DNA from: Candidatus Neomarinimicrobiota bacterium
Lineage (GTDB): Bacteria; Fidelibacterota; UBA8477; JABMPR01
Reading direction: 5' to 3'
DNA: 40,675 bases
Assembly (NCBI GenBank): GCA_034716895.1
Contig: JAYEKW010000085.1
Span: 1 to 40,675 of the forward strand
The notes beneath the pieces were generated by a model. It saw nothing but the letters and a program-made list of their open reading frames with translations. It was not told the origin of the DNA and did not search any database. The stretch's first letter is position 1. Every line of letters begins with the position of its first letter. This document shows positions 1-40,675 of this stretch, piece by piece. The position numbers and the translations under genes are program-made.

Positions 1-24
1 CTTGTTCATAACTTTAATACTTTT

Positions 25-90
25 CGTGACTTAGTGTCTTCGTGGCAATAATTCATGAATAATGCAGGTTAGTGACTTTGTGGCTATAAT
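25..90. repeat. Dispersed low-complexity repeat (GTGACTTxGTGxC type)
   Basis: Two related phrases, CGTGACTTAGTGTCTTCGTGG (positions 25-45, broken here as CGTGACTTAGTG then TCTTCGTGG) and AGTGACTTTGTGGC (71-84), lie about 45 nt apart. They resemble the non-coding GTGxCTTxGTG repeats scattered in intergenic DNA of many bacterial genomes. No reading frame of interest crosses them. Related GCGCAGAG-type phrases occur at 9571-9590, 12481-12493, 15827-15852 and 31286-31320. Confidence 0.4.
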
Positions 91-124
91 ATGTAAAATA
101 TACTTACGGATAACATGGGCCGGT

Positions 125-394
125 TTAATAGCAAACCAAGATAAACCCCATCCTGAGCGGTGCATCGCTCTCTATTCTGACCAGGCCTGGTAGTAGGTCA
201 TTCTTTCCGTCACTTTTTTTAAGATACTGCTCGGTCTCATCATAAGGCAATGTTTTAAGCAATAGTTTATAAATCTGTTCTGGCGATCTCTGATTGGCTA
301 CCGCAGTGGGTCTCAGTTTGGTGGTTCCTGTCAACGCTCTTGCAACATTCCCAGCACCAGTATTGTAGGCAGCTATGGTGCAGAAATAGGCTGG
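125..394 (-). pseudogene. Remnant of an MltC-like lytic transglycosylase (C-terminal part of SLT domain)
   Basis: Reading the minus strand from 394 gives an open frame containing CTIAAYNTGAGNVARAL, which is the conserved Ala-Tyr-Asn-Thr-Gly motif of the SLT lysozyme-like fold. It is followed by SPEQIYKLLLKTLPYDETEQ and YLKK, the usual distal part of MltC/Slt-type membrane-bound murein transglycosylases. After YLKK the frame runs into unrelated sequence (SDGKNDLLPG...) before a stop at 125. Directly upstream of PAYFC there is an in-frame TGA (395-397), and the catalytic-glutamate half of the domain is absent from this frame. Family members are usually over 200 residues, so this is a decayed fragment. 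Possible upstream remnants in another frame (394-530) are too eroded to assign. The motif match is strong; calling it a pseudogene is inference. Confidence 0.72.
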
Positions 395-397
395 TCA

Positions 398-708
398 AGC
401 TAATCAAAAATCGAGTTCTTTTCTGCAACTACTTTGGAACTGAATATGGTATAAATCGAGAGAATATTCATGTTTATCGCAAATGGTCTGGATAAATTCT
501 CAGCGAGATATCGTCTGAAAGCCGCTCAAACTAAGGTATGTTATTTAATGTGTATCAATCTGTTATTAAACCGGCGAAGGTTAGTCGCAAATTCCATTCA
601 TGAGCTCAATTCCTGTTAGCCCTTCGAGAGCTTTACGGAGACGAGTCTTGCTGAGGCTCGAAGCATCATTCTGTACGACTAATAACTGCCACCTTAATAT
701 TTAAAGAA
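398..708. other. Intergenic stretch without a recognisable gene
   Basis: No ORF here looks like a gene. On the minus strand a stop-to-stop frame of about 37 codons ending at 581 reads SLSKTRLRKALEGLTGIELM; it has protein-like composition but no start with a ribosome binding site, and I do not recognise it. On the plus strand a 49-codon frame starts at 470, also unrecognised and without a convincing ribosome binding site. Both are best treated as gene debris or chance, matching the decayed transglycosylase next door. A promoter for the gene at 721 should lie in the last part of this stretch, but I cannot point to clear -35/-10 boxes. Confidence 0.35.
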
Positions 709-720
709 AGAGGGATTCTC

Positions 721-2571
721 ATGCTCCTGCTAATTCGCTCACTGCTTAGCATAATTCTGACCGCCACTGTGGTTTGGTCTCAAACTACGGATTCTACAAC
801 GATCAGTTTTGCCTGGTTGACAGACACTCATGTAGGCGCTTCAACGGGATATGATGACTTGCATAGTGTTACCAGGGATATCAGCCAGGACGGGTCGATC
901 TCATTTGCCATAGTTTCGGGTGATGTCTCTGAAATGGATGTGGGTCAAAACCTCATGCTGGCCAAATCCTTGTTGGACAGCATGAATATCCCCTACTTGA
1001 TCATTCCCGGCAACCACGACACAAAATGGTCCTCATCTGGAGGCGAACGTTTTGAACAGATCTGGGGAGCTGACCGTTTCAACAAGGAGATTGGCGAATT
1101 TCGATTTATTGGTATCCATCAAGGACCCATGTTACGGATGGGCGATGGCTATATCGATCCGGCAGATATCACGTGGGTCGATTCAATTCTCCAGGCTCTC
1201 CCCGACCCCAGGCAGAAAATCTTTATTGTGCAACACTACCCCCTTGATCCTTCAGTAGACAACTGGTATGCCTTTATGGATGTTATCGTGCCCTACAACA
1301 TTCAAGCAGTGCTTCATGGGCATGGTCACGGTAACAGAGTGACTTCTTTTGAAGGAATACCTGGCATCATGAGTCGTTCAACTCTCCGCAGAAAGCAGGA
1401 CTCCAGTGGCTACACCTTGGTTCGTCTCCAGGATAACCAGGCTGATTTTTATGAGAAGTCTCTGGCAACTGATAGTCTGGAACTATGGCATTCGCTACCT
1501 CTGGGGAATCATGATTATCGTGATTCACTGCGTTTACCGCTCCCTGATTATTCTCATAACGAAACATCCGGTGTTACGCTAGCCTGGCAAACTTCAGTTG
1601 GCTCACTAATCACTTCAAATCCAACTCTGCACGACAATACTGTCTTTGTCAGCACGATGTCAGGTGCCGTGATTGCTCTGGATATAAGCAACGGTCAACC
1701 CACCTGGAACTGGCAGGGTCAGGGAGCCATTCACTCCACACCGGCAATTAGAGGGGATCGATTAATTGTAGGATCGGTTGATTCGACTATCACTTGTTTG
1801 TCAGGGAGTGATGGTAAATTGAAGTGGCAAATTAAAACCACTGGATCAGTTCTGGGGTCGCCTCTCATCCATAAGAACCGGGTTTATATCGGTAGTGGTG
1901 ATGGGGTTTTCCGATGTCTGAACCTGCGTAACGGTAAGGTCAAATGGGCTTATCCTGAAATTGGTGGATATATCGAAACTCGTCCGATCATGGCTGAGGA
2001 TAAGATCATGTTTGGCGCCTGGGATGGCAGCTTCTATGCGCTTCATGCCAAGCGCGGTGAATTGCTCTGGAAGTGGTCTGATGGCAGATCTGGTCTCCTG
2101 TATTCACCAGCTGCTTGTTGGCCGGTTTCAGCTCATGGAAAGGTCTTTGTTGTGGCACCTGATCGAGCTATGACTGCCATCGATAATGCTAACGGTGAAA
2201 CGGTTTGGCGCAAAACAGGTCACAAGGTCCGGGAAATGATCGGTATCTCTGAAGATGGTGAAACCATTTTCGCCCGCACTATGCAGGACAGCGTATTTGC
2301 CATTAACAGTGCGTCTGATGAATTTGAGCTAAAGTGGGACAGGCATGTTGGCTTCGGCTATGATTTCAATGCGGCGGCTATGGTTGAGCAGGATGGACGT
2401 TTGTATTTCAGCACCAAAGATGGTTGGGTGTATTGTCTGGATAGTTCTACTGGAGAGTTGCTCTGGCACTACCGGGTCAGTGACGGTCTGGTTAATGCGG
2501 TCGAACCAGTAAACGGAAATGCAGTTTTGACAACTGCTGCTGATGGTAAGGTGAGTTTGTTGAGTTTTTGA
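721..2571 (+). CDS. Secreted metallophosphoesterase with C-terminal PQQ-like beta-propeller
   Basis: A 616-residue protein with a signal peptide (about residues 1-21, ending VVWSQ). Residues 28-210 form a calcineurin-like metallophosphoesterase with all expected metal and catalytic motifs: D35-T-H37, G67-D68, G97-N-H-D100, H172 and the GHGH run at 200-203. From about 305 to the end there are repeated blades with the pattern of PQQ-binding-like propellers, such as TPAIRGDRLIVGS, GKLKWQIKTTG and YCLDSSTGELLWHY. The likely role is a periplasmic or surface phosphodiesterase or phosphomonoesterase carrying a propeller for substrate or partner binding; the substrate cannot be told from sequence. 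AGAGGG at 709-714 is a good ribosome binding site for the ATG. The gene stands alone on the plus strand and converges on lhgO. Its last codons (SLLSF) fall inside a TTGAGTTT-type repeat. Confidence 0.88.
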   Translation: MLLLIRSLLSIILTATVVWSQTTDSTTISFAWLTDTHVGASTGYDDLHSVTRDISQDGSISFAIVSGDVSEMDVGQNLMLAKSLLDSMNIPYLIIPGNHDTKWSSSGGERFEQIWGADRFNKEIGEFRFIGIHQGPMLRMGDGYIDPADITWVDSILQALPDPRQKIFIVQHYPLDPSVDNWYAFMDVIVPYNIQAVLHGHGHGNRVTSFEGIPGIMSRSTLRRKQDSSGYTLVRLQDNQADFYEKSLATDSLELWHSLPLGNHDYRDSLRLPLPDYSHNETSGVTLAWQTSVGSLITSNPTLHDNTVFVSTMSGAVIALDISNGQPTWNWQGQGAIHSTPAIRGDRLIVGSVDSTITCLSGSDGKLKWQIKTTGSVLGSPLIHKNRVYIGSGDGVFRCLNLRNGKVKWAYPEIGGYIETRPIMAEDKIMFGAWDGSFYALHAKRGELLWKWSDGRSGLLYSPAACWPVSAHGKVFVVAPDRAMTAIDNANGETVWRKTGHKVREMIGISEDGETIFARTMQDSVFAINSASDEFELKWDRHVGFGYDFNAAAMVEQDGRLYFSTKDGWVYCLDSSTGELLWHYRVSDGLVNAVEPVNGNAVLTTAADGKVSLLSF

Positions 2572-2601
2572 GTTCTTGAGTTTGAAGCGTTTTTGAGTTC
2601 G
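2549..2601. repeat. Degenerate TTGAGTTT tandem repeat over the 3' end of the phosphoesterase gene
   Basis: The phrase GAGTTT or GAGTTC recurs with 3-15 nt spacing (GAGTTTGTTGAGTTTTTGAG, TTCTTGAGTTTGAAGCG, TTTTTGAGTTC). The stop codon of the upstream gene (2569-2571) lies inside it. This is low-complexity, slippage-prone DNA rather than a terminator with clear stem and U-tract. Confidence 0.55.
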
Positions 2602-2608
2602 ATATTGG

Positions 2609-2662
2609 CTTACTCGTCACTCGTCTCTCGTCACCTGTCACTCATCACTGGTCGCTTGTCAC
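2609..2662. repeat. Degenerate GTCACTCGTCTC-type tandem repeat over the 3' end of lhgO
   Basis: Successive related phrases TACTCGTCAC, TCGTCTCTCGTCAC, CTGTCACTCATCAC and TGGTCGCTTGTCACC form a roughly 10-14 nt degenerate tandem repeat. The lhgO stop (2631-2633) is inside it, and the last residues of that protein (GDKRPVMSDR) are encoded by repeat DNA. Confidence 0.6.
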
Positions 2663-3845
2663 CAAACACTTTTCCAGCAATATATTTCCCAATTTCCAAA
2701 CTGGCTGTGGCTGCTGGTGAGGGTGCATTCAATACAAAGATGGCATTTTTAGCTTCCACCAGATGAAAATCATCGAGAAGACTGCCGTCTGAACGCAAGG
2801 CCTGGGCTCTAACTCCAGCTTCACCCCTGATCAGGTCATCTGACTGAATCTCAGGGATTAATTTCTGAACACTTTTCAGAAAGGCTGCTTTGAAAACTGA
2901 TCTAACCATTTCTCTGGTGCCTTCACCCAGATAATTGCCTGCTAATTTCCAGAAACCAGGGAAGGTCAAGGTTTCGAACAAATCACGCCCATTAATGGCA
3001 CCCCAGGTATAGCCCTCGCGGCTGAAGGCCAGTACTGCGTTGGGTCCCGCATGGACACTACCATCAATCAGACGGGTCATGTGGACACCCAGAAAGGGAA
3101 ATTTTGGGTTGGGTACTGGGTAGATCAGATTCCTGACCAAGTGACGCTTCTCTGCCTTCACGTGCCAGTACTCACCCCGGAAAGGCACGATCTTCATCTG
3201 CGGATTCACACCAGCTTTTTTTGCAATGCGGTCTGAAAAAAGCCCTGCAGAAGCAATCAAGTATTTTGTTTGAAAGCTACCTTGATCGGTGGTTATTGCG
3301 TATCCCCGGTTCAGTTCCTTTAGTCCCTCAACTTGACAATTCAGGATGAGATCAACACCCTGATCTTGCAATAATTCGATGTATTTTCCAGCTACAACCT
3401 TGAAATCGACGATACCGGTTGAAGGGACTTTCAGGGCAGCCACACAATTGACATGAGGTTCGATCTCATGGGCTTCATCAGTATCTAACAGGCTGATATC
3501 CAGTCCATTAGCCATCGCTCTTTCATGTAATATATGCAACCCAGATAGCTGGTCATTGGCAGTTGCTACGATCAATTTGCCGCATCGATCGTGGGGAATG
3601 TCATGTTGCTGACAAAAGGCGATCAGCGAAGCATTTCCGGCCAAGGCAAATTGAGCCTTTTTACTACCAGGTTTGTAATAAACACCGGCATGGATCACGC
3701 CACTGTTGCGACCGGATTGATGCTGAGCCCAATCCCCTTCTTTTTCCAGAACAGCCAGATGACAATCCGGATCCTGTTCCTTGATCGCCAAAGCCGTGGC
3801 CAGTCCCACCAATCCCCCACCAAGTATCAGTTTATCATATACCAT
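2631..3845 (-). CDS. lhgO: L-2-hydroxyglutarate oxidase family FAD-dependent oxidoreductase
   Basis: A 404-residue protein of the DAO/LhgO (YgaF) family. The N-terminal Rossmann motif GGGLVGLATALA (about 8-20) binds FAD adenine, followed by an acidic strand end at LAVLEKE. SGRNSGVIHAGVYYKPGS is the signature of the 2-hydroxyglutarate oxidase group. The C-terminal FAD-contacting region reads FVLNAPSPAATASLEIG. The predicted reaction is FAD-linked oxidation of L-2-hydroxyglutarate to 2-oxoglutarate with electrons passed to the quinone pool or oxygen, a metabolite-repair role at the inner membrane face. The family normally ends shortly after the IGKYIAGKVF segment; here about ten extra residues come from the repeat at 2609-2662. 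The ATG at 3845 lacks a strong Shine-Dalgarno sequence. Monocistronic, convergent with the phosphoesterase gene. Confidence 0.88.
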   Translation of the reverse strand: MVYDKLILGGGLVGLATALAIKEQDPDCHLAVLEKEGDWAQHQSGRNSGVIHAGVYYKPGSKKAQFALAGNASLIAFCQQHDIPHDRCGKLIVATANDQLSGLHILHERAMANGLDISLLDTDEAHEIEPHVNCVAALKVPSTGIVDFKVVAGKYIELLQDQGVDLILNCQVEGLKELNRGYAITTDQGSFQTKYLIASAGLFSDRIAKKAGVNPQMKIVPFRGEYWHVKAEKRHLVRNLIYPVPNPKFPFLGVHMTRLIDGSVHAGPNAVLAFSREGYTWGAINGRDLFETLTFPGFWKLAGNYLGEGTREMVRSVFKAAFLKSVQKLIPEIQSDDLIRGEAGVRAQALRSDGSLLDDFHLVEAKNAIFVLNAPSPAATASLEIGKYIAGKVFGDKRPVMSDR

Positions 3846-3912
3846 GCGTTATTTCGTATTGAGAAAAGGCTTTATACTAATTGTGGCATTGTTGAGGCGA
3901 AGCATTGTTGAA

Positions 3913-3929
3913 ACAAGGCGTTGCCTTGT
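3913..3929 (-). terminator. Putative terminator hairpin after ruvA
   Basis: ACAAGGC-GTT-GCCTTGT is a perfect 7-bp stem with a 3-nt loop lying 2 nt beyond the ruvA stop. On the minus strand it is followed by TTTC, so the U-tract is short. It is the most plausible end of the long minus-strand transcript. Just beyond it the phrase GCATTGTTGA is directly repeated, and the motif TTATACTAATT (3872-3882) belongs to a short family seen at other gene ends. Confidence 0.5.
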
Positions 3930-3931
3930 CT

Positions 3932-4531
3932 TTACTTGTGCAGGGTTTTTTTGATCAATTGCTCAGTAGTTAATTGAGTGTCACTGTCCTTCACAATTTT
4001 GCGGATCTTCGCATAAACTTCTGAACGGGCATAGCCTAGCGCTTCCAAAGCCATGATGGCTTCTTCCTCAACACTGCGGGTTCCAAGTGTAGTAGTAAGA
4101 TCACCTGGCTCAGTGATACCCAGACCTTTTTCGATCTTGGGCTTAAGCTCAAGGATGATACGTTTGGCAGTGGTTGGACCGATTCCCGGTGTTTTGGCAA
4201 TAGTCTTGGCATCCTCGGACAGGATCCAATTACTGATCTCAGAAGGTGAGCCACCAGAGAGGATTGCCAAGGCAGCTTTGGGTCCGATCTTGGAAATACC
4301 GATCAAATTATAATAAAATTCGCGCTCCACTATATGAGCAAATCCATAAAGATCCAAGATATCCTCCCGGACATGCAGATAGGTGTAAACCTTAACCATA
4401 TCTCCCTCACCTGGCAACTGTTCGTAAGTGCTCAGGGAAACTTTAAGCCGATACCCCACACCGCCAGTTTCAATGACTATATAATCAGGTTGTTTATTTA
4501 CCAGTTTTCCAGAGATGAATTCGTACATCAT
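3932..4531 (-). CDS. ruvA: Holliday junction branch migration protein RuvA
   Basis: A 199-residue RuvA of typical length. The N-terminal OB-fold (about 1-63) starts MYEFISGKLV and contains the usual YRLKVSLSTYEQLP strand. Two helix-hairpin-helix DNA-binding motifs are visible as GISKIGPKAALAILSG and TPGIGPTTAKRIILELK. The C-terminal three-helix domain (about 150-199: SVEEEAIMALEALGYARSE) contacts RuvB. RuvA tetramers clamp four-way junctions and load the RuvB helicase; ruvB is not in this window. The start overlaps the ruvC stop (ATGATG, with TGA shared), so the two are translationally coupled. The second ATG at 4528 is an equally plausible start and gives the more usual MYEF beginning. Confidence 0.95.
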   Translation of the reverse strand: MMYEFISGKLVNKQPDYIVIETGGVGYRLKVSLSTYEQLPGEGDMVKVYTYLHVREDILDLYGFAHIVEREFYYNLIGISKIGPKAALAILSGGSPSEISNWILSEDAKTIAKTPGIGPTTAKRIILELKPKIEKGLGITEPGDLTTTLGTRSVEEEAIMALEALGYARSEVYAKIRKIVKDSDTQLTTEQLIKKTLHK

Positions 4532-5016
4532 GACCCCAGTTTTGCTAACTTATAGTTCAAACCGTGACAAATGGCTATGGCCAAGGCATCTGAAGCGTCC
4601 AGCGTTACTGGATCTTCCTTGAGTTTGAGCAAACGTTTCACCATGTAGAGAACCTGCTGTTTATCCGCAGCTCCGTTGCCGGTCACTGACGATTTGATCT
4701 TTCGGGCAGCATACTCATGAACTTCCAGATCAGCATGACGACCGGCTAACATGGCCACACCGCGAACATGCCCCATCAAAAGAGCCGTCTTGGCATTCTT
4801 TCCATAAAATGCTTCTTCGATAGATAATACATCAGGTTGAAAAGTTTTTATGGTTTCTGTGATGCCGTGGTACAGCTGGGACAATTTATCGGCCAGAGAA
4901 TCGCTATTTTTAGTTTTCACTACCCCAGAATAAACTGGAATAAATCGGTTCCCATCGTAGTCGATCACACCGATACCGAGAATACGAAGACCAGGGTCTA
5001 TGCCAACGATCCTCAG
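4528..5016 (-). CDS. ruvC: Crossover junction endodeoxyribonuclease RuvC, apparent CTG start
   Basis: A RuvC resolvase of 162 residues if translation starts at the CTG at 5014-5016. The encoded beginning is (L)RIVGIDPGLRILGIGV, aligning residue for residue with canonical RuvC starts, and it places the first catalytic aspartate at position 7 as in E. coli. The other acidic residues are present: E67/E68 in LSIEEAFYGKN, D140 and D143 in LDASDALAIAICHG. No ATG, GTG or TTG exists between the in-frame yebC stop (5020-5022) and the GTG that encodes the Val of GVIDYDG; starting there would delete the catalytic Asp7. GGAG lies 6 nt upstream of the CTG, inside the yebC end. So the gene is either CTG-initiated or carries a sequencing error at the start. 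The family assignment is firm; the start is inference. Confidence 0.92.
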   Translation of the reverse strand: MRIVGIDPGLRILGIGVIDYDGNRFIPVYSGVVKTKNSDSLADKLSQLYHGITETIKTFQPDVLSIEEAFYGKNAKTALLMGHVRGVAMLAGRHADLEVHEYAARKIKSSVTGNGAADKQQVLYMVKRLLKLKEDPVTLDASDALAIAICHGLNYKLAKLGS

Positions 5017-5019
5017 AGT

Positions 5020-5766
5020 TTACTCCAGTCCTTCCAGCATCTCATCGGTAAAATTAACACTGGCTGATAACTTCTGCATATCCTCGTAGTCATCCAGGAT
5101 CTCCATGAGCGTCACCACTTTTGGCAGGTCCTCAGCACTTACTTCTGTAAAATTGTTGGGAATATGCTGAATTTCAGCCACTTCAATCGTGTAGCCTGCT
5201 TCAATAATGGCCTCATTGGCCGCATTGAGATCAGTGGGAGCGGTAATGATTTCGAAGTAATCGGCCTCATTGCTCATATCTTCAGCGCCACCCTCCAGAG
5301 CAGTCATCATGAGTTCATCTTCATCGACGCCTTCACCTTGAACCTGAATCACACCTTTGGTATCAAACATCCAGGTAACAGCGCCAGCATTGGCCAGGTT
5401 ACCACCATGCTTGCTTAACAGATGGCGAATTTCAGAGACGGTACGATTGCGATTATCTGTAGCTACTTCCATAAAAAGAGCAACACCACCTGGACCGTAA
5501 CCTTCATATACGATCTCTTCTATGATGACTCCCTCAAGTTCGCCAGTGCCCTTCTTAATGGCACGCTCTACGTTCGCCATTGGCATATTGGCAGCCCGGG
5601 CAGTAGCCATGGCAGTTCGCAGGCGCGGGTTGGCTGATTCATCACCACCACCAGAACGAGCCGCGATGGTTAATTCTTTTGCAACGCGGGTAAATACTTT
5701 ACCTCGTGCAGCATCAACAACTGCCTTTTTTCTCTTGATGGTGGACCATTTACTGTGACCTGACAT
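5020..5766 (-). CDS. yebC: YebC/PmpR (TACO1-like) family protein
   Basis: A 248-residue full-length member of the YebC family. It begins with the near-invariant MSGHSKWSTIKRKKAVVDAA, followed by FTRVAKELTIAARSGGGD and ANMPMANVERAIKKGTGE. The middle domain shows YEGYGPGGVALFMEVATDNRNR split over 13-residue blocks, and the C-terminal domain is acidic, ending MLEGLE. The family was long annotated as transcriptional regulators; recent work ties it to ribosomes and relief of stalling at proline runs. GGGAG sits 4 nt before the ATG. It is followed immediately by ruvC (3 nt between the stop and the CTG), the common yebC-ruvC-ruvA order, and preceded by the SPOR gene at 15 nt, so it reads as part of the bat-to-ruv transcript. 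Confidence 0.95.
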   Translation of the reverse strand: MSGHSKWSTIKRKKAVVDAARGKVFTRVAKELTIAARSGGGDESANPRLRTAMATARAANMPMANVERAIKKGTGELEGVIIEEIVYEGYGPGGVALFMEVATDNRNRTVSEIRHLLSKHGGNLANAGAVTWMFDTKGVIQVQGEGVDEDELMMTALEGGAEDMSNEADYFEIITAPTDLNAANEAIIEAGYTIEVAEIQHIPNNFTEVSAEDLPKVVTLMEILDDYEDMQKLSASVNFTDEMLEGLE

Positions 5767-5781
5767 AATTCTCCCACTCTA

Positions 5782-6231
5782 TTATTCTGTATAAGGGATA
5801 TTCTTTGTCCTGATAACCCAGGCTCGGCGATACCCGTTTTTGATGGCATATTGCTGTAATTTTTGCGCTTCTTCACGGTTGTTCATCATCCCAACTCTGA
5901 TCTTGTAGTAGGGACTATCGAATTGAACCAGGATATCTTCCTCAAATGCAGCTGCCGCACGCGTTTCAAAAGCGATGGCTGCATCATAGTCATTGGTGCT
6001 TCCCAACTGAACTCGATATACATAATCTGAGTATTCAACAATCTCAACGGTATCAACCAGATCCCCTAACCCGTCAAAGTATTCCTGCAAAGATTTGATC
6101 CGTTCAATACGTGCCTTTGAATCAGCCCAATCATTGAGGGATGTTGGATCAAAAGATTCATCCAAACCAACCGATCTTTGACCCCACAATAAGAGGGGTA
6201 AGAGAAAACTAATAAACGCCAACTGCTTCAT
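5782..6231 (-). CDS. Secreted SPOR-domain protein
   Basis: The chosen ATG at 6231 gives about 148 residues beginning MKQLAFISFLLPLLLWGQ, a clear signal peptide. A longer frame reaching 6291 would put about 20 non-hydrophobic residues in front and overlap batE by 80 nt, so I reject it. The C-terminal 75 residues match a SPOR (sporulation-related repeat) domain: YRVQLGSTNDYDAAIAFE, then YYKIRVGMMNNREEAQKLQ and YRRAWVIRTK. SPOR domains bind peptidoglycan stripped of stem peptides, typically at septa. The gene overlaps the end of batE by 23 nt and lies 15 nt upstream of yebC. A role in envelope or division functions with the bat products is inference. Confidence 0.75.
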   Translation of the reverse strand: MKQLAFISFLLPLLLWGQRSVGLDESFDPTSLNDWADSKARIERIKSLQEYFDGLGDLVDTVEIVEYSDYVYRVQLGSTNDYDAAIAFETRAAAAFEEDILVQFDSPYYKIRVGMMNNREEAQKLQQYAIKNGYRRAWVIRTKNIPYTE

Positions 6232-6967
6232 GTACGACCCATCCTGTTTTTCCATCTGCCAATCTAATTTCATACCAGCTGTCTGTGGCACTTAATATTT
6301 CTGCTGAAGTTCCTTCATGAATTACAAATAAGGTGCTGGAACTGACCAGTGGAGCACTGGCGATCCGAGCCTCCTTAACCAAAAGAATGGCGTGTTGATC
6401 ATCAAGCGAGACTGCTCGATTCCACAACCAGCCACTTGTTAATACGAATAGGATGCCAACCAGCACCACAGGCAATAGCATCGATCTGTTACCCCGTTCA
6501 ACTCCGAATAGGCGGAAGTATGCGATGCCCAGAATCAACAGGATAAACCAGGTAGTCTCCCAGAACTGTAGTTCTGCCAATGCAAGACTTTGGCGGATCT
6601 CATCGAACCAGGCCACCAAAGGCATGGGTTCTGGCAAATCAAATCGATCCTTAAGAAATAGTTTACTGAATTTGAGATTGTGTAAAATATCGGCATCTCG
6701 GGGACTTAAGATTCGGGCTTTTTCAAAGTAAAGAATGGCCTTTCCATAATCCTTTTGATTGAAATAGGCATTTCCAAGATTGTAGTAAAGAGCAGCCGTT
6801 GCCCCATCTGATTTCAAGATGGTTTCATATGCTTCGATCGCCTGATCAAAATCACCCTGCTCATAATATTGATTTCCGGAAAGCATGATACGTTCATAAT
6901 CGACAGCATAGCTGAAACTGACCATAAACAGCAGTGTGTAGAGGACAGCCAAATGACGGGTTCTCAT
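6209..6967 (-). CDS. batE: BatE: TPR and SH3-like aerotolerance operon protein
   Basis: Starting at the ATG at 6967, which overlaps the batD stop as ATGA, the protein is 252 residues and begins with the signal segment MRTRHLAVLYTLLFMVSFSYA. Two to three TPR units follow (GNQYYEQGDFDQAIEAYETI, YNLGNAYFNQKDYGKAILYF; about 31-100). Two membrane segments then appear (FWETTWFILLILGIAYF and MLLPVVLVGILFVLTSGWLW). The C-terminal 60 residues look like a bacterial SH3 domain (LFVIHEGTSAEILS, WYEIRLADGKTGWVV). This order is the known BatE layout in FCB genomes. Bat proteins are thought to form an envelope complex; the name comes from aerotolerance in Bacteroides and the mechanism is unresolved. An upstream start at 7015 would add 16 residues inside batD and is unlikely. 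Confidence 0.88.
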   Translation of the reverse strand: MRTRHLAVLYTLLFMVSFSYAVDYERIMLSGNQYYEQGDFDQAIEAYETILKSDGATAALYYNLGNAYFNQKDYGKAILYFEKARILSPRDADILHNLKFSKLFLKDRFDLPEPMPLVAWFDEIRQSLALAELQFWETTWFILLILGIAYFRLFGVERGNRSMLLPVVLVGILFVLTSGWLWNRAVSLDDQHAILLVKEARIASAPLVSSSTLFVIHEGTSAEILSATDSWYEIRLADGKTGWVVHEAVGVY

Positions 6968-8742
6968 AGCACCCTCCCCAGATCCTGCAACAGGGTTTGG
7001 GTTACATCTATCCATTCTGAGGCAGATCTCTGGACAGCTCCCGGTGCAAAGCGATCCATGGTCAGCCCCTCAAGAAATGCTTCCGTTTCAGCAATGATCG
7101 TTTCATTAAGACCCTTATCCCTAAGTAGATTGGTCAAGCCGGAAGTATCCACTGCATTTTCAGCGATATCCAGGCGAGCACCAATGTATCCGATGATAAC
7201 CTGGTGCAAGAGGGCTCGCAATTCTTCAGAATCATCTGACAATCGTTGCGCCAGTTTCAGCTTTTTACGCGCCTGGGTCAACGCTTTCACGCTTCGACGC
7301 AAACTGGTGTTCCCCTGAAGCTGGCGGGTTCGGTATTCATATCCAAATACACCCATTAAAGCTAGAATACCCATAACATGAATGCTCCAATAGCTCACAG
7401 AAAATGGAGCAGCCTGGGGTTTGCTAAATTTGGTGTCTGCTGCCTTGATATAGCGGATGTCATCCTGCATCAACTCAACTTCTTCCCGGCTATACCCTGA
7501 AGTAACAACAGGTTGATTCCCCTGGGCATCATAGACTGTCATCTTGATCCAGCCACTGCTCTTGGTGATATATTTCTGTGCATTCAGATCAAAATATGTG
7601 AATTCAATGGGATCAATGACCACTTTTCCAGGTTCTCTTGGCACAAGCAGGTAGGTTGATCTTTTTTCACCGCTGTGTTTCAGACCCCGAATCGCAATAG
7701 ACTCTGTTCGCTCAGGTTTAAAGATATCGACTCCATCAGGTACCTGGGGTTCGGGCAATTTTAATGATTTGAAGTTGCCTGATCCTTTTAAGGTGATACT
7801 TAACCCCACAGCATCGTGCACAAAAACGGCATTTGTATCCAGATTCGCTTTTATCTGAAATTTGCCAACAGCTCCACTGAAGTTAGCTGGTCTTGGCTCT
7901 GGCAGGCTTTTCACTTTGATCCTGACCGGATTGGATAAAAAATTCTTGGTGGCCTTGCGAGTGCTGTTGAAAAAGGGATCATTGAACATACGTCGATTAC
8001 GCTGGTTCGATTGTACTTCGATCTCCAATTCTGTTCTGAGCGGATCGATAAGCAAATCTCCTGATCGTGTTGGATAGTATAACACATGTTTCAGTACAGC
8101 AGTATTATAGCGAACTCCATCGATTATTTCAGAGACAAGCCTGGGTTGCGATGCTTGTGGGATCTCTTCTGCCCAGAATCCTACGGCATCTGGCAGTTTA
8201 TCCACTTGATAGTTATAAACACCAACCTTCGTGAAAAGCTTATATTTAACACTAACCGGCTCACCGATATAAACACTGTACTTGGACGGGATCGCTTTCA
8301 GAAAGACACTTTTCTGGGATTTGACAGGCTTTGAAGTTGAACGACGAGCACGAACGATCTCAAGCTTTAAAGTCTGAGTTTGATAGGTTTGCTTACCTAG
8401 AAATACTTTGAGGGATGGGATGGTGACCTGGCCTGGTTCAAGCGCGACAAAGGTATAACTCAATGACTTTTTACTGCTCATCTTACCATTGATGTAACTA
8501 TAATTTGAAGACTGCATTGGGCCTGATAATAGAGCCAATTTGTTAATATCCGGCAATCTGATCTGCGGCATGACTTCACTGCCTTCAACTTCGATGGTCA
8601 AAGTGACTGATTCCTGTACCAGGACCTGTTTGGCATCAATGCTTGCAGTTATGCGGGGAGCTGCCAGACTCTGGCCGATCAGGATCATCATGAACACAAC
8701 AAGCCATTTGGAAGGGTTCGGCACGCTACCAGTCTTTCTCAT
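6964..8742 (-). CDS. batD: BatD: oxygen-tolerance / aerotolerance protein
   Basis: A 592-residue BatD-family protein. Signal sequence about 13-28 (WLVVFMMILIGQSLA). The ectodomain opens with the typical ITASIDAKQVLVQESVTL and holds three Ig-like beta segments, with TYTFVALEPGQVTIPSL-like and YPTRSGDLLIDPL boundary phrases and YLLVPREPGKVVIDPIEFTY near 360. One membrane helix follows (SIHVMGILALMGVFGYEY, about 450-470), then a cytoplasmic helical tail rich in Lys/Arg and Glu (ALTQARKKLKLAQRLSDDSE). This matches the family: big periplasmic part, one C-terminal helix, short cytoplasmic tail. The start overlaps batC by 17 nt and the stop overlaps batE by 4 nt. Confidence 0.9.
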   Translation of the reverse strand: MRKTGSVPNPSKWLVVFMMILIGQSLAAPRITASIDAKQVLVQESVTLTIEVEGSEVMPQIRLPDINKLALLSGPMQSSNYSYINGKMSSKKSLSYTFVALEPGQVTIPSLKVFLGKQTYQTQTLKLEIVRARRSTSKPVKSQKSVFLKAIPSKYSVYIGEPVSVKYKLFTKVGVYNYQVDKLPDAVGFWAEEIPQASQPRLVSEIIDGVRYNTAVLKHVLYYPTRSGDLLIDPLRTELEIEVQSNQRNRRMFNDPFFNSTRKATKNFLSNPVRIKVKSLPEPRPANFSGAVGKFQIKANLDTNAVFVHDAVGLSITLKGSGNFKSLKLPEPQVPDGVDIFKPERTESIAIRGLKHSGEKRSTYLLVPREPGKVVIDPIEFTYFDLNAQKYITKSSGWIKMTVYDAQGNQPVVTSGYSREEVELMQDDIRYIKAADTKFSKPQAAPFSVSYWSIHVMGILALMGVFGYEYRTRQLQGNTSLRRSVKALTQARKKLKLAQRLSDDSEELRALLHQVIIGYIGARLDIAENAVDTSGLTNLLRDKGLNETIIAETEAFLEGLTMDRFAPGAVQRSASEWIDVTQTLLQDLGRVL

Positions 8743-9499
8743 TATCCTGTCCTGATGTTTTCAGCCGGATCTGCTCACGCATATTTTCGGTTTCCCGATC
8801 CTTTAGTGCATCCAATAATTGTTGAGCATTCAAAAGTGCCTCCTGATCAGGTTCAACTTCACTATCTTGTGGTTCCTGTTGCTGCTCAGACTCTTCCTGA
8901 TCCCCCTCAGAATTTTGCTGCTCATTTTCCTCTGGTTCATCCTGTTCCTGTTGATCTTGCTCTTGTTGATCCTGCTTTTCCTGGTCGTCATTCTGATCTT
9001 TTGATTGAGAATCTTGATCTTGTTGCTGCTCCTGGTTCTCCTGTTGATCCTGATCAGATTGCTGCTCTTGAGGTGGCGGTGGTGGCATGTGGTTCAGCAA
9101 TTCGAGATTGGCTTTGGCATCAATATCCCCAGGTCGCAAACGCAGTGCCTGCCTGTAGAATTCCTTAGCCCGATCCACATCCTGCTTATGCAGCCATGAG
9201 TTTCCAAGATTATAGTAAATATCAGCCAAAGCATCACGATCCTGCACACTCAAAGCCTGTTCATAGGCACTGATGGCCTCATCCAACTGACCCAGTTTAA
9301 ACTGAGCATTGCCCTGGTTGTAATGGATCCCTTTGAGATCAGGATGCTCTTTCAATAATTTATCCCAGGCTTCAATAGCAGTTTCATATTGTTCTGTTTC
9401 AAAAGCATTTGCTGCTTTGTTTTGTCCCAGTACAGGGCTTGTAGAAAAAGAAATAATGACAAGGATTGACGAAACCGCAAATAGTAATTTAAAAATCAT
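8726..9499 (-). CDS. batC: BatC: TPR protein with Gln/Glu/Asp-rich tail
   Basis: A 257-residue protein from the ATG at 9499 (a TTG lies one codon earlier). Signal peptide about 1-26 (LLFAVSSILVIISFSTSPVLG). Three TPR units span about 29-135: AFETEQYETAIEAWDKLL, YNQGNAQFKLGQLDEAISAY and YYNLGNSWLHKQDVDRAKEF. A short PPPPP run leads into about 75 residues made almost entirely of Q, D, E, S and N (QEQQSDQDQQENQEQQQDQ and onward), then an amphipathic helix ending NEKDW. TPR plus low-complexity acidic tail is the BatC hallmark. It is a periplasmic or surface partner of BatA/B/D/E by family knowledge. A dispersed repeat sits between it and batB, a break in an otherwise overlapping operon. Confidence 0.85.
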   Translation of the reverse strand: MIFKLLFAVSSILVIISFSTSPVLGQNKAANAFETEQYETAIEAWDKLLKEHPDLKGIHYNQGNAQFKLGQLDEAISAYEQALSVQDRDALADIYYNLGNSWLHKQDVDRAKEFYRQALRLRPGDIDAKANLELLNHMPPPPPQEQQSDQDQQENQEQQQDQDSQSKDQNDDQEKQDQQEQDQQEQDEPEENEQQNSEGDQEESEQQQEPQDSEVEPDQEALLNAQQLLDALKDRETENMREQIRLKTSGQDNEKDW

Positions 9500-9584
9500 C
9501 AAATACGCCCTAACTCATTTGATATTAACCACATAACGCAAATACTCCTAAATCCATAAATATCAATACTCTGCGCCTCTGCGT

Positions 9585-9648
9585 GCTCTGCCTGCCCGCA
9601 CGAAGTTATACGCAGGCGGGCGAGAGGTACTTTTTGCGAGGCCGTCAA
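9585..9648. repeat. Inverted-repeat element copy A (between batB and batC)
   Basis: This 64-bp block is the reverse complement of 12421-12484 with only two mismatches. It contains an internal imperfect palindrome: GCCTGCCCGCA and TGCGGGC-type arms around CGAAGTTATA. On its left it continues into GCGCCTCTGCGTGCTCTG, a phrase of the CGCAGAG family. The copy lies in the roughly 195-nt gap between batB (upstream on the minus strand) and batC. Similar extragenic palindromes are usually mobilised in trans or act on transcript ends; neither is proven here. Confidence 0.85.
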
Positions 9649-9698
9649 GGATTGAGAATACTAAGGGCATTTTATTGGGTGTTGTACTTAATGAGCGA

Positions 9699-10745
9699 CT
9701 AATCACGAATATAATCCCCCTGCCAATTCCGATCTGTTCCATGCAGGTCTGTGATAAAAAGATCCAGAACCAGGAAGAGCAGAGCCAACCAGACAAACCA
9801 GTGATACTGCTCTTTAAAATTTGTAAATTCGTGACGACTGAATTCTTTTTGCTCCATTCCGAGGATATCCTGGTAGATCTCATCAAGACTGGCTGCTGCT
9901 GTGTTAAGATGCACAAACCGTCCACCGGTACTCATACTGATAGTTTGCAGTGTTTCAGTATACAGTCGTGTAGTAACTACTTCACCGGTGTTGGTTTTAC
10001 GATATCCCTTTAATTTTCCACGGTCATCATACAATGGGATGGGCGTTCCCGAGAAAGAACCAATACCAGCAGTATGAATGATCACGTTCTCAGTATTAGC
10101 CCGTTCCAGGACTGCTTCAAGCTGACCTTCATGATCCTCACCATCAGAAATAACGATCATGGCCCGGTGTTGCTTATCCGATTGATCAAAGGCACTCAGG
10201 CCTACTTCAAGGGCATTTTCGAAGGAGGTCCCCTGTACTCCGATCAAAGATTCATCAGAAATATCCAGAAACATCTCAAAAGCCGAATAATCCAGGGTAA
10301 GGGGTGTTTGTAGATGAGCCTGACCAGCAAAGACCACCAGAGCAATTCGATCTCCCCGTAATTCTTTGAGTAATTTTCTCAATTCAAAGCGTGCCTTCTC
10401 AAGACGATCCGGTTTAATATCCTGAGCCCGCATGGAATTTGAAACATCCAACAGGATCACGATATCAACACCTTCACGATGGATCTCAGTCAATTCATCA
10501 GAGAATTTTGGTCCCCAGACAGCCAATAAGATTAACAGGATCGACAGAAACCTGAGTAGATCCTTGAGACGACGCTTCCTGGTGCTCACGCTGTGTGAGA
10601 GCTGTTCGATGAGCGCTGGATCTCCTGCTCGATCAATGACCCTCCTTCTGACCAACCGCGTCCATATCCCGATCATAATAAGCAACGGAATTATGGACCA
10701 CAATATCCACTGCATTAATATGGGGAAGGTTTCGAACCGAATCAT
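9699..10745 (-). CDS. batB: BatB: membrane-anchored von Willebrand factor A protein
   Basis: A 348-residue protein with two N-terminal helices (about 10-29 and 62-77), a vWA domain (about 92-285) and a C-terminal helix (WFVWLALLFLVLDLFI, about 317-332). The metal-ion-dependent adhesion site is intact: D100-V-S102-N-S104, the threonine region TPLTLDY, and ISDGEDHEG. This order is standard for BatA/BatB pairs. The domain should face the periplasm or cytoplasm according to the odd number of helices; the family is usually modelled as periplasmic. The ATG overlaps the batA stop (TGATG). Confidence 0.9.
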   Translation of the reverse strand: MIRFETFPILMQWILWSIIPLLIMIGIWTRLVRRRVIDRAGDPALIEQLSHSVSTRKRRLKDLLRFLSILLILLAVWGPKFSDELTEIHREGVDIVILLDVSNSMRAQDIKPDRLEKARFELRKLLKELRGDRIALVVFAGQAHLQTPLTLDYSAFEMFLDISDESLIGVQGTSFENALEVGLSAFDQSDKQHRAMIVISDGEDHEGQLEAVLERANTENVIIHTAGIGSFSGTPIPLYDDRGKLKGYRKTNTGEVVTTRLYTETLQTISMSTGGRFVHLNTAAASLDEIYQDILGMEQKEFSRHEFTNFKEQYHWFVWLALLFLVLDLFITDLHGTDRNWQGDYIRD

Positions 10746-11737
10746 CAGGGGAATCTCCTGAAAATACTGCGTTCAAGCACATATTCCAAAACGAGCAGTG
10801 CCAGTGCCAGCAGGAGCGGGTAGAAAAACAGTTCGGCGTGTTGAACATATTCTCGGACGCTATACTTGGTGGTCTCCATCTCAGAGATCTCCTGATAGAC
10901 CGCCGCCAGGCTTTTTTCATCTGTGGCCCGGAAAAATTGTCCTCCAGTAATATCAGCAATGCGGGTCAGGGTCTCCTCATCCACATCCACTTTCACCTGA
11001 ACTTGTCGCACACCAATAACGGTTTGCACGGGCATGGCAGCAGTACCCCTTTTACCTGCTCCGATGGTATAAATACGAATACCAAAATCCCGGGCTAGTT
11101 CTGAAGTTGTGATGGGATCCAGTTCACCAGCATTGTTCCTGCCATCTGAAAGCAGCACGATGACCTTGCTCTTTGCATCAGACTCTCTCAAACGATTGAT
11201 AGCACCCGCCAAAGCCATCCCGATAGCAGTGCCATCGAACTTCTCGTTTACGATCGCAATATCACCAATAAACTCATTTAGCCGATTCAGGTCAGTGGTC
11301 AAGGGACATTGCATGAAACTTTCACGAGCAAAGACATTAAGACCGATACGATCATTCTGTCTCTGAGTCACAAAGGTTTGAGCCACTTTTTTAACTGCTT
11401 CAAGGCGATTCGGTTTGAAATCCATGGCTTTCATAGAACCAGAGATATCGATGACCAGCATAATATCAATACCTTCAGCATTCATCTCCTGCAAAGCATT
11501 GCGTTCCTGGGGTCGCATAAGCGCCAGGATCAGGGCACTCAAGGTCAATAATCTCAGACCAAAAAGCACATGCTTGCGCCACATTCCTGTGCTGGATGAG
11601 AGTCCCTCAAATAAATAAAATGATGAAAATCGCAATGTACCGAAGCGTTTCCGACTCCAGAGAACATACACGGCCAGCAGGATCGGGATAAGGATGAACA
11701 ACCATATTAACCCAGGATGTTGAAACGCAATAATCAC
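10745..11737 (-). CDS. batA: BatA: membrane-anchored von Willebrand factor A protein
   Basis: From the GTG at 11737 the protein is 330 residues and starts VIIAFQHPGLIWLFILIPIL, the normal BatA beginning; GAGAGG lies just upstream. A further GTG at 11782 gives 15 extra residues without a ribosome binding site, so I chose the shorter form. Helices at about 8-27 and 58-75 precede a vWA domain with an intact metal site (D97-I-S99-G-S101 and LSDGRNNAGELDP). A C-terminal helix (LFFYPLLLALALLVLEYVLE) follows. It is the first gene of the bat cluster, with a 430-nt leader region containing a large palindrome. Partner of BatB by family knowledge. Confidence 0.9.
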   Translation of the reverse strand: MIIAFQHPGLIWLFILIPILLAVYVLWSRKRFGTLRFSSFYLFEGLSSSTGMWRKHVLFGLRLLTLSALILALMRPQERNALQEMNAEGIDIMLVIDISGSMKAMDFKPNRLEAVKKVAQTFVTQRQNDRIGLNVFARESFMQCPLTTDLNRLNEFIGDIAIVNEKFDGTAIGMALAGAINRLRESDAKSKVIVLLSDGRNNAGELDPITTSELARDFGIRIYTIGAGKRGTAAMPVQTVIGVRQVQVKVDVDEETLTRIADITGGQFFRATDEKSLAAVYQEISEMETTKYSVREYVQHAELFFYPLLLALALLVLEYVLERSIFRRFP

Positions 11738-12145
11738 TTTACCTCTCACCGTTAGTGCAGGGACCAACCATTTGATCGACACTTAGATCATGAGTTATAC
11801 CAATAGCATCTCTAAAGTGCACTATAAATTCAAATGATTTTTTCATTTATCAAGCTTCAAGTTTTTAGCATAGCCCTAGCTATGGTAGGAACTTTAAGTG
11901 CAGAAAAATGGAAAAAGCTGAAGAAGTTAAGGTGCAGGTTGGAGGTGCACTTGGTATTATAATCATTTGATAATTCATTGTTTCCATTTGATCATCTGCG
12001 GTCTGGTATTTTTTTTGTATCCAAACCTCTGGATCATTTACTTCAATCCAGGCTGAGGGACTTGTTTACCACCCAAGTCCGGCCATAAATATTAATCGAA
12101 TTTTGTAGAACAGGAGACGTCAACAGTTTCTGGACGTCAGATCTT
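11738..12145. other. Intergenic region between tatA and batA
   Basis: No gene is visible. It contains the motif TTATACCAAT at 11795-11804, the large imperfect palindrome at 11837-11917, the repeated word GTGCAC (11816-11821 and 11954-11959 area), the word CAAATGATT and its near inverse at either side, and GACGTC-11 nt-GACGTC near 12116-12138. A batA promoter probably lies here, but I cannot single out convincing -35 and -10 hexamers. Confidence 0.5.
11837..11917. repeat. Large imperfect palindrome upstream of batA
   Basis: The left arm (TTTTTTCATTTATCAAGCTT, then CAAGTTTTTAGCATAGC) and the reverse complement of the right arm (TTTTTCCATTTTTCTGCACTT, given as TTTTTCCATTTTTCTG then CACTTAAAGTTCCTACCATAGC) align over about 38 positions with most bases matching. 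The centre is CATAGC-CCTA-GCTATG, a perfect 6-bp arm pair. On either strand it would form a long imperfect hairpin. It may be an extragenic palindromic element or a transcription boundary between tatA and batA. Confidence 0.6.
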
Positions 12146-12171
12146 ATACCAATTATAATTCCAAATGGTAT
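12146..12171 (-). terminator. Weak hairpin at the tatA stop (TTATACCAATT family)
   Basis: ATACCA (12146-12151) and TGGTAT (12166-12171) pair around an AT-rich loop and touch the tatA stop codon. There is no strong U-tract, so calling it a terminator is tentative. The left half contains TTATACCAATT, a motif also near gene ends at 3872, 11795 and 30743. Confidence 0.3.
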
Positions 12172-12389
12172 TAGTCCTGTTTATTATCTTCCTGCTTGGT
12201 GTCAGTCTTTGGTTCAGCAGGGGTTTTTCCTGCTTTCTCGATCTCATCCGTGATGCCACTTAAAGCACCCTTAAACTCACGAATACCTTTCCCTAGTCCT
12301 TTTGCCATTTCAGGCAGGCGTTTAGCACCAAAAAAGACCAGAATAAACAGAATGATTATTAGCCATTCCCAGCCACCTGGTAAACCCAT
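12171..12389 (-). CDS. tatA: Twin-arginine translocase subunit TatA/TatE
   Basis: A 72-residue TatA-type protein. After the short MGLPGGWEWL start comes one membrane helix (IIILFILVFF), the conserved FG hinge (F-G-A-K-R-L-P-E), and an amphipathic helix (MAKGLGKGIREFKGAL). The acidic, low-complexity tail is normal. TatA polymerises to let folded proteins cross the inner membrane; TatB and TatC are not in the window. GGGAG lies 6 nt before the ATG. In FCB genomes a single TatA often serves both TatA and TatB roles, so its exact subtype is open. It lies downstream of DUF4321 across a 260-nt gap with an inverted repeat. Confidence 0.93.
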   Translation of the reverse strand: MGLPGGWEWLIIILFILVFFGAKRLPEMAKGLGKGIREFKGALSGITDEIEKAGKTPAEPKTDTKQEDNKQD

Positions 12390-12420
12390 GGATTACTCCC
12401 TTATCATTTTCTACTTAATA

Positions 12421-12484
12421 TTGACGCCCTCGCAAAAAGTCCCTCTCGCCCGCCTGCGTATAACTTCGTGCGGGCAGGCAGAGC
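12421..12484. repeat. Inverted-repeat element copy B (upstream of tatA)
   Basis: Reverse-complement partner of 9585-9648, 62 of 64 bases identical. The core palindrome GCCCGCCTGCG / TGCGGGCAGGC encloses TATAACTTCG. To its right, GAGCGCGCAGAGCG continues the CGCAGAG-type similarity of the other copy for some 20 nt. The remaining 150 nt up to the DUF4321 gene is AT-rich and holds nothing I recognise. Confidence 0.85.
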
Positions 12485-12649
12485 GCGCAGAGCGTTGTAT
12501 TGAGTTCATCGAAATGACGCAAAGTGTTGATTATTATAAACATACGCCATATTTCCGTAACCTATTATAATTATTGTTGTTAAGTCGTTTTTCATGTTTT
12601 TTCAAATACTTTTTGCGGTTCCGCCAATATTTATAATTTACAATTATTC

Positions 12650-12934
12650 TTAAACACGATAGTATCTCAACAGGTAGTATGCAGCACCCATACCTACTAT
12701 GCCCATAAAATTAACTTTAATAGTGAAACCAAACGTGATGGAAAAGATCCTTAGATCGAGAACGAATGGTTCTGCCAATCCAAATTTAGCTGAATCAAAA
12801 GCCAGGACAAAAAAGTCACGAACGACACTTTCTGGAAGCAATGCTGCGGCAACATCACCCAGCACGGTACCAATGATAGCACCACTAAAGATCATGAGTA
12901 CAATTATCTTAACATTTCGACGTCTCGGATCCAT
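12650..12934 (-). CDS. DUF4321-family small membrane protein
   Basis: A 94-residue protein starting at the ATG at 12934, which shares its A with the TGA of pssA (TGATG). Two membrane segments are clear: IIVLMIFSGAIIGTVLGDVA near the start and IKVNFMGIVGMGAAYYLL at the end. The middle segment LDLRIFSITFGFTIKVNF carries the family pattern. Function is unknown for DUF4321; it often sits near phospholipid or division genes. Coupling to psd and pssA suggests an envelope role. Confidence 0.75.
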   Translation of the reverse strand: MDPRRRNVKIIVLMIFSGAIIGTVLGDVAAALLPESVVRDFFVLAFDSAKFGLAEPFVLDLRIFSITFGFTIKVNFMGIVGMGAAYYLLRYYRV

Positions 12935-13725
12935 CAAAGCACCTCAATACCATCTTCTGCGTCACGACGGCTTTTGGTCCACTTGAAGAGGCTAATCAGG
13001 ATCATAACAACAGCCAGTGGAAATAGTAAAAATCCTTTACTGCCAAAAACCAGAATCATCATCAAAAGGGCTGAAATGAGCCCCCATTTTTCTTTTCCAG
13101 TTCCCCTCAAGCTCATTTTGGGGGATTTTGCAAAAGGAATCTTTGAAAGCATGAGACTGGAAATAATCATAATAAATGGCAGCACAATGCGGGCATCGCC
13201 ACCTGGCAATTTCGGTGTCCAGTTGAATATGGGATACTCATGGATCTGACTGAAAAATAGCCAGATACCAACTATGGTAAGAGCCATTAATGGGGTTGGA
13301 ATTCCGTAGAAACCCACTTTTTGCTCACTATCTGCCTCCAAGTTAAATTTGGCCAGGCGGATGGAGCCGAGCATGAGCGGCATAAAGGCGTAAAAACCTC
13401 CAAGCAGTTGTCCCAGGGGCTCAGCCCAGACCATATATACAAATATGGAAGGTGCCAGACAAAATGTAATAATATCAGCAAGCGAATCGAATTGGATTCC
13501 AAAATCAGATGTACTGTCAAGGGCTCTGGCTATTTTGCCATCGAAACCATCAAATATACCACCAAAGATGATAAACCAGGCAGCCCAGAAATAATCACCA
13601 TTGAATGAGGATATGATGGACATAAACCCCAGAAACATATTAAAGATGGTAAGCGAATTCGGGATAAACCGACGTCGGGGATTCTCTTTCAAGGGCTGAC
13701 GTCTTCGGGTTGTTTTTTCAGGCAT
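12934..13725 (-). CDS. pssA: CDP-diacylglycerol--serine O-phosphatidyltransferase
   Basis: About 263 residues from the ATG at 13725; a TTG two codons earlier would overlap the psd stop, but GGA 7 nt before the ATG favours the latter. The CDP-alcohol phosphotransferase signature is complete: D62-G-x2-A-R-x8-G-x3-D-x3-D within GFDGKIARALDSTSDFGIQF and DSLAD. Several hydrophobic helices surround it. It makes phosphatidylserine from CDP-diacylglycerol and serine at the inner membrane. It directly follows psd, whose product decarboxylates phosphatidylserine to phosphatidylethanolamine, so the two steps are co-expressed. The N-terminus is unusually basic (TTRRRQ, NPRRRF). Confidence 0.93.
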   Translation of the reverse strand: MPEKTTRRRQPLKENPRRRFIPNSLTIFNMFLGFMSIISSFNGDYFWAAWFIIFGGIFDGFDGKIARALDSTSDFGIQFDSLADIITFCLAPSIFVYMVWAEPLGQLLGGFYAFMPLMLGSIRLAKFNLEADSEQKVGFYGIPTPLMALTIVGIWLFFSQIHEYPIFNWTPKLPGGDARIVLPFIMIISSLMLSKIPFAKSPKMSLRGTGKEKWGLISALLMMILVFGSKGFLLFPLAVVMILISLFKWTKSRRDAEDGIEVL

Positions 13726-13727
13726 TT

Positions 13728-14366
13728 TCAATCCATTTGGGCCAGTACGGTTAGACCACCACGTACGGGTTCCTTTAGTTCAATTAAAACTTTCGCAGAG
13801 TGTGGAATGATGACATCCATACGGCTGCCGAATTTGATCATGCCATAACGCTCACCTTGAGCGACTTGATCTCCTTCGCGTAGATAATTGATGATCCTGC
13901 GCGCCAAGGCACCGGCAATTTGGGAAAACTTCACTTTCATAAGATCGTTTTCCATTCCCACAATACTCTGTTCATTCACTTCAGAGGCATCCTCTGCAAA
14001 GGCAGCTTTAAAGGCGCCATATTTATAATTCACAAATGCAACCCTACCACTAATAGGAACCCGATTGATATGCACATTCAGGGGTGACAGAAACATCGTG
14101 ATCTTCCATGCTTCACCCACATAATCATCGGCTACTTCTTTGATCTCAACAATGACCCCATCTCCCGGGCTGAGGATATGTTTGGGATTCTGTTGAACCT
14201 CGCGCTCAGGATCACGGAAAAAGTAAAGTGTAAAAAGCAGCAGTAAGCCACTGACCATTGAGGGAAGCTTCCAGTATAGTGAGCCACCCGTAAAAAAGGA
14301 GATCGAAGTCAGAACAATAGTAAGTCCTAAAATGATCGCAATATTTATATATCCTTCTCTAGCCAT
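13728..14366 (-). CDS. psd: Phosphatidylserine decarboxylase (short type)
   Basis: From the ATG at 14366 (MAREGYINIA) the protein is 212 residues, the size of the short Psd group. Two hydrophobic helices (IAIILGLTIVLTSISFF, VSGLLLLFTLYFF) precede FRDPERE and SPGDGVIVEI. NVHINRVPISGRV is typical. The self-cleavage site that creates the pyruvoyl cofactor is G180-S181 in KFGSRMDV, giving a beta chain and a short alpha chain. A longer frame to 14531 would add 55 residues encoded by C-rich repeat DNA (NPQPLPPPTP...), which I consider non-coding. The spacing from AAGGAA to the ATG is long (about 14 nt). First gene of psd-pssA-DUF4321. Confidence 0.92.
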   Translation of the reverse strand: MAREGYINIAIILGLTIVLTSISFFTGGSLYWKLPSMVSGLLLLFTLYFFRDPEREVQQNPKHILSPGDGVIVEIKEVADDYVGEAWKITMFLSPLNVHINRVPISGRVAFVNYKYGAFKAAFAEDASEVNEQSIVGMENDLMKVKFSQIAGALARRIINYLREGDQVAQGERYGMIKFGSRMDVIIPHSAKVLIELKEPVRGGLTVLAQMD

Positions 14367-14452
14367 AAGTGTTTTTTGGGTTCCTTTCTTATAAACCGAG
14401 CCAAGATAAGCGGGAGTGCTCCAGATTGAAACACGCTTTTGTGGTTTGGAGG

Positions 14453-14503
14453 GTTGAAAGTTTGAAAGTTTGGGGGTTGGGGGGGGTAGGGGTTGGGGGT
14501 TGA
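14453..14503. repeat. G-rich low-complexity repeat with four G-tracts
   Basis: The plus strand reads GTTGAAAGTTTGAAAGTTT and then, from 14472 to 14499, G5-TT-G8-TA-G4-TT-G5. Four G-runs of at least four bases separated by 2-nt loops satisfy the usual G-quadruplex pattern. It lies between the protease stop (14535) and the psd start (14366), with the G-rich strand as template for psd transcription. Confidence 0.8.
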
Positions 14504-14534
14504 GACAAAGCGTTTTTACTACCAAGTCCATCGC

Positions 14535-15749
14535 CTAGGGTTTGGTTTCACCCAGAATGATTGGCATATTCATGCGAGTATTCTGACGCAAGATATTCAG
14601 AACCAATTGATCACCACTTTTCAAATTCTGGCTGATAAAATAGGCAAAAACATCATCATCTGTCTGAATACCCTGTCCTTCCAAACCAATGATCAGATCC
14701 CCAACATCAATGCCCCCCCGGTGAGCAGGAGATCCATCTTTTACATCTACCACCAGCACTCCCGTGGTGCGCTCCAGACTAAGCAACTGAGCAGTCCGTG
14801 GATTGTTATTCCGATAGCTAATCCCGGTTGAATAATTACGGTCGACAAAACCCTTACTACGCAGCTCGTCAATGATGACCATGGCTCGATTAATGGGCAG
14901 GGCAAAACCGATCCCGATGGATCCGCTGTTCTTCCCTCCTGAAAAAATAAAGGTATTAATTCCGATGACCTGTCCACTTGAATTTACCAGAGGACCGCCA
15001 CTGTTGCCTGAGTTGATGGAGGCATCGGTCTGGATCATATCCTGGTAAACCCGGCCGGATTGCTGAAAACCAAAATCCATGTGCAAGCTGCTGACAATAC
15101 CGGCTGTGGCGATAGGCATTTTACTATCACTAAACAGACCAAAGGGATTTCCAAGGGCGATGATCCACTCCCCCAAAATGATATCATCGGAATTCCCTAA
15201 TTGGGCAGCTTGATATTTTCCTGGATCTTTTACCTTGATCAGTGCCAGATCGGTTTTCTCATCAATACCGATGAGATCAGCCCCATGTTGAGTACCATCT
15301 GCCAGAGTTACGGTGATGGCAACTGCGTTTTCGACAACATGAGCATTGGTGATGATAAACCCCTGGGCATCATAAATAAAACCTGAGCCTAATGATGATA
15401 CTTTTTCCTGGAACCAACGAGGGGTTCCAGGCATCATAAATCGCCAAAAAGGGTCGGCCATGACTGGTGATTGAGAGTAACGGATTTGCGCTACTGAAAT
15501 GCCTACCACTGAGGGAGACACATCAGCGATTCCCCGTGTGATAGCAGTTTCCCGAGAATCAACCAAGGAGACCTTTTCGGGTTGAATATCTGGAGATATT
15601 TCTCCTGGCACTGGGACTATCTGAGTTTCCTCAACCTGAACAATTGGAGTCATTTCTGAGAGACGCCAGTTTCTAAGCTCACGTAGTGAAAGCGTTAACA
15701 TACCAAGGAATAACGCCAGAGCAAAAATTAAGGTCGTGATCTTTTTCAT
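14535..15749 (-). CDS. Membrane-anchored HtrA-family serine protease with one PDZ domain (DegS-like)
   Basis: A 404-residue protein. One N-terminal hydrophobic segment (about 5-21) serves as signal anchor. The trypsin-like domain has an intact triad: H137 in TNAHVV, D167 in KTDLALIK, and S250 in SGNSGGP. A single PDZ domain follows (about 300-400; GVLVVDVKDGSPAHRGGIDV, GDLIIGLEG). One PDZ and an uncleaved-looking anchor give a DegS-like layout, whereas DegP/DegQ have two PDZ domains and a cleaved signal. It degrades or senses misfolded envelope proteins; a sigma-E-type pathway is not visible here, so whether it is a regulatory sheddase is unknown. The interval to psd is about 170 nt with a G-rich repeat. 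Confidence 0.88.
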   Translation of the reverse strand: MKKITTLIFALALFLGMLTLSLRELRNWRLSEMTPIVQVEETQIVPVPGEISPDIQPEKVSLVDSRETAITRGIADVSPSVVGISVAQIRYSQSPVMADPFWRFMMPGTPRWFQEKVSSLGSGFIYDAQGFIITNAHVVENAVAITVTLADGTQHGADLIGIDEKTDLALIKVKDPGKYQAAQLGNSDDIILGEWIIALGNPFGLFSDSKMPIATAGIVSSLHMDFGFQQSGRVYQDMIQTDASINSGNSGGPLVNSSGQVIGINTFIFSGGKNSGSIGIGFALPINRAMVIIDELRSKGFVDRNYSTGISYRNNNPRTAQLLSLERTTGVLVVDVKDGSPAHRGGIDVGDLIIGLEGQGIQTDDDVFAYFISQNLKSGDQLVLNILRQNTRMNMPIILGETKP

Positions 15750-15826
15750 CTATCCAACTTAGTCATGAGGAGCGAATATTAACTTTTTTTGAGCCTGGAG
15801 GCAAGTTTCTCAACATCAGTTTTTTT

Positions 15827-15873
15827 CTCGCAAGGGCGCAGAGACGCAGAGATTCTTATATAGCTTTCGCTAT
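15827..15873. repeat. CGCAGAG-type dispersed repeat plus small hairpin
   Basis: CTCGCAAGGGCGCAGAGACG followed by CAGAGATTC is a copy of the GCGCAGAGACGCAGAG repeat phrase common in intergenic DNA. It is followed by the hairpin ATAGC-TTTC-GCTAT (15860-15873). It lies between the truA stop (15907) and the protease start (15749) and could shape the truA 3' end. Confidence 0.5.
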
Positions 15874-15906
15874 CAGCACTTGAGCGACCTCCCCTGGAGC
15901 TGTCAT

Positions 15907-16677
15907 TCAAGATCTTGAATGCTCCCAAACTGGTTGGCTGTTTACCGGATAGTGAACGCGCATTAAGGCCAGTCCGTTGGCTGGCGCTGTAACAACCTGA
16001 GCCTGTCGATCCGGTCGGTTCAATAGATCAGCGAAATGCTGCAAATCCCACTTAGCTCGAGAGACTTCGATCATACTGCCTACCAACATACGCACCATAT
16101 GATGTAAAAATCGATCCGCCTTTACCTGAAATATGAAACTGGTGTCAGCCGATTCAGCCCAGGTCGCTTCAACGATATTACAAATCATATTTTCAGTTTC
16201 TGTACCTGCATAACAAAAGCTGCTGAAATCATGTTCTCCCACGATCAATTCGCTGACCTGATGCAATTTGTTTCTATCCAGGGGGTAGCGTACAAGCCAT
16301 CGTGAATTCCGGTGCAATACCTGTTGCTGCAAACCAATAGTGTATTGGTATTCCCGCTTCACAGCTTGAAATCGACTATGAAAATCATCAGCCACCTCGC
16401 AAGAATTGATCACTCGGATATCATCAGGAAGCTGTCGATTTAAAACCTTCCAAATATTCTGAATCGGGATGGGAGTTGACTCTATATCAAAATGAGCAAC
16501 CTGACCCAGGGCATGAACACCGCTATCGGTGCGACCTGAGCCCACCAGACCACAGGATCCTTCAAATACAATACCCAGCGCCTGCTCGATGAACCCTTGA
16601 ATTGTCAGTGGATCAGGCTGAACCTGCCACCCGTGATAATTGCTTCCGTCATACTGGATCAGCAGGGCAATTCTCAC
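15907..16677 (-). CDS. truA: tRNA pseudouridine(38-40) synthase TruA
   Basis: A 256-residue TruA. It opens MRIALLIQYDGSNYHGWQVQ, the standard start, and has the catalytic aspartate D51 in GSGRTDSGVHALGQVAHF. FHSRFQAVKREYQY and FLHHMVRMLVGSM are further family blocks. It isomerises uridines 38-40 in the tRNA anticodon arm. The start codon is GTG, overlapping the ecfT stop by 4 nt (GTGA). The ecfT-truA pairing is the order seen in many Bacillota, though here ecfA genes are missing. Confidence 0.95.
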   Translation of the reverse strand: MRIALLIQYDGSNYHGWQVQPDPLTIQGFIEQALGIVFEGSCGLVGSGRTDSGVHALGQVAHFDIESTPIPIQNIWKVLNRQLPDDIRVINSCEVADDFHSRFQAVKREYQYTIGLQQQVLHRNSRWLVRYPLDRNKLHQVSELIVGEHDFSSFCYAGTETENMICNIVEATWAESADTSFIFQVKADRFLHHMVRMLVGSMIEVSRAKWDLQHFADLLNRPDRQAQVVTAPANGLALMRVHYPVNSQPVWEHSRS

Positions 16678-17519
16678 AAGACCTCCTGATCAGTGGTTGA
16701 CAATGCCACTAATCCCATCCAGATAGTCAGACCCACCCACAAATAAAAAAGAAGAGTGTCCACCATGAGAAGCAATCCTCCCATAGGCAGCCAGATCAGA
16801 GAGGCGGTTATGAGATTACGACCTGCTACCAGTGGTCTTGGTCCAGGCAAGCCCCTGAGAGCCAACATATCTCCAGTAGTCACTGAACGATGGATGGTAT
16901 GCGACACCATGGCTTTAAAGACACCCTGCCAGAAACTCAGCTTCTGGATCAAGGTCTTACGGGGTAAACGAGCTACAAAATAAGTCTGAAAATGAGAGAA
17001 ACGTTCCCATTCCGTTTTCAGAGATGGCATAAACTTAAGGGTCAACAGAATTAACATCTGTAACTTTTCGATCTTCAACCCCAACCACTTAAAGGGGGAC
17101 AGCAATTTTGTAAGATGGGAGATCACTGCCGGATCGGTCAGCTTCGACTGAAAAGTAGCTACGATAGCCAGGGGCCAGGCCAATCGACCTACAGCAAATA
17201 GTAAGTACTGCCAATCCGACCAGGCAAAACCCTCATTCAGGGAGCGCAGAAACATATTTCTCATAAAAGATGAAAAGAGAATCTGCAGGATGGCCAGGAA
17301 TCCAACCAGACTTACAATATATCTAAGGGTTCGCAGAGGAGTTGGAGATCCTCGCCAAAGGATGACCAGGGTCAGCCCACTGATAGCCAGATGCCAGATC
17401 GGATCAGATATTATCCAAAGTGAGGTAAAGATTAACAGCGATGAGAAAAAGAAAATCCACAGAAGCCAGGGGTCACTATCACCGGTCTTTGAAATCCTGA
17501 TAGGTTGAGAATCACTCAA
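16674..17519 (-). CDS. ecfT: Energy-coupling factor transporter transmembrane protein EcfT-like (CbiQ family)
   Basis: A 281-residue polytopic membrane protein. Helices are visible at about 18-36, 40-55, 65-82, 100-122 and at the C-terminus 235-270. The long middle cytoplasmic part holds SPFKWLGLKIEKLQMLILLT and TLKFMPSLKTEWERF, as in CbiQ/EcfT proteins, and a Gly-containing coupling motif LALRGLPGPRPL where the family has Ala-Arg-Gly. EcfT couples two ATPases to substrate-binding S components for vitamin or metal uptake. No EcfA ATPase or S component is in the window, and only one coupling motif is easily seen, so the partners must be encoded elsewhere or the protein has diverged. Overlap with truA supports the assignment. 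Confidence 0.7.
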   Translation of the reverse strand: MSDSQPIRISKTGDSDPWLLWIFFFSSLLIFTSLWIISDPIWHLAISGLTLVILWRGSPTPLRTLRYIVSLVGFLAILQILFSSFMRNMFLRSLNEGFAWSDWQYLLFAVGRLAWPLAIVATFQSKLTDPAVISHLTKLLSPFKWLGLKIEKLQMLILLTLKFMPSLKTEWERFSHFQTYFVARLPRKTLIQKLSFWQGVFKAMVSHTIHRSVTTGDMLALRGLPGPRPLVAGRNLITASLIWLPMGGLLLMVDTLLFYLWVGLTIWMGLVALSTTDQEVL

Positions 17520-17530
17520 GCCGACTCGAT

Positions 17531-18157
17531 TTAGAAGGATACGCTTAAACGCATCCCGGTGCTCCCGTTTCCAAACTCAGGTTGAACTGTGATAGCAGCC
17601 TGGAGACGTTTCAAGTAAAGCGCATCCATCGTACTGACCAGATGATTCAGGGCAATCGCACCGAATGAATAGGTCAATCGTTGTCTCCAGAGGTAACGCT
17701 GGGTCTTGATACTGAAATATTTCTGTCGTTTTTCGTCTGATTCCCAATTCCAATATTCACCATTTTCAGCTGAATATATCCGATCCCATTGCCGATTACG
17801 CAACATTTGGGCATTGTATTCTTCCATATTGTCATATTTGGAAACCCGATCCATGAATACATCTGAATGATGCTGAGGATCTGTGATCTGTCCATATTCC
17901 GAGGCAAAATAAAACAGATCATTTTCGTGACTGACTGCCGCCGAATAAGCTGTGCCAGCAAAGATCCACAGCGCAACCTCAATCCCGTTAAAAAGATACC
18001 CTCGTGTGGAGGAATTATAGCTGTGTTCTCCCCAACCAGGTAGTATTGCACTTTTTATAACTAAGGGTTTCGAAGCAGACACCTCAGCTTGTTGACTCCA
18101 TAGCTGCGATATCAAACCAAGGGTTATCAATGTGGTTTTCAATAGTGTAGCGAACAA
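17531..18157 (-). CDS. DUF5683-like secreted/membrane protein
   Basis: A 208-residue protein with a signal peptide (about 1-22, LGLISQLWSQ). The segment KSAILPGWGEHSYNSSTRGY is the ILPGWGQ-type signature of DUF5683 proteins in FCB bacteria, followed by a hydrophobic helix (FNGIEVALWIFAGTAYSAA). The middle is rich in Tyr, Asn and Asp, and the C-terminus (AITVQPEFGNGSTGMRLSVSF) ends in Phe after alternating hydrophobic residues. The function is unknown; an outer-membrane association is plausible. The stop is 11 nt before the ecfT start and the gene begins 3 nt after the next gene, so all three are probably co-transcribed. Confidence 0.62.
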   Translation of the reverse strand: MFATLLKTTLITLGLISQLWSQQAEVSASKPLVIKSAILPGWGEHSYNSSTRGYLFNGIEVALWIFAGTAYSAAVSHENDLFYFASEYGQITDPQHHSDVFMDRVSKYDNMEEYNAQMLRNRQWDRIYSAENGEYWNWESDEKRQKYFSIKTQRYLWRQRLTYSFGAIALNHLVSTMDALYLKRLQAAITVQPEFGNGSTGMRLSVSF

Positions 18158-18160
18158 AAT

Positions 18161-18715
18161 TCAAGTCCTTATAAAAAAAAGTGCCGCTATCAATAAAAAG
18201 ACACTCGAGGTGGTTAAGAATATGGTCAAGATCCGGGGTTCTTGCGCAAGATAATTGCCAGTGATCTTTTCCGGGAACGCTTCATCAAGAAGCACTCTCA
18301 CACTTCCATCGGACAATTTATCAGATATTCGGCCTTGCCAGGCATGTTCAACCGCTCCGGCGCTGTAAAGAACACTGAGATCTAACTGGCGAATATAGCG
18401 AGTGTTCCGGGATGTTTCCTCAACAGTCCGGTTGAGAGTCAATGAAACGTCCACAACCCTGGCGTTTATCATACTACCCTGAACTGTTACTGATCCCCCG
18501 GGCTGTTCGTCCAGTGTTTTTACTATCCCATTCAAATAGGTGTCGATCTCCAGATCACCGGTAAATTGGAGCACCTGCTGATCCACAGAAATAGCGGTGC
18601 AATCACTTACTGCCTGCTGCAGATCCCGGAGCAGTTCCCGGGCAAGATCCTGATGACTGGTTTGAGCGGGTAGTTGGCCGGCCAGTACGATAAACAGAAC
18701 AATAATCCTGCTCAT
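18161..18715 (-). CDS. Exported protein with C-terminal membrane anchor, unknown function
   Basis: From the ATG at 18715 the protein is 184 residues with a signal peptide (MSRIIVLFIVLAGQLPAQ). The bulk is a soluble mixed alpha/beta region with no cysteine pair or catalytic motif I recognise; phrases include LARELLRDLQQAVSDC and VRVLLDEAFPEKI. The last 25 residues (ILTIFLTTSSVFLLIAALFF then IRT) form a membrane anchor. It is likely inner-membrane-anchored with its body in the periplasm. A longer frame from 18784 adds 23 basic residues before the signal peptide and is unlikely. It lies 3 nt upstream of the DUF5683-like gene and about 120 nt downstream of lnt. I do not recognise the family. Confidence 0.6.
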   Translation of the reverse strand: MSRIIVLFIVLAGQLPAQTSHQDLARELLRDLQQAVSDCTAISVDQQVLQFTGDLEIDTYLNGIVKTLDEQPGGSVTVQGSMINARVVDVSLTLNRTVEETSRNTRYIRQLDLSVLYSAGAVEHAWQGRISDKLSDGSVRVLLDEAFPEKITGNYLAQEPRILTIFLTTSSVFLLIAALFFIRT

Positions 18716-18838
18716 GGTTGGGAGCCCATACTTTGACCGATTTCTCAGTTTTAATCCACATCCTGAACCTGCTCTCTTCATCATAAGTTCAACTCTGGTT
18801 CAAGCGATGCTCATACCGCTCTATCCGGGATGCGTCCT

Positions 18839-20368
18839 TCATGATCTGCGGGGTCTGCTGAACAAGACGATCATCAGACTTATGGCCGACAGCATGAGAA
18901 TCCCCAGAGCAAAGACATTCCCCTTCCTGGAATAGAAAGTACGATCCAATCCCAGGGGCGCGTCATAAACGATTTCACCCTTCTCGCCCAGGGGAATTGA
19001 TGCAGCAATCCTACCGCTGGGCAGGATCATGGCACTAACGCCAGTTTGGGCTGCCCTGGCAATACTCACTCGATGTTCAATGGCACGCAAACGACCAGCA
19101 GCCAAATGTTGATACGGACCGGGTGAATAGCCAAGCCAGGCATCATTGGTGATGATGGACATGAGGTCAGCTGAATTGGTTATAAATTTTCTGAATACGA
19201 AGGGATCAGCAGATTCATAACAAATAAGGGTTCCCAGATCAGTTACTTCATCCCGACTACCCATGGGATACACAATTGCTTCTTTACCGGGTTCAAAATT
19301 GGCCTGTCCAAAGTTTAGGTTTTTCAGGATAGGGAAGGATTCGACCATGGGAATTCGTTCAGCGAAGGGAACCAGGCTCATCTTACTGTATATGGAAACA
19401 GGCATCCCGGGAGAATAGAAGAAAGCTGAATTATAGAACTGATACTCGCCTTCTTTTTCAACATGATGCAAGGCGCCTGCCAGTACTGAAACTGCATTGC
19501 TTTCAACAAAATTACGAATTTTACGATCAAACTGTGGATAGTAATGGAGATGAGCTGGAACAGCACTTTCCGGCCAGATCACTATTTTCGCGCTGTCAGC
19601 CACAACACGTCGGGATTGTTCCAAAATAGCAGCGACATGTTTGGTTTTCTTAGCGCGGATCCATTTTTGATGGGGATCAAGGTTGGTTTGAATAATACCA
19701 ACGGTAATGGTAGAGCCTGCGCTTTCTCTGATCACTTTCATCCGAACGGCACCGAAGATCAAAGAACCTACTATGAAAAATCCCAGCATACCCCAGACCA
19801 ATTGTTGGCTTCTAACGCTCATCTTTCCAAACTCAAGTTGGAATAAAATAGTATTGACCAGCACCACCCAGAAGCTCACTGCATAGATGCCGCCGTATTC
19901 GGCAAACTGCTGAAGCGGCAAAGCAAAATTCTGAGTCATGGCCAACGATAACCAGGGAAAAGCCAGGGTATATCCATGATAGCTATATAAAAACTCCACC
20001 GATACCCAGAAGATCGGGGCCAACCACAATCCCCTACTACCCAGGTTACGACCTGTCCTGGCAATGATCAGCCCAAAAAGACCAAACCAGAGTGACAGAT
20101 AAGCGACACTGGCCATCATTGAAGCTGAAGCGATGAGAAAAGAAGTTCCGGAATTATTGGCAATCCAGTTCAGGCTGGTCAGGGTGAAGATAAATCCCGT
20201 AATAAAGCCCAGTTTAAACCCATGCTCCCATTCTGATTGCCGCAGAGCAACCCAGAGCGGCAACCAGGCTACCCAAGCTATGAAGAACATATCAAATGGC
20301 GGAAAGCTCAGCGTGAATAGTAGCCCTGAAAGCATGGCTAAAGATTCCGGGGTAAATCGTTTGGTCAT
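18839..20368 (-). CDS. lnt: Apolipoprotein N-acyltransferase
   Basis: From the ATG at 20368 the protein is 509 residues, with AGGGG 8 nt upstream. About six N-terminal helices (1-205) are followed by a carbon-nitrogen hydrolase domain. The catalytic triad is intact: E267 in IVIWPESAVPA, K329 in YSKMSLVPFAERIP, C383 in LICYESADPF. A C-terminal helix closes the protein. It adds the third acyl chain to lipoproteins at the periplasmic face of the inner membrane, implying a diderm envelope. A TTG two codons earlier would overlap the ruvX stop. Pairing with ruvX is also seen elsewhere. Confidence 0.93.
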   Translation of the reverse strand: MTKRFTPESLAMLSGLLFTLSFPPFDMFFIAWVAWLPLWVALRQSEWEHGFKLGFITGFIFTLTSLNWIANNSGTSFLIASASMMASVAYLSLWFGLFGLIIARTGRNLGSRGLWLAPIFWVSVEFLYSYHGYTLAFPWLSLAMTQNFALPLQQFAEYGGIYAVSFWVVLVNTILFQLEFGKMSVRSQQLVWGMLGFFIVGSLIFGAVRMKVIRESAGSTITVGIIQTNLDPHQKWIRAKKTKHVAAILEQSRRVVADSAKIVIWPESAVPAHLHYYPQFDRKIRNFVESNAVSVLAGALHHVEKEGEYQFYNSAFFYSPGMPVSIYSKMSLVPFAERIPMVESFPILKNLNFGQANFEPGKEAIVYPMGSRDEVTDLGTLICYESADPFVFRKFITNSADLMSIITNDAWLGYSPGPYQHLAAGRLRAIEHRVSIARAAQTGVSAMILPSGRIAASIPLGEKGEIVYDAPLGLDRTFYSRKGNVFALGILMLSAISLMIVLFSRPRRS

Positions 20369-20370
20369 AA

Positions 20371-20793
20371 TCAATACCCCTGAGTTTCCTGAAGAAATTG
20401 TTTCAGGATAATAGCAGCAGCTATTCGATCCACAGCTCCTTTATCCTGGCCCACTTTCTTGCCCATCTGATGTAGAGATTCTTCAGCTTCAACCGAACTA
20501 TAGCTCTCATCGATGGTGTAAACTGGTAGTTTAACTGCGGCTTTGAGCACTTCTATGAAAACCTCAACTCGCTTGGCTTGTTCGCTCTTCTGGGCTCCCG
20601 GTCGTAGCGGCATTCCCACGACCAGTTCCGTTACCTGCTGCTCTTCAATAACCAGACAGATCTGCCGGATAGCATCGGCATTATCCTTGATCAGCAGGGT
20701 TTCAAAGGGACTTGCGATAATACGCATAGGGTCTGATAATGCCAGACCCACTCGCCGACCTCCTGGATCAATGGCCAGAATTCGTCCCTGCAT
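20371..20793 (-). CDS. ruvX: RuvX/YqgF-family pre-16S rRNA processing nuclease
   Basis: A 140-residue protein of the YqgF family, RNase H-like fold. It opens RILAIDPGGRRVGLALSDP with D9 as the first catalytic acid. VVGMPLRPGAQKSEQA, YTIDESYSSVEAEESL and DRIAAAIILKQFL carry the remaining conserved positions. In E. coli the protein matures the 16S rRNA 5' end; it was earlier named a putative Holliday junction resolvase. Its stop is 2 nt before the lnt ATG. Confidence 0.92.
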   Translation of the reverse strand: MQGRILAIDPGGRRVGLALSDPMRIIASPFETLLIKDNADAIRQICLVIEEQQVTELVVGMPLRPGAQKSEQAKRVEVFIEVLKAAVKLPVYTIDESYSSVEAEESLHQMGKKVGQDKGAVDRIAAAIILKQFLQETQGY

Positions 20794-20804
20794 AATTCAG
20801 TACT

Positions 20805-21113
20805 TTACTTAAGGGGCTGTTTCAAAACTTCTTTAAGCAATTTACCGGGTTTAAAATGAGTCTTCCTTCGAGCCGGTACATAGATTTCTTCGTTGGTACG
20901 AGGATTACGGGCACGTGGTTTCGCCTTGGTCGGTTTTACTTCAAAGACACCAAAATTCCGAATTTCAATGCGGATCGAAGGGTCATCACCGCTCATCATT
21001 TCACGTAAAACAGTAAAAACACCATCCACGATCTCTTCGGTTTGGAATATTTTTTGACCAAGTTTTTCGGCTGTCTTCTTGGCAACATCCTTTTTCGTGT
21101 AAGTAATTTGCAT
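20805..21113 (-). CDS. HU/IHF-family DNA-binding protein
   Basis: A 102-residue histone-like protein. TKKDVAKKTAEKLGQ forms the first helices; EIRNFGVFEVKPTKAKPRAR is the beta-saddle and start of the DNA-binding arm; NPRTNEEIYVPARRKTHFKP is the tip, with the conserved Asn-Pro pair that wedges into DNA. The length is a few residues above the usual 90-95. It bends DNA as a dimer; HU versus IHF cannot be settled by eye. AAGGATGAGTT precedes the ATG. It lies between rel (26 nt) and ruvX (11 nt). Confidence 0.93.
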   Translation of the reverse strand: MQITYTKKDVAKKTAEKLGQKIFQTEEIVDGVFTVLREMMSGDDPSIRIEIRNFGVFEVKPTKAKPRARNPRTNEEIYVPARRKTHFKPGKLLKEVLKQPLK

Positions 21114-21139
21114 AACTCATCCTTTCTTGTCTATGGCCG

Positions 21140-23344
21140 TTATTCTCGCTCGACGCTGATAATGCCGGGAGAAGCCAATAGTTTTGATTTTAATCGTGTT
21201 AATTGTTTAACACCCTCAATCTCAATAATGACCAGACCGGTGACAACATCGCCATCGACCTTCATTGAGAGTGTGTCAATATTTATATCATAAGCAGAAA
21301 TAGTTTCTGTAACATCCCGAACGAGGTGTTTGCGTTCCTGAGCCAGGATCTTCAATCGTACCAGGAATTTTTGAGATTTGGCTACTGCCCAATCTACATC
21401 GATGATCCTTTCCTTCTCTGTCAAATTACTACCAACGGTTTCACAGGTTTTCTGATGAACAGTAATCCCGCGTCCGCGTGTGATAAAGCCAACAATGAGA
21501 TCCCCCGGGATAGGATTACAACATTTGCCAAAACTGATCATCATGTTGTCAATACCCTGAATAGAAACGCCTCTGGTATTGCGACGAGCCCGGTTCAGAA
21601 ACGATTCAGCAAACTGACTTTCAGTTGGTTTCTGGCGGGGTGAAATGTATTCCTCTGGAAAGAATTTTGACAGAATAGAGGAAATTGTGCGATGACCAGA
21701 GCCCACTGCAGCGATCATTTTTTCTTCTGTTTCAAACTTCAGTTGCAGGTGAGGATCCTTTAAATGTTTCCAGTCCCTGGCCCGCTTGATCTTGCGTAAT
21801 TCCTTTTCCAGGATCTCTTTGCCCAGGTGAACGCTTTGTTGAAACTCCCGGCCTTTTATCCATTTACGAATATTTGACTTGGCTTTTGATGTTTTCACAA
21901 ACTTCAACCAGGATGAATTGGGTTTCTGAGAGTCACTGGTGATGATCTCAATCTTATCACCGCTCTCCAATTCACTGTTCAGTGGCTTGATACGGCCATT
22001 CACTTTGGCGCCGATGCAATGCAGACCGACCTGCGAGTGAACATCAAAGGCAAAATCAAGTGGGGTTGCTCCCAATGGGAGCATGCGAACCTCCCCCTTG
22101 GGCGTATAGACGAAGATCTCATCCTTGTACAGATCGATCTTCAATAGATCCATAAACTGATGCGAGGTGGTTTTATCTTCAGTTTGCAGAATATCCACCA
22201 GGTTTCGCAACCAGGTCACTTGTTGTTCAATATCTTCCTGACTTAATTTTGAATTTTGTTCCTTGTATTGCCAGTGGGCAGCCACGCCTTCTTCAGCTGT
22301 TTGATCCATGTCATGGGTTCGGATCTGAACTTCAACCGGTAAACCGTCCGGACCGACAACGGTGGTTTGAATACTCTGATACCCGTTGGCTTTGGGCTGA
22401 GCAATAAAATCTTTAAATCGTTCCTGAATAGGTTTATAGAAGGAGTGAACCAGACCTAATACGCTATAGCATTCTTCCACGCGTTCCACTACCACCCGGA
22501 CAGCATAAATATCAAAGACATCCTCAAAGGGACGATTCTGATCCAGCATTTTTCTGTATATCGAATAATGGGTTTTAAAACGACTTTTATAGGTGGCTTT
22601 GATGCCTGCTGCCTCAGTACCTTCGACCACTGGCTCTAAAAACTTCTGAACATATTTCTCAAAGAATAGCTGACGTTTGGGAACCAGTTTTTCCAAATCC
22701 TTGGACGCTTTTGGCTCAAGGACGTTAAAAATAAGATCTTCCATTTCTGATTTAACGCGATACATCCCCAGGCGATGAGCCAGGGGTGCATATATATCAC
22801 GGGTCTCTCTGGCAATACGACGCTGCTTGACGGCAGGTAGATGTTCCAGGGTTCGCATATTGTGAAGACGGTCTGCAAATTTGATGATAATAACCCGTAT
22901 ATCATCTGCAACAGAAAGGAGCATTTTACGAAAATTAATGGCCTGTTTATCTTCTTCGCTGCGAAACTTCATGTCGGATAATTTTGTAACACCATCTACC
23001 AGTTGGGCTAACTCCGTAGAAAATTCCGATTCAACATCTTTAAAGGTGTAGCCAGTATCTTCAACCACATCATGGAGCAAGGCCGCTGAGATAGTGACCG
23101 GGTCCAATTTCATTTCAGCCAAAATGGTGGCAACTTCAATACAATGTGTGAAATACGGTTCTCCGGATTTCCTCAGTTGTCCCTGATGGGCTTTTTTACC
23201 AAAAGTGTAGGCCTTCCAGACAAGTTCTGTTGCTGTAGGACCAACAGACTGGTTACCTCCCATCAAGTCTATGATGTTCTGAAAGTCGGCAGGGTACTTT
23301 CCGTTATCCGTATTCAGAAACCGATCTAGAAGTGTAGCAGCCAT
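21140..23344 (-). CDS. rel: Bifunctional (p)ppGpp synthetase/hydrolase (RelA/SpoT family)
   Basis: A 734-residue long-form Rel. The hydrolase HD domain is intact: H67 in FTHCIEVA, H91-D92 in ALLHDVVEDTGYT. The synthetase domain (about 230-370) has YSIYRKM, VFDIYAVRVVV and AQPKANGYQSIQTTV. A TGS domain (about 395-460; EIFVYTPKGEVRMLPLGATP), a zinc-finger-like Cys segment (FGKCCNPIPGD) and a C-terminal ACT domain (about 660-734) follow. It sets the alarmone level in response to starvation. Its ATG overlaps the dnaB stop by one base (TAATG). Guanylate kinase, encoded 3 kb upstream in the same block, supplies its nucleotide pool. Confidence 0.96.
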   Translation of the reverse strand: MAATLLDRFLNTDNGKYPADFQNIIDLMGGNQSVGPTATELVWKAYTFGKKAHQGQLRKSGEPYFTHCIEVATILAEMKLDPVTISAALLHDVVEDTGYTFKDVESEFSTELAQLVDGVTKLSDMKFRSEEDKQAINFRKMLLSVADDIRVIIIKFADRLHNMRTLEHLPAVKQRRIARETRDIYAPLAHRLGMYRVKSEMEDLIFNVLEPKASKDLEKLVPKRQLFFEKYVQKFLEPVVEGTEAAGIKATYKSRFKTHYSIYRKMLDQNRPFEDVFDIYAVRVVVERVEECYSVLGLVHSFYKPIQERFKDFIAQPKANGYQSIQTTVVGPDGLPVEVQIRTHDMDQTAEEGVAAHWQYKEQNSKLSQEDIEQQVTWLRNLVDILQTEDKTTSHQFMDLLKIDLYKDEIFVYTPKGEVRMLPLGATPLDFAFDVHSQVGLHCIGAKVNGRIKPLNSELESGDKIEIITSDSQKPNSSWLKFVKTSKAKSNIRKWIKGREFQQSVHLGKEILEKELRKIKRARDWKHLKDPHLQLKFETEEKMIAAVGSGHRTISSILSKFFPEEYISPRQKPTESQFAESFLNRARRNTRGVSIQGIDNMMISFGKCCNPIPGDLIVGFITRGRGITVHQKTCETVGSNLTEKERIIDVDWAVAKSQKFLVRLKILAQERKHLVRDVTETISAYDINIDTLSMKVDGDVVTGLVIIEIEGVKQLTRLKSKLLASPGIISVERE

Positions 23345-24738
23345 TAGAATTGGTCTTGATTACCTCCACCAGGGGTTGCGGCAGGGGTGTAAGCTGATAG
23401 ATTCTCAAAAGAAGCAAATTTATCAATAAAGCTGAGCCTGACGGTTCCGGTCGGACCATTACGTTGTTTGGCAACGATCAATTCTGCAATACCTTCCTGA
23501 GTATTACCGTCATCATCCAGTACACCGTATTTTTCCGGTCGATAGATAAACATGACCACATCCGCATCTTGCTCAATGGAACCGGATTCGCGCAGATCTG
23601 ATAGTATGGGCCGTTTGTCTCCCCCTCTGGTCTCAACTGCGCGTGAAAGCTGCGACAAAGCAACGATGGGCAGATCGAGTTCTTTGGCCAGCATTTTAAA
23701 GGAGCGTGAGATCTGACTGATCTCCTGTTGGCGGGATTCTACCCGACCGCTACCCTGGAGCAGTTGCATATAGTCAACAATAATGAGGTCGATATCTTTT
23801 TCAGCTTTTAAGCGACGCGCTTTGGCTCTCAACTCTGTGATATTCAAGGAAGCTGAATCATCCAGAAAGATCTCGGCTTCAGCCAGATTCCCTGCAGCAG
23901 TACTTAAGCGGGGCCAAAGATTGGAGGGTAGTCTTCCAGTTCGAACCAAGTGGGCATCTACTTTTGCTTCACTGCATAACAAGCGCATGGCCAGTTGGTA
24001 GTTTGACATCTCCAGTGAAAAAATAGCGATCTTGTGGCCGTATTTTACTGATGCATTGCGGGCAATGGACAGAGCGAGGGCTGTTTTACCCATTGATGGA
24101 CGAGCTGCAATGATAATGAGGTCAGAATTCTGAAACCCGGAGGTGACGTCATCCAATTTTTCGAAGCCGGTGGCCACGCCTCTGATACCGCCGGGATTGT
24201 TATGAAATTTATCTGCTTGAACAAATGCCTCATCAAGGGCTGTCCGGATCGGCACAAAATCACCAATTCTAAAGCGTTTTTCAGATAGCTCAAAGATCTT
24301 GCTTTCGGCTTTCTCCAAAAGGACATCGACTCGTTCTCTGGTTTCATAGGCTTCAGTGGATAACTCGGCTGATAGTTGAATGAGGGCTCGCAGAGCGGAA
24401 CTCTCCATAACCAGACGAGCATAATATTCGGCATTGGCGGTGGAGGGAACTTTTTCGGTTAATTCTGTGATGTAGTAGGCACCACCTACTGCCTGTAGAT
24501 CACCACTGCGCTTTAGTTCATCTACCACGGTGATCTGATCAACCGGCTCACCTCGACCATCAAGATTAAGCACGGCGTTATATATTTTTTGATGTGCCGG
24601 TCGATAAAAGCTGCGTGGTTCCAAAAATTTCATGGCTGCGGATAGGGCCATGTGATCAAGCATCATGGAACCGATGATACTCTGTTCAGCCTCTTCATTA
24701 TGGGGCGGCAACCTTAAATTTTGACTGGTTTCACTCAT
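23344..24738 (-). CDS. dnaB: Replicative DNA helicase DnaB
   Basis: A 464-residue DnaB without intein. The N-terminal primase-interaction domain (about 10-110: PPHNEEAEQSIIGSMMLD) is followed by a RecA-like motor. Walker A is ARPSMGKTA (about 212-220), Walker B is LIIVDYMQLL, and LSQLSRAVE and LRESGSIEQDADVVMF are conserved downstream motifs. Hexamers unwind DNA ahead of the fork. Start overlaps the uracil-DNA glycosylase stop by 4 nt (ATGA) and the stop overlaps rel. Confidence 0.97.
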   Translation of the reverse strand: MSETSQNLRLPPHNEEAEQSIIGSMMLDHMALSAAMKFLEPRSFYRPAHQKIYNAVLNLDGRGEPVDQITVVDELKRSGDLQAVGGAYYITELTEKVPSTANAEYYARLVMESSALRALIQLSAELSTEAYETRERVDVLLEKAESKIFELSEKRFRIGDFVPIRTALDEAFVQADKFHNNPGGIRGVATGFEKLDDVTSGFQNSDLIIIAARPSMGKTALALSIARNASVKYGHKIAIFSLEMSNYQLAMRLLCSEAKVDAHLVRTGRLPSNLWPRLSTAAGNLAEAEIFLDDSASLNITELRAKARRLKAEKDIDLIIVDYMQLLQGSGRVESRQQEISQISRSFKMLAKELDLPIVALSQLSRAVETRGGDKRPILSDLRESGSIEQDADVVMFIYRPEKYGVLDDDGNTQEGIAELIVAKQRNGPTGTVRLSFIDKFASFENLSAYTPAATPGGGNQDQF

Positions 24739-25427
24739 GATTGCTCTCCGGTGTTGCCACGATACATGTCACGAATCTTCTGAAAATCTTCCCAGGCAGG
24801 TCGTTTCCAGTTAGGATTTCTCAACAGAGCAGCGGGATGGTAGGTCACCACCAGATCAGTGCCATGATAATCAAACACCTTCCCGCGCATTGAAGTGAGG
24901 GAATCTTTGCTTCTCAACAGGGTCGTGGCTGATATTCTTCCCAGGGCTACCAGTAGTTTCGGTTTGATCAACTCGATCTGCTTGATCAGATAGGGCTCAC
25001 AGGTCTCTATCTCATCTTTTTTGGGATCACGGTTGTTGGGAGGACGGCATTTAAGCACATTGGCAATGTACACATCTTCGCGAGTGAGATCGATGGCCTT
25101 CAGGATATCATCCAACAGTTTGCCAGCCCGGCCAACGAAGGGAATACCTTCCATATCCTCGCGTTCGCCTGGTGCTTCACCCACGAACATGAGATCGGCA
25201 TTCGGGTTGCCTGCACCAAATACAAATTTATTCCGAGTAGCACCCAAAGAACACGCCATACAGTCCTTGATCTCATCATTGAAGCCCATTAGATCATTTA
25301 CAGGTGAATTCACCGGTTTCGTCTCCAATTCTGAGTTTTGTTGGCTTTCAGGCATGTAAAGAGGACCGCCAAAAATCTCCAGTTCCTCTTTAACAAATGT
25401 TCTGATCCTGTGTTTTTTATCACTCAT
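24735..25427 (-). CDS. udg: Uracil-DNA glycosylase, family 4 (Fe-S cluster type)
   Basis: A 230-residue glycosylase. The core (about 50-225) has motif GEAPGEREDMEGIPFVGRAG (residues 83-102), which with its Glu is typical of family 4, and a C-terminal TYHPAALLRNP motif. Four cysteines that hold a [4Fe-4S] cluster are at C56, C59, C127 and C143 (CMAC, LKCRPP, ETCEPY). It removes uracil from DNA. The first 45 residues form a charged, non-conserved extension (KKHRIRTFVKEELEIFG) seen in several relatives. ATGA overlap with dnaB. Confidence 0.92.
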   Translation of the reverse strand: MSDKKHRIRTFVKEELEIFGGPLYMPESQQNSELETKPVNSPVNDLMGFNDEIKDCMACSLGATRNKFVFGAGNPNADLMFVGEAPGEREDMEGIPFVGRAGKLLDDILKAIDLTREDVYIANVLKCRPPNNRDPKKDEIETCEPYLIKQIELIKPKLLVALGRISATTLLRSKDSLTSMRGKVFDYHGTDLVVTYHPAALLRNPNWKRPAWEDFQKIRDMYRGNTGEQS

Positions 25428-25750
25428 CTAAACCAGGTCTTCATTTCTCATAACGAATGGAACAAAATAATCGAGAGGCATGTCAGCGATCTCAGAATAC
25501 TTCTGGTTCAAAAACAGCATAAAATTCGCGCGATCCATTTATTTCGTTATTAATGTGGCGGGCATTATTCGTATGAACAATTCCCATATTACCGGAGGTG
25601 CCATACTGAGTGTATCGAATTGTGTTATGCTGAGCTTGCCGAAGTGCTCTCGAAGCCATTGTATTTATAGTGTAACCAACTCCCATTTCGAACCTCAATG
25701 TTCGTTCCCGCTCGTTAAATATCCACCGGGTTAATAAGAAACGCTAGTTA
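25428..25750. other. 323-nt spacer between rpoZ and the glycosylase gene, with a dispersed repeat
   Basis: The spacer breaks an otherwise tight operon. At 25616-25658 it has GAGCTTGCCGAAGTGCTCTC and flanks, an intergenic repeat phrase well known from many genomes (its translation gives ALRQAQH). Minus-strand frames here are short: one of 68 codons ending at 25492 is largely repeat translation, and one of 30 codons (MLFLNQKYSEIADMPLDYF...) ends exactly one codon before the glycosylase ATG. The latter has protein-like composition and might be a real mini-ORF or the end of a lost gene; I do not recognise it. Confidence 0.45.
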
Positions 25751-26089
25751 TCAGGCCTCATCCTGATCAGAGGTTTCGCCATCATCGAACATGGCCTGTT
25801 TTTCCCATTTTAGATCGCCTGACAGAAATTCACCCAGACTCATGGTTGTGGGTTTCACATTTGCATCATAAGTTTCCTTGTCGATTTCTTCCTCAACTTC
25901 GTAGGTGGGTGCCATTTCATCTTCACCGCTGATCTCATCAAGGTTCTCTTCTTCACGCCGACGTTCTTCCTCGATGACATAACGATCTCCCATGATCTGT
26001 CTGGCACGTTTTGCAATGACAGTCACTGCTTCGAAGATATCCTCGGTATGTTCTTCGATCTTTCTGAATGGGACGGTTTCTAAAGCCAT
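25751..26089 (-). CDS. rpoZ: DNA-directed RNA polymerase omega subunit
   Basis: A 112-residue protein. The omega/Rpb6 core is in the first 55 residues: EDIFEAVTVIAKRARQIMGD is the conserved helix. The remaining half is a strongly acidic extension (EEERRREEENLDEISGEDE and onward), common in FCB-group omegas and about twice the length of the E. coli tail. It assists assembly of RNA polymerase around beta-prime and takes part in ppGpp binding in Proteobacteria. It follows gmk by 12 nt, the classical gmk-rpoZ order. Confidence 0.88.
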   Translation of the reverse strand: MALETVPFRKIEEHTEDIFEAVTVIAKRARQIMGDRYVIEEERRREEENLDEISGEDEMAPTYEVEEEIDKETYDANVKPTTMSLGEFLSGDLKWEKQAMFDDGETSDQDEA

Positions 26090-26101
26090 TTATTTGCTCC
26101 T

Positions 26102-26686
26102 TTATTGATGATACACATCTTGATTTATTATATTTATAAAAACATCAACAGCCTTATCCAACTCAGAATTTACGATCTGATGGTCAAACTGTTTTCCTAA
26201 TTCCATTTCCTCAGGCATGCGGTCCAGGCGAATCTTGATCTGCTCCGGGCTATCGGTCCCGCGCTTGACCAGGCGTTGCGCCAAAACTTCCACGGATGGT
26301 GGTTTAATAAAAATTGAGAGACTGTTTCCCGGGTAGGCCTTTTGTACATTCAAGCCCCCTTTGATATCAAGGTCGAGGAGCAAATGTCGGCCCTCGACCA
26401 TGACAGCTTCGATATAAGAACGCAGTGTGCCATAAAGATGTCCATTTTTGGAATAGACTTCTTGCCATTCAACCAGTTCGCCCTGTTCAATGCGTTGTCG
26501 GAATTCTGCTTTTGAGATGAAGAAATAGTGTTTACCCTCGATCTCATAATCTCTCCGGGGACGGGTTGTCACAGAGACAGAAAACTGGATATCCGGAAAA
26601 TGCTCCAGAACAGCATCCTCCAGGGTCCCTTTTCCCGAGCCGGATGGTCCGGCAACTATGATCAATTTTGCATTGCTATCAATCAC
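26102..26686 (-). CDS. gmk: Guanylate kinase
   Basis: A 194-residue Gmk of standard size. Walker A is GPSGSGKG (13-20). SVSVTTRPRRDYEIEGKHYF is the GMP-binding signature; LLLDLDIKGGLNVQKAYP and LVKRGTDSPEQIKIRL follow. It phosphorylates GMP to GDP in the cytoplasm. The start is GTG, overlapping the yicC stop as GTGA. Order yicC-gmk-rpoZ is widely conserved. Confidence 0.96.
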   Translation of the reverse strand: MIDSNAKLIIVAGPSGSGKGTLEDAVLEHFPDIQFSVSVTTRPRRDYEIEGKHYFFISKAEFRQRIEQGELVEWQEVYSKNGHLYGTLRSYIEAVMVEGRHLLLDLDIKGGLNVQKAYPGNSLSIFIKPPSVEVLAQRLVKRGTDSPEQIKIRLDRMPEEMELGKQFDHQIVNSELDKAVDVFINIINQDVYHQ

Positions 26687-27570
26687 TGGATATTCTGAAC
26701 CTGTTCTCTGATACGCTCGATCTCATTTTTCAATTCAACAACTGCATGTCCAATAGGGGTTGAATTCGCTTTACTGCCAATGGTATTGGCCTCACGATTC
26801 ATCTCCTGCAGTAAAAAATTCAAACGTTTCCCGGCATCACCATTATTGTGCATCAATTCCCGGAAATGTTGTACATGGGCAGCCAAACGAGTCAATTCCT
26901 CGGTGATATCCAGTTTATCGCTCCACAGGACTATTTCCTGCTCGATCCGTTTCTCATCTATCTGATGATCAGCAACAACACCAGAATCTGCGATCTTTTT
27001 ACGCGTTTTCTCGGCAATCAGTTCAAGGCGACCCAGATCAGCTGACTGAATCTCCGTATTGATTTGTTCCACTTTATTCAACTGTTCAGAGATAGCGACT
27101 TCCAGAAGTTGACCTTCCCGAAGGCGCATGGCTTGCAATTGATCAGCAGCTTGTCTGACAATTTCGATGATTGCTGCATTGAATTGCTCCTGATCTGCAG
27201 TACTGGTCTGATAGGTTATCACATCAGGAAAACGCAGTAATTCTGCAAGTGACAGAGATTCGGATTCACGACCCAGCAATTGGGTACTTTTATGAGCAAT
27301 TTGTTGATAATTCAAGAGTAGTTCATCGTTTAAAAAGGGCTTCCCGATACTGGGTTGATCAGTACCCAGATTCATGGTTACAGTCACTCGTCCACGACTC
27401 AGGATAGACTGCAAGTGAGACCTGGTACTGTCCTCCACTGCTTCATAGCCCCTGGGTAAGCGCATGATAAACTCCAAAAAGCGACTATTGACCGCACGCA
27501 ATTCAATCACAACGTTGATATCACCAATTTTTTCTTCAGCCCGGCCATAACCGGTCATACTTATAAGCAT
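26683..27570 (-). CDS. yicC: YicC-family endoribonuclease
   Basis: A 295-residue YicC protein. It opens MLISMTGYGRAEE, a hallmark start, with VVIELRAVNSRFLEFIMRLP next. The C-terminal domain has EELTRLAAHVQHFRELM and GKRLNFLLQEMNREANTIGS, then KNEIERIREQVQNIQ. The family has been shown to include an RNase acting on small RNAs in E. coli. GAGAGG sits 4 nt before the ATG. First gene of the long minus-strand block; a hairpin lies in its leader (27616-27635). Confidence 0.93.
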   Translation of the reverse strand: MLISMTGYGRAEEKIGDINVVIELRAVNSRFLEFIMRLPRGYEAVEDSTRSHLQSILSRGRVTVTMNLGTDQPSIGKPFLNDELLLNYQQIAHKSTQLLGRESESLSLAELLRFPDVITYQTSTADQEQFNAAIIEIVRQAADQLQAMRLREGQLLEVAISEQLNKVEQINTEIQSADLGRLELIAEKTRKKIADSGVVADHQIDEKRIEQEIVLWSDKLDITEELTRLAAHVQHFRELMHNNGDAGKRLNFLLQEMNREANTIGSKANSTPIGHAVVELKNEIERIREQVQNIQ

Positions 27571-27615
27571 AGATCCTCTCGTGAAACCAGCAATTCATAC
27601 TCACTGCCTCTCCAC

Positions 27616-27635
27616 TTCAACCTTAACAGGTTGAA
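27616..27635. promoter_or_regulatory. Perfect hairpin in the yicC leader
   Basis: TTCAACCT-TAAC-AGGTTGAA is a perfect 8-bp inverted repeat with a 4-nt loop about 45 nt upstream of the yicC start. It has no U-tract on either side, so it may be an operator or an mRNA leader hairpin rather than a terminator. The role is not known. Confidence 0.4.
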
Positions 27636-27839
27636 TTGCTGAGACAAAGCCGCATAGTATAATTTTTTACCCTAGTTATGTCAAAAGATATATTGAAGTT
27701 AGGGCAAGATTTTTTTTCAGGGTTATCATAGCCTCTATAAACCAGTGGAATAACCGATTGTGGGGAGGAATTGCGACTGAGCGGCTTGTGGGGGCAGACC
27801 CAAGTTGAAGGCTTCAATGTCCTTGGTGAAACTGGAGGT

Positions 27840-27950
27840 TGAGGTTGTCGGAGGCTGGGATCTTTGCCATGCCAGAGTCCCCCCGCTACCCTGCGGGCAT
27901 CTCCCCCGAGGGGGAGAAATGTCATGCCATCATGCGAATTTATTGCAAAG
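27840..27950. repeat. 111-bp dispersed repeat, copy 1
   Basis: Direct repeat of 30822-30932, with 102 of 111 bases identical by my alignment. Its core is the palindrome TCTCCCCC-GA-GGGGGAGA. It starts TGAGGTTGTCGGAGG and ends TTATTGCAAAG. The surrounding 27636-27839 has no gene; a G-rich stretch and AAGTTGAAGGCTTCAATG lie there. The copy is just past the stop of the transglutaminase-like gene. Confidence 0.88.
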
Positions 27951-27994
27951 TGTGAAGACGAATAGCTCGCATTTTGAAGTAAAATTTGTATTAT

Positions 27995-29128
27995 TTACAA
28001 TTCGACTGATCTGATCACAATTCTTTCGGTGCGGTAGTTTGCTAATACACCTCTGCTCACCAGGGTGAACATCTGCATGAAATCAGTTCGACCATTTTCT
28101 ACTTCCGAGTTTGTGAAAGTTGCCCAGTCCGGTGCCAACTCCAGTGGAATATTGAGGCCAACCGAAGTGATCAAGCGGCGATTATCAAGATGCAGAAAAC
28201 CATCTTCCCGGGTGGCATCCACGGGGACCCAGCCCTTAATCGGAAGATAGATCTCCGACCAGACATGAGCACCTGTATTACCGGGGTAAAAGTTAAAGCC
28301 AGATTGTTGACGGGCAGGGATTCCAGCAATACGGGCCATGGTGATAAACAGGGCCGAATATTGCCCGCAATCTCCCTGCAATGTTGCAAATGCATTTTGC
28401 ACTCCCCGTTCTTCAGGAGGATATATATAGGTCATTGAGCTTTGAACCCAATCATAGAGTACATTCGCCTGGGACACAGGGTCGGAGATATTTTCGAGCA
28501 GATGGAAAACAGTATCTATTAGTGCCTCATCCTGTTCCAGGAAAGGTTCTGCTCTGGTATATTTAGCCAGGATCTGATTGGGAATGGTGTGCCAAGCCTG
28601 TCTTTCAGCCTCAGGATCCGTTTGCGGACGATAATCAAAGGTCAAATAGCTGAACTCACGAAAAATGGAGAGTGTATTGTTCTGATCCAGTTGCTTCAAA
28701 ACATCCCAAAAGAGCACGCGATTTCCATATTGGTTATCCGTAAAGGTCATATCCGGTGCTGGCGTGATTGTTTTATCAGTCAAAAGCTTTTGAGTAGGGT
28801 AACTGTCAATATCAGCACTCCATATCCCCAGAAAAGGGGTTTGATCGGCAGAAATGTCCCCGGTGCTATTGTTAGTGTTCGGGGATCGACCCAATATTGT
28901 ATCGATCTCTGACACTATTACCACAAGTTTCCCATTTACAAGTCGAGGATTGGAGTAATCGGCACTCAGACCCTGCAAAGCAGTTTGCATAAGGTCGATC
29001 TCAGCTGGATTCGGCCGGATATTCTGATAACTGCAAGAAGTGAATGTGATAATGACTATAAAAACATTGATGCGTATGAAAGTTAAAAACGGTTTAACCC
29101 TTGACTCAATTGTCCATATTGGTGACAT
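27995..29128 (-). CDS. Transglutaminase-like cysteine protease-fold lipoprotein
   Basis: From the ATG at 29128, with AAAGGAG 8 nt upstream, the protein is 377 residues. A signal peptide with lipobox FTSC places the lipidated cysteine at 32. The middle 120 residues are unassigned. The transglutaminase core (about 225-310) is intact: C254 in LQGDCGQYSALF, H288 in NTGAHVWSEIY, D304 in VPVDATREDG. Such domains act as proteases, peptidases or crosslinkers; the substrate is unknown. It is an outer-membrane or periplasmic lipoprotein and a likely Lnt substrate. Divergent from the histidine kinase gene. A frame reaching 29215 adds 29 residues without need and is rejected. Confidence 0.8.
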   Translation of the reverse strand: MSPIWTIESRVKPFLTFIRINVFIVIITFTSCSYQNIRPNPAEIDLMQTALQGLSADYSNPRLVNGKLVVIVSEIDTILGRSPNTNNSTGDISADQTPFLGIWSADIDSYPTQKLLTDKTITPAPDMTFTDNQYGNRVLFWDVLKQLDQNNTLSIFREFSYLTFDYRPQTDPEAERQAWHTIPNQILAKYTRAEPFLEQDEALIDTVFHLLENISDPVSQANVLYDWVQSSMTYIYPPEERGVQNAFATLQGDCGQYSALFITMARIAGIPARQQSGFNFYPGNTGAHVWSEIYLPIKGWVPVDATREDGFLHLDNRRLITSVGLNIPLELAPDWATFTNSEVENGRTDFMQMFTLVSRGVLANYRTERIVIRSVEL

Positions 29129-29421
29129 GATTCCACTCCTTTTTCTAATAAATGCTAAACGTTGCCCAAGATATTCCAACAAGCGAATGAAACTTCTGTT
29201 TATTTGTGGCTGCACTTACCTGAAACTACAAGCTATTACCCCAGCGGATGTTAGTCGCAATATTCTGTTTTCGAGTATTGATGGCATGAACAAAATGGCT
29301 GTAATAGAATTTATCTGCTCTCACTACTTCTATCAATGCATCCTTACCACATCTATATTGCTGGCAATATGCATAGTCACTTCCGAATTGCTCTAGCTGG
29401 TCTGAAAAAGGAATTTTATTG
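29129..29421. promoter_or_regulatory. Divergent intergenic region between the lipoprotein and the histidine kinase
   Basis: About 290 nt separate two divergent starts, so both promoters should be here. AAAGGAG (minus strand) and AAAAGGAA (plus strand) are the two ribosome binding sites. I see no strong paired hexamers, no riboswitch-like structure and no repeat. Short frames on both strands in this stretch lack gene-like features. Confidence 0.4.
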
Positions 29422-30732
29422 ATGAGTGATTCCAGAAAATTCAAAATCATTGCCAAATACTATGGATTATTTGTGAATCTCGATGAAGATCGAGAAGTTA
29501 TCAGGCGAATCAGTCTTCTGGTAACCTTGTCACTCTTCGGCATATTGATGACCTTTTCATTTGGAGTTACACACCTCATCAATAATCATATTGCGCTTGG
29601 TTCAACAGCCCTCACCGGTGCAGCATTATTAACCTTAAACTTATATTTACTAGAGCGTTATAAAAATTACTACTTTGGAATTTCCTTCGGGCTCGCGGTC
29701 TTCTCCATTATAATTATCAGTCTTTATCTAAGCGATAACACTATATATGCGTGGTTTTATATCTATCCCGGTGTGGCAACATTCCTCATGGGGTCTCGTC
29801 GGGGAGGCCTGGCAACTGCGCTCATGGGCATTCCAGTATTAGCTACAACCCTATTGGGAGCCAAAGAATCATTTTTTGGCGATTATAACCTCATCTTTGA
29901 ACTTAGATTTCTGTTGGCTTATAGCCTGGTTGGTCTTTTCGCTTATTTATTTGAGAAGATGGCTGAAGAAAAACGAACTGAAATTCTGGCAGTAAACACC
30001 TCATTGGAACAGACAGTTGAAAAACGAACCAGGGAACTTTCCAACAAAAACCTGCTCCTGGCACGTGAAGTAAAGGAACGGACAATTGTCGAGCAAAATA
30101 CTGCCCGAGCCTTAAAGGAGCGAGAGATTCTGCTCCAGGAAGTTCATCACCGTACCAAAAATAATCTGGCTGTGATCATGTCGCTCATGAACTTACAACA
30201 GAACTCACTTGAGACAGAAAGTATTACAGAAGTATTGGAGACCTTACGCAGACGGATCAGTTCAATGTTCATTGTCCATGATTCGCTTTATCAAAGCGAA
30301 TCTCTGGCATCAATCGATTTTGGAGAATATATCAAAAAACTGACACACGGTATTCAGCGTTCATTTCAGAGCGATGTTCAAAGCGTGAACCTTGATATAG
30401 AATGTGATGCAGTAGAATTAAATTTAGAGATGGCCATCCCAGTTGGTTTGGTTTTGAATGAGATCATCACGAATTCCTTCAAATATGCTATTAGGCCAGA
30501 CCAACAAATGACCCAAACAATTCATCTCAATCGTGTTTCAGACAACCGGATATCCATTGATGTATCTGATAATGGGAAAGGCCTGCCACCAGAATTTGAT
30601 TTCAAAACAGCAAAGAGTCTGGGAGTTCGCATGATCCACATGTTGATCGAGGATCAACTTGGTGGTACGGTTCAGGTTGAGTCCAATAGTGGTACGCGCT
30701 ACCATCTTGAATTTCCATATGAACCGGTGTAG
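29422..30732 (+). CDS. Membrane sensor histidine kinase (HisKA_2 / HWE-like)
   Basis: From the ATG at 29422 the protein is 436 residues. Six hydrophobic helices fill about 30-175 with short loops and no large extracellular sensor. A coiled coil follows (about 178-232; EQTVEKRTRELSNK). The dimerisation and phosphoacceptor motif is LLQEVHHRTKNNLAVIMSLM with histidines at 242-243, typical of the HisKA_2 class. The ATPase has N-box NEIITNSFKYAI, G1 VSDNGKGLPPEF and a short G2 region (KSLGVRMIHMLIEDQLGG). No receiver or response regulator gene is adjacent. It probably senses something within or at the membrane and passes phosphate to a regulator encoded elsewhere. AAAAGGAA lies 9 nt upstream of the ATG. 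Confidence 0.88.
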   Translation: MSDSRKFKIIAKYYGLFVNLDEDREVIRRISLLVTLSLFGILMTFSFGVTHLINNHIALGSTALTGAALLTLNLYLLERYKNYYFGISFGLAVFSIIIISLYLSDNTIYAWFYIYPGVATFLMGSRRGGLATALMGIPVLATTLLGAKESFFGDYNLIFELRFLLAYSLVGLFAYLFEKMAEEKRTEILAVNTSLEQTVEKRTRELSNKNLLLAREVKERTIVEQNTARALKEREILLQEVHHRTKNNLAVIMSLMNLQQNSLETESITEVLETLRRRISSMFIVHDSLYQSESLASIDFGEYIKKLTHGIQRSFQSDVQSVNLDIECDAVELNLEMAIPVGLVLNEIITNSFKYAIRPDQQMTQTIHLNRVSDNRISIDVSDNGKGLPPEFDFKTAKSLGVRMIHMLIEDQLGGTVQVESNSGTRYHLEFPYEPV

Positions 30733-30821
30733 ATTTTAGTAATTATACCAATTGCGACTCCAAGCTGGCAATGTTTTGTTTCCCTTCTGGGGGAGTAATG
30801 TTTTGCCCACTCCCAGGAGAC
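30733..30821. other. 3' flank of the kinase gene with a TTATACCAATT motif
   Basis: The motif TTATACCAATT (30743-30753) occurs 11 nt after the stop. The following CCCTTCTGGGGGAG and CCCACTCCCAGGAGAC phrases can pair imperfectly and lead into the 111-bp repeat. No U-tract terminator is clear. Confidence 0.35.
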
Positions 30822-30932
30822 TGAGGTTGTCGGAGGTTGGGATGTTTGCCATGCAAGAGTCCCCCCATTGCCCTGCGGGCATCTCCCCCGAGGGGGAGAA
30901 ATGTCATGTCATTATGCGAATTTATGGCAAAG
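30822..30932. repeat. 111-bp dispersed repeat, copy 2
   Basis: Direct-repeat partner of 27840-27950 (102/111 identical). It has the same orientation and the same TCTCCCCC-GA-GGGGGAGA palindrome. Together the copies bracket the transglutaminase lipoprotein and the histidine kinase. Confidence 0.88.
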
Positions 30933-31017
30933 CAAATTATTGATCAGATGCATGCACTCCCTGTTCTTTTTACCATCTCCCATTTGAGAATTTATACCAT
31001 CCTTCAGTTTTACCAAA

Positions 31018-31266
31018 ATGTCCTACCTGAGTGAGGGGGGTCGTATTTACGCTTCATTTGGTAAGCGGTTGTTGCCCTGGCTGTATGATGAGCTGTTTCT
31101 TTATCGGATCTTAGGTGAAACTGACTACAGAACGCGTCATTTACCGGAAATTTCACTTTCAGCAAAGGTGGCCTGGTTGAACCGGCTCAGGTTGAGGACT
31201 CGTTTTGAGCAGGAAGATGGGGAGTTGTTCTATCGGGTTAGTTTAGGTGCGAGTCGGCGGTTTTGA
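31018..31266 (+). pseudogene. Remnant of an outer-membrane beta-barrel-like protein (C-terminal end)
   Basis: An 82-codon frame without a ribosome binding site. Its sequence (GKRLLPWLYDELFLYRILG, then KVAWLNRLRLRTRFEQEDGE, LFYRVSLGASRRF) ends with alternating hydrophobic residues and a terminal Phe, as expected for the last strand of a barrel. Genes of that type are several hundred residues long, so this is probably the 3' remnant of a lost gene. The start is arbitrary. It sits between the 111-bp repeat and a CGCAGAG-type repeat, consistent with rearranged DNA. It could instead be a small protein; confidence is low. Confidence 0.35.
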
Positions 31267-31285
31267 TGGTTTACTTTATTTTTTT

Positions 31286-31320
31286 ATCCGCAGATTACGC
31301 AGAATTGCGCAGAGCTAAGT
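31286..31320. repeat. CGCAGAG-type dispersed repeat
   Basis: ATCCGCAGATTACGCAGAAT followed by TGCGCAGAGCTAAGT is another member of the (A/T)CGCAGA repeat phrase. The rest of 31267-31408 holds no gene; CCAGCCT and AGGCTGG around the stop of the next gene (31388-31427) could pair into a weak hairpin. Confidence 0.45.
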
Positions 31321-31408
31321 TAATCGGAAACTGCTTATACATTTTATATTGCTCTTGAGATCGGGGCGACTTGCTCAGTTTATGTTCGATCCAGCCTTCC
31401 CCACCAGA

Positions 31409-32125
31409 CTAATTTGCAGGCCAGGCTGGTGGTTGACCTATCCCCTCTGGTACAGGGTCTTCGTCCTGGGACTGCAAGGCGATCCAGGTAATAATGGTCA
31501 TAACACCTACACTGCTGAGAAAAAGTCGAATTTCCGACTCTTTGATCCAGAGCTGCCATTTTTTCAACTCCTGATCTTCAAACAAACCTGGAGGTGCTGT
31601 CTGGTCAAAAATAGACCAAACTGCTTTCCGTACTTCCTGTTCAGCCTGCAGTTTTTGATCTGCAAGGGCGAATGTGGTAGTCCTTGCGGTCTCAGGGGTT
31701 TGTAAACTGTAAACAGATAGTGCTAATTGTCTATCGGTTGGAGTATCGGTCAGTTCCCAGATAAGTAAATCAGTCACCTCAAGATCAGTTGCATAAAGCA
31801 TAAAGCAGCTATCGGTAAGACACAGGCTATCATTTTCAAAGATCAAGGCCTGCTCAATTGGATCTTGAATTAGTGAAACGAGGTCATATTTAGTGATCTC
31901 AGCAGTAAGGATCGAATCGATGTTTATGGAAGGGATAACCGGACTTGTTCCCCTAACAATGGACATTACTGCAAATGTTTCCTCGATATTTTCACTAAAC
32001 AGCACTGAATCCAGATTAACCAGGTCCGTGGTGGTAGAATCAGAAAGGGAAACTATATTGCTGGTTGTGAGATCCTGAGCCCATGAAACTGTCAGATATA
32101 GAAGTATACAAACAAATATTCTCAT
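31409..32125 (-). CDS. Exported protein with one C-terminal membrane helix, partner of the giant surface protein
   Basis: A 238-residue protein with a signal peptide (MRIFVCILLYLTVSWAQ). The ectodomain is Ser/Thr/Asp-rich with one close cysteine pair in DSLCLTDSCFM (about 101-107). A basic helix (QELKKWQLWIKESEIRLF) leads to a single membrane segment (LSSVGVMTIITWIALQ, about 203-218) and a short tail ending QPPAWPAN. I do not recognise the family. The ATG overlaps the stop of the 2342-residue gene by 4 nt (ATGA), so both are translated from one mRNA. A membrane-anchor or assembly role for the giant is inference. Confidence 0.68.
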   Translation of the reverse strand: MRIFVCILLYLTVSWAQDLTTSNIVSLSDSTTTDLVNLDSVLFSENIEETFAVMSIVRGTSPVIPSINIDSILTAEITKYDLVSLIQDPIEQALIFENDSLCLTDSCFMLYATDLEVTDLLIWELTDTPTDRQLALSVYSLQTPETARTTTFALADQKLQAEQEVRKAVWSIFDQTAPPGLFEDQELKKWQLWIKESEIRLFLSSVGVMTIITWIALQSQDEDPVPEGIGQPPAWPAN

Positions 32126-35100
32126 CGGACTAATACCAACTTTCTAGTTGCCTGAAATCGTTGACCATTCCCCACCGGATCCAACATGATCCGATAAAAA
32201 TATATGCCAGAACTAAGTGATTTCCCCTGGTCGTTCAAACCTGACCAGGTGGCAGTGTAGGTCCCCATATCCCGTGTTTCATCAATCAGCGAGTGTACCA
32301 GGCGCCCCCTGATATCATAGATATCAAGCATCACTCTGGCCGGTTCCCTCAGACTGAACCCGATCTGAGTCGTGCCATTGAAGGGATTGGGATAATTAGC
32401 AGCCAGATCATTGCGTTCAGGAATGAAGCTCAACAACTTCTCAATTTGTTCAAATACCTGGTCAGATGGTCCACTGAGCAACTCATAGATGATGGGATAG
32501 TTTGCTGAAACATGCACCGGTTCCAGATCCAGATCCGAGTTAATCTCAAACCATTTCCGCTGCCGGGTATCCAACCCAACAATTACATGTCCTGTTGGCA
32601 GTTGACCATCCAGGATCAAGTCTATCTTTACATCCCGAAGGTCCTGCCCTACAGCCAGTTGCATAGACCATTGCTCAATTGTCTCACTGGCAGGTCTAAT
32701 GTCAGCCGCGAAGTGATTCAAGTTTGAATGGATCTTATTATTGAGTATGCTAACCCTGAGATAATCATCCCATACTGGTGGCTCAACTTGATCATATTTA
32801 TCTCGTTGAGCAGATGCTCCCAGACTTTGGCCGATCAGATTATCCAGATCAGAGAGAACCCCATTGGTGGCACTTATGTGTAGTCGCCAACTATCTGGAG
32901 GTCCATTAGATTTTGGCAAATTCTCCTGATCCCGGTGAGGATTTAAGTGGAGAAACTCCACGGTATCAGCCCAATTAAAGAGAGCATAGGCTGCCCAGGG
33001 TTTCAAGGTATCAGATTGAACCAGCCACCCTTCTCCATCATGATTTCCATAAGCATAGGGTCCGCTAAAGCGGTTTGAATCAATGTTACAAGTGATGGGA
33101 AAATTATAAGGTGAGCTAAACAAATTCCAACCAGGCTCCATTTCAAGCTCTACCCCAGTCAAATCAATGGAGCTTCCAGAACCGAGAACCAGATCGACCG
33201 GATCAGTCAAACGATGCTGAAACCAGTATCCCTGTCCCAGTTCAATGGTATCCGGTGTCTGCCAGTGCTCACCATCCCAATCATACAGCCGCCAACTTTG
33301 TTCGCCATGACTTTCACCCAGCGGTTCTTCCAGAACCTGGACCAGATCGGTTTCATCCTGCCTGGAAGGAATCGATACAAGTCTCCATTTGCCTGGGAGG
33401 ATTCCCTGGGGATAAGCAGGTGAGGTTGTAGTGGTCATGCTCAGACTGCCGGCATCAAATTTTACGGGGATTGATCGGGTATCAATAATTACACTATTTC
33501 CCTGAATATCAACAGCTTCAGCATGATAGCTCAAGCCCGTTTCAGCGACGGAAACAGCTGGGATCTCTGCTGCCCAAACCTGGGACCGTGTAATATTGTG
33601 CATTGGTACAGAGTCCATTTGACTGCTACCCCCGCTCTGATAGAAGAGCATGGCAGAGACAGGGATGTAGTACTCAGGAAAGGTGATCTCCAGGGCAATG
33701 GACTCCCCAACGCTCTGTGGCGTATTGCCAAAATCTGTGGAAACTACCTCTGCAATAACATTTACTCTGACACTAAGCGTATCCCATTCCGAGAATAGTT
33801 CACCATCAAAGACCCTCAACGATATTAAATAGTCGGTTGCCAGAGTGACCTGAGGGAGCAGTATTGTCGCAATGGCAGTAGTGGACTGTTGGAAAATGAG
33901 TTCCTGGGGTACCAGCCATTCGTATGATAGGGAATCACCATCAATATCATAAGAACCACCACCATCTATGTTAATGGTAGAGCCTGACAGGTATTCCAGG
34001 TCATCACCTGCCAGGGCAATGGGAGCATCATTAACATTTTGGATAACAAGCCCAAGGTCCAGGGTATCAGCGGCCTGATGAATATCAGAAACGATAAGCT
34101 GGATACTCAGCTCCCCCACATCAGCATTTTCGGGTGTTCCACTCAGGATGGCCATTGATGATGAGAGAGTCAGCCAATTTGGGTTATCATTTACAAAATA
34201 GCTCAAGCTATCGCCATCAATATCGATGGCCATTAAGTCATAGGTAAACAGGACTCCCTGTTGAGCTGTATCCTGGGCGCTGCTGGTAAAAACCGGGGCA
34301 TCATTTACATTTTGGACCGTCACCTGTAAATTGAGAGTATCAGAGGCTGATTCCGGGTCAAACACGAACAATGGAATTGAATATTCGCCTACATGAGCAT
34401 TTTCAGGGGTGCCACTAAGCATGTTGGTTGAACCCAGACTCAACCAATCAGGCAATTCACCGACCACATAGGTCAAGCTGTCTCCATCGAGGTCAACAGC
34501 AGTAACAATGTATTCGAACAGGAGGTCCTGGTGGGCTGTTGCCAATGCTGGACTGGTAAAGTGGGGCGCATCGTTGACGTCTCCCACCGCAATACTAAAG
34601 TCTTGAACAACAGGCGAATTCAGGCTCAAAGGATCTGCAACTGTGGTTTGTACCTGATGGTGCCCCACATCAGAATCACCGGGGGTACCAAACAACAGGT
34701 CCAGCCCATCAAAACTGAGCCAGTCCGGCAGTATGGTGGTATTGAACAGCACTGAATCACCATCAATATCAAGGGCAGTCATGTGATACTGGTAAAGCAC
34801 ATCCTGCTGGACCGTTAACTGGGGTGTACTTGTGAAAACAGGAAGGTCATTCACATTCTCCACAATGAGGTCCAATTCCAGTGTATCCCTTGCCAGTCCG
34901 AGATCTGAAACAATTGCGACGATATGATATTCACCAACATTTTCATTGAGCGGGGTTCCGGATAGGGTGTGGATCGAATCAAAGCTTAACCAATCCGGCA
35001 ATTCAGCGACTTGATAGCTTAAACTATCATTTGCATCTACATCGCTTGCAGTTAACTCAAAAATAAAAGGAATATCCTGAATGGCAGTGTCCAGATTCAA

Positions 35101-38100
35101 GCTGGTGAAATTCGGCCGGTCATTGGTATTAAGCACATCGATACTGAATTCCTGCCAGATCAGCGAATCTATTTCAGTCGTATCTGCCAAGGTAATCCGA
35201 ACCTGGTGGAGTCCAACATGGTCATTGGCCGGTGTACCACTAAGTTGGTTCAACCCGTCAAAACTGAGCCATTCCGGCAAATCTACAGCCTCAAATACCA
35301 GAGAATCACCCTCAACATCCGTGGCGCTTATTTGATACTGATAAGTGGCATCCTCCAGTACTGTCAACTCAGGGGTGCTGACAAATTCAGGCAAATCATT
35401 GAGGGGCATAATCTGGAGGTGAACTGTTGCTGTATCGGAGTAGAGTTCTCCATCAAAGGCTACATATTTCAGGGAATCGAGTCCATTGAAGTTGAGAATA
35501 GGTTGATATAATAGATCTATAAATGTACCATTCTCAGGAGCCTGGGTGAGGGTAAAAGTCAGCTCATCAAGCTCTATATCAAAACCTGAAAAAGTGATCT
35601 CCAAACTACTATCTTCATCAAGACTCAGGGTTTGCGTAAGGGCCTGCGGGGCATCATTGACGGGAAGCACACTAAATTGAATATTCTGAAAAGCATTCAA
35701 GGCTGAGTTGTCAATCCGCTGTACTTCAAGATTGAGAGTTTCAGATCCAAACCAATTCTCATCTGGGATAAGGACACTTAACTGATGGGCTTCATTGATG
35801 GTAGGCTGAAGACTTTCATCACTTGACACATACCAGTTAACCTCCTCTGGTTCAGGGAATTGCAGATAGTCATCTAATGAGATTATGGTGAAGTTTCCCC
35901 CCTCATCAATTTCTTGATCAGAAATAGTCAGAAAGCTTGGAGATGTTTGGGGTAAGACCGTGAAATAGACCTGGGTTGAATCCAGATATTCATTCGGCGT
36001 GTTCACATCTCGGGCAAAGATTTTAATGACTTCTGTGCCGGTCCATTCAGGATAGGCATGGGAAGGCAACAGGATCGATTCTGTTAAAAATTCTAAATTT
36101 AGATTTTGGGCTGTGAGCAATTCAGGGTCATCCGGTGACCCAATAACTGCATTGCTCATAAACGTGTAATTCTCATGGATGATCAAGGTATCCTGGCGGT
36201 CAGCATCATAAATTCTGAGTTCAAGTTCCTCATCATTTGTGTTTCCATAGATGGTCAGGAAGTATAGTGAATTTTCACCAACAACAACTGGTTCAGCCAG
36301 ACCATGGCAATCATCTCCTGAAAAGACAGCCAGAATATTCTGGGATGAAACAGAAGGTACACTGCGCAGGGTAAGCATGGCAGTTAAGGACATATTATGT
36401 TCAAAATCTGCAGGATTCACGACCCAGTCAGGGCTCCCAATTGGTTCCAACGCGGTTGCGTATGAATATGACCAGGCAATTTGATCCCCGTCCTGCTCTA
36501 AAAGGAATTGGGATAAATCCAGGGACAGGAACTCACCACCAATACCAATGGTATCGTTGGGAATCATGGAAATCTCTGGAGCATGATCTACAGGAATGAC
36601 TGTAAATATTGCTGAATCACTGGAGAAGAGCTCATTTGCGGTGACATCAGTTACGATAAAGGTAAGGGTCTCATTCCCCACCCACTGGTCATCAACGACT
36701 GAAACAGTTACTGTCAGATCAGGATTAATCAGAGCTGATAGATTTGTTTCTCCTTCAATTGACCACACCAGGTCATCGCCATCAAGTTCTGTCAAGTGGT
36801 CATTCAGATCGAAGCTGGCAAAACTGCTACCGAGTTCAATCAACTGATCAGGTATGCTACTCACCAGGGGTGTATGATCCTCTAAAATGGTAAATGAAAC
36901 CAAAGTAGAATCGGCAAACTGGTTCTCAGTCCCCATATCCCGGGCAGTAAACCAAACATTCTCAGTTCCGGACCAGATGGGATCCAGAGCAGATATTTCA
37001 ACTTCATCACTGGCATTGATGTTTAACTGGATGAATCCAGCAGTCATTGAGTAGGGTGTTTCAGGGGCTCCGACTGATGTGGCAGGCTCAAAGAAAATTG
37101 TTTCCAATATGGGCATATCCAGAGCTATCGCTCCATCATAAAGTCGGAAGTTAAGCCCTTCCCCACTCCCATTGGCATAAATGGTCAGGAAAAATAACCA
37201 CTCCTCACCAAAAGCAACTGGCGTAACAAACCCACGACATTCTTCACCGACAAAAGCAGCTAATGAATAGTTATTATGAACCAGGTCAAGTCCACGACTG
37301 CTTACACTTGCCGTAAGGGTCATATCTGATTCATAGTCAGCAGCATTAACATACCAGCTTGGTATTGGGTCTGTTTCAAGGGGGGTATCAAAACCATAGG
37401 ACCACTGGATTGAATGTCCATCTACTTCAGTTAGATAATCATTTAAAATGATATCTGAGAAATCACCACCATTCCCAATCAGCTGATTGGGGATATCACT
37501 CACAACTGGTGCATGATCGATAGGTAAAATCGTAAAAACTACTGTATCTGAACTACTGAATTGATTGTCATTGTCATCAGTCACAGTAAAAATAACTGTT
37601 TCACTTCCGGTCCACTCTTCATCAAGTGGTGTTACGCTGACCAAAAACTGAAAGTCAAAATCTACAAAAAGATTCTCATCACCGGAAATAGACCAAATGA
37701 CTTCATCCCCATCCAATTCAAGGAGAAAATGATCAAGATCAAAAATGGTGAAGGATTGCCCCAGCTCAACAGTCTGATCACTAATACCAGAGACCAGAGG
37801 CGTATGATCTGGAAGAATGGTAAAGCTGGTACTCGCTGAATCGCTATAGGAATTGAGTGTGCCTATATCCTGAGCAAAGAATTGAATCGTTTCTGTACCG
37901 GTCCAAGTGGGGTCTACCACAGTTAAAGATGCTTGATTGTTTGAATTGATATGAGAAATGATGTATCCAGCTTGCAGTTCAACCGGCACTTCGGGGCTGC
38001 CGATTGCTGTACCGGTTTGAAACTGAATTTGTTCCAGAATGGGTAGGTCAAGTTGACTGCTCGCATCATAGAGTCTTAGATCAAGGGTTTCGCCATCGCT

Positions 38101-39150
38101 ATTGGCATAAATGGTTAAAAAGAAGGTCAACTCACCCAGGGCTAACACTGGGTTAACAACACCGCGACATTCATCATCGACAAACGCAGCGAGTTGGTAA
38201 TGTTCTGTGAGTACTTCTGCTCCACGGCTGCTTACCATTGCTGTGAGGCTCATGGTTCTGTTGTAGTCAGCAGGTTCGAGACTCCAGACAGGCACTGGAT
38301 CTGTCGCTCCAGATGCCAAAAAGGCCAGGGACCAGCCAATGGAATCGCCATCTTGTTCAATGAGATAGTCAGCCAGATCAATCGTTGCGAATGAACCACC
38401 ATTGCCAATGGTTTGAGCTGGAATAGCAGAAATCTCAGGGGGATGATCCATGGGTAGTATGGTAAACAGGGCTGTATCCTGACCAGCATACGCAGAATCT
38501 GTCTGGTCAGTAGCCGTAAAGAAGAGTGAATCAGTCCCGATCCATTCGTTGTCGATTGCTGCAATAGTTACGACATTGTCTATATCGAGGGAAACTGAAA
38601 GATTTGGACTGTTTGTACTGCTCCAGGTGACCATATCGTCATCTAGCTCAGTCAAATGATTATCAAGGTCAAAGCTGGTGAATAAACCACCTATTTCAAT
38701 GACTTGATCAGAGATACCTGTTACAATCGGGGCGTGATCAAAAAACACGATTGCATTTAATCCATACGGTTCAGTGGGAGTTCCGTATTCAGCGCCAGGA
38801 ATAAAGTCAATTGATTCGTTAACAGTAATAACGGTATCCAGGACAGCAATATAAGTTTTAAGTGTGAGTACTTCAGTGTTCTGATTAGAATACATCGTGA
38901 GAAAAAAGAGTTGCTGCTCCCCCATGGTTACAGGGGAAACTACACCACGACATTCTTCACCAACGAAAGCGCCTAGAATATCATTGGGGTCCGTAGTGGG
39001 CACATGATCAATATGGAGAATAGCAGTCATGTTCGCTGAATTTTGATAGTCAGCAGGGATTACATCCCAAGTAGGAATTTCACGTGTAAAGACCTGGCCA
39101 ACCAGGACAAGCTGGAGGATGAGTATCAGAATTAAAGCTCTTCTATTCAC
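32122..39150 (-). CDS. Giant multidomain surface protein (2342 aa) with Ig/cadherin-like repeats and NYPNPFN sorting domain
   Basis: GTG start with GGGGA about 9 nt upstream and signal peptide 1-22. Residues 26-137: a stand-alone module centred on AFVGEECRGVV. Residues 138-1067: three super-repeats of exactly 310 residues, each a 97-residue Ig-like domain followed by a 213-residue domain that carries the same module inside it. Residues 1068-1164: one more 97-residue Ig-like domain. 1165-1250: a VCBS/cadherin-type domain (NDAPQALTQTLSLDEDSS). 1251-1706: five dystroglycan-type cadherin (He_PIG) repeats of 90-92 residues with LPDWLSF, LSGTP and calcium-type DxDGDSL motifs. 1707-1800: PKD-like. 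1900-2240: domains with GWNLFSSP phrases. 2248-2342: sorting domain with ANYPNPFNGTTQIGFSL and SSGIYFYR. Probably exported by a type IX-like system and displayed on the surface, acting in adhesion or polymer binding. Confidence 0.88.
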   Translation of the reverse strand: MNRRALILILILQLVLVGQVFTREIPTWDVIPADYQNSANMTAILHIDHVPTTDPNDILGAFVGEECRGVVSPVTMGEQQLFFLTMYSNQNTEVLTLKTYIAVLDTVITVNESIDFIPGAEYGTPTEPYGLNAIVFFDHAPIVTGISDQVIEIGGLFTSFDLDNHLTELDDDMVTWSSTNSPNLSVSLDIDNVVTIAAIDNEWIGTDSLFFTATDQTDSAYAGQDTALFTILPMDHPPEISAIPAQTIGNGGSFATIDLADYLIEQDGDSIGWSLAFLASGATDPVPVWSLEPADYNRTMSLTAMVSSRGAEVLTEHYQLAAFVDDECRGVVNPVLALGELTFFLTIYANSDGETLDLRLYDASSQLDLPILEQIQFQTGTAIGSPEVPVELQAGYIISHINSNNQASLTVVDPTWTGTETIQFFAQDIGTLNSYSDSASTSFTILPDHTPLVSGISDQTVELGQSFTIFDLDHFLLELDGDEVIWSISGDENLFVDFDFQFLVSVTPLDEEWTGSETVIFTVTDDNDNQFSSSDTVVFTILPIDHAPVVSDIPNQLIGNGGDFSDIILNDYLTEVDGHSIQWSYGFDTPLETDPIPSWYVNAADYESDMTLTASVSSRGLDLVHNNYSLAAFVGEECRGFVTPVAFGEEWLFFLTIYANGSGEGLNFRLYDGAIALDMPILETIFFEPATSVGAPETPYSMTAGFIQLNINASDEVEISALDPIWSGTENVWFTARDMGTENQFADSTLVSFTILEDHTPLVSSIPDQLIELGSSFASFDLNDHLTELDGDDLVWSIEGETNLSALINPDLTVTVSVVDDQWVGNETLTFIVTDVTANELFSSDSAIFTVIPVDHAPEISMIPNDTIGIGGEFLSLDLSQFLLEQDGDQIAWSYSYATALEPIGSPDWVVNPADFEHNMSLTAMLTLRSVPSVSSQNILAVFSGDDCHGLAEPVVVGENSLYFLTIYGNTNDEELELRIYDADRQDTLIIHENYTFMSNAVIGSPDDPELLTAQNLNLEFLTESILLPSHAYPEWTGTEVIKIFARDVNTPNEYLDSTQVYFTVLPQTSPSFLTISDQEIDEGGNFTIISLDDYLQFPEPEEVNWYVSSDESLQPTINEAHQLSVLIPDENWFGSETLNLEVQRIDNSALNAFQNIQFSVLPVNDAPQALTQTLSLDEDSSLEITFSGFDIELDELTFTLTQAPENGTFIDLLYQPILNFNGLDSLKYVAFDGELYSDTATVHLQIMPLNDLPEFVSTPELTVLEDATYQYQISATDVEGDSLVFEAVDLPEWLSFDGLNQLSGTPANDHVGLHQVRITLADTTEIDSLIWQEFSIDVLNTNDRPNFTSLNLDTAIQDIPFIFELTASDVDANDSLSYQVAELPDWLSFDSIHTLSGTPLNENVGEYHIVAIVSDLGLARDTLELDLIVENVNDLPVFTSTPQLTVQQDVLYQYHMTALDIDGDSVLFNTTILPDWLSFDGLDLLFGTPGDSDVGHHQVQTTVADPLSLNSPVVQDFSIAVGDVNDAPHFTSPALATAHQDLLFEYIVTAVDLDGDSLTYVVGELPDWLSLGSTNMLSGTPENAHVGEYSIPLFVFDPESASDTLNLQVTVQNVNDAPVFTSSAQDTAQQGVLFTYDLMAIDIDGDSLSYFVNDNPNWLTLSSSMAILSGTPENADVGELSIQLIVSDIHQAADTLDLGLVIQNVNDAPIALAGDDLEYLSGSTINIDGGGSYDIDGDSLSYEWLVPQELIFQQSTTAIATILLPQVTLATDYLISLRVFDGELFSEWDTLSVRVNVIAEVVSTDFGNTPQSVGESIALEITFPEYYIPVSAMLFYQSGGSSQMDSVPMHNITRSQVWAAEIPAVSVAETGLSYHAEAVDIQGNSVIIDTRSIPVKFDAGSLSMTTTTSPAYPQGILPGKWRLVSIPSRQDETDLVQVLEEPLGESHGEQSWRLYDWDGEHWQTPDTIELGQGYWFQHRLTDPVDLVLGSGSSIDLTGVELEMEPGWNLFSSPYNFPITCNIDSNRFSGPYAYGNHDGEGWLVQSDTLKPWAAYALFNWADTVEFLHLNPHRDQENLPKSNGPPDSWRLHISATNGVLSDLDNLIGQSLGASAQRDKYDQVEPPVWDDYLRVSILNNKIHSNLNHFAADIRPASETIEQWSMQLAVGQDLRDVKIDLILDGQLPTGHVIVGLDTRQRKWFEINSDLDLEPVHVSANYPIIYELLSGPSDQVFEQIEKLLSFIPERNDLAANYPNPFNGTTQIGFSLREPARVMLDIYDIRGRLVHSLIDETRDMGTYTATWSGLNDQGKSLSSGIYFYRIMLDPVGNGQRFQATRKLVLVR
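34033..35400 (-). repeat. Five tandem dystroglycan-type cadherin-like repeats in the giant gene
   Basis: Protein residues 1251-1706 divide at ND(L/R/A)P(E/N/V/H)F boundaries located at 1251, 1343, 1434, 1526 and 1616, with the array ending at 1707. Unit lengths are 92, 91, 92, 90 and 91 residues. Each has a mid-unit LP(E/D)WLSF-type phrase and an LSGTP or LFGTP turn. Residues DVEGDSL, DLDGDSL and DIDGDSL suggest calcium sites. The DNA copies are diverged, so this is an old expansion. Confidence 0.85.
35949..38739 (-). repeat. Three 930-bp super-repeats encoding nested Ig-like domains
   Basis: Boundaries at DHAPIV (138), DHTPLV (448), DHTPLV (758) and the corresponding position at 1068 give three units of 310 residues each. 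Inside each, a second boundary (DHPPEI 235, DHAPVV 545, DHAPEI 855) splits it 97 + 213. The excess of 116 residues in the long half matches the size of the CRG module (copy at 26-137 is 112 residues). The module sits after the W-S position of the domain, and the domain resumes at D(P)xW(T/S)GTE. Confidence 0.85.
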
Positions 39151-39350
39151 TCGTATTTTCCCCTATGATAAATTCTTCGAATTGTTGATTGCTAATACGT
39201 TTAAAACTATTCACTTGAGCATGATATTTCTGACGCATTATCCTAATACTTTTGGGACCTTGTAATATTAATTAAAGCGCATTCTTTGTAAAGTCTTATA
39301 TGTGATAATATTTATCTTTATTCTTCTCTTTTAAACCGGCCCCTCGGTAC
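39151..39350. promoter_or_regulatory. Upstream region of the giant surface protein gene
   Basis: AT-rich DNA upstream of the GTG at 39150; GGGGA about 9 nt away is the ribosome binding site. A promoter for the two-gene unit should be here, but no clear hexamer pair stands out. There is no gene in this stretch. Confidence 0.35.
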
Positions 39351-39450
39351 GATTCTGGCAAAAGCACCAGAATCACTCAGGGACCTTTCCCTTAATGGTT
39401 GAGGCAAAAGCACCAGAATCATCCTTCGGTAAACTCAGGAACCACTCGGG
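39351..39450. repeat. Hairpin repeat GATTCTGG-CAAAAGCA-CCAGAATC with partial second copy
   Basis: GATTCTGG (39351-39358) and CCAGAATC (39367-39374) are perfect 8-bp arms around CAAAAGCA. The tail GGCAAAAGCACCAGAATCA recurs at about 39403-39421, and CACTCAGGGACC / CACTCGGGGACC are repeated after each. The same design (GATCCTGAC / GTCAGGATC around AAAAGC) lies in the opposite orientation inside 39473-39535. Confidence 0.7.
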
Positions 39451-39472
39451 GACCTCTAAAACACAAGGGACT

Positions 39473-39535
39473 GATATTCGCTCACCGAGTGATCCTGACG
39501 CTTTTGTCAGGATCGTATTGAGGTGAGCGAATATC
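39473..39535. repeat. 63-bp nested palindrome abutting a stop codon
   Basis: Outer arms GATATTCGCTCACC (39473-39486) and GGTGAGCGAATATC (39522-39535) are a perfect 14-bp inverted repeat. Inner arms GATCCTGAC (39491-39499) and GTCAGGATC (39506-39514) are a perfect 9-bp inverted repeat with loop GCTTTT. The right outer arm ends on the stop codon of the partial gene. It may act as a transcription end or mRNA-stabilising hairpin for that gene; there is no U-tract. Confidence 0.85.
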
Positions 39536-40675
39536 TATTTCAACATCAACATCTTCTTCACTTCACGGAAGCTGCCGCTTTGCATGACCACCAGGTAGAT
39601 GCCTGAGGTCATGGGTCGGCCGGCATCATCCAGGCTATTCCATTCTACAAAACGATAGCCGGCTGTCATATCCTGATCTATCAGGGTGCGTATTTCCTGA
39701 CCCAGCAGATTGTAAATGCGGATACTGACATGTCCATCCTCTGGTAATCCAAAACCCATGGTTGTTACAGGGTTAAAGGGATTGGGATAGTTCTGACTTA
39801 AGCTATAAGTATCAGGGATGTATCCGGCATCACCAATGCCCAGATAACGAGCACCCCAGATAAAGGGTTCATCTACATTACCGATGATATCGTTGGGAAC
39901 AAACACTAAAGACTCTTCTATATAGAGTTCTTCATCTGAATCAGCATCGTATGCCCTAAAAATGACTGGGTCATTTTCATCAGCGCTGCCATAAACCGTC
40001 ATGAAGACCATGTGTTGATCTAAAGCCTCGATGAAGACGGGTTGGGCCACACCACGACACTCATCACCTACAAATGCGCCGATCATATCGAAAGCATCTG
40101 TGGAAACTGAATCATGCGTGAACAACAGACCGGTGATATTCATCGAGAACTCATAGTCCTGTGCACGGACGACCCAATCAGGTGTTCCATCAAGGAGTTG
40201 AGTTGTAAAATCAGCCTGATCGACAGCTTTTGCCAGGGGTTGATCCATGAATGGATAGATCAATTCTCCTTCATTGAGAGAACTCAATAGATAGCCTAAC
40301 TGAGGATCCAGATAAGTTAAATTACCCAACCATCCAATCCCCTCCACATACTGTGCATAAGCAAACTGACTTTTGATCAAGTCACCTGTGGTAGCAGGTA
40401 GCGTTTCCAGGGCATAATCAACTGGATAGCTGACTTGAGGTAAATAACCGATCCAGTTCCAACCGCTTGATACAGCGATTGTATCCAGTTCAGGATCAAC
40501 TTCATATCCGACAAACATGAGTGTATCTGATTCAGCAATTTTTAGCTGGTACATACTTTCATTCCTGATTGTATCCAGCGTGCCGACCCAGTCAAATCCA
40601 TCCACATACATGGAGAATGAGGTTTGGTCTTTAATCAGATCATTGCCAGTGAGATTCATGAACTGAGTCACGGAA
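39535..40675 (-). CDS. Secreted protein with CRG module and NYPNPFN sorting domain (5' end beyond window)
   Basis: The frame is open to the window edge, so the N-terminus is missing; about 379 residues are seen. Numbering from the GTG at 40671, two copies of a TG(N)DLIK(S/D)Q...Y..G..W.G.L repeat lie at about 8-55 and 95-141, flanking GWNWIGYLPQ. Residues 163-276 are a copy of the module found four times in the giant (DWVVRAQDYEFSMNIT, GAFVGDECRGVAQPV, VFMTVYGSA). Residues 288-378 are a C-terminal sorting domain: SLSQNYPNPFNPVTTMGF, IRIYNLLGQEIRTL, MTSGIYLVVMQ, ending KKMLMLK. It is likely a surface or released protein using the same export route as the giant. Its own role is unknown. Confidence 0.85.
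   Translation of the reverse strand, partial: SVTQFMNLTGNDLIKDQTSFSMYVDGFDWVGTLDTIRNESMYQLKIAESDTLMFVGYEVDPELDTIAVSSGWNWIGYLPQVSYPVDYALETLPATTGDLIKSQFAYAQYVEGIGWLGNLTYLDPQLGYLLSSLNEGELIYPFMDQPLAKAVDQADFTTQLLDGTPDWVVRAQDYEFSMNITGLLFTHDSVSTDAFDMIGAFVGDECRGVAQPVFIEALDQHMVFMTVYGSADENDPVIFRAYDADSDEELYIEESLVFVPNDIIGNVDEPFIWGARYLGIGDAGYIPDTYSLSQNYPNPFNPVTTMGFGLPEDGHVSIRIYNLLGQEIRTLIDQDMTAGYRFVEWNSLDDAGRPMTSGIYLVVMQSGSFREVKKMLMLK

Follow-up and report, generated by a model that had tools for sequence, protein, structure and literature searches.

A predicted T9SS-type surface rod with a beta-sandwich module nested in every second Ig/cadherin-like domain

Gene layout and domain organization of the rod protein

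The window analyzed here is a 40,675-nucleotide stretch of DNA from a Candidatus Neomarinimicrobiota bacterium, and all of the features described below lie on its minus strand. The rod gene occupies positions 32122–39150, begins with a GTG start codon, and encodes 2342 residues. Translation and domain searches divided the protein, in order, into a signal peptide, a free CRG module, a rod with the unit order S-L-S-L-S-L-S, a Big_9/He_PIG stalk, and a T9SS type A sorting tail. The short units of 97 residues are termed S1–S4, and the long units of 213 residues are termed L1–L3. The signal-peptide-like N terminus (residues 1–22; 39085–39150) was recognized by eye from the sequence, and the free-standing N-terminal CRG module (residues 24–137; 38740–39081) was identified by a CRG profile match. 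S1 (residues 138–234; 38449–38739) is an uninterrupted Ig/cadherin-like domain of 97 residues, and L1 (residues 235–447; 37810–38448) is a split Ig/cadherin-like domain of 213 residues with a nested CRG at approximately 37960–38310. The profile and the AlphaFold2 (AF2) model described below define S2 (97 residues, 448–544; 37519–37809), S3 (97 residues, 758–854; 36589–36879), and two more split domains. L2 (residues 545–757; 36880–37518) carries its CRG at approximately 37030–37380 and is also covered by the Foldseek search; L3 (residues 855–1067; 35950–36588) carries its CRG at approximately 36100–36450, and its motif reads CHG instead of CRG. S4 (97 residues, 1068–1164; 35659–35949) was placed by identities and AF2, and it is the most diverged S unit. 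Domain matches assign Big_9, He_PIG, and PKD-like domains to the stalk (residues ~1165–1800; 33751–35658), which has a unit spacing of 86–92. The sorting tail (residues 2253–2342; 32125–32394) was identified with TIGR04183. Only the stalk (He_PIG, Big_9, tandem-95) and the sorting tail scored above cut-off in Pfam/NCBIfam; the S, L, and CRG segments had no match above cut-off in these collections.

The sorting tail scored 30.1 bits against TIGR04183 (cut-off 23), as a T9SS type A cargo protein does. The host genome encodes relatives of the translocon component SprA (SprA_N, 119 bits, over its cut-off) and of the sortase PorU (693 bits, cut-off 420). Putative export of the rod protein via the T9SS is supported at the sequence level because the protein has the TIGR04183 tail and the genome has the SprA and PorU relatives.

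Neighboring genes

An ORF of 238 residues lies directly downstream (31409–32125), and its ATG overlaps the TGA stop codon of the rod gene (ATGA). Relatives of this ORF are found at the equivalent place in three related genomes (G009, G013, and G039). Upstream of the rod gene, the window includes only the 3′ end (39535–40674; 379 residues) of the ORF for a giant LamG protein; this part contains a CRG module (39841–40200) and a T9SS tail. This ORF is a fragment cut at the window end, and the first 268 bases of another contig (C242) repeat that end. In C242, the rest of the giant shows a signal peptide, LamG-type regions, a CRG, and a GWNW-type region; the second CRG and the sorting tail come from the window. 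Pfam identifies LamG in a homologue of the giant (L075). The distance from CRG to CRG in giant LamG proteins is 304–323 residues. We considered whether this spacing reflects the same architecture as the rod and took it as a coincidence; the stretch between the modules is a tandem GWNW-type region and holds no Ig pair.

The CRG module interrupts an Ig/cadherin-like host domain

The earlier note on this DNA proposed that the 116-residue excess of the long units is a CRG module inserted into a loop of an Ig-like domain. A profile was built from the uninterrupted S units of five relatives. It matched each L unit twice, with a head (profile positions 1 to 41/48; iE 9e-11 to 6e-12) and a tail (positions 44/49 to 96; iE 3e-4 to 1.5e-7), and the CRG lay between them. 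The 213-residue unit is thus the first ~45 residues of the 97-residue domain, the CRG, and the last ~49 residues that match the domain. The CRG profile confirmed that the excess is the same module that stands free at the N terminus and occurs in the neighboring ORF.

Residues 448–1164 were modeled by AF2 using 20 sequences. The model has a pLDDT of 90.0 and a pTM of 0.49, a value that leaves the relative orientation of the domains uncertain. The elements of S2 are 12–15, a helix at 25–28, 37–42, 47–51, 56–61, 68–78, and 85–95. The same series recurs in L2 as 109–112, a helix at 122–125, 134–140, then the CRG, and then 260–264, 269–274, 281–291, and 299–309. The CRG therefore occupies the hairpin that joins the third element to the fourth. 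In the model, the host beta-sandwich is discontinuous and is finished by the L tail after the inserted module, as in split Ig-like architectures; the outcome named in advance as contrary to the nesting, a CRG standing in series, was not seen. Foldseek matched the five-domain model best to cadherin ectodomains (E 4e-14 to 1e-8). The alignment to N-cadherin EC1-5 (3q2w) covers 541 residues over 773 columns, and we read the excess of 232 columns, on the column counts, as two CRG inserts (2 × 116).

A second host was found in a relative (genome G057). In one of its proteins (L043), a CRG splits a Big_9 domain into a head at Big_9 positions 2–31 and a tail at positions 39–88, and the joined halves match Big_9 at E = 3.9e-16. 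A second G057 protein (L047) has a like split with a joined E of 1.1e-16. Because four lines of sequence and modeling evidence agree, including the Big_9 host in G057, these data indicate that the CRG insertion is real and that it probably arose repeatedly or was passed from one host domain to another.

Periodicity and length constancy of the units

The units begin at residues 138, 235, 448, 545, 758, 855, and 1068, and the next boundary is at 1165, which gives unit lengths of 97/213/97/213/97/213/97 residues. Retranslation of 32122–39150 reproduced the boundaries and the alternation given in the earlier note, and the substantial divergence that it described was borne out. The 310-residue superrepeats share 37–51% protein identity in ungapped alignment with no indel between them. 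Ungapped identities are 41–51% among L1–L3, 44–50% among S1–S3, and 26–33% between S4 and the other S units; DNA identities among the L and S units are 43–58%. The repeat copies are old and have diverged, and their similarity is not due to chance.

Orthologues were found in three genomes of the genus (G009, G013, and G015) at 77, 57, and 50% identity, and every unit in them is 97 or 213 residues long. The S1–S4 region has 0 gaps over 236, 442, and 519 substitutions against these three, respectively, compared to 3, 6, and 6 gaps in the remainder of the gene. The contrast is significant for G013 (Fisher p = 0.013) and G015 (p = 0.0003), and it is not significant for G009 (p = 0.30). The rod of another relative (G039) has 2 gaps compared to 21 in the remainder (Fisher p = 2e-6). 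A length of 213 residues is shared by 24 of the 33 L units across all relatives, and the rest have 212, 215, 219, or 221; the S units are mostly 97 residues and otherwise 95, 96, or 100. An 8-residue insertion in L1 of G039 and G243 sits within the CRG. Near-constant 97/213 spacing is also found in a Cloacimonadota MAG (L085) and in a MAG titled Bacteroidetes (L084). The suggested search for the 97 + 213 pattern in related genomes thus found it again, exact in the same-genus orthologues and near-constant in Cloacimonadota. Strict length retention holds within the genus but loosens in distant relatives (212–221 and 95–100 residues). The 97/213 spacing is strongly conserved, yet it is not an absolute constraint. 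Constant length within a folded domain is also the outcome of a plain fold constraint and by itself does not prove a fixed pitch.

Distribution and history of the repeat

The close relatives that carry a name are Candidatus Neomarinimicrobiota MAGs. A single superunit (CRG-S-L-S) is found in two relatives (L074 and L075), and three are found in the window and in most complete relatives. A tree of 34 L units was calculated. Within the genus, the units sort by their position as L1, L2, or L3; the L3 unit of G072 falls among the L3 units, and L1 and L2 form a joint group (support 100/99). Because the three units cluster by position across the genus, the triplication is older than the genus. The three L units of the Cloacimonadota protein (L085) group with each other at 94/91, short of the tree-support threshold, and later amplification or homogenization of units is possible. 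The idea that a two-domain unit was triplicated thus keeps its duplication step, which fits the one- and three-unit relatives and the clustering by position, whereas the grouping of the L085 units makes a single ancient triplication only one possible history. The rod is present in 4 of 19 genomes of the genus, counting that of the window, and 15 of 245 genomes of the phylum sample have matches at E ≤ 1e-20. The rod is an accessory trait because so few genomes in either set carry it.

The CRG module and its gene pair

AF2 modeling of the CRG from 107 members gave eight strands at a pLDDT of 93.5. The members gave only scattered matches to Pfam at E ≥ 0.01, the CRG profile gave no significant match to the PDB, and Foldseek returned no PDB match for the model at E ≤ 0.001. 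The weak Foldseek matches were FimA fimbrillin (the best), a pyrogallol transhydroxylase subunit, CBM41, intradiol dioxygenases, and pVHL, which we take to be transthyretin-like or CBM-like sandwiches. We make no lectin assignment because the fold search had no PDB match at that threshold. Within the motif, Arg is conserved in 104 of 107 members and Gly in 103, compared to only 74 for Cys; RG is therefore a better label than CRG. The module also occurs in Bacteroidota (Prevotella, Muribaculaceae, Pontibacter, Flavobacteriales, Flammeovirga, and Aureibacter), and outside Ig domains it is found as the free N-terminal copy and as tandem copies.

A gene ending in a CRG and a tail, followed directly by a gene starting with a CRG, was scored as a pair. 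The 34 scored pairs reduce, by hand count, to about 27 once duplicate loci are removed. The pair is found in Neomarinimicrobiota, Cloacimonadota, and Bacteroidota as a large surface protein, often with LamG, and then a companion with an N-terminal CRG. Two annotated Bacteroidota plasmids list the genes as ‘LamG’ and then ‘T9SS type A sorting domain-containing protein’. LamG is not universal in the pair; one upstream partner (L088) is without it. What follows the CRG in the companion varies: Pontibacter has seven cadherin domains, a Porphyromonadaceae MAG has InlB-type repeats, and Prevotella has four tandem CRGs. The companion relation of the rod to the giant is one of gene neighborhood. A wider reading, which we hold tentatively and at a little less than even confidence, is that the CRG is an undescribed beta-sandwich family marking a surface system of two or three genes that extends across the FCB group. 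The system would comprise a giant, often LamG, T9SS cargo protein, a rod or companion with an N-terminal CRG, and, in Neomarinimicrobiota, a small membrane protein. Nesting of the module would have occurred repeatedly in some lineages, with different Ig domains as hosts, and the resulting rods would display docking modules at regular spacing.

Proposed function and alternatives

The reading that we favor, with somewhat better than even confidence, is a T9SS-exported surface rod whose split domains bear the CRG sideways as the binding unit, so that the protein would work as a multivalent adhesin, or as a docking scaffold, together with the giant LamG protein. Sequence and prediction together show seven tandem cadherin/Ig-like domains after the N-terminal CRG, with the chain of each L unit leaving after the third element, folding a complete beta-sandwich CRG of ~116 residues, and returning to finish the host. 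The host domains would be stacked end to end as in cadherins, three CRG modules would project to the side, one from every second domain, and a fourth would cap the distal N terminus. The Big_9/He_PIG stalk and the sorting tail would anchor the protein at the cell surface. The CRG is a candidate binding unit, by analogy, because the split Ig-like domains of RTX adhesins project ligand-binding domains, and the protein would then be a multivalent rod. The rod would be rigid and its pitch constant.

The CRG could instead be a homotypic or heterotypic assembly interface, in which the CRGs of the rod pair with those of neighboring rods or of the LamG giant to build a surface lattice or fiber. We regard this as rather unlikely. 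The presence of the CRG in both members of a pair conserved in three phyla speaks for it, as does FimA fimbrillin, a self-assembling protein, as the best weak fold match; none of the fold matches is significant, however, and the Pontibacter companion, with one CRG and seven cadherin domains, argues that multivalency is not a general need. Neutral accretion is less probable again. It would make the CRG inert bulk or a spacer kept by repeat duplication, with length conservation reflecting only a well-packed fold. A copy number of one or three units and the sporadic presence of the rod in the genus are consistent with it, but the conserved RG motif, the near-constant 97/213 spacing in Cloacimonadota and the Bacteroidetes MAG, and the repeated nesting in two host folds argue against it.

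Two further explanations were rejected. That the CRG is an ordinary in-series domain flanked by unrelated short segments is very improbable. In-series copies do exist, at the N terminus here and four in tandem in Prevotella, but the head and tail of the L units both match the uninterrupted domain, nesting is also what the strand order in the AF2 model and the alignment by Foldseek to five consecutive cadherin domains indicate, and the Big_9 split in G057 is clean. An assembly artifact arising from repeat collapse or expansion can be practically discounted: the window comes from a draft of 258 contigs, but the copies are diverged at the DNA level and the same three units occur in four separate assemblies of the genus.

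If the CRG of the surface rod is a binding unit, the rule that split domains point to the ligand-binding modules of adhesins would extend from RTX adhesins and the T1SS to T9SS surface proteins of uncultured marine phyla. The CRG is a concrete, expressible candidate binding module with no Pfam family. With the module available as a free copy, as tandem copies, and as an insert in two Ig hosts, the origin of a domain insertion can be compared directly, and the cultured carriers of the pair (Flammeovirga, Aureibacter, Pontibacter, and Prevotella) make the gene pair testable.

Comparison with known systems

Cadherin ectodomains, with N-cadherin (3q2w), are the best fold match of the five-domain model, which has a cadherin-like fold. 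The rod shares with cadherins the short D-x-x-P linkers between domains, but the identity is only ~10–12%, and cadherins are without nested modules. Tandem-95/Big_9 repeats give a weak profile match to the S units (E 0.006–0.026). The S units score 15.8–17.9 bits against Big_9 (PF17963), below the cut-off of 23.6, and the joined L units of the window have no match to Big_9 or to any other Pfam family; Big_9 is a bona fide host of the CRG in the G057 relative, unlike the L units of the window. With T9SS type A cargo the rod shares the C-terminal sorting tail, in a genome with SprA and PorU relatives.

The split Ig-like domains of the RTX adhesins MpIBP, FrhA, and AhLap project ligand-binding domains off the rod axis (PMC10865825, PMC12077191). 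In the rod, as in these proteins, an Ig-like domain of a long adhesin is interrupted by a complete module, and projection off the axis would follow by analogy. In both, extender domains separate the split domains. RTX adhesins are exported by the T1SS, whereas the rod appears to be T9SS-type. They carry different ligand-binding modules in the ligand-binding region, whereas the rod carries the same module three times, in every second domain. The split point in FrhA gives 12 + 106 residues; in the rod it is near the middle, at ~46 + 49 residues. The nested module is the CRG and not a known CBM, PA14, or vWFA. The rod protein has no RTX family match and its C terminus is a T9SS sorting tail, and it is likened to the RTX adhesins by analogy and not as a member. 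Literature searches yielded nothing relevant on nested Ig adhesins in Marinimicrobia or on this LamG system. The split-Ig adhesin architecture is known from RTX adhesins, and what is new here is its putative T9SS-type, multivalent, and periodic form with a module that has no Pfam family.

Hosts of the nested CRG module

The CRG module (about 112–116 residues) is nested in Big_9/tandem-95 domains at two loci of relatives, L043 (2412–8957, genome G057) and L047 (3730–10281). The insertion point in both is directly after the ND.DxD motif, and the CRG pitch in L043 is 303/303/306. Big_9/tandem-95 domains are a second kind of CRG host. Among the rods seen, spacing is loosest in L071 (genome G219), where the units measure 97/213/100/213/95/219. 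This rod sits within a frame of more than 3900 residues (7221–19001; 5322 residues reported).

Genes flanking the rod gene

The start of a 238-residue secreted or membrane-like ORF (31,409–32,125, minus strand) overlaps the rod gene stop (ATGA). Its relatives in G009, G013, and G039 are variable and have a hydrophobic segment in common; the window ORF and the G039 relative both carry an IGxPPxWP-like C-terminal end. The last 268 bases of the window (40,408–40,675) overlap bases 1–268 of contig C242 from the same genome, and therefore the two contigs adjoin within the giant LamG gene. The giant proteins (window 39,535–40,674 and homologues) have a tandem ~70-residue GWNWxGY region separating their two CRG modules, and this region had no Pfam match in the 379-residue window ORF.

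Companions in Bacteroidota

Companion genes, which start with CRG, encode four tandem CRG modules in Prevotella/Bacteroides (L101, 9513–11,036; L107; L109), and the L101 product had no Pfam match. The companion of Pontibacter oryzae, a cultured strain, has seven cadherin domains after its CRG module, as well as a CHU_C tail (L098, 7932–10,952).
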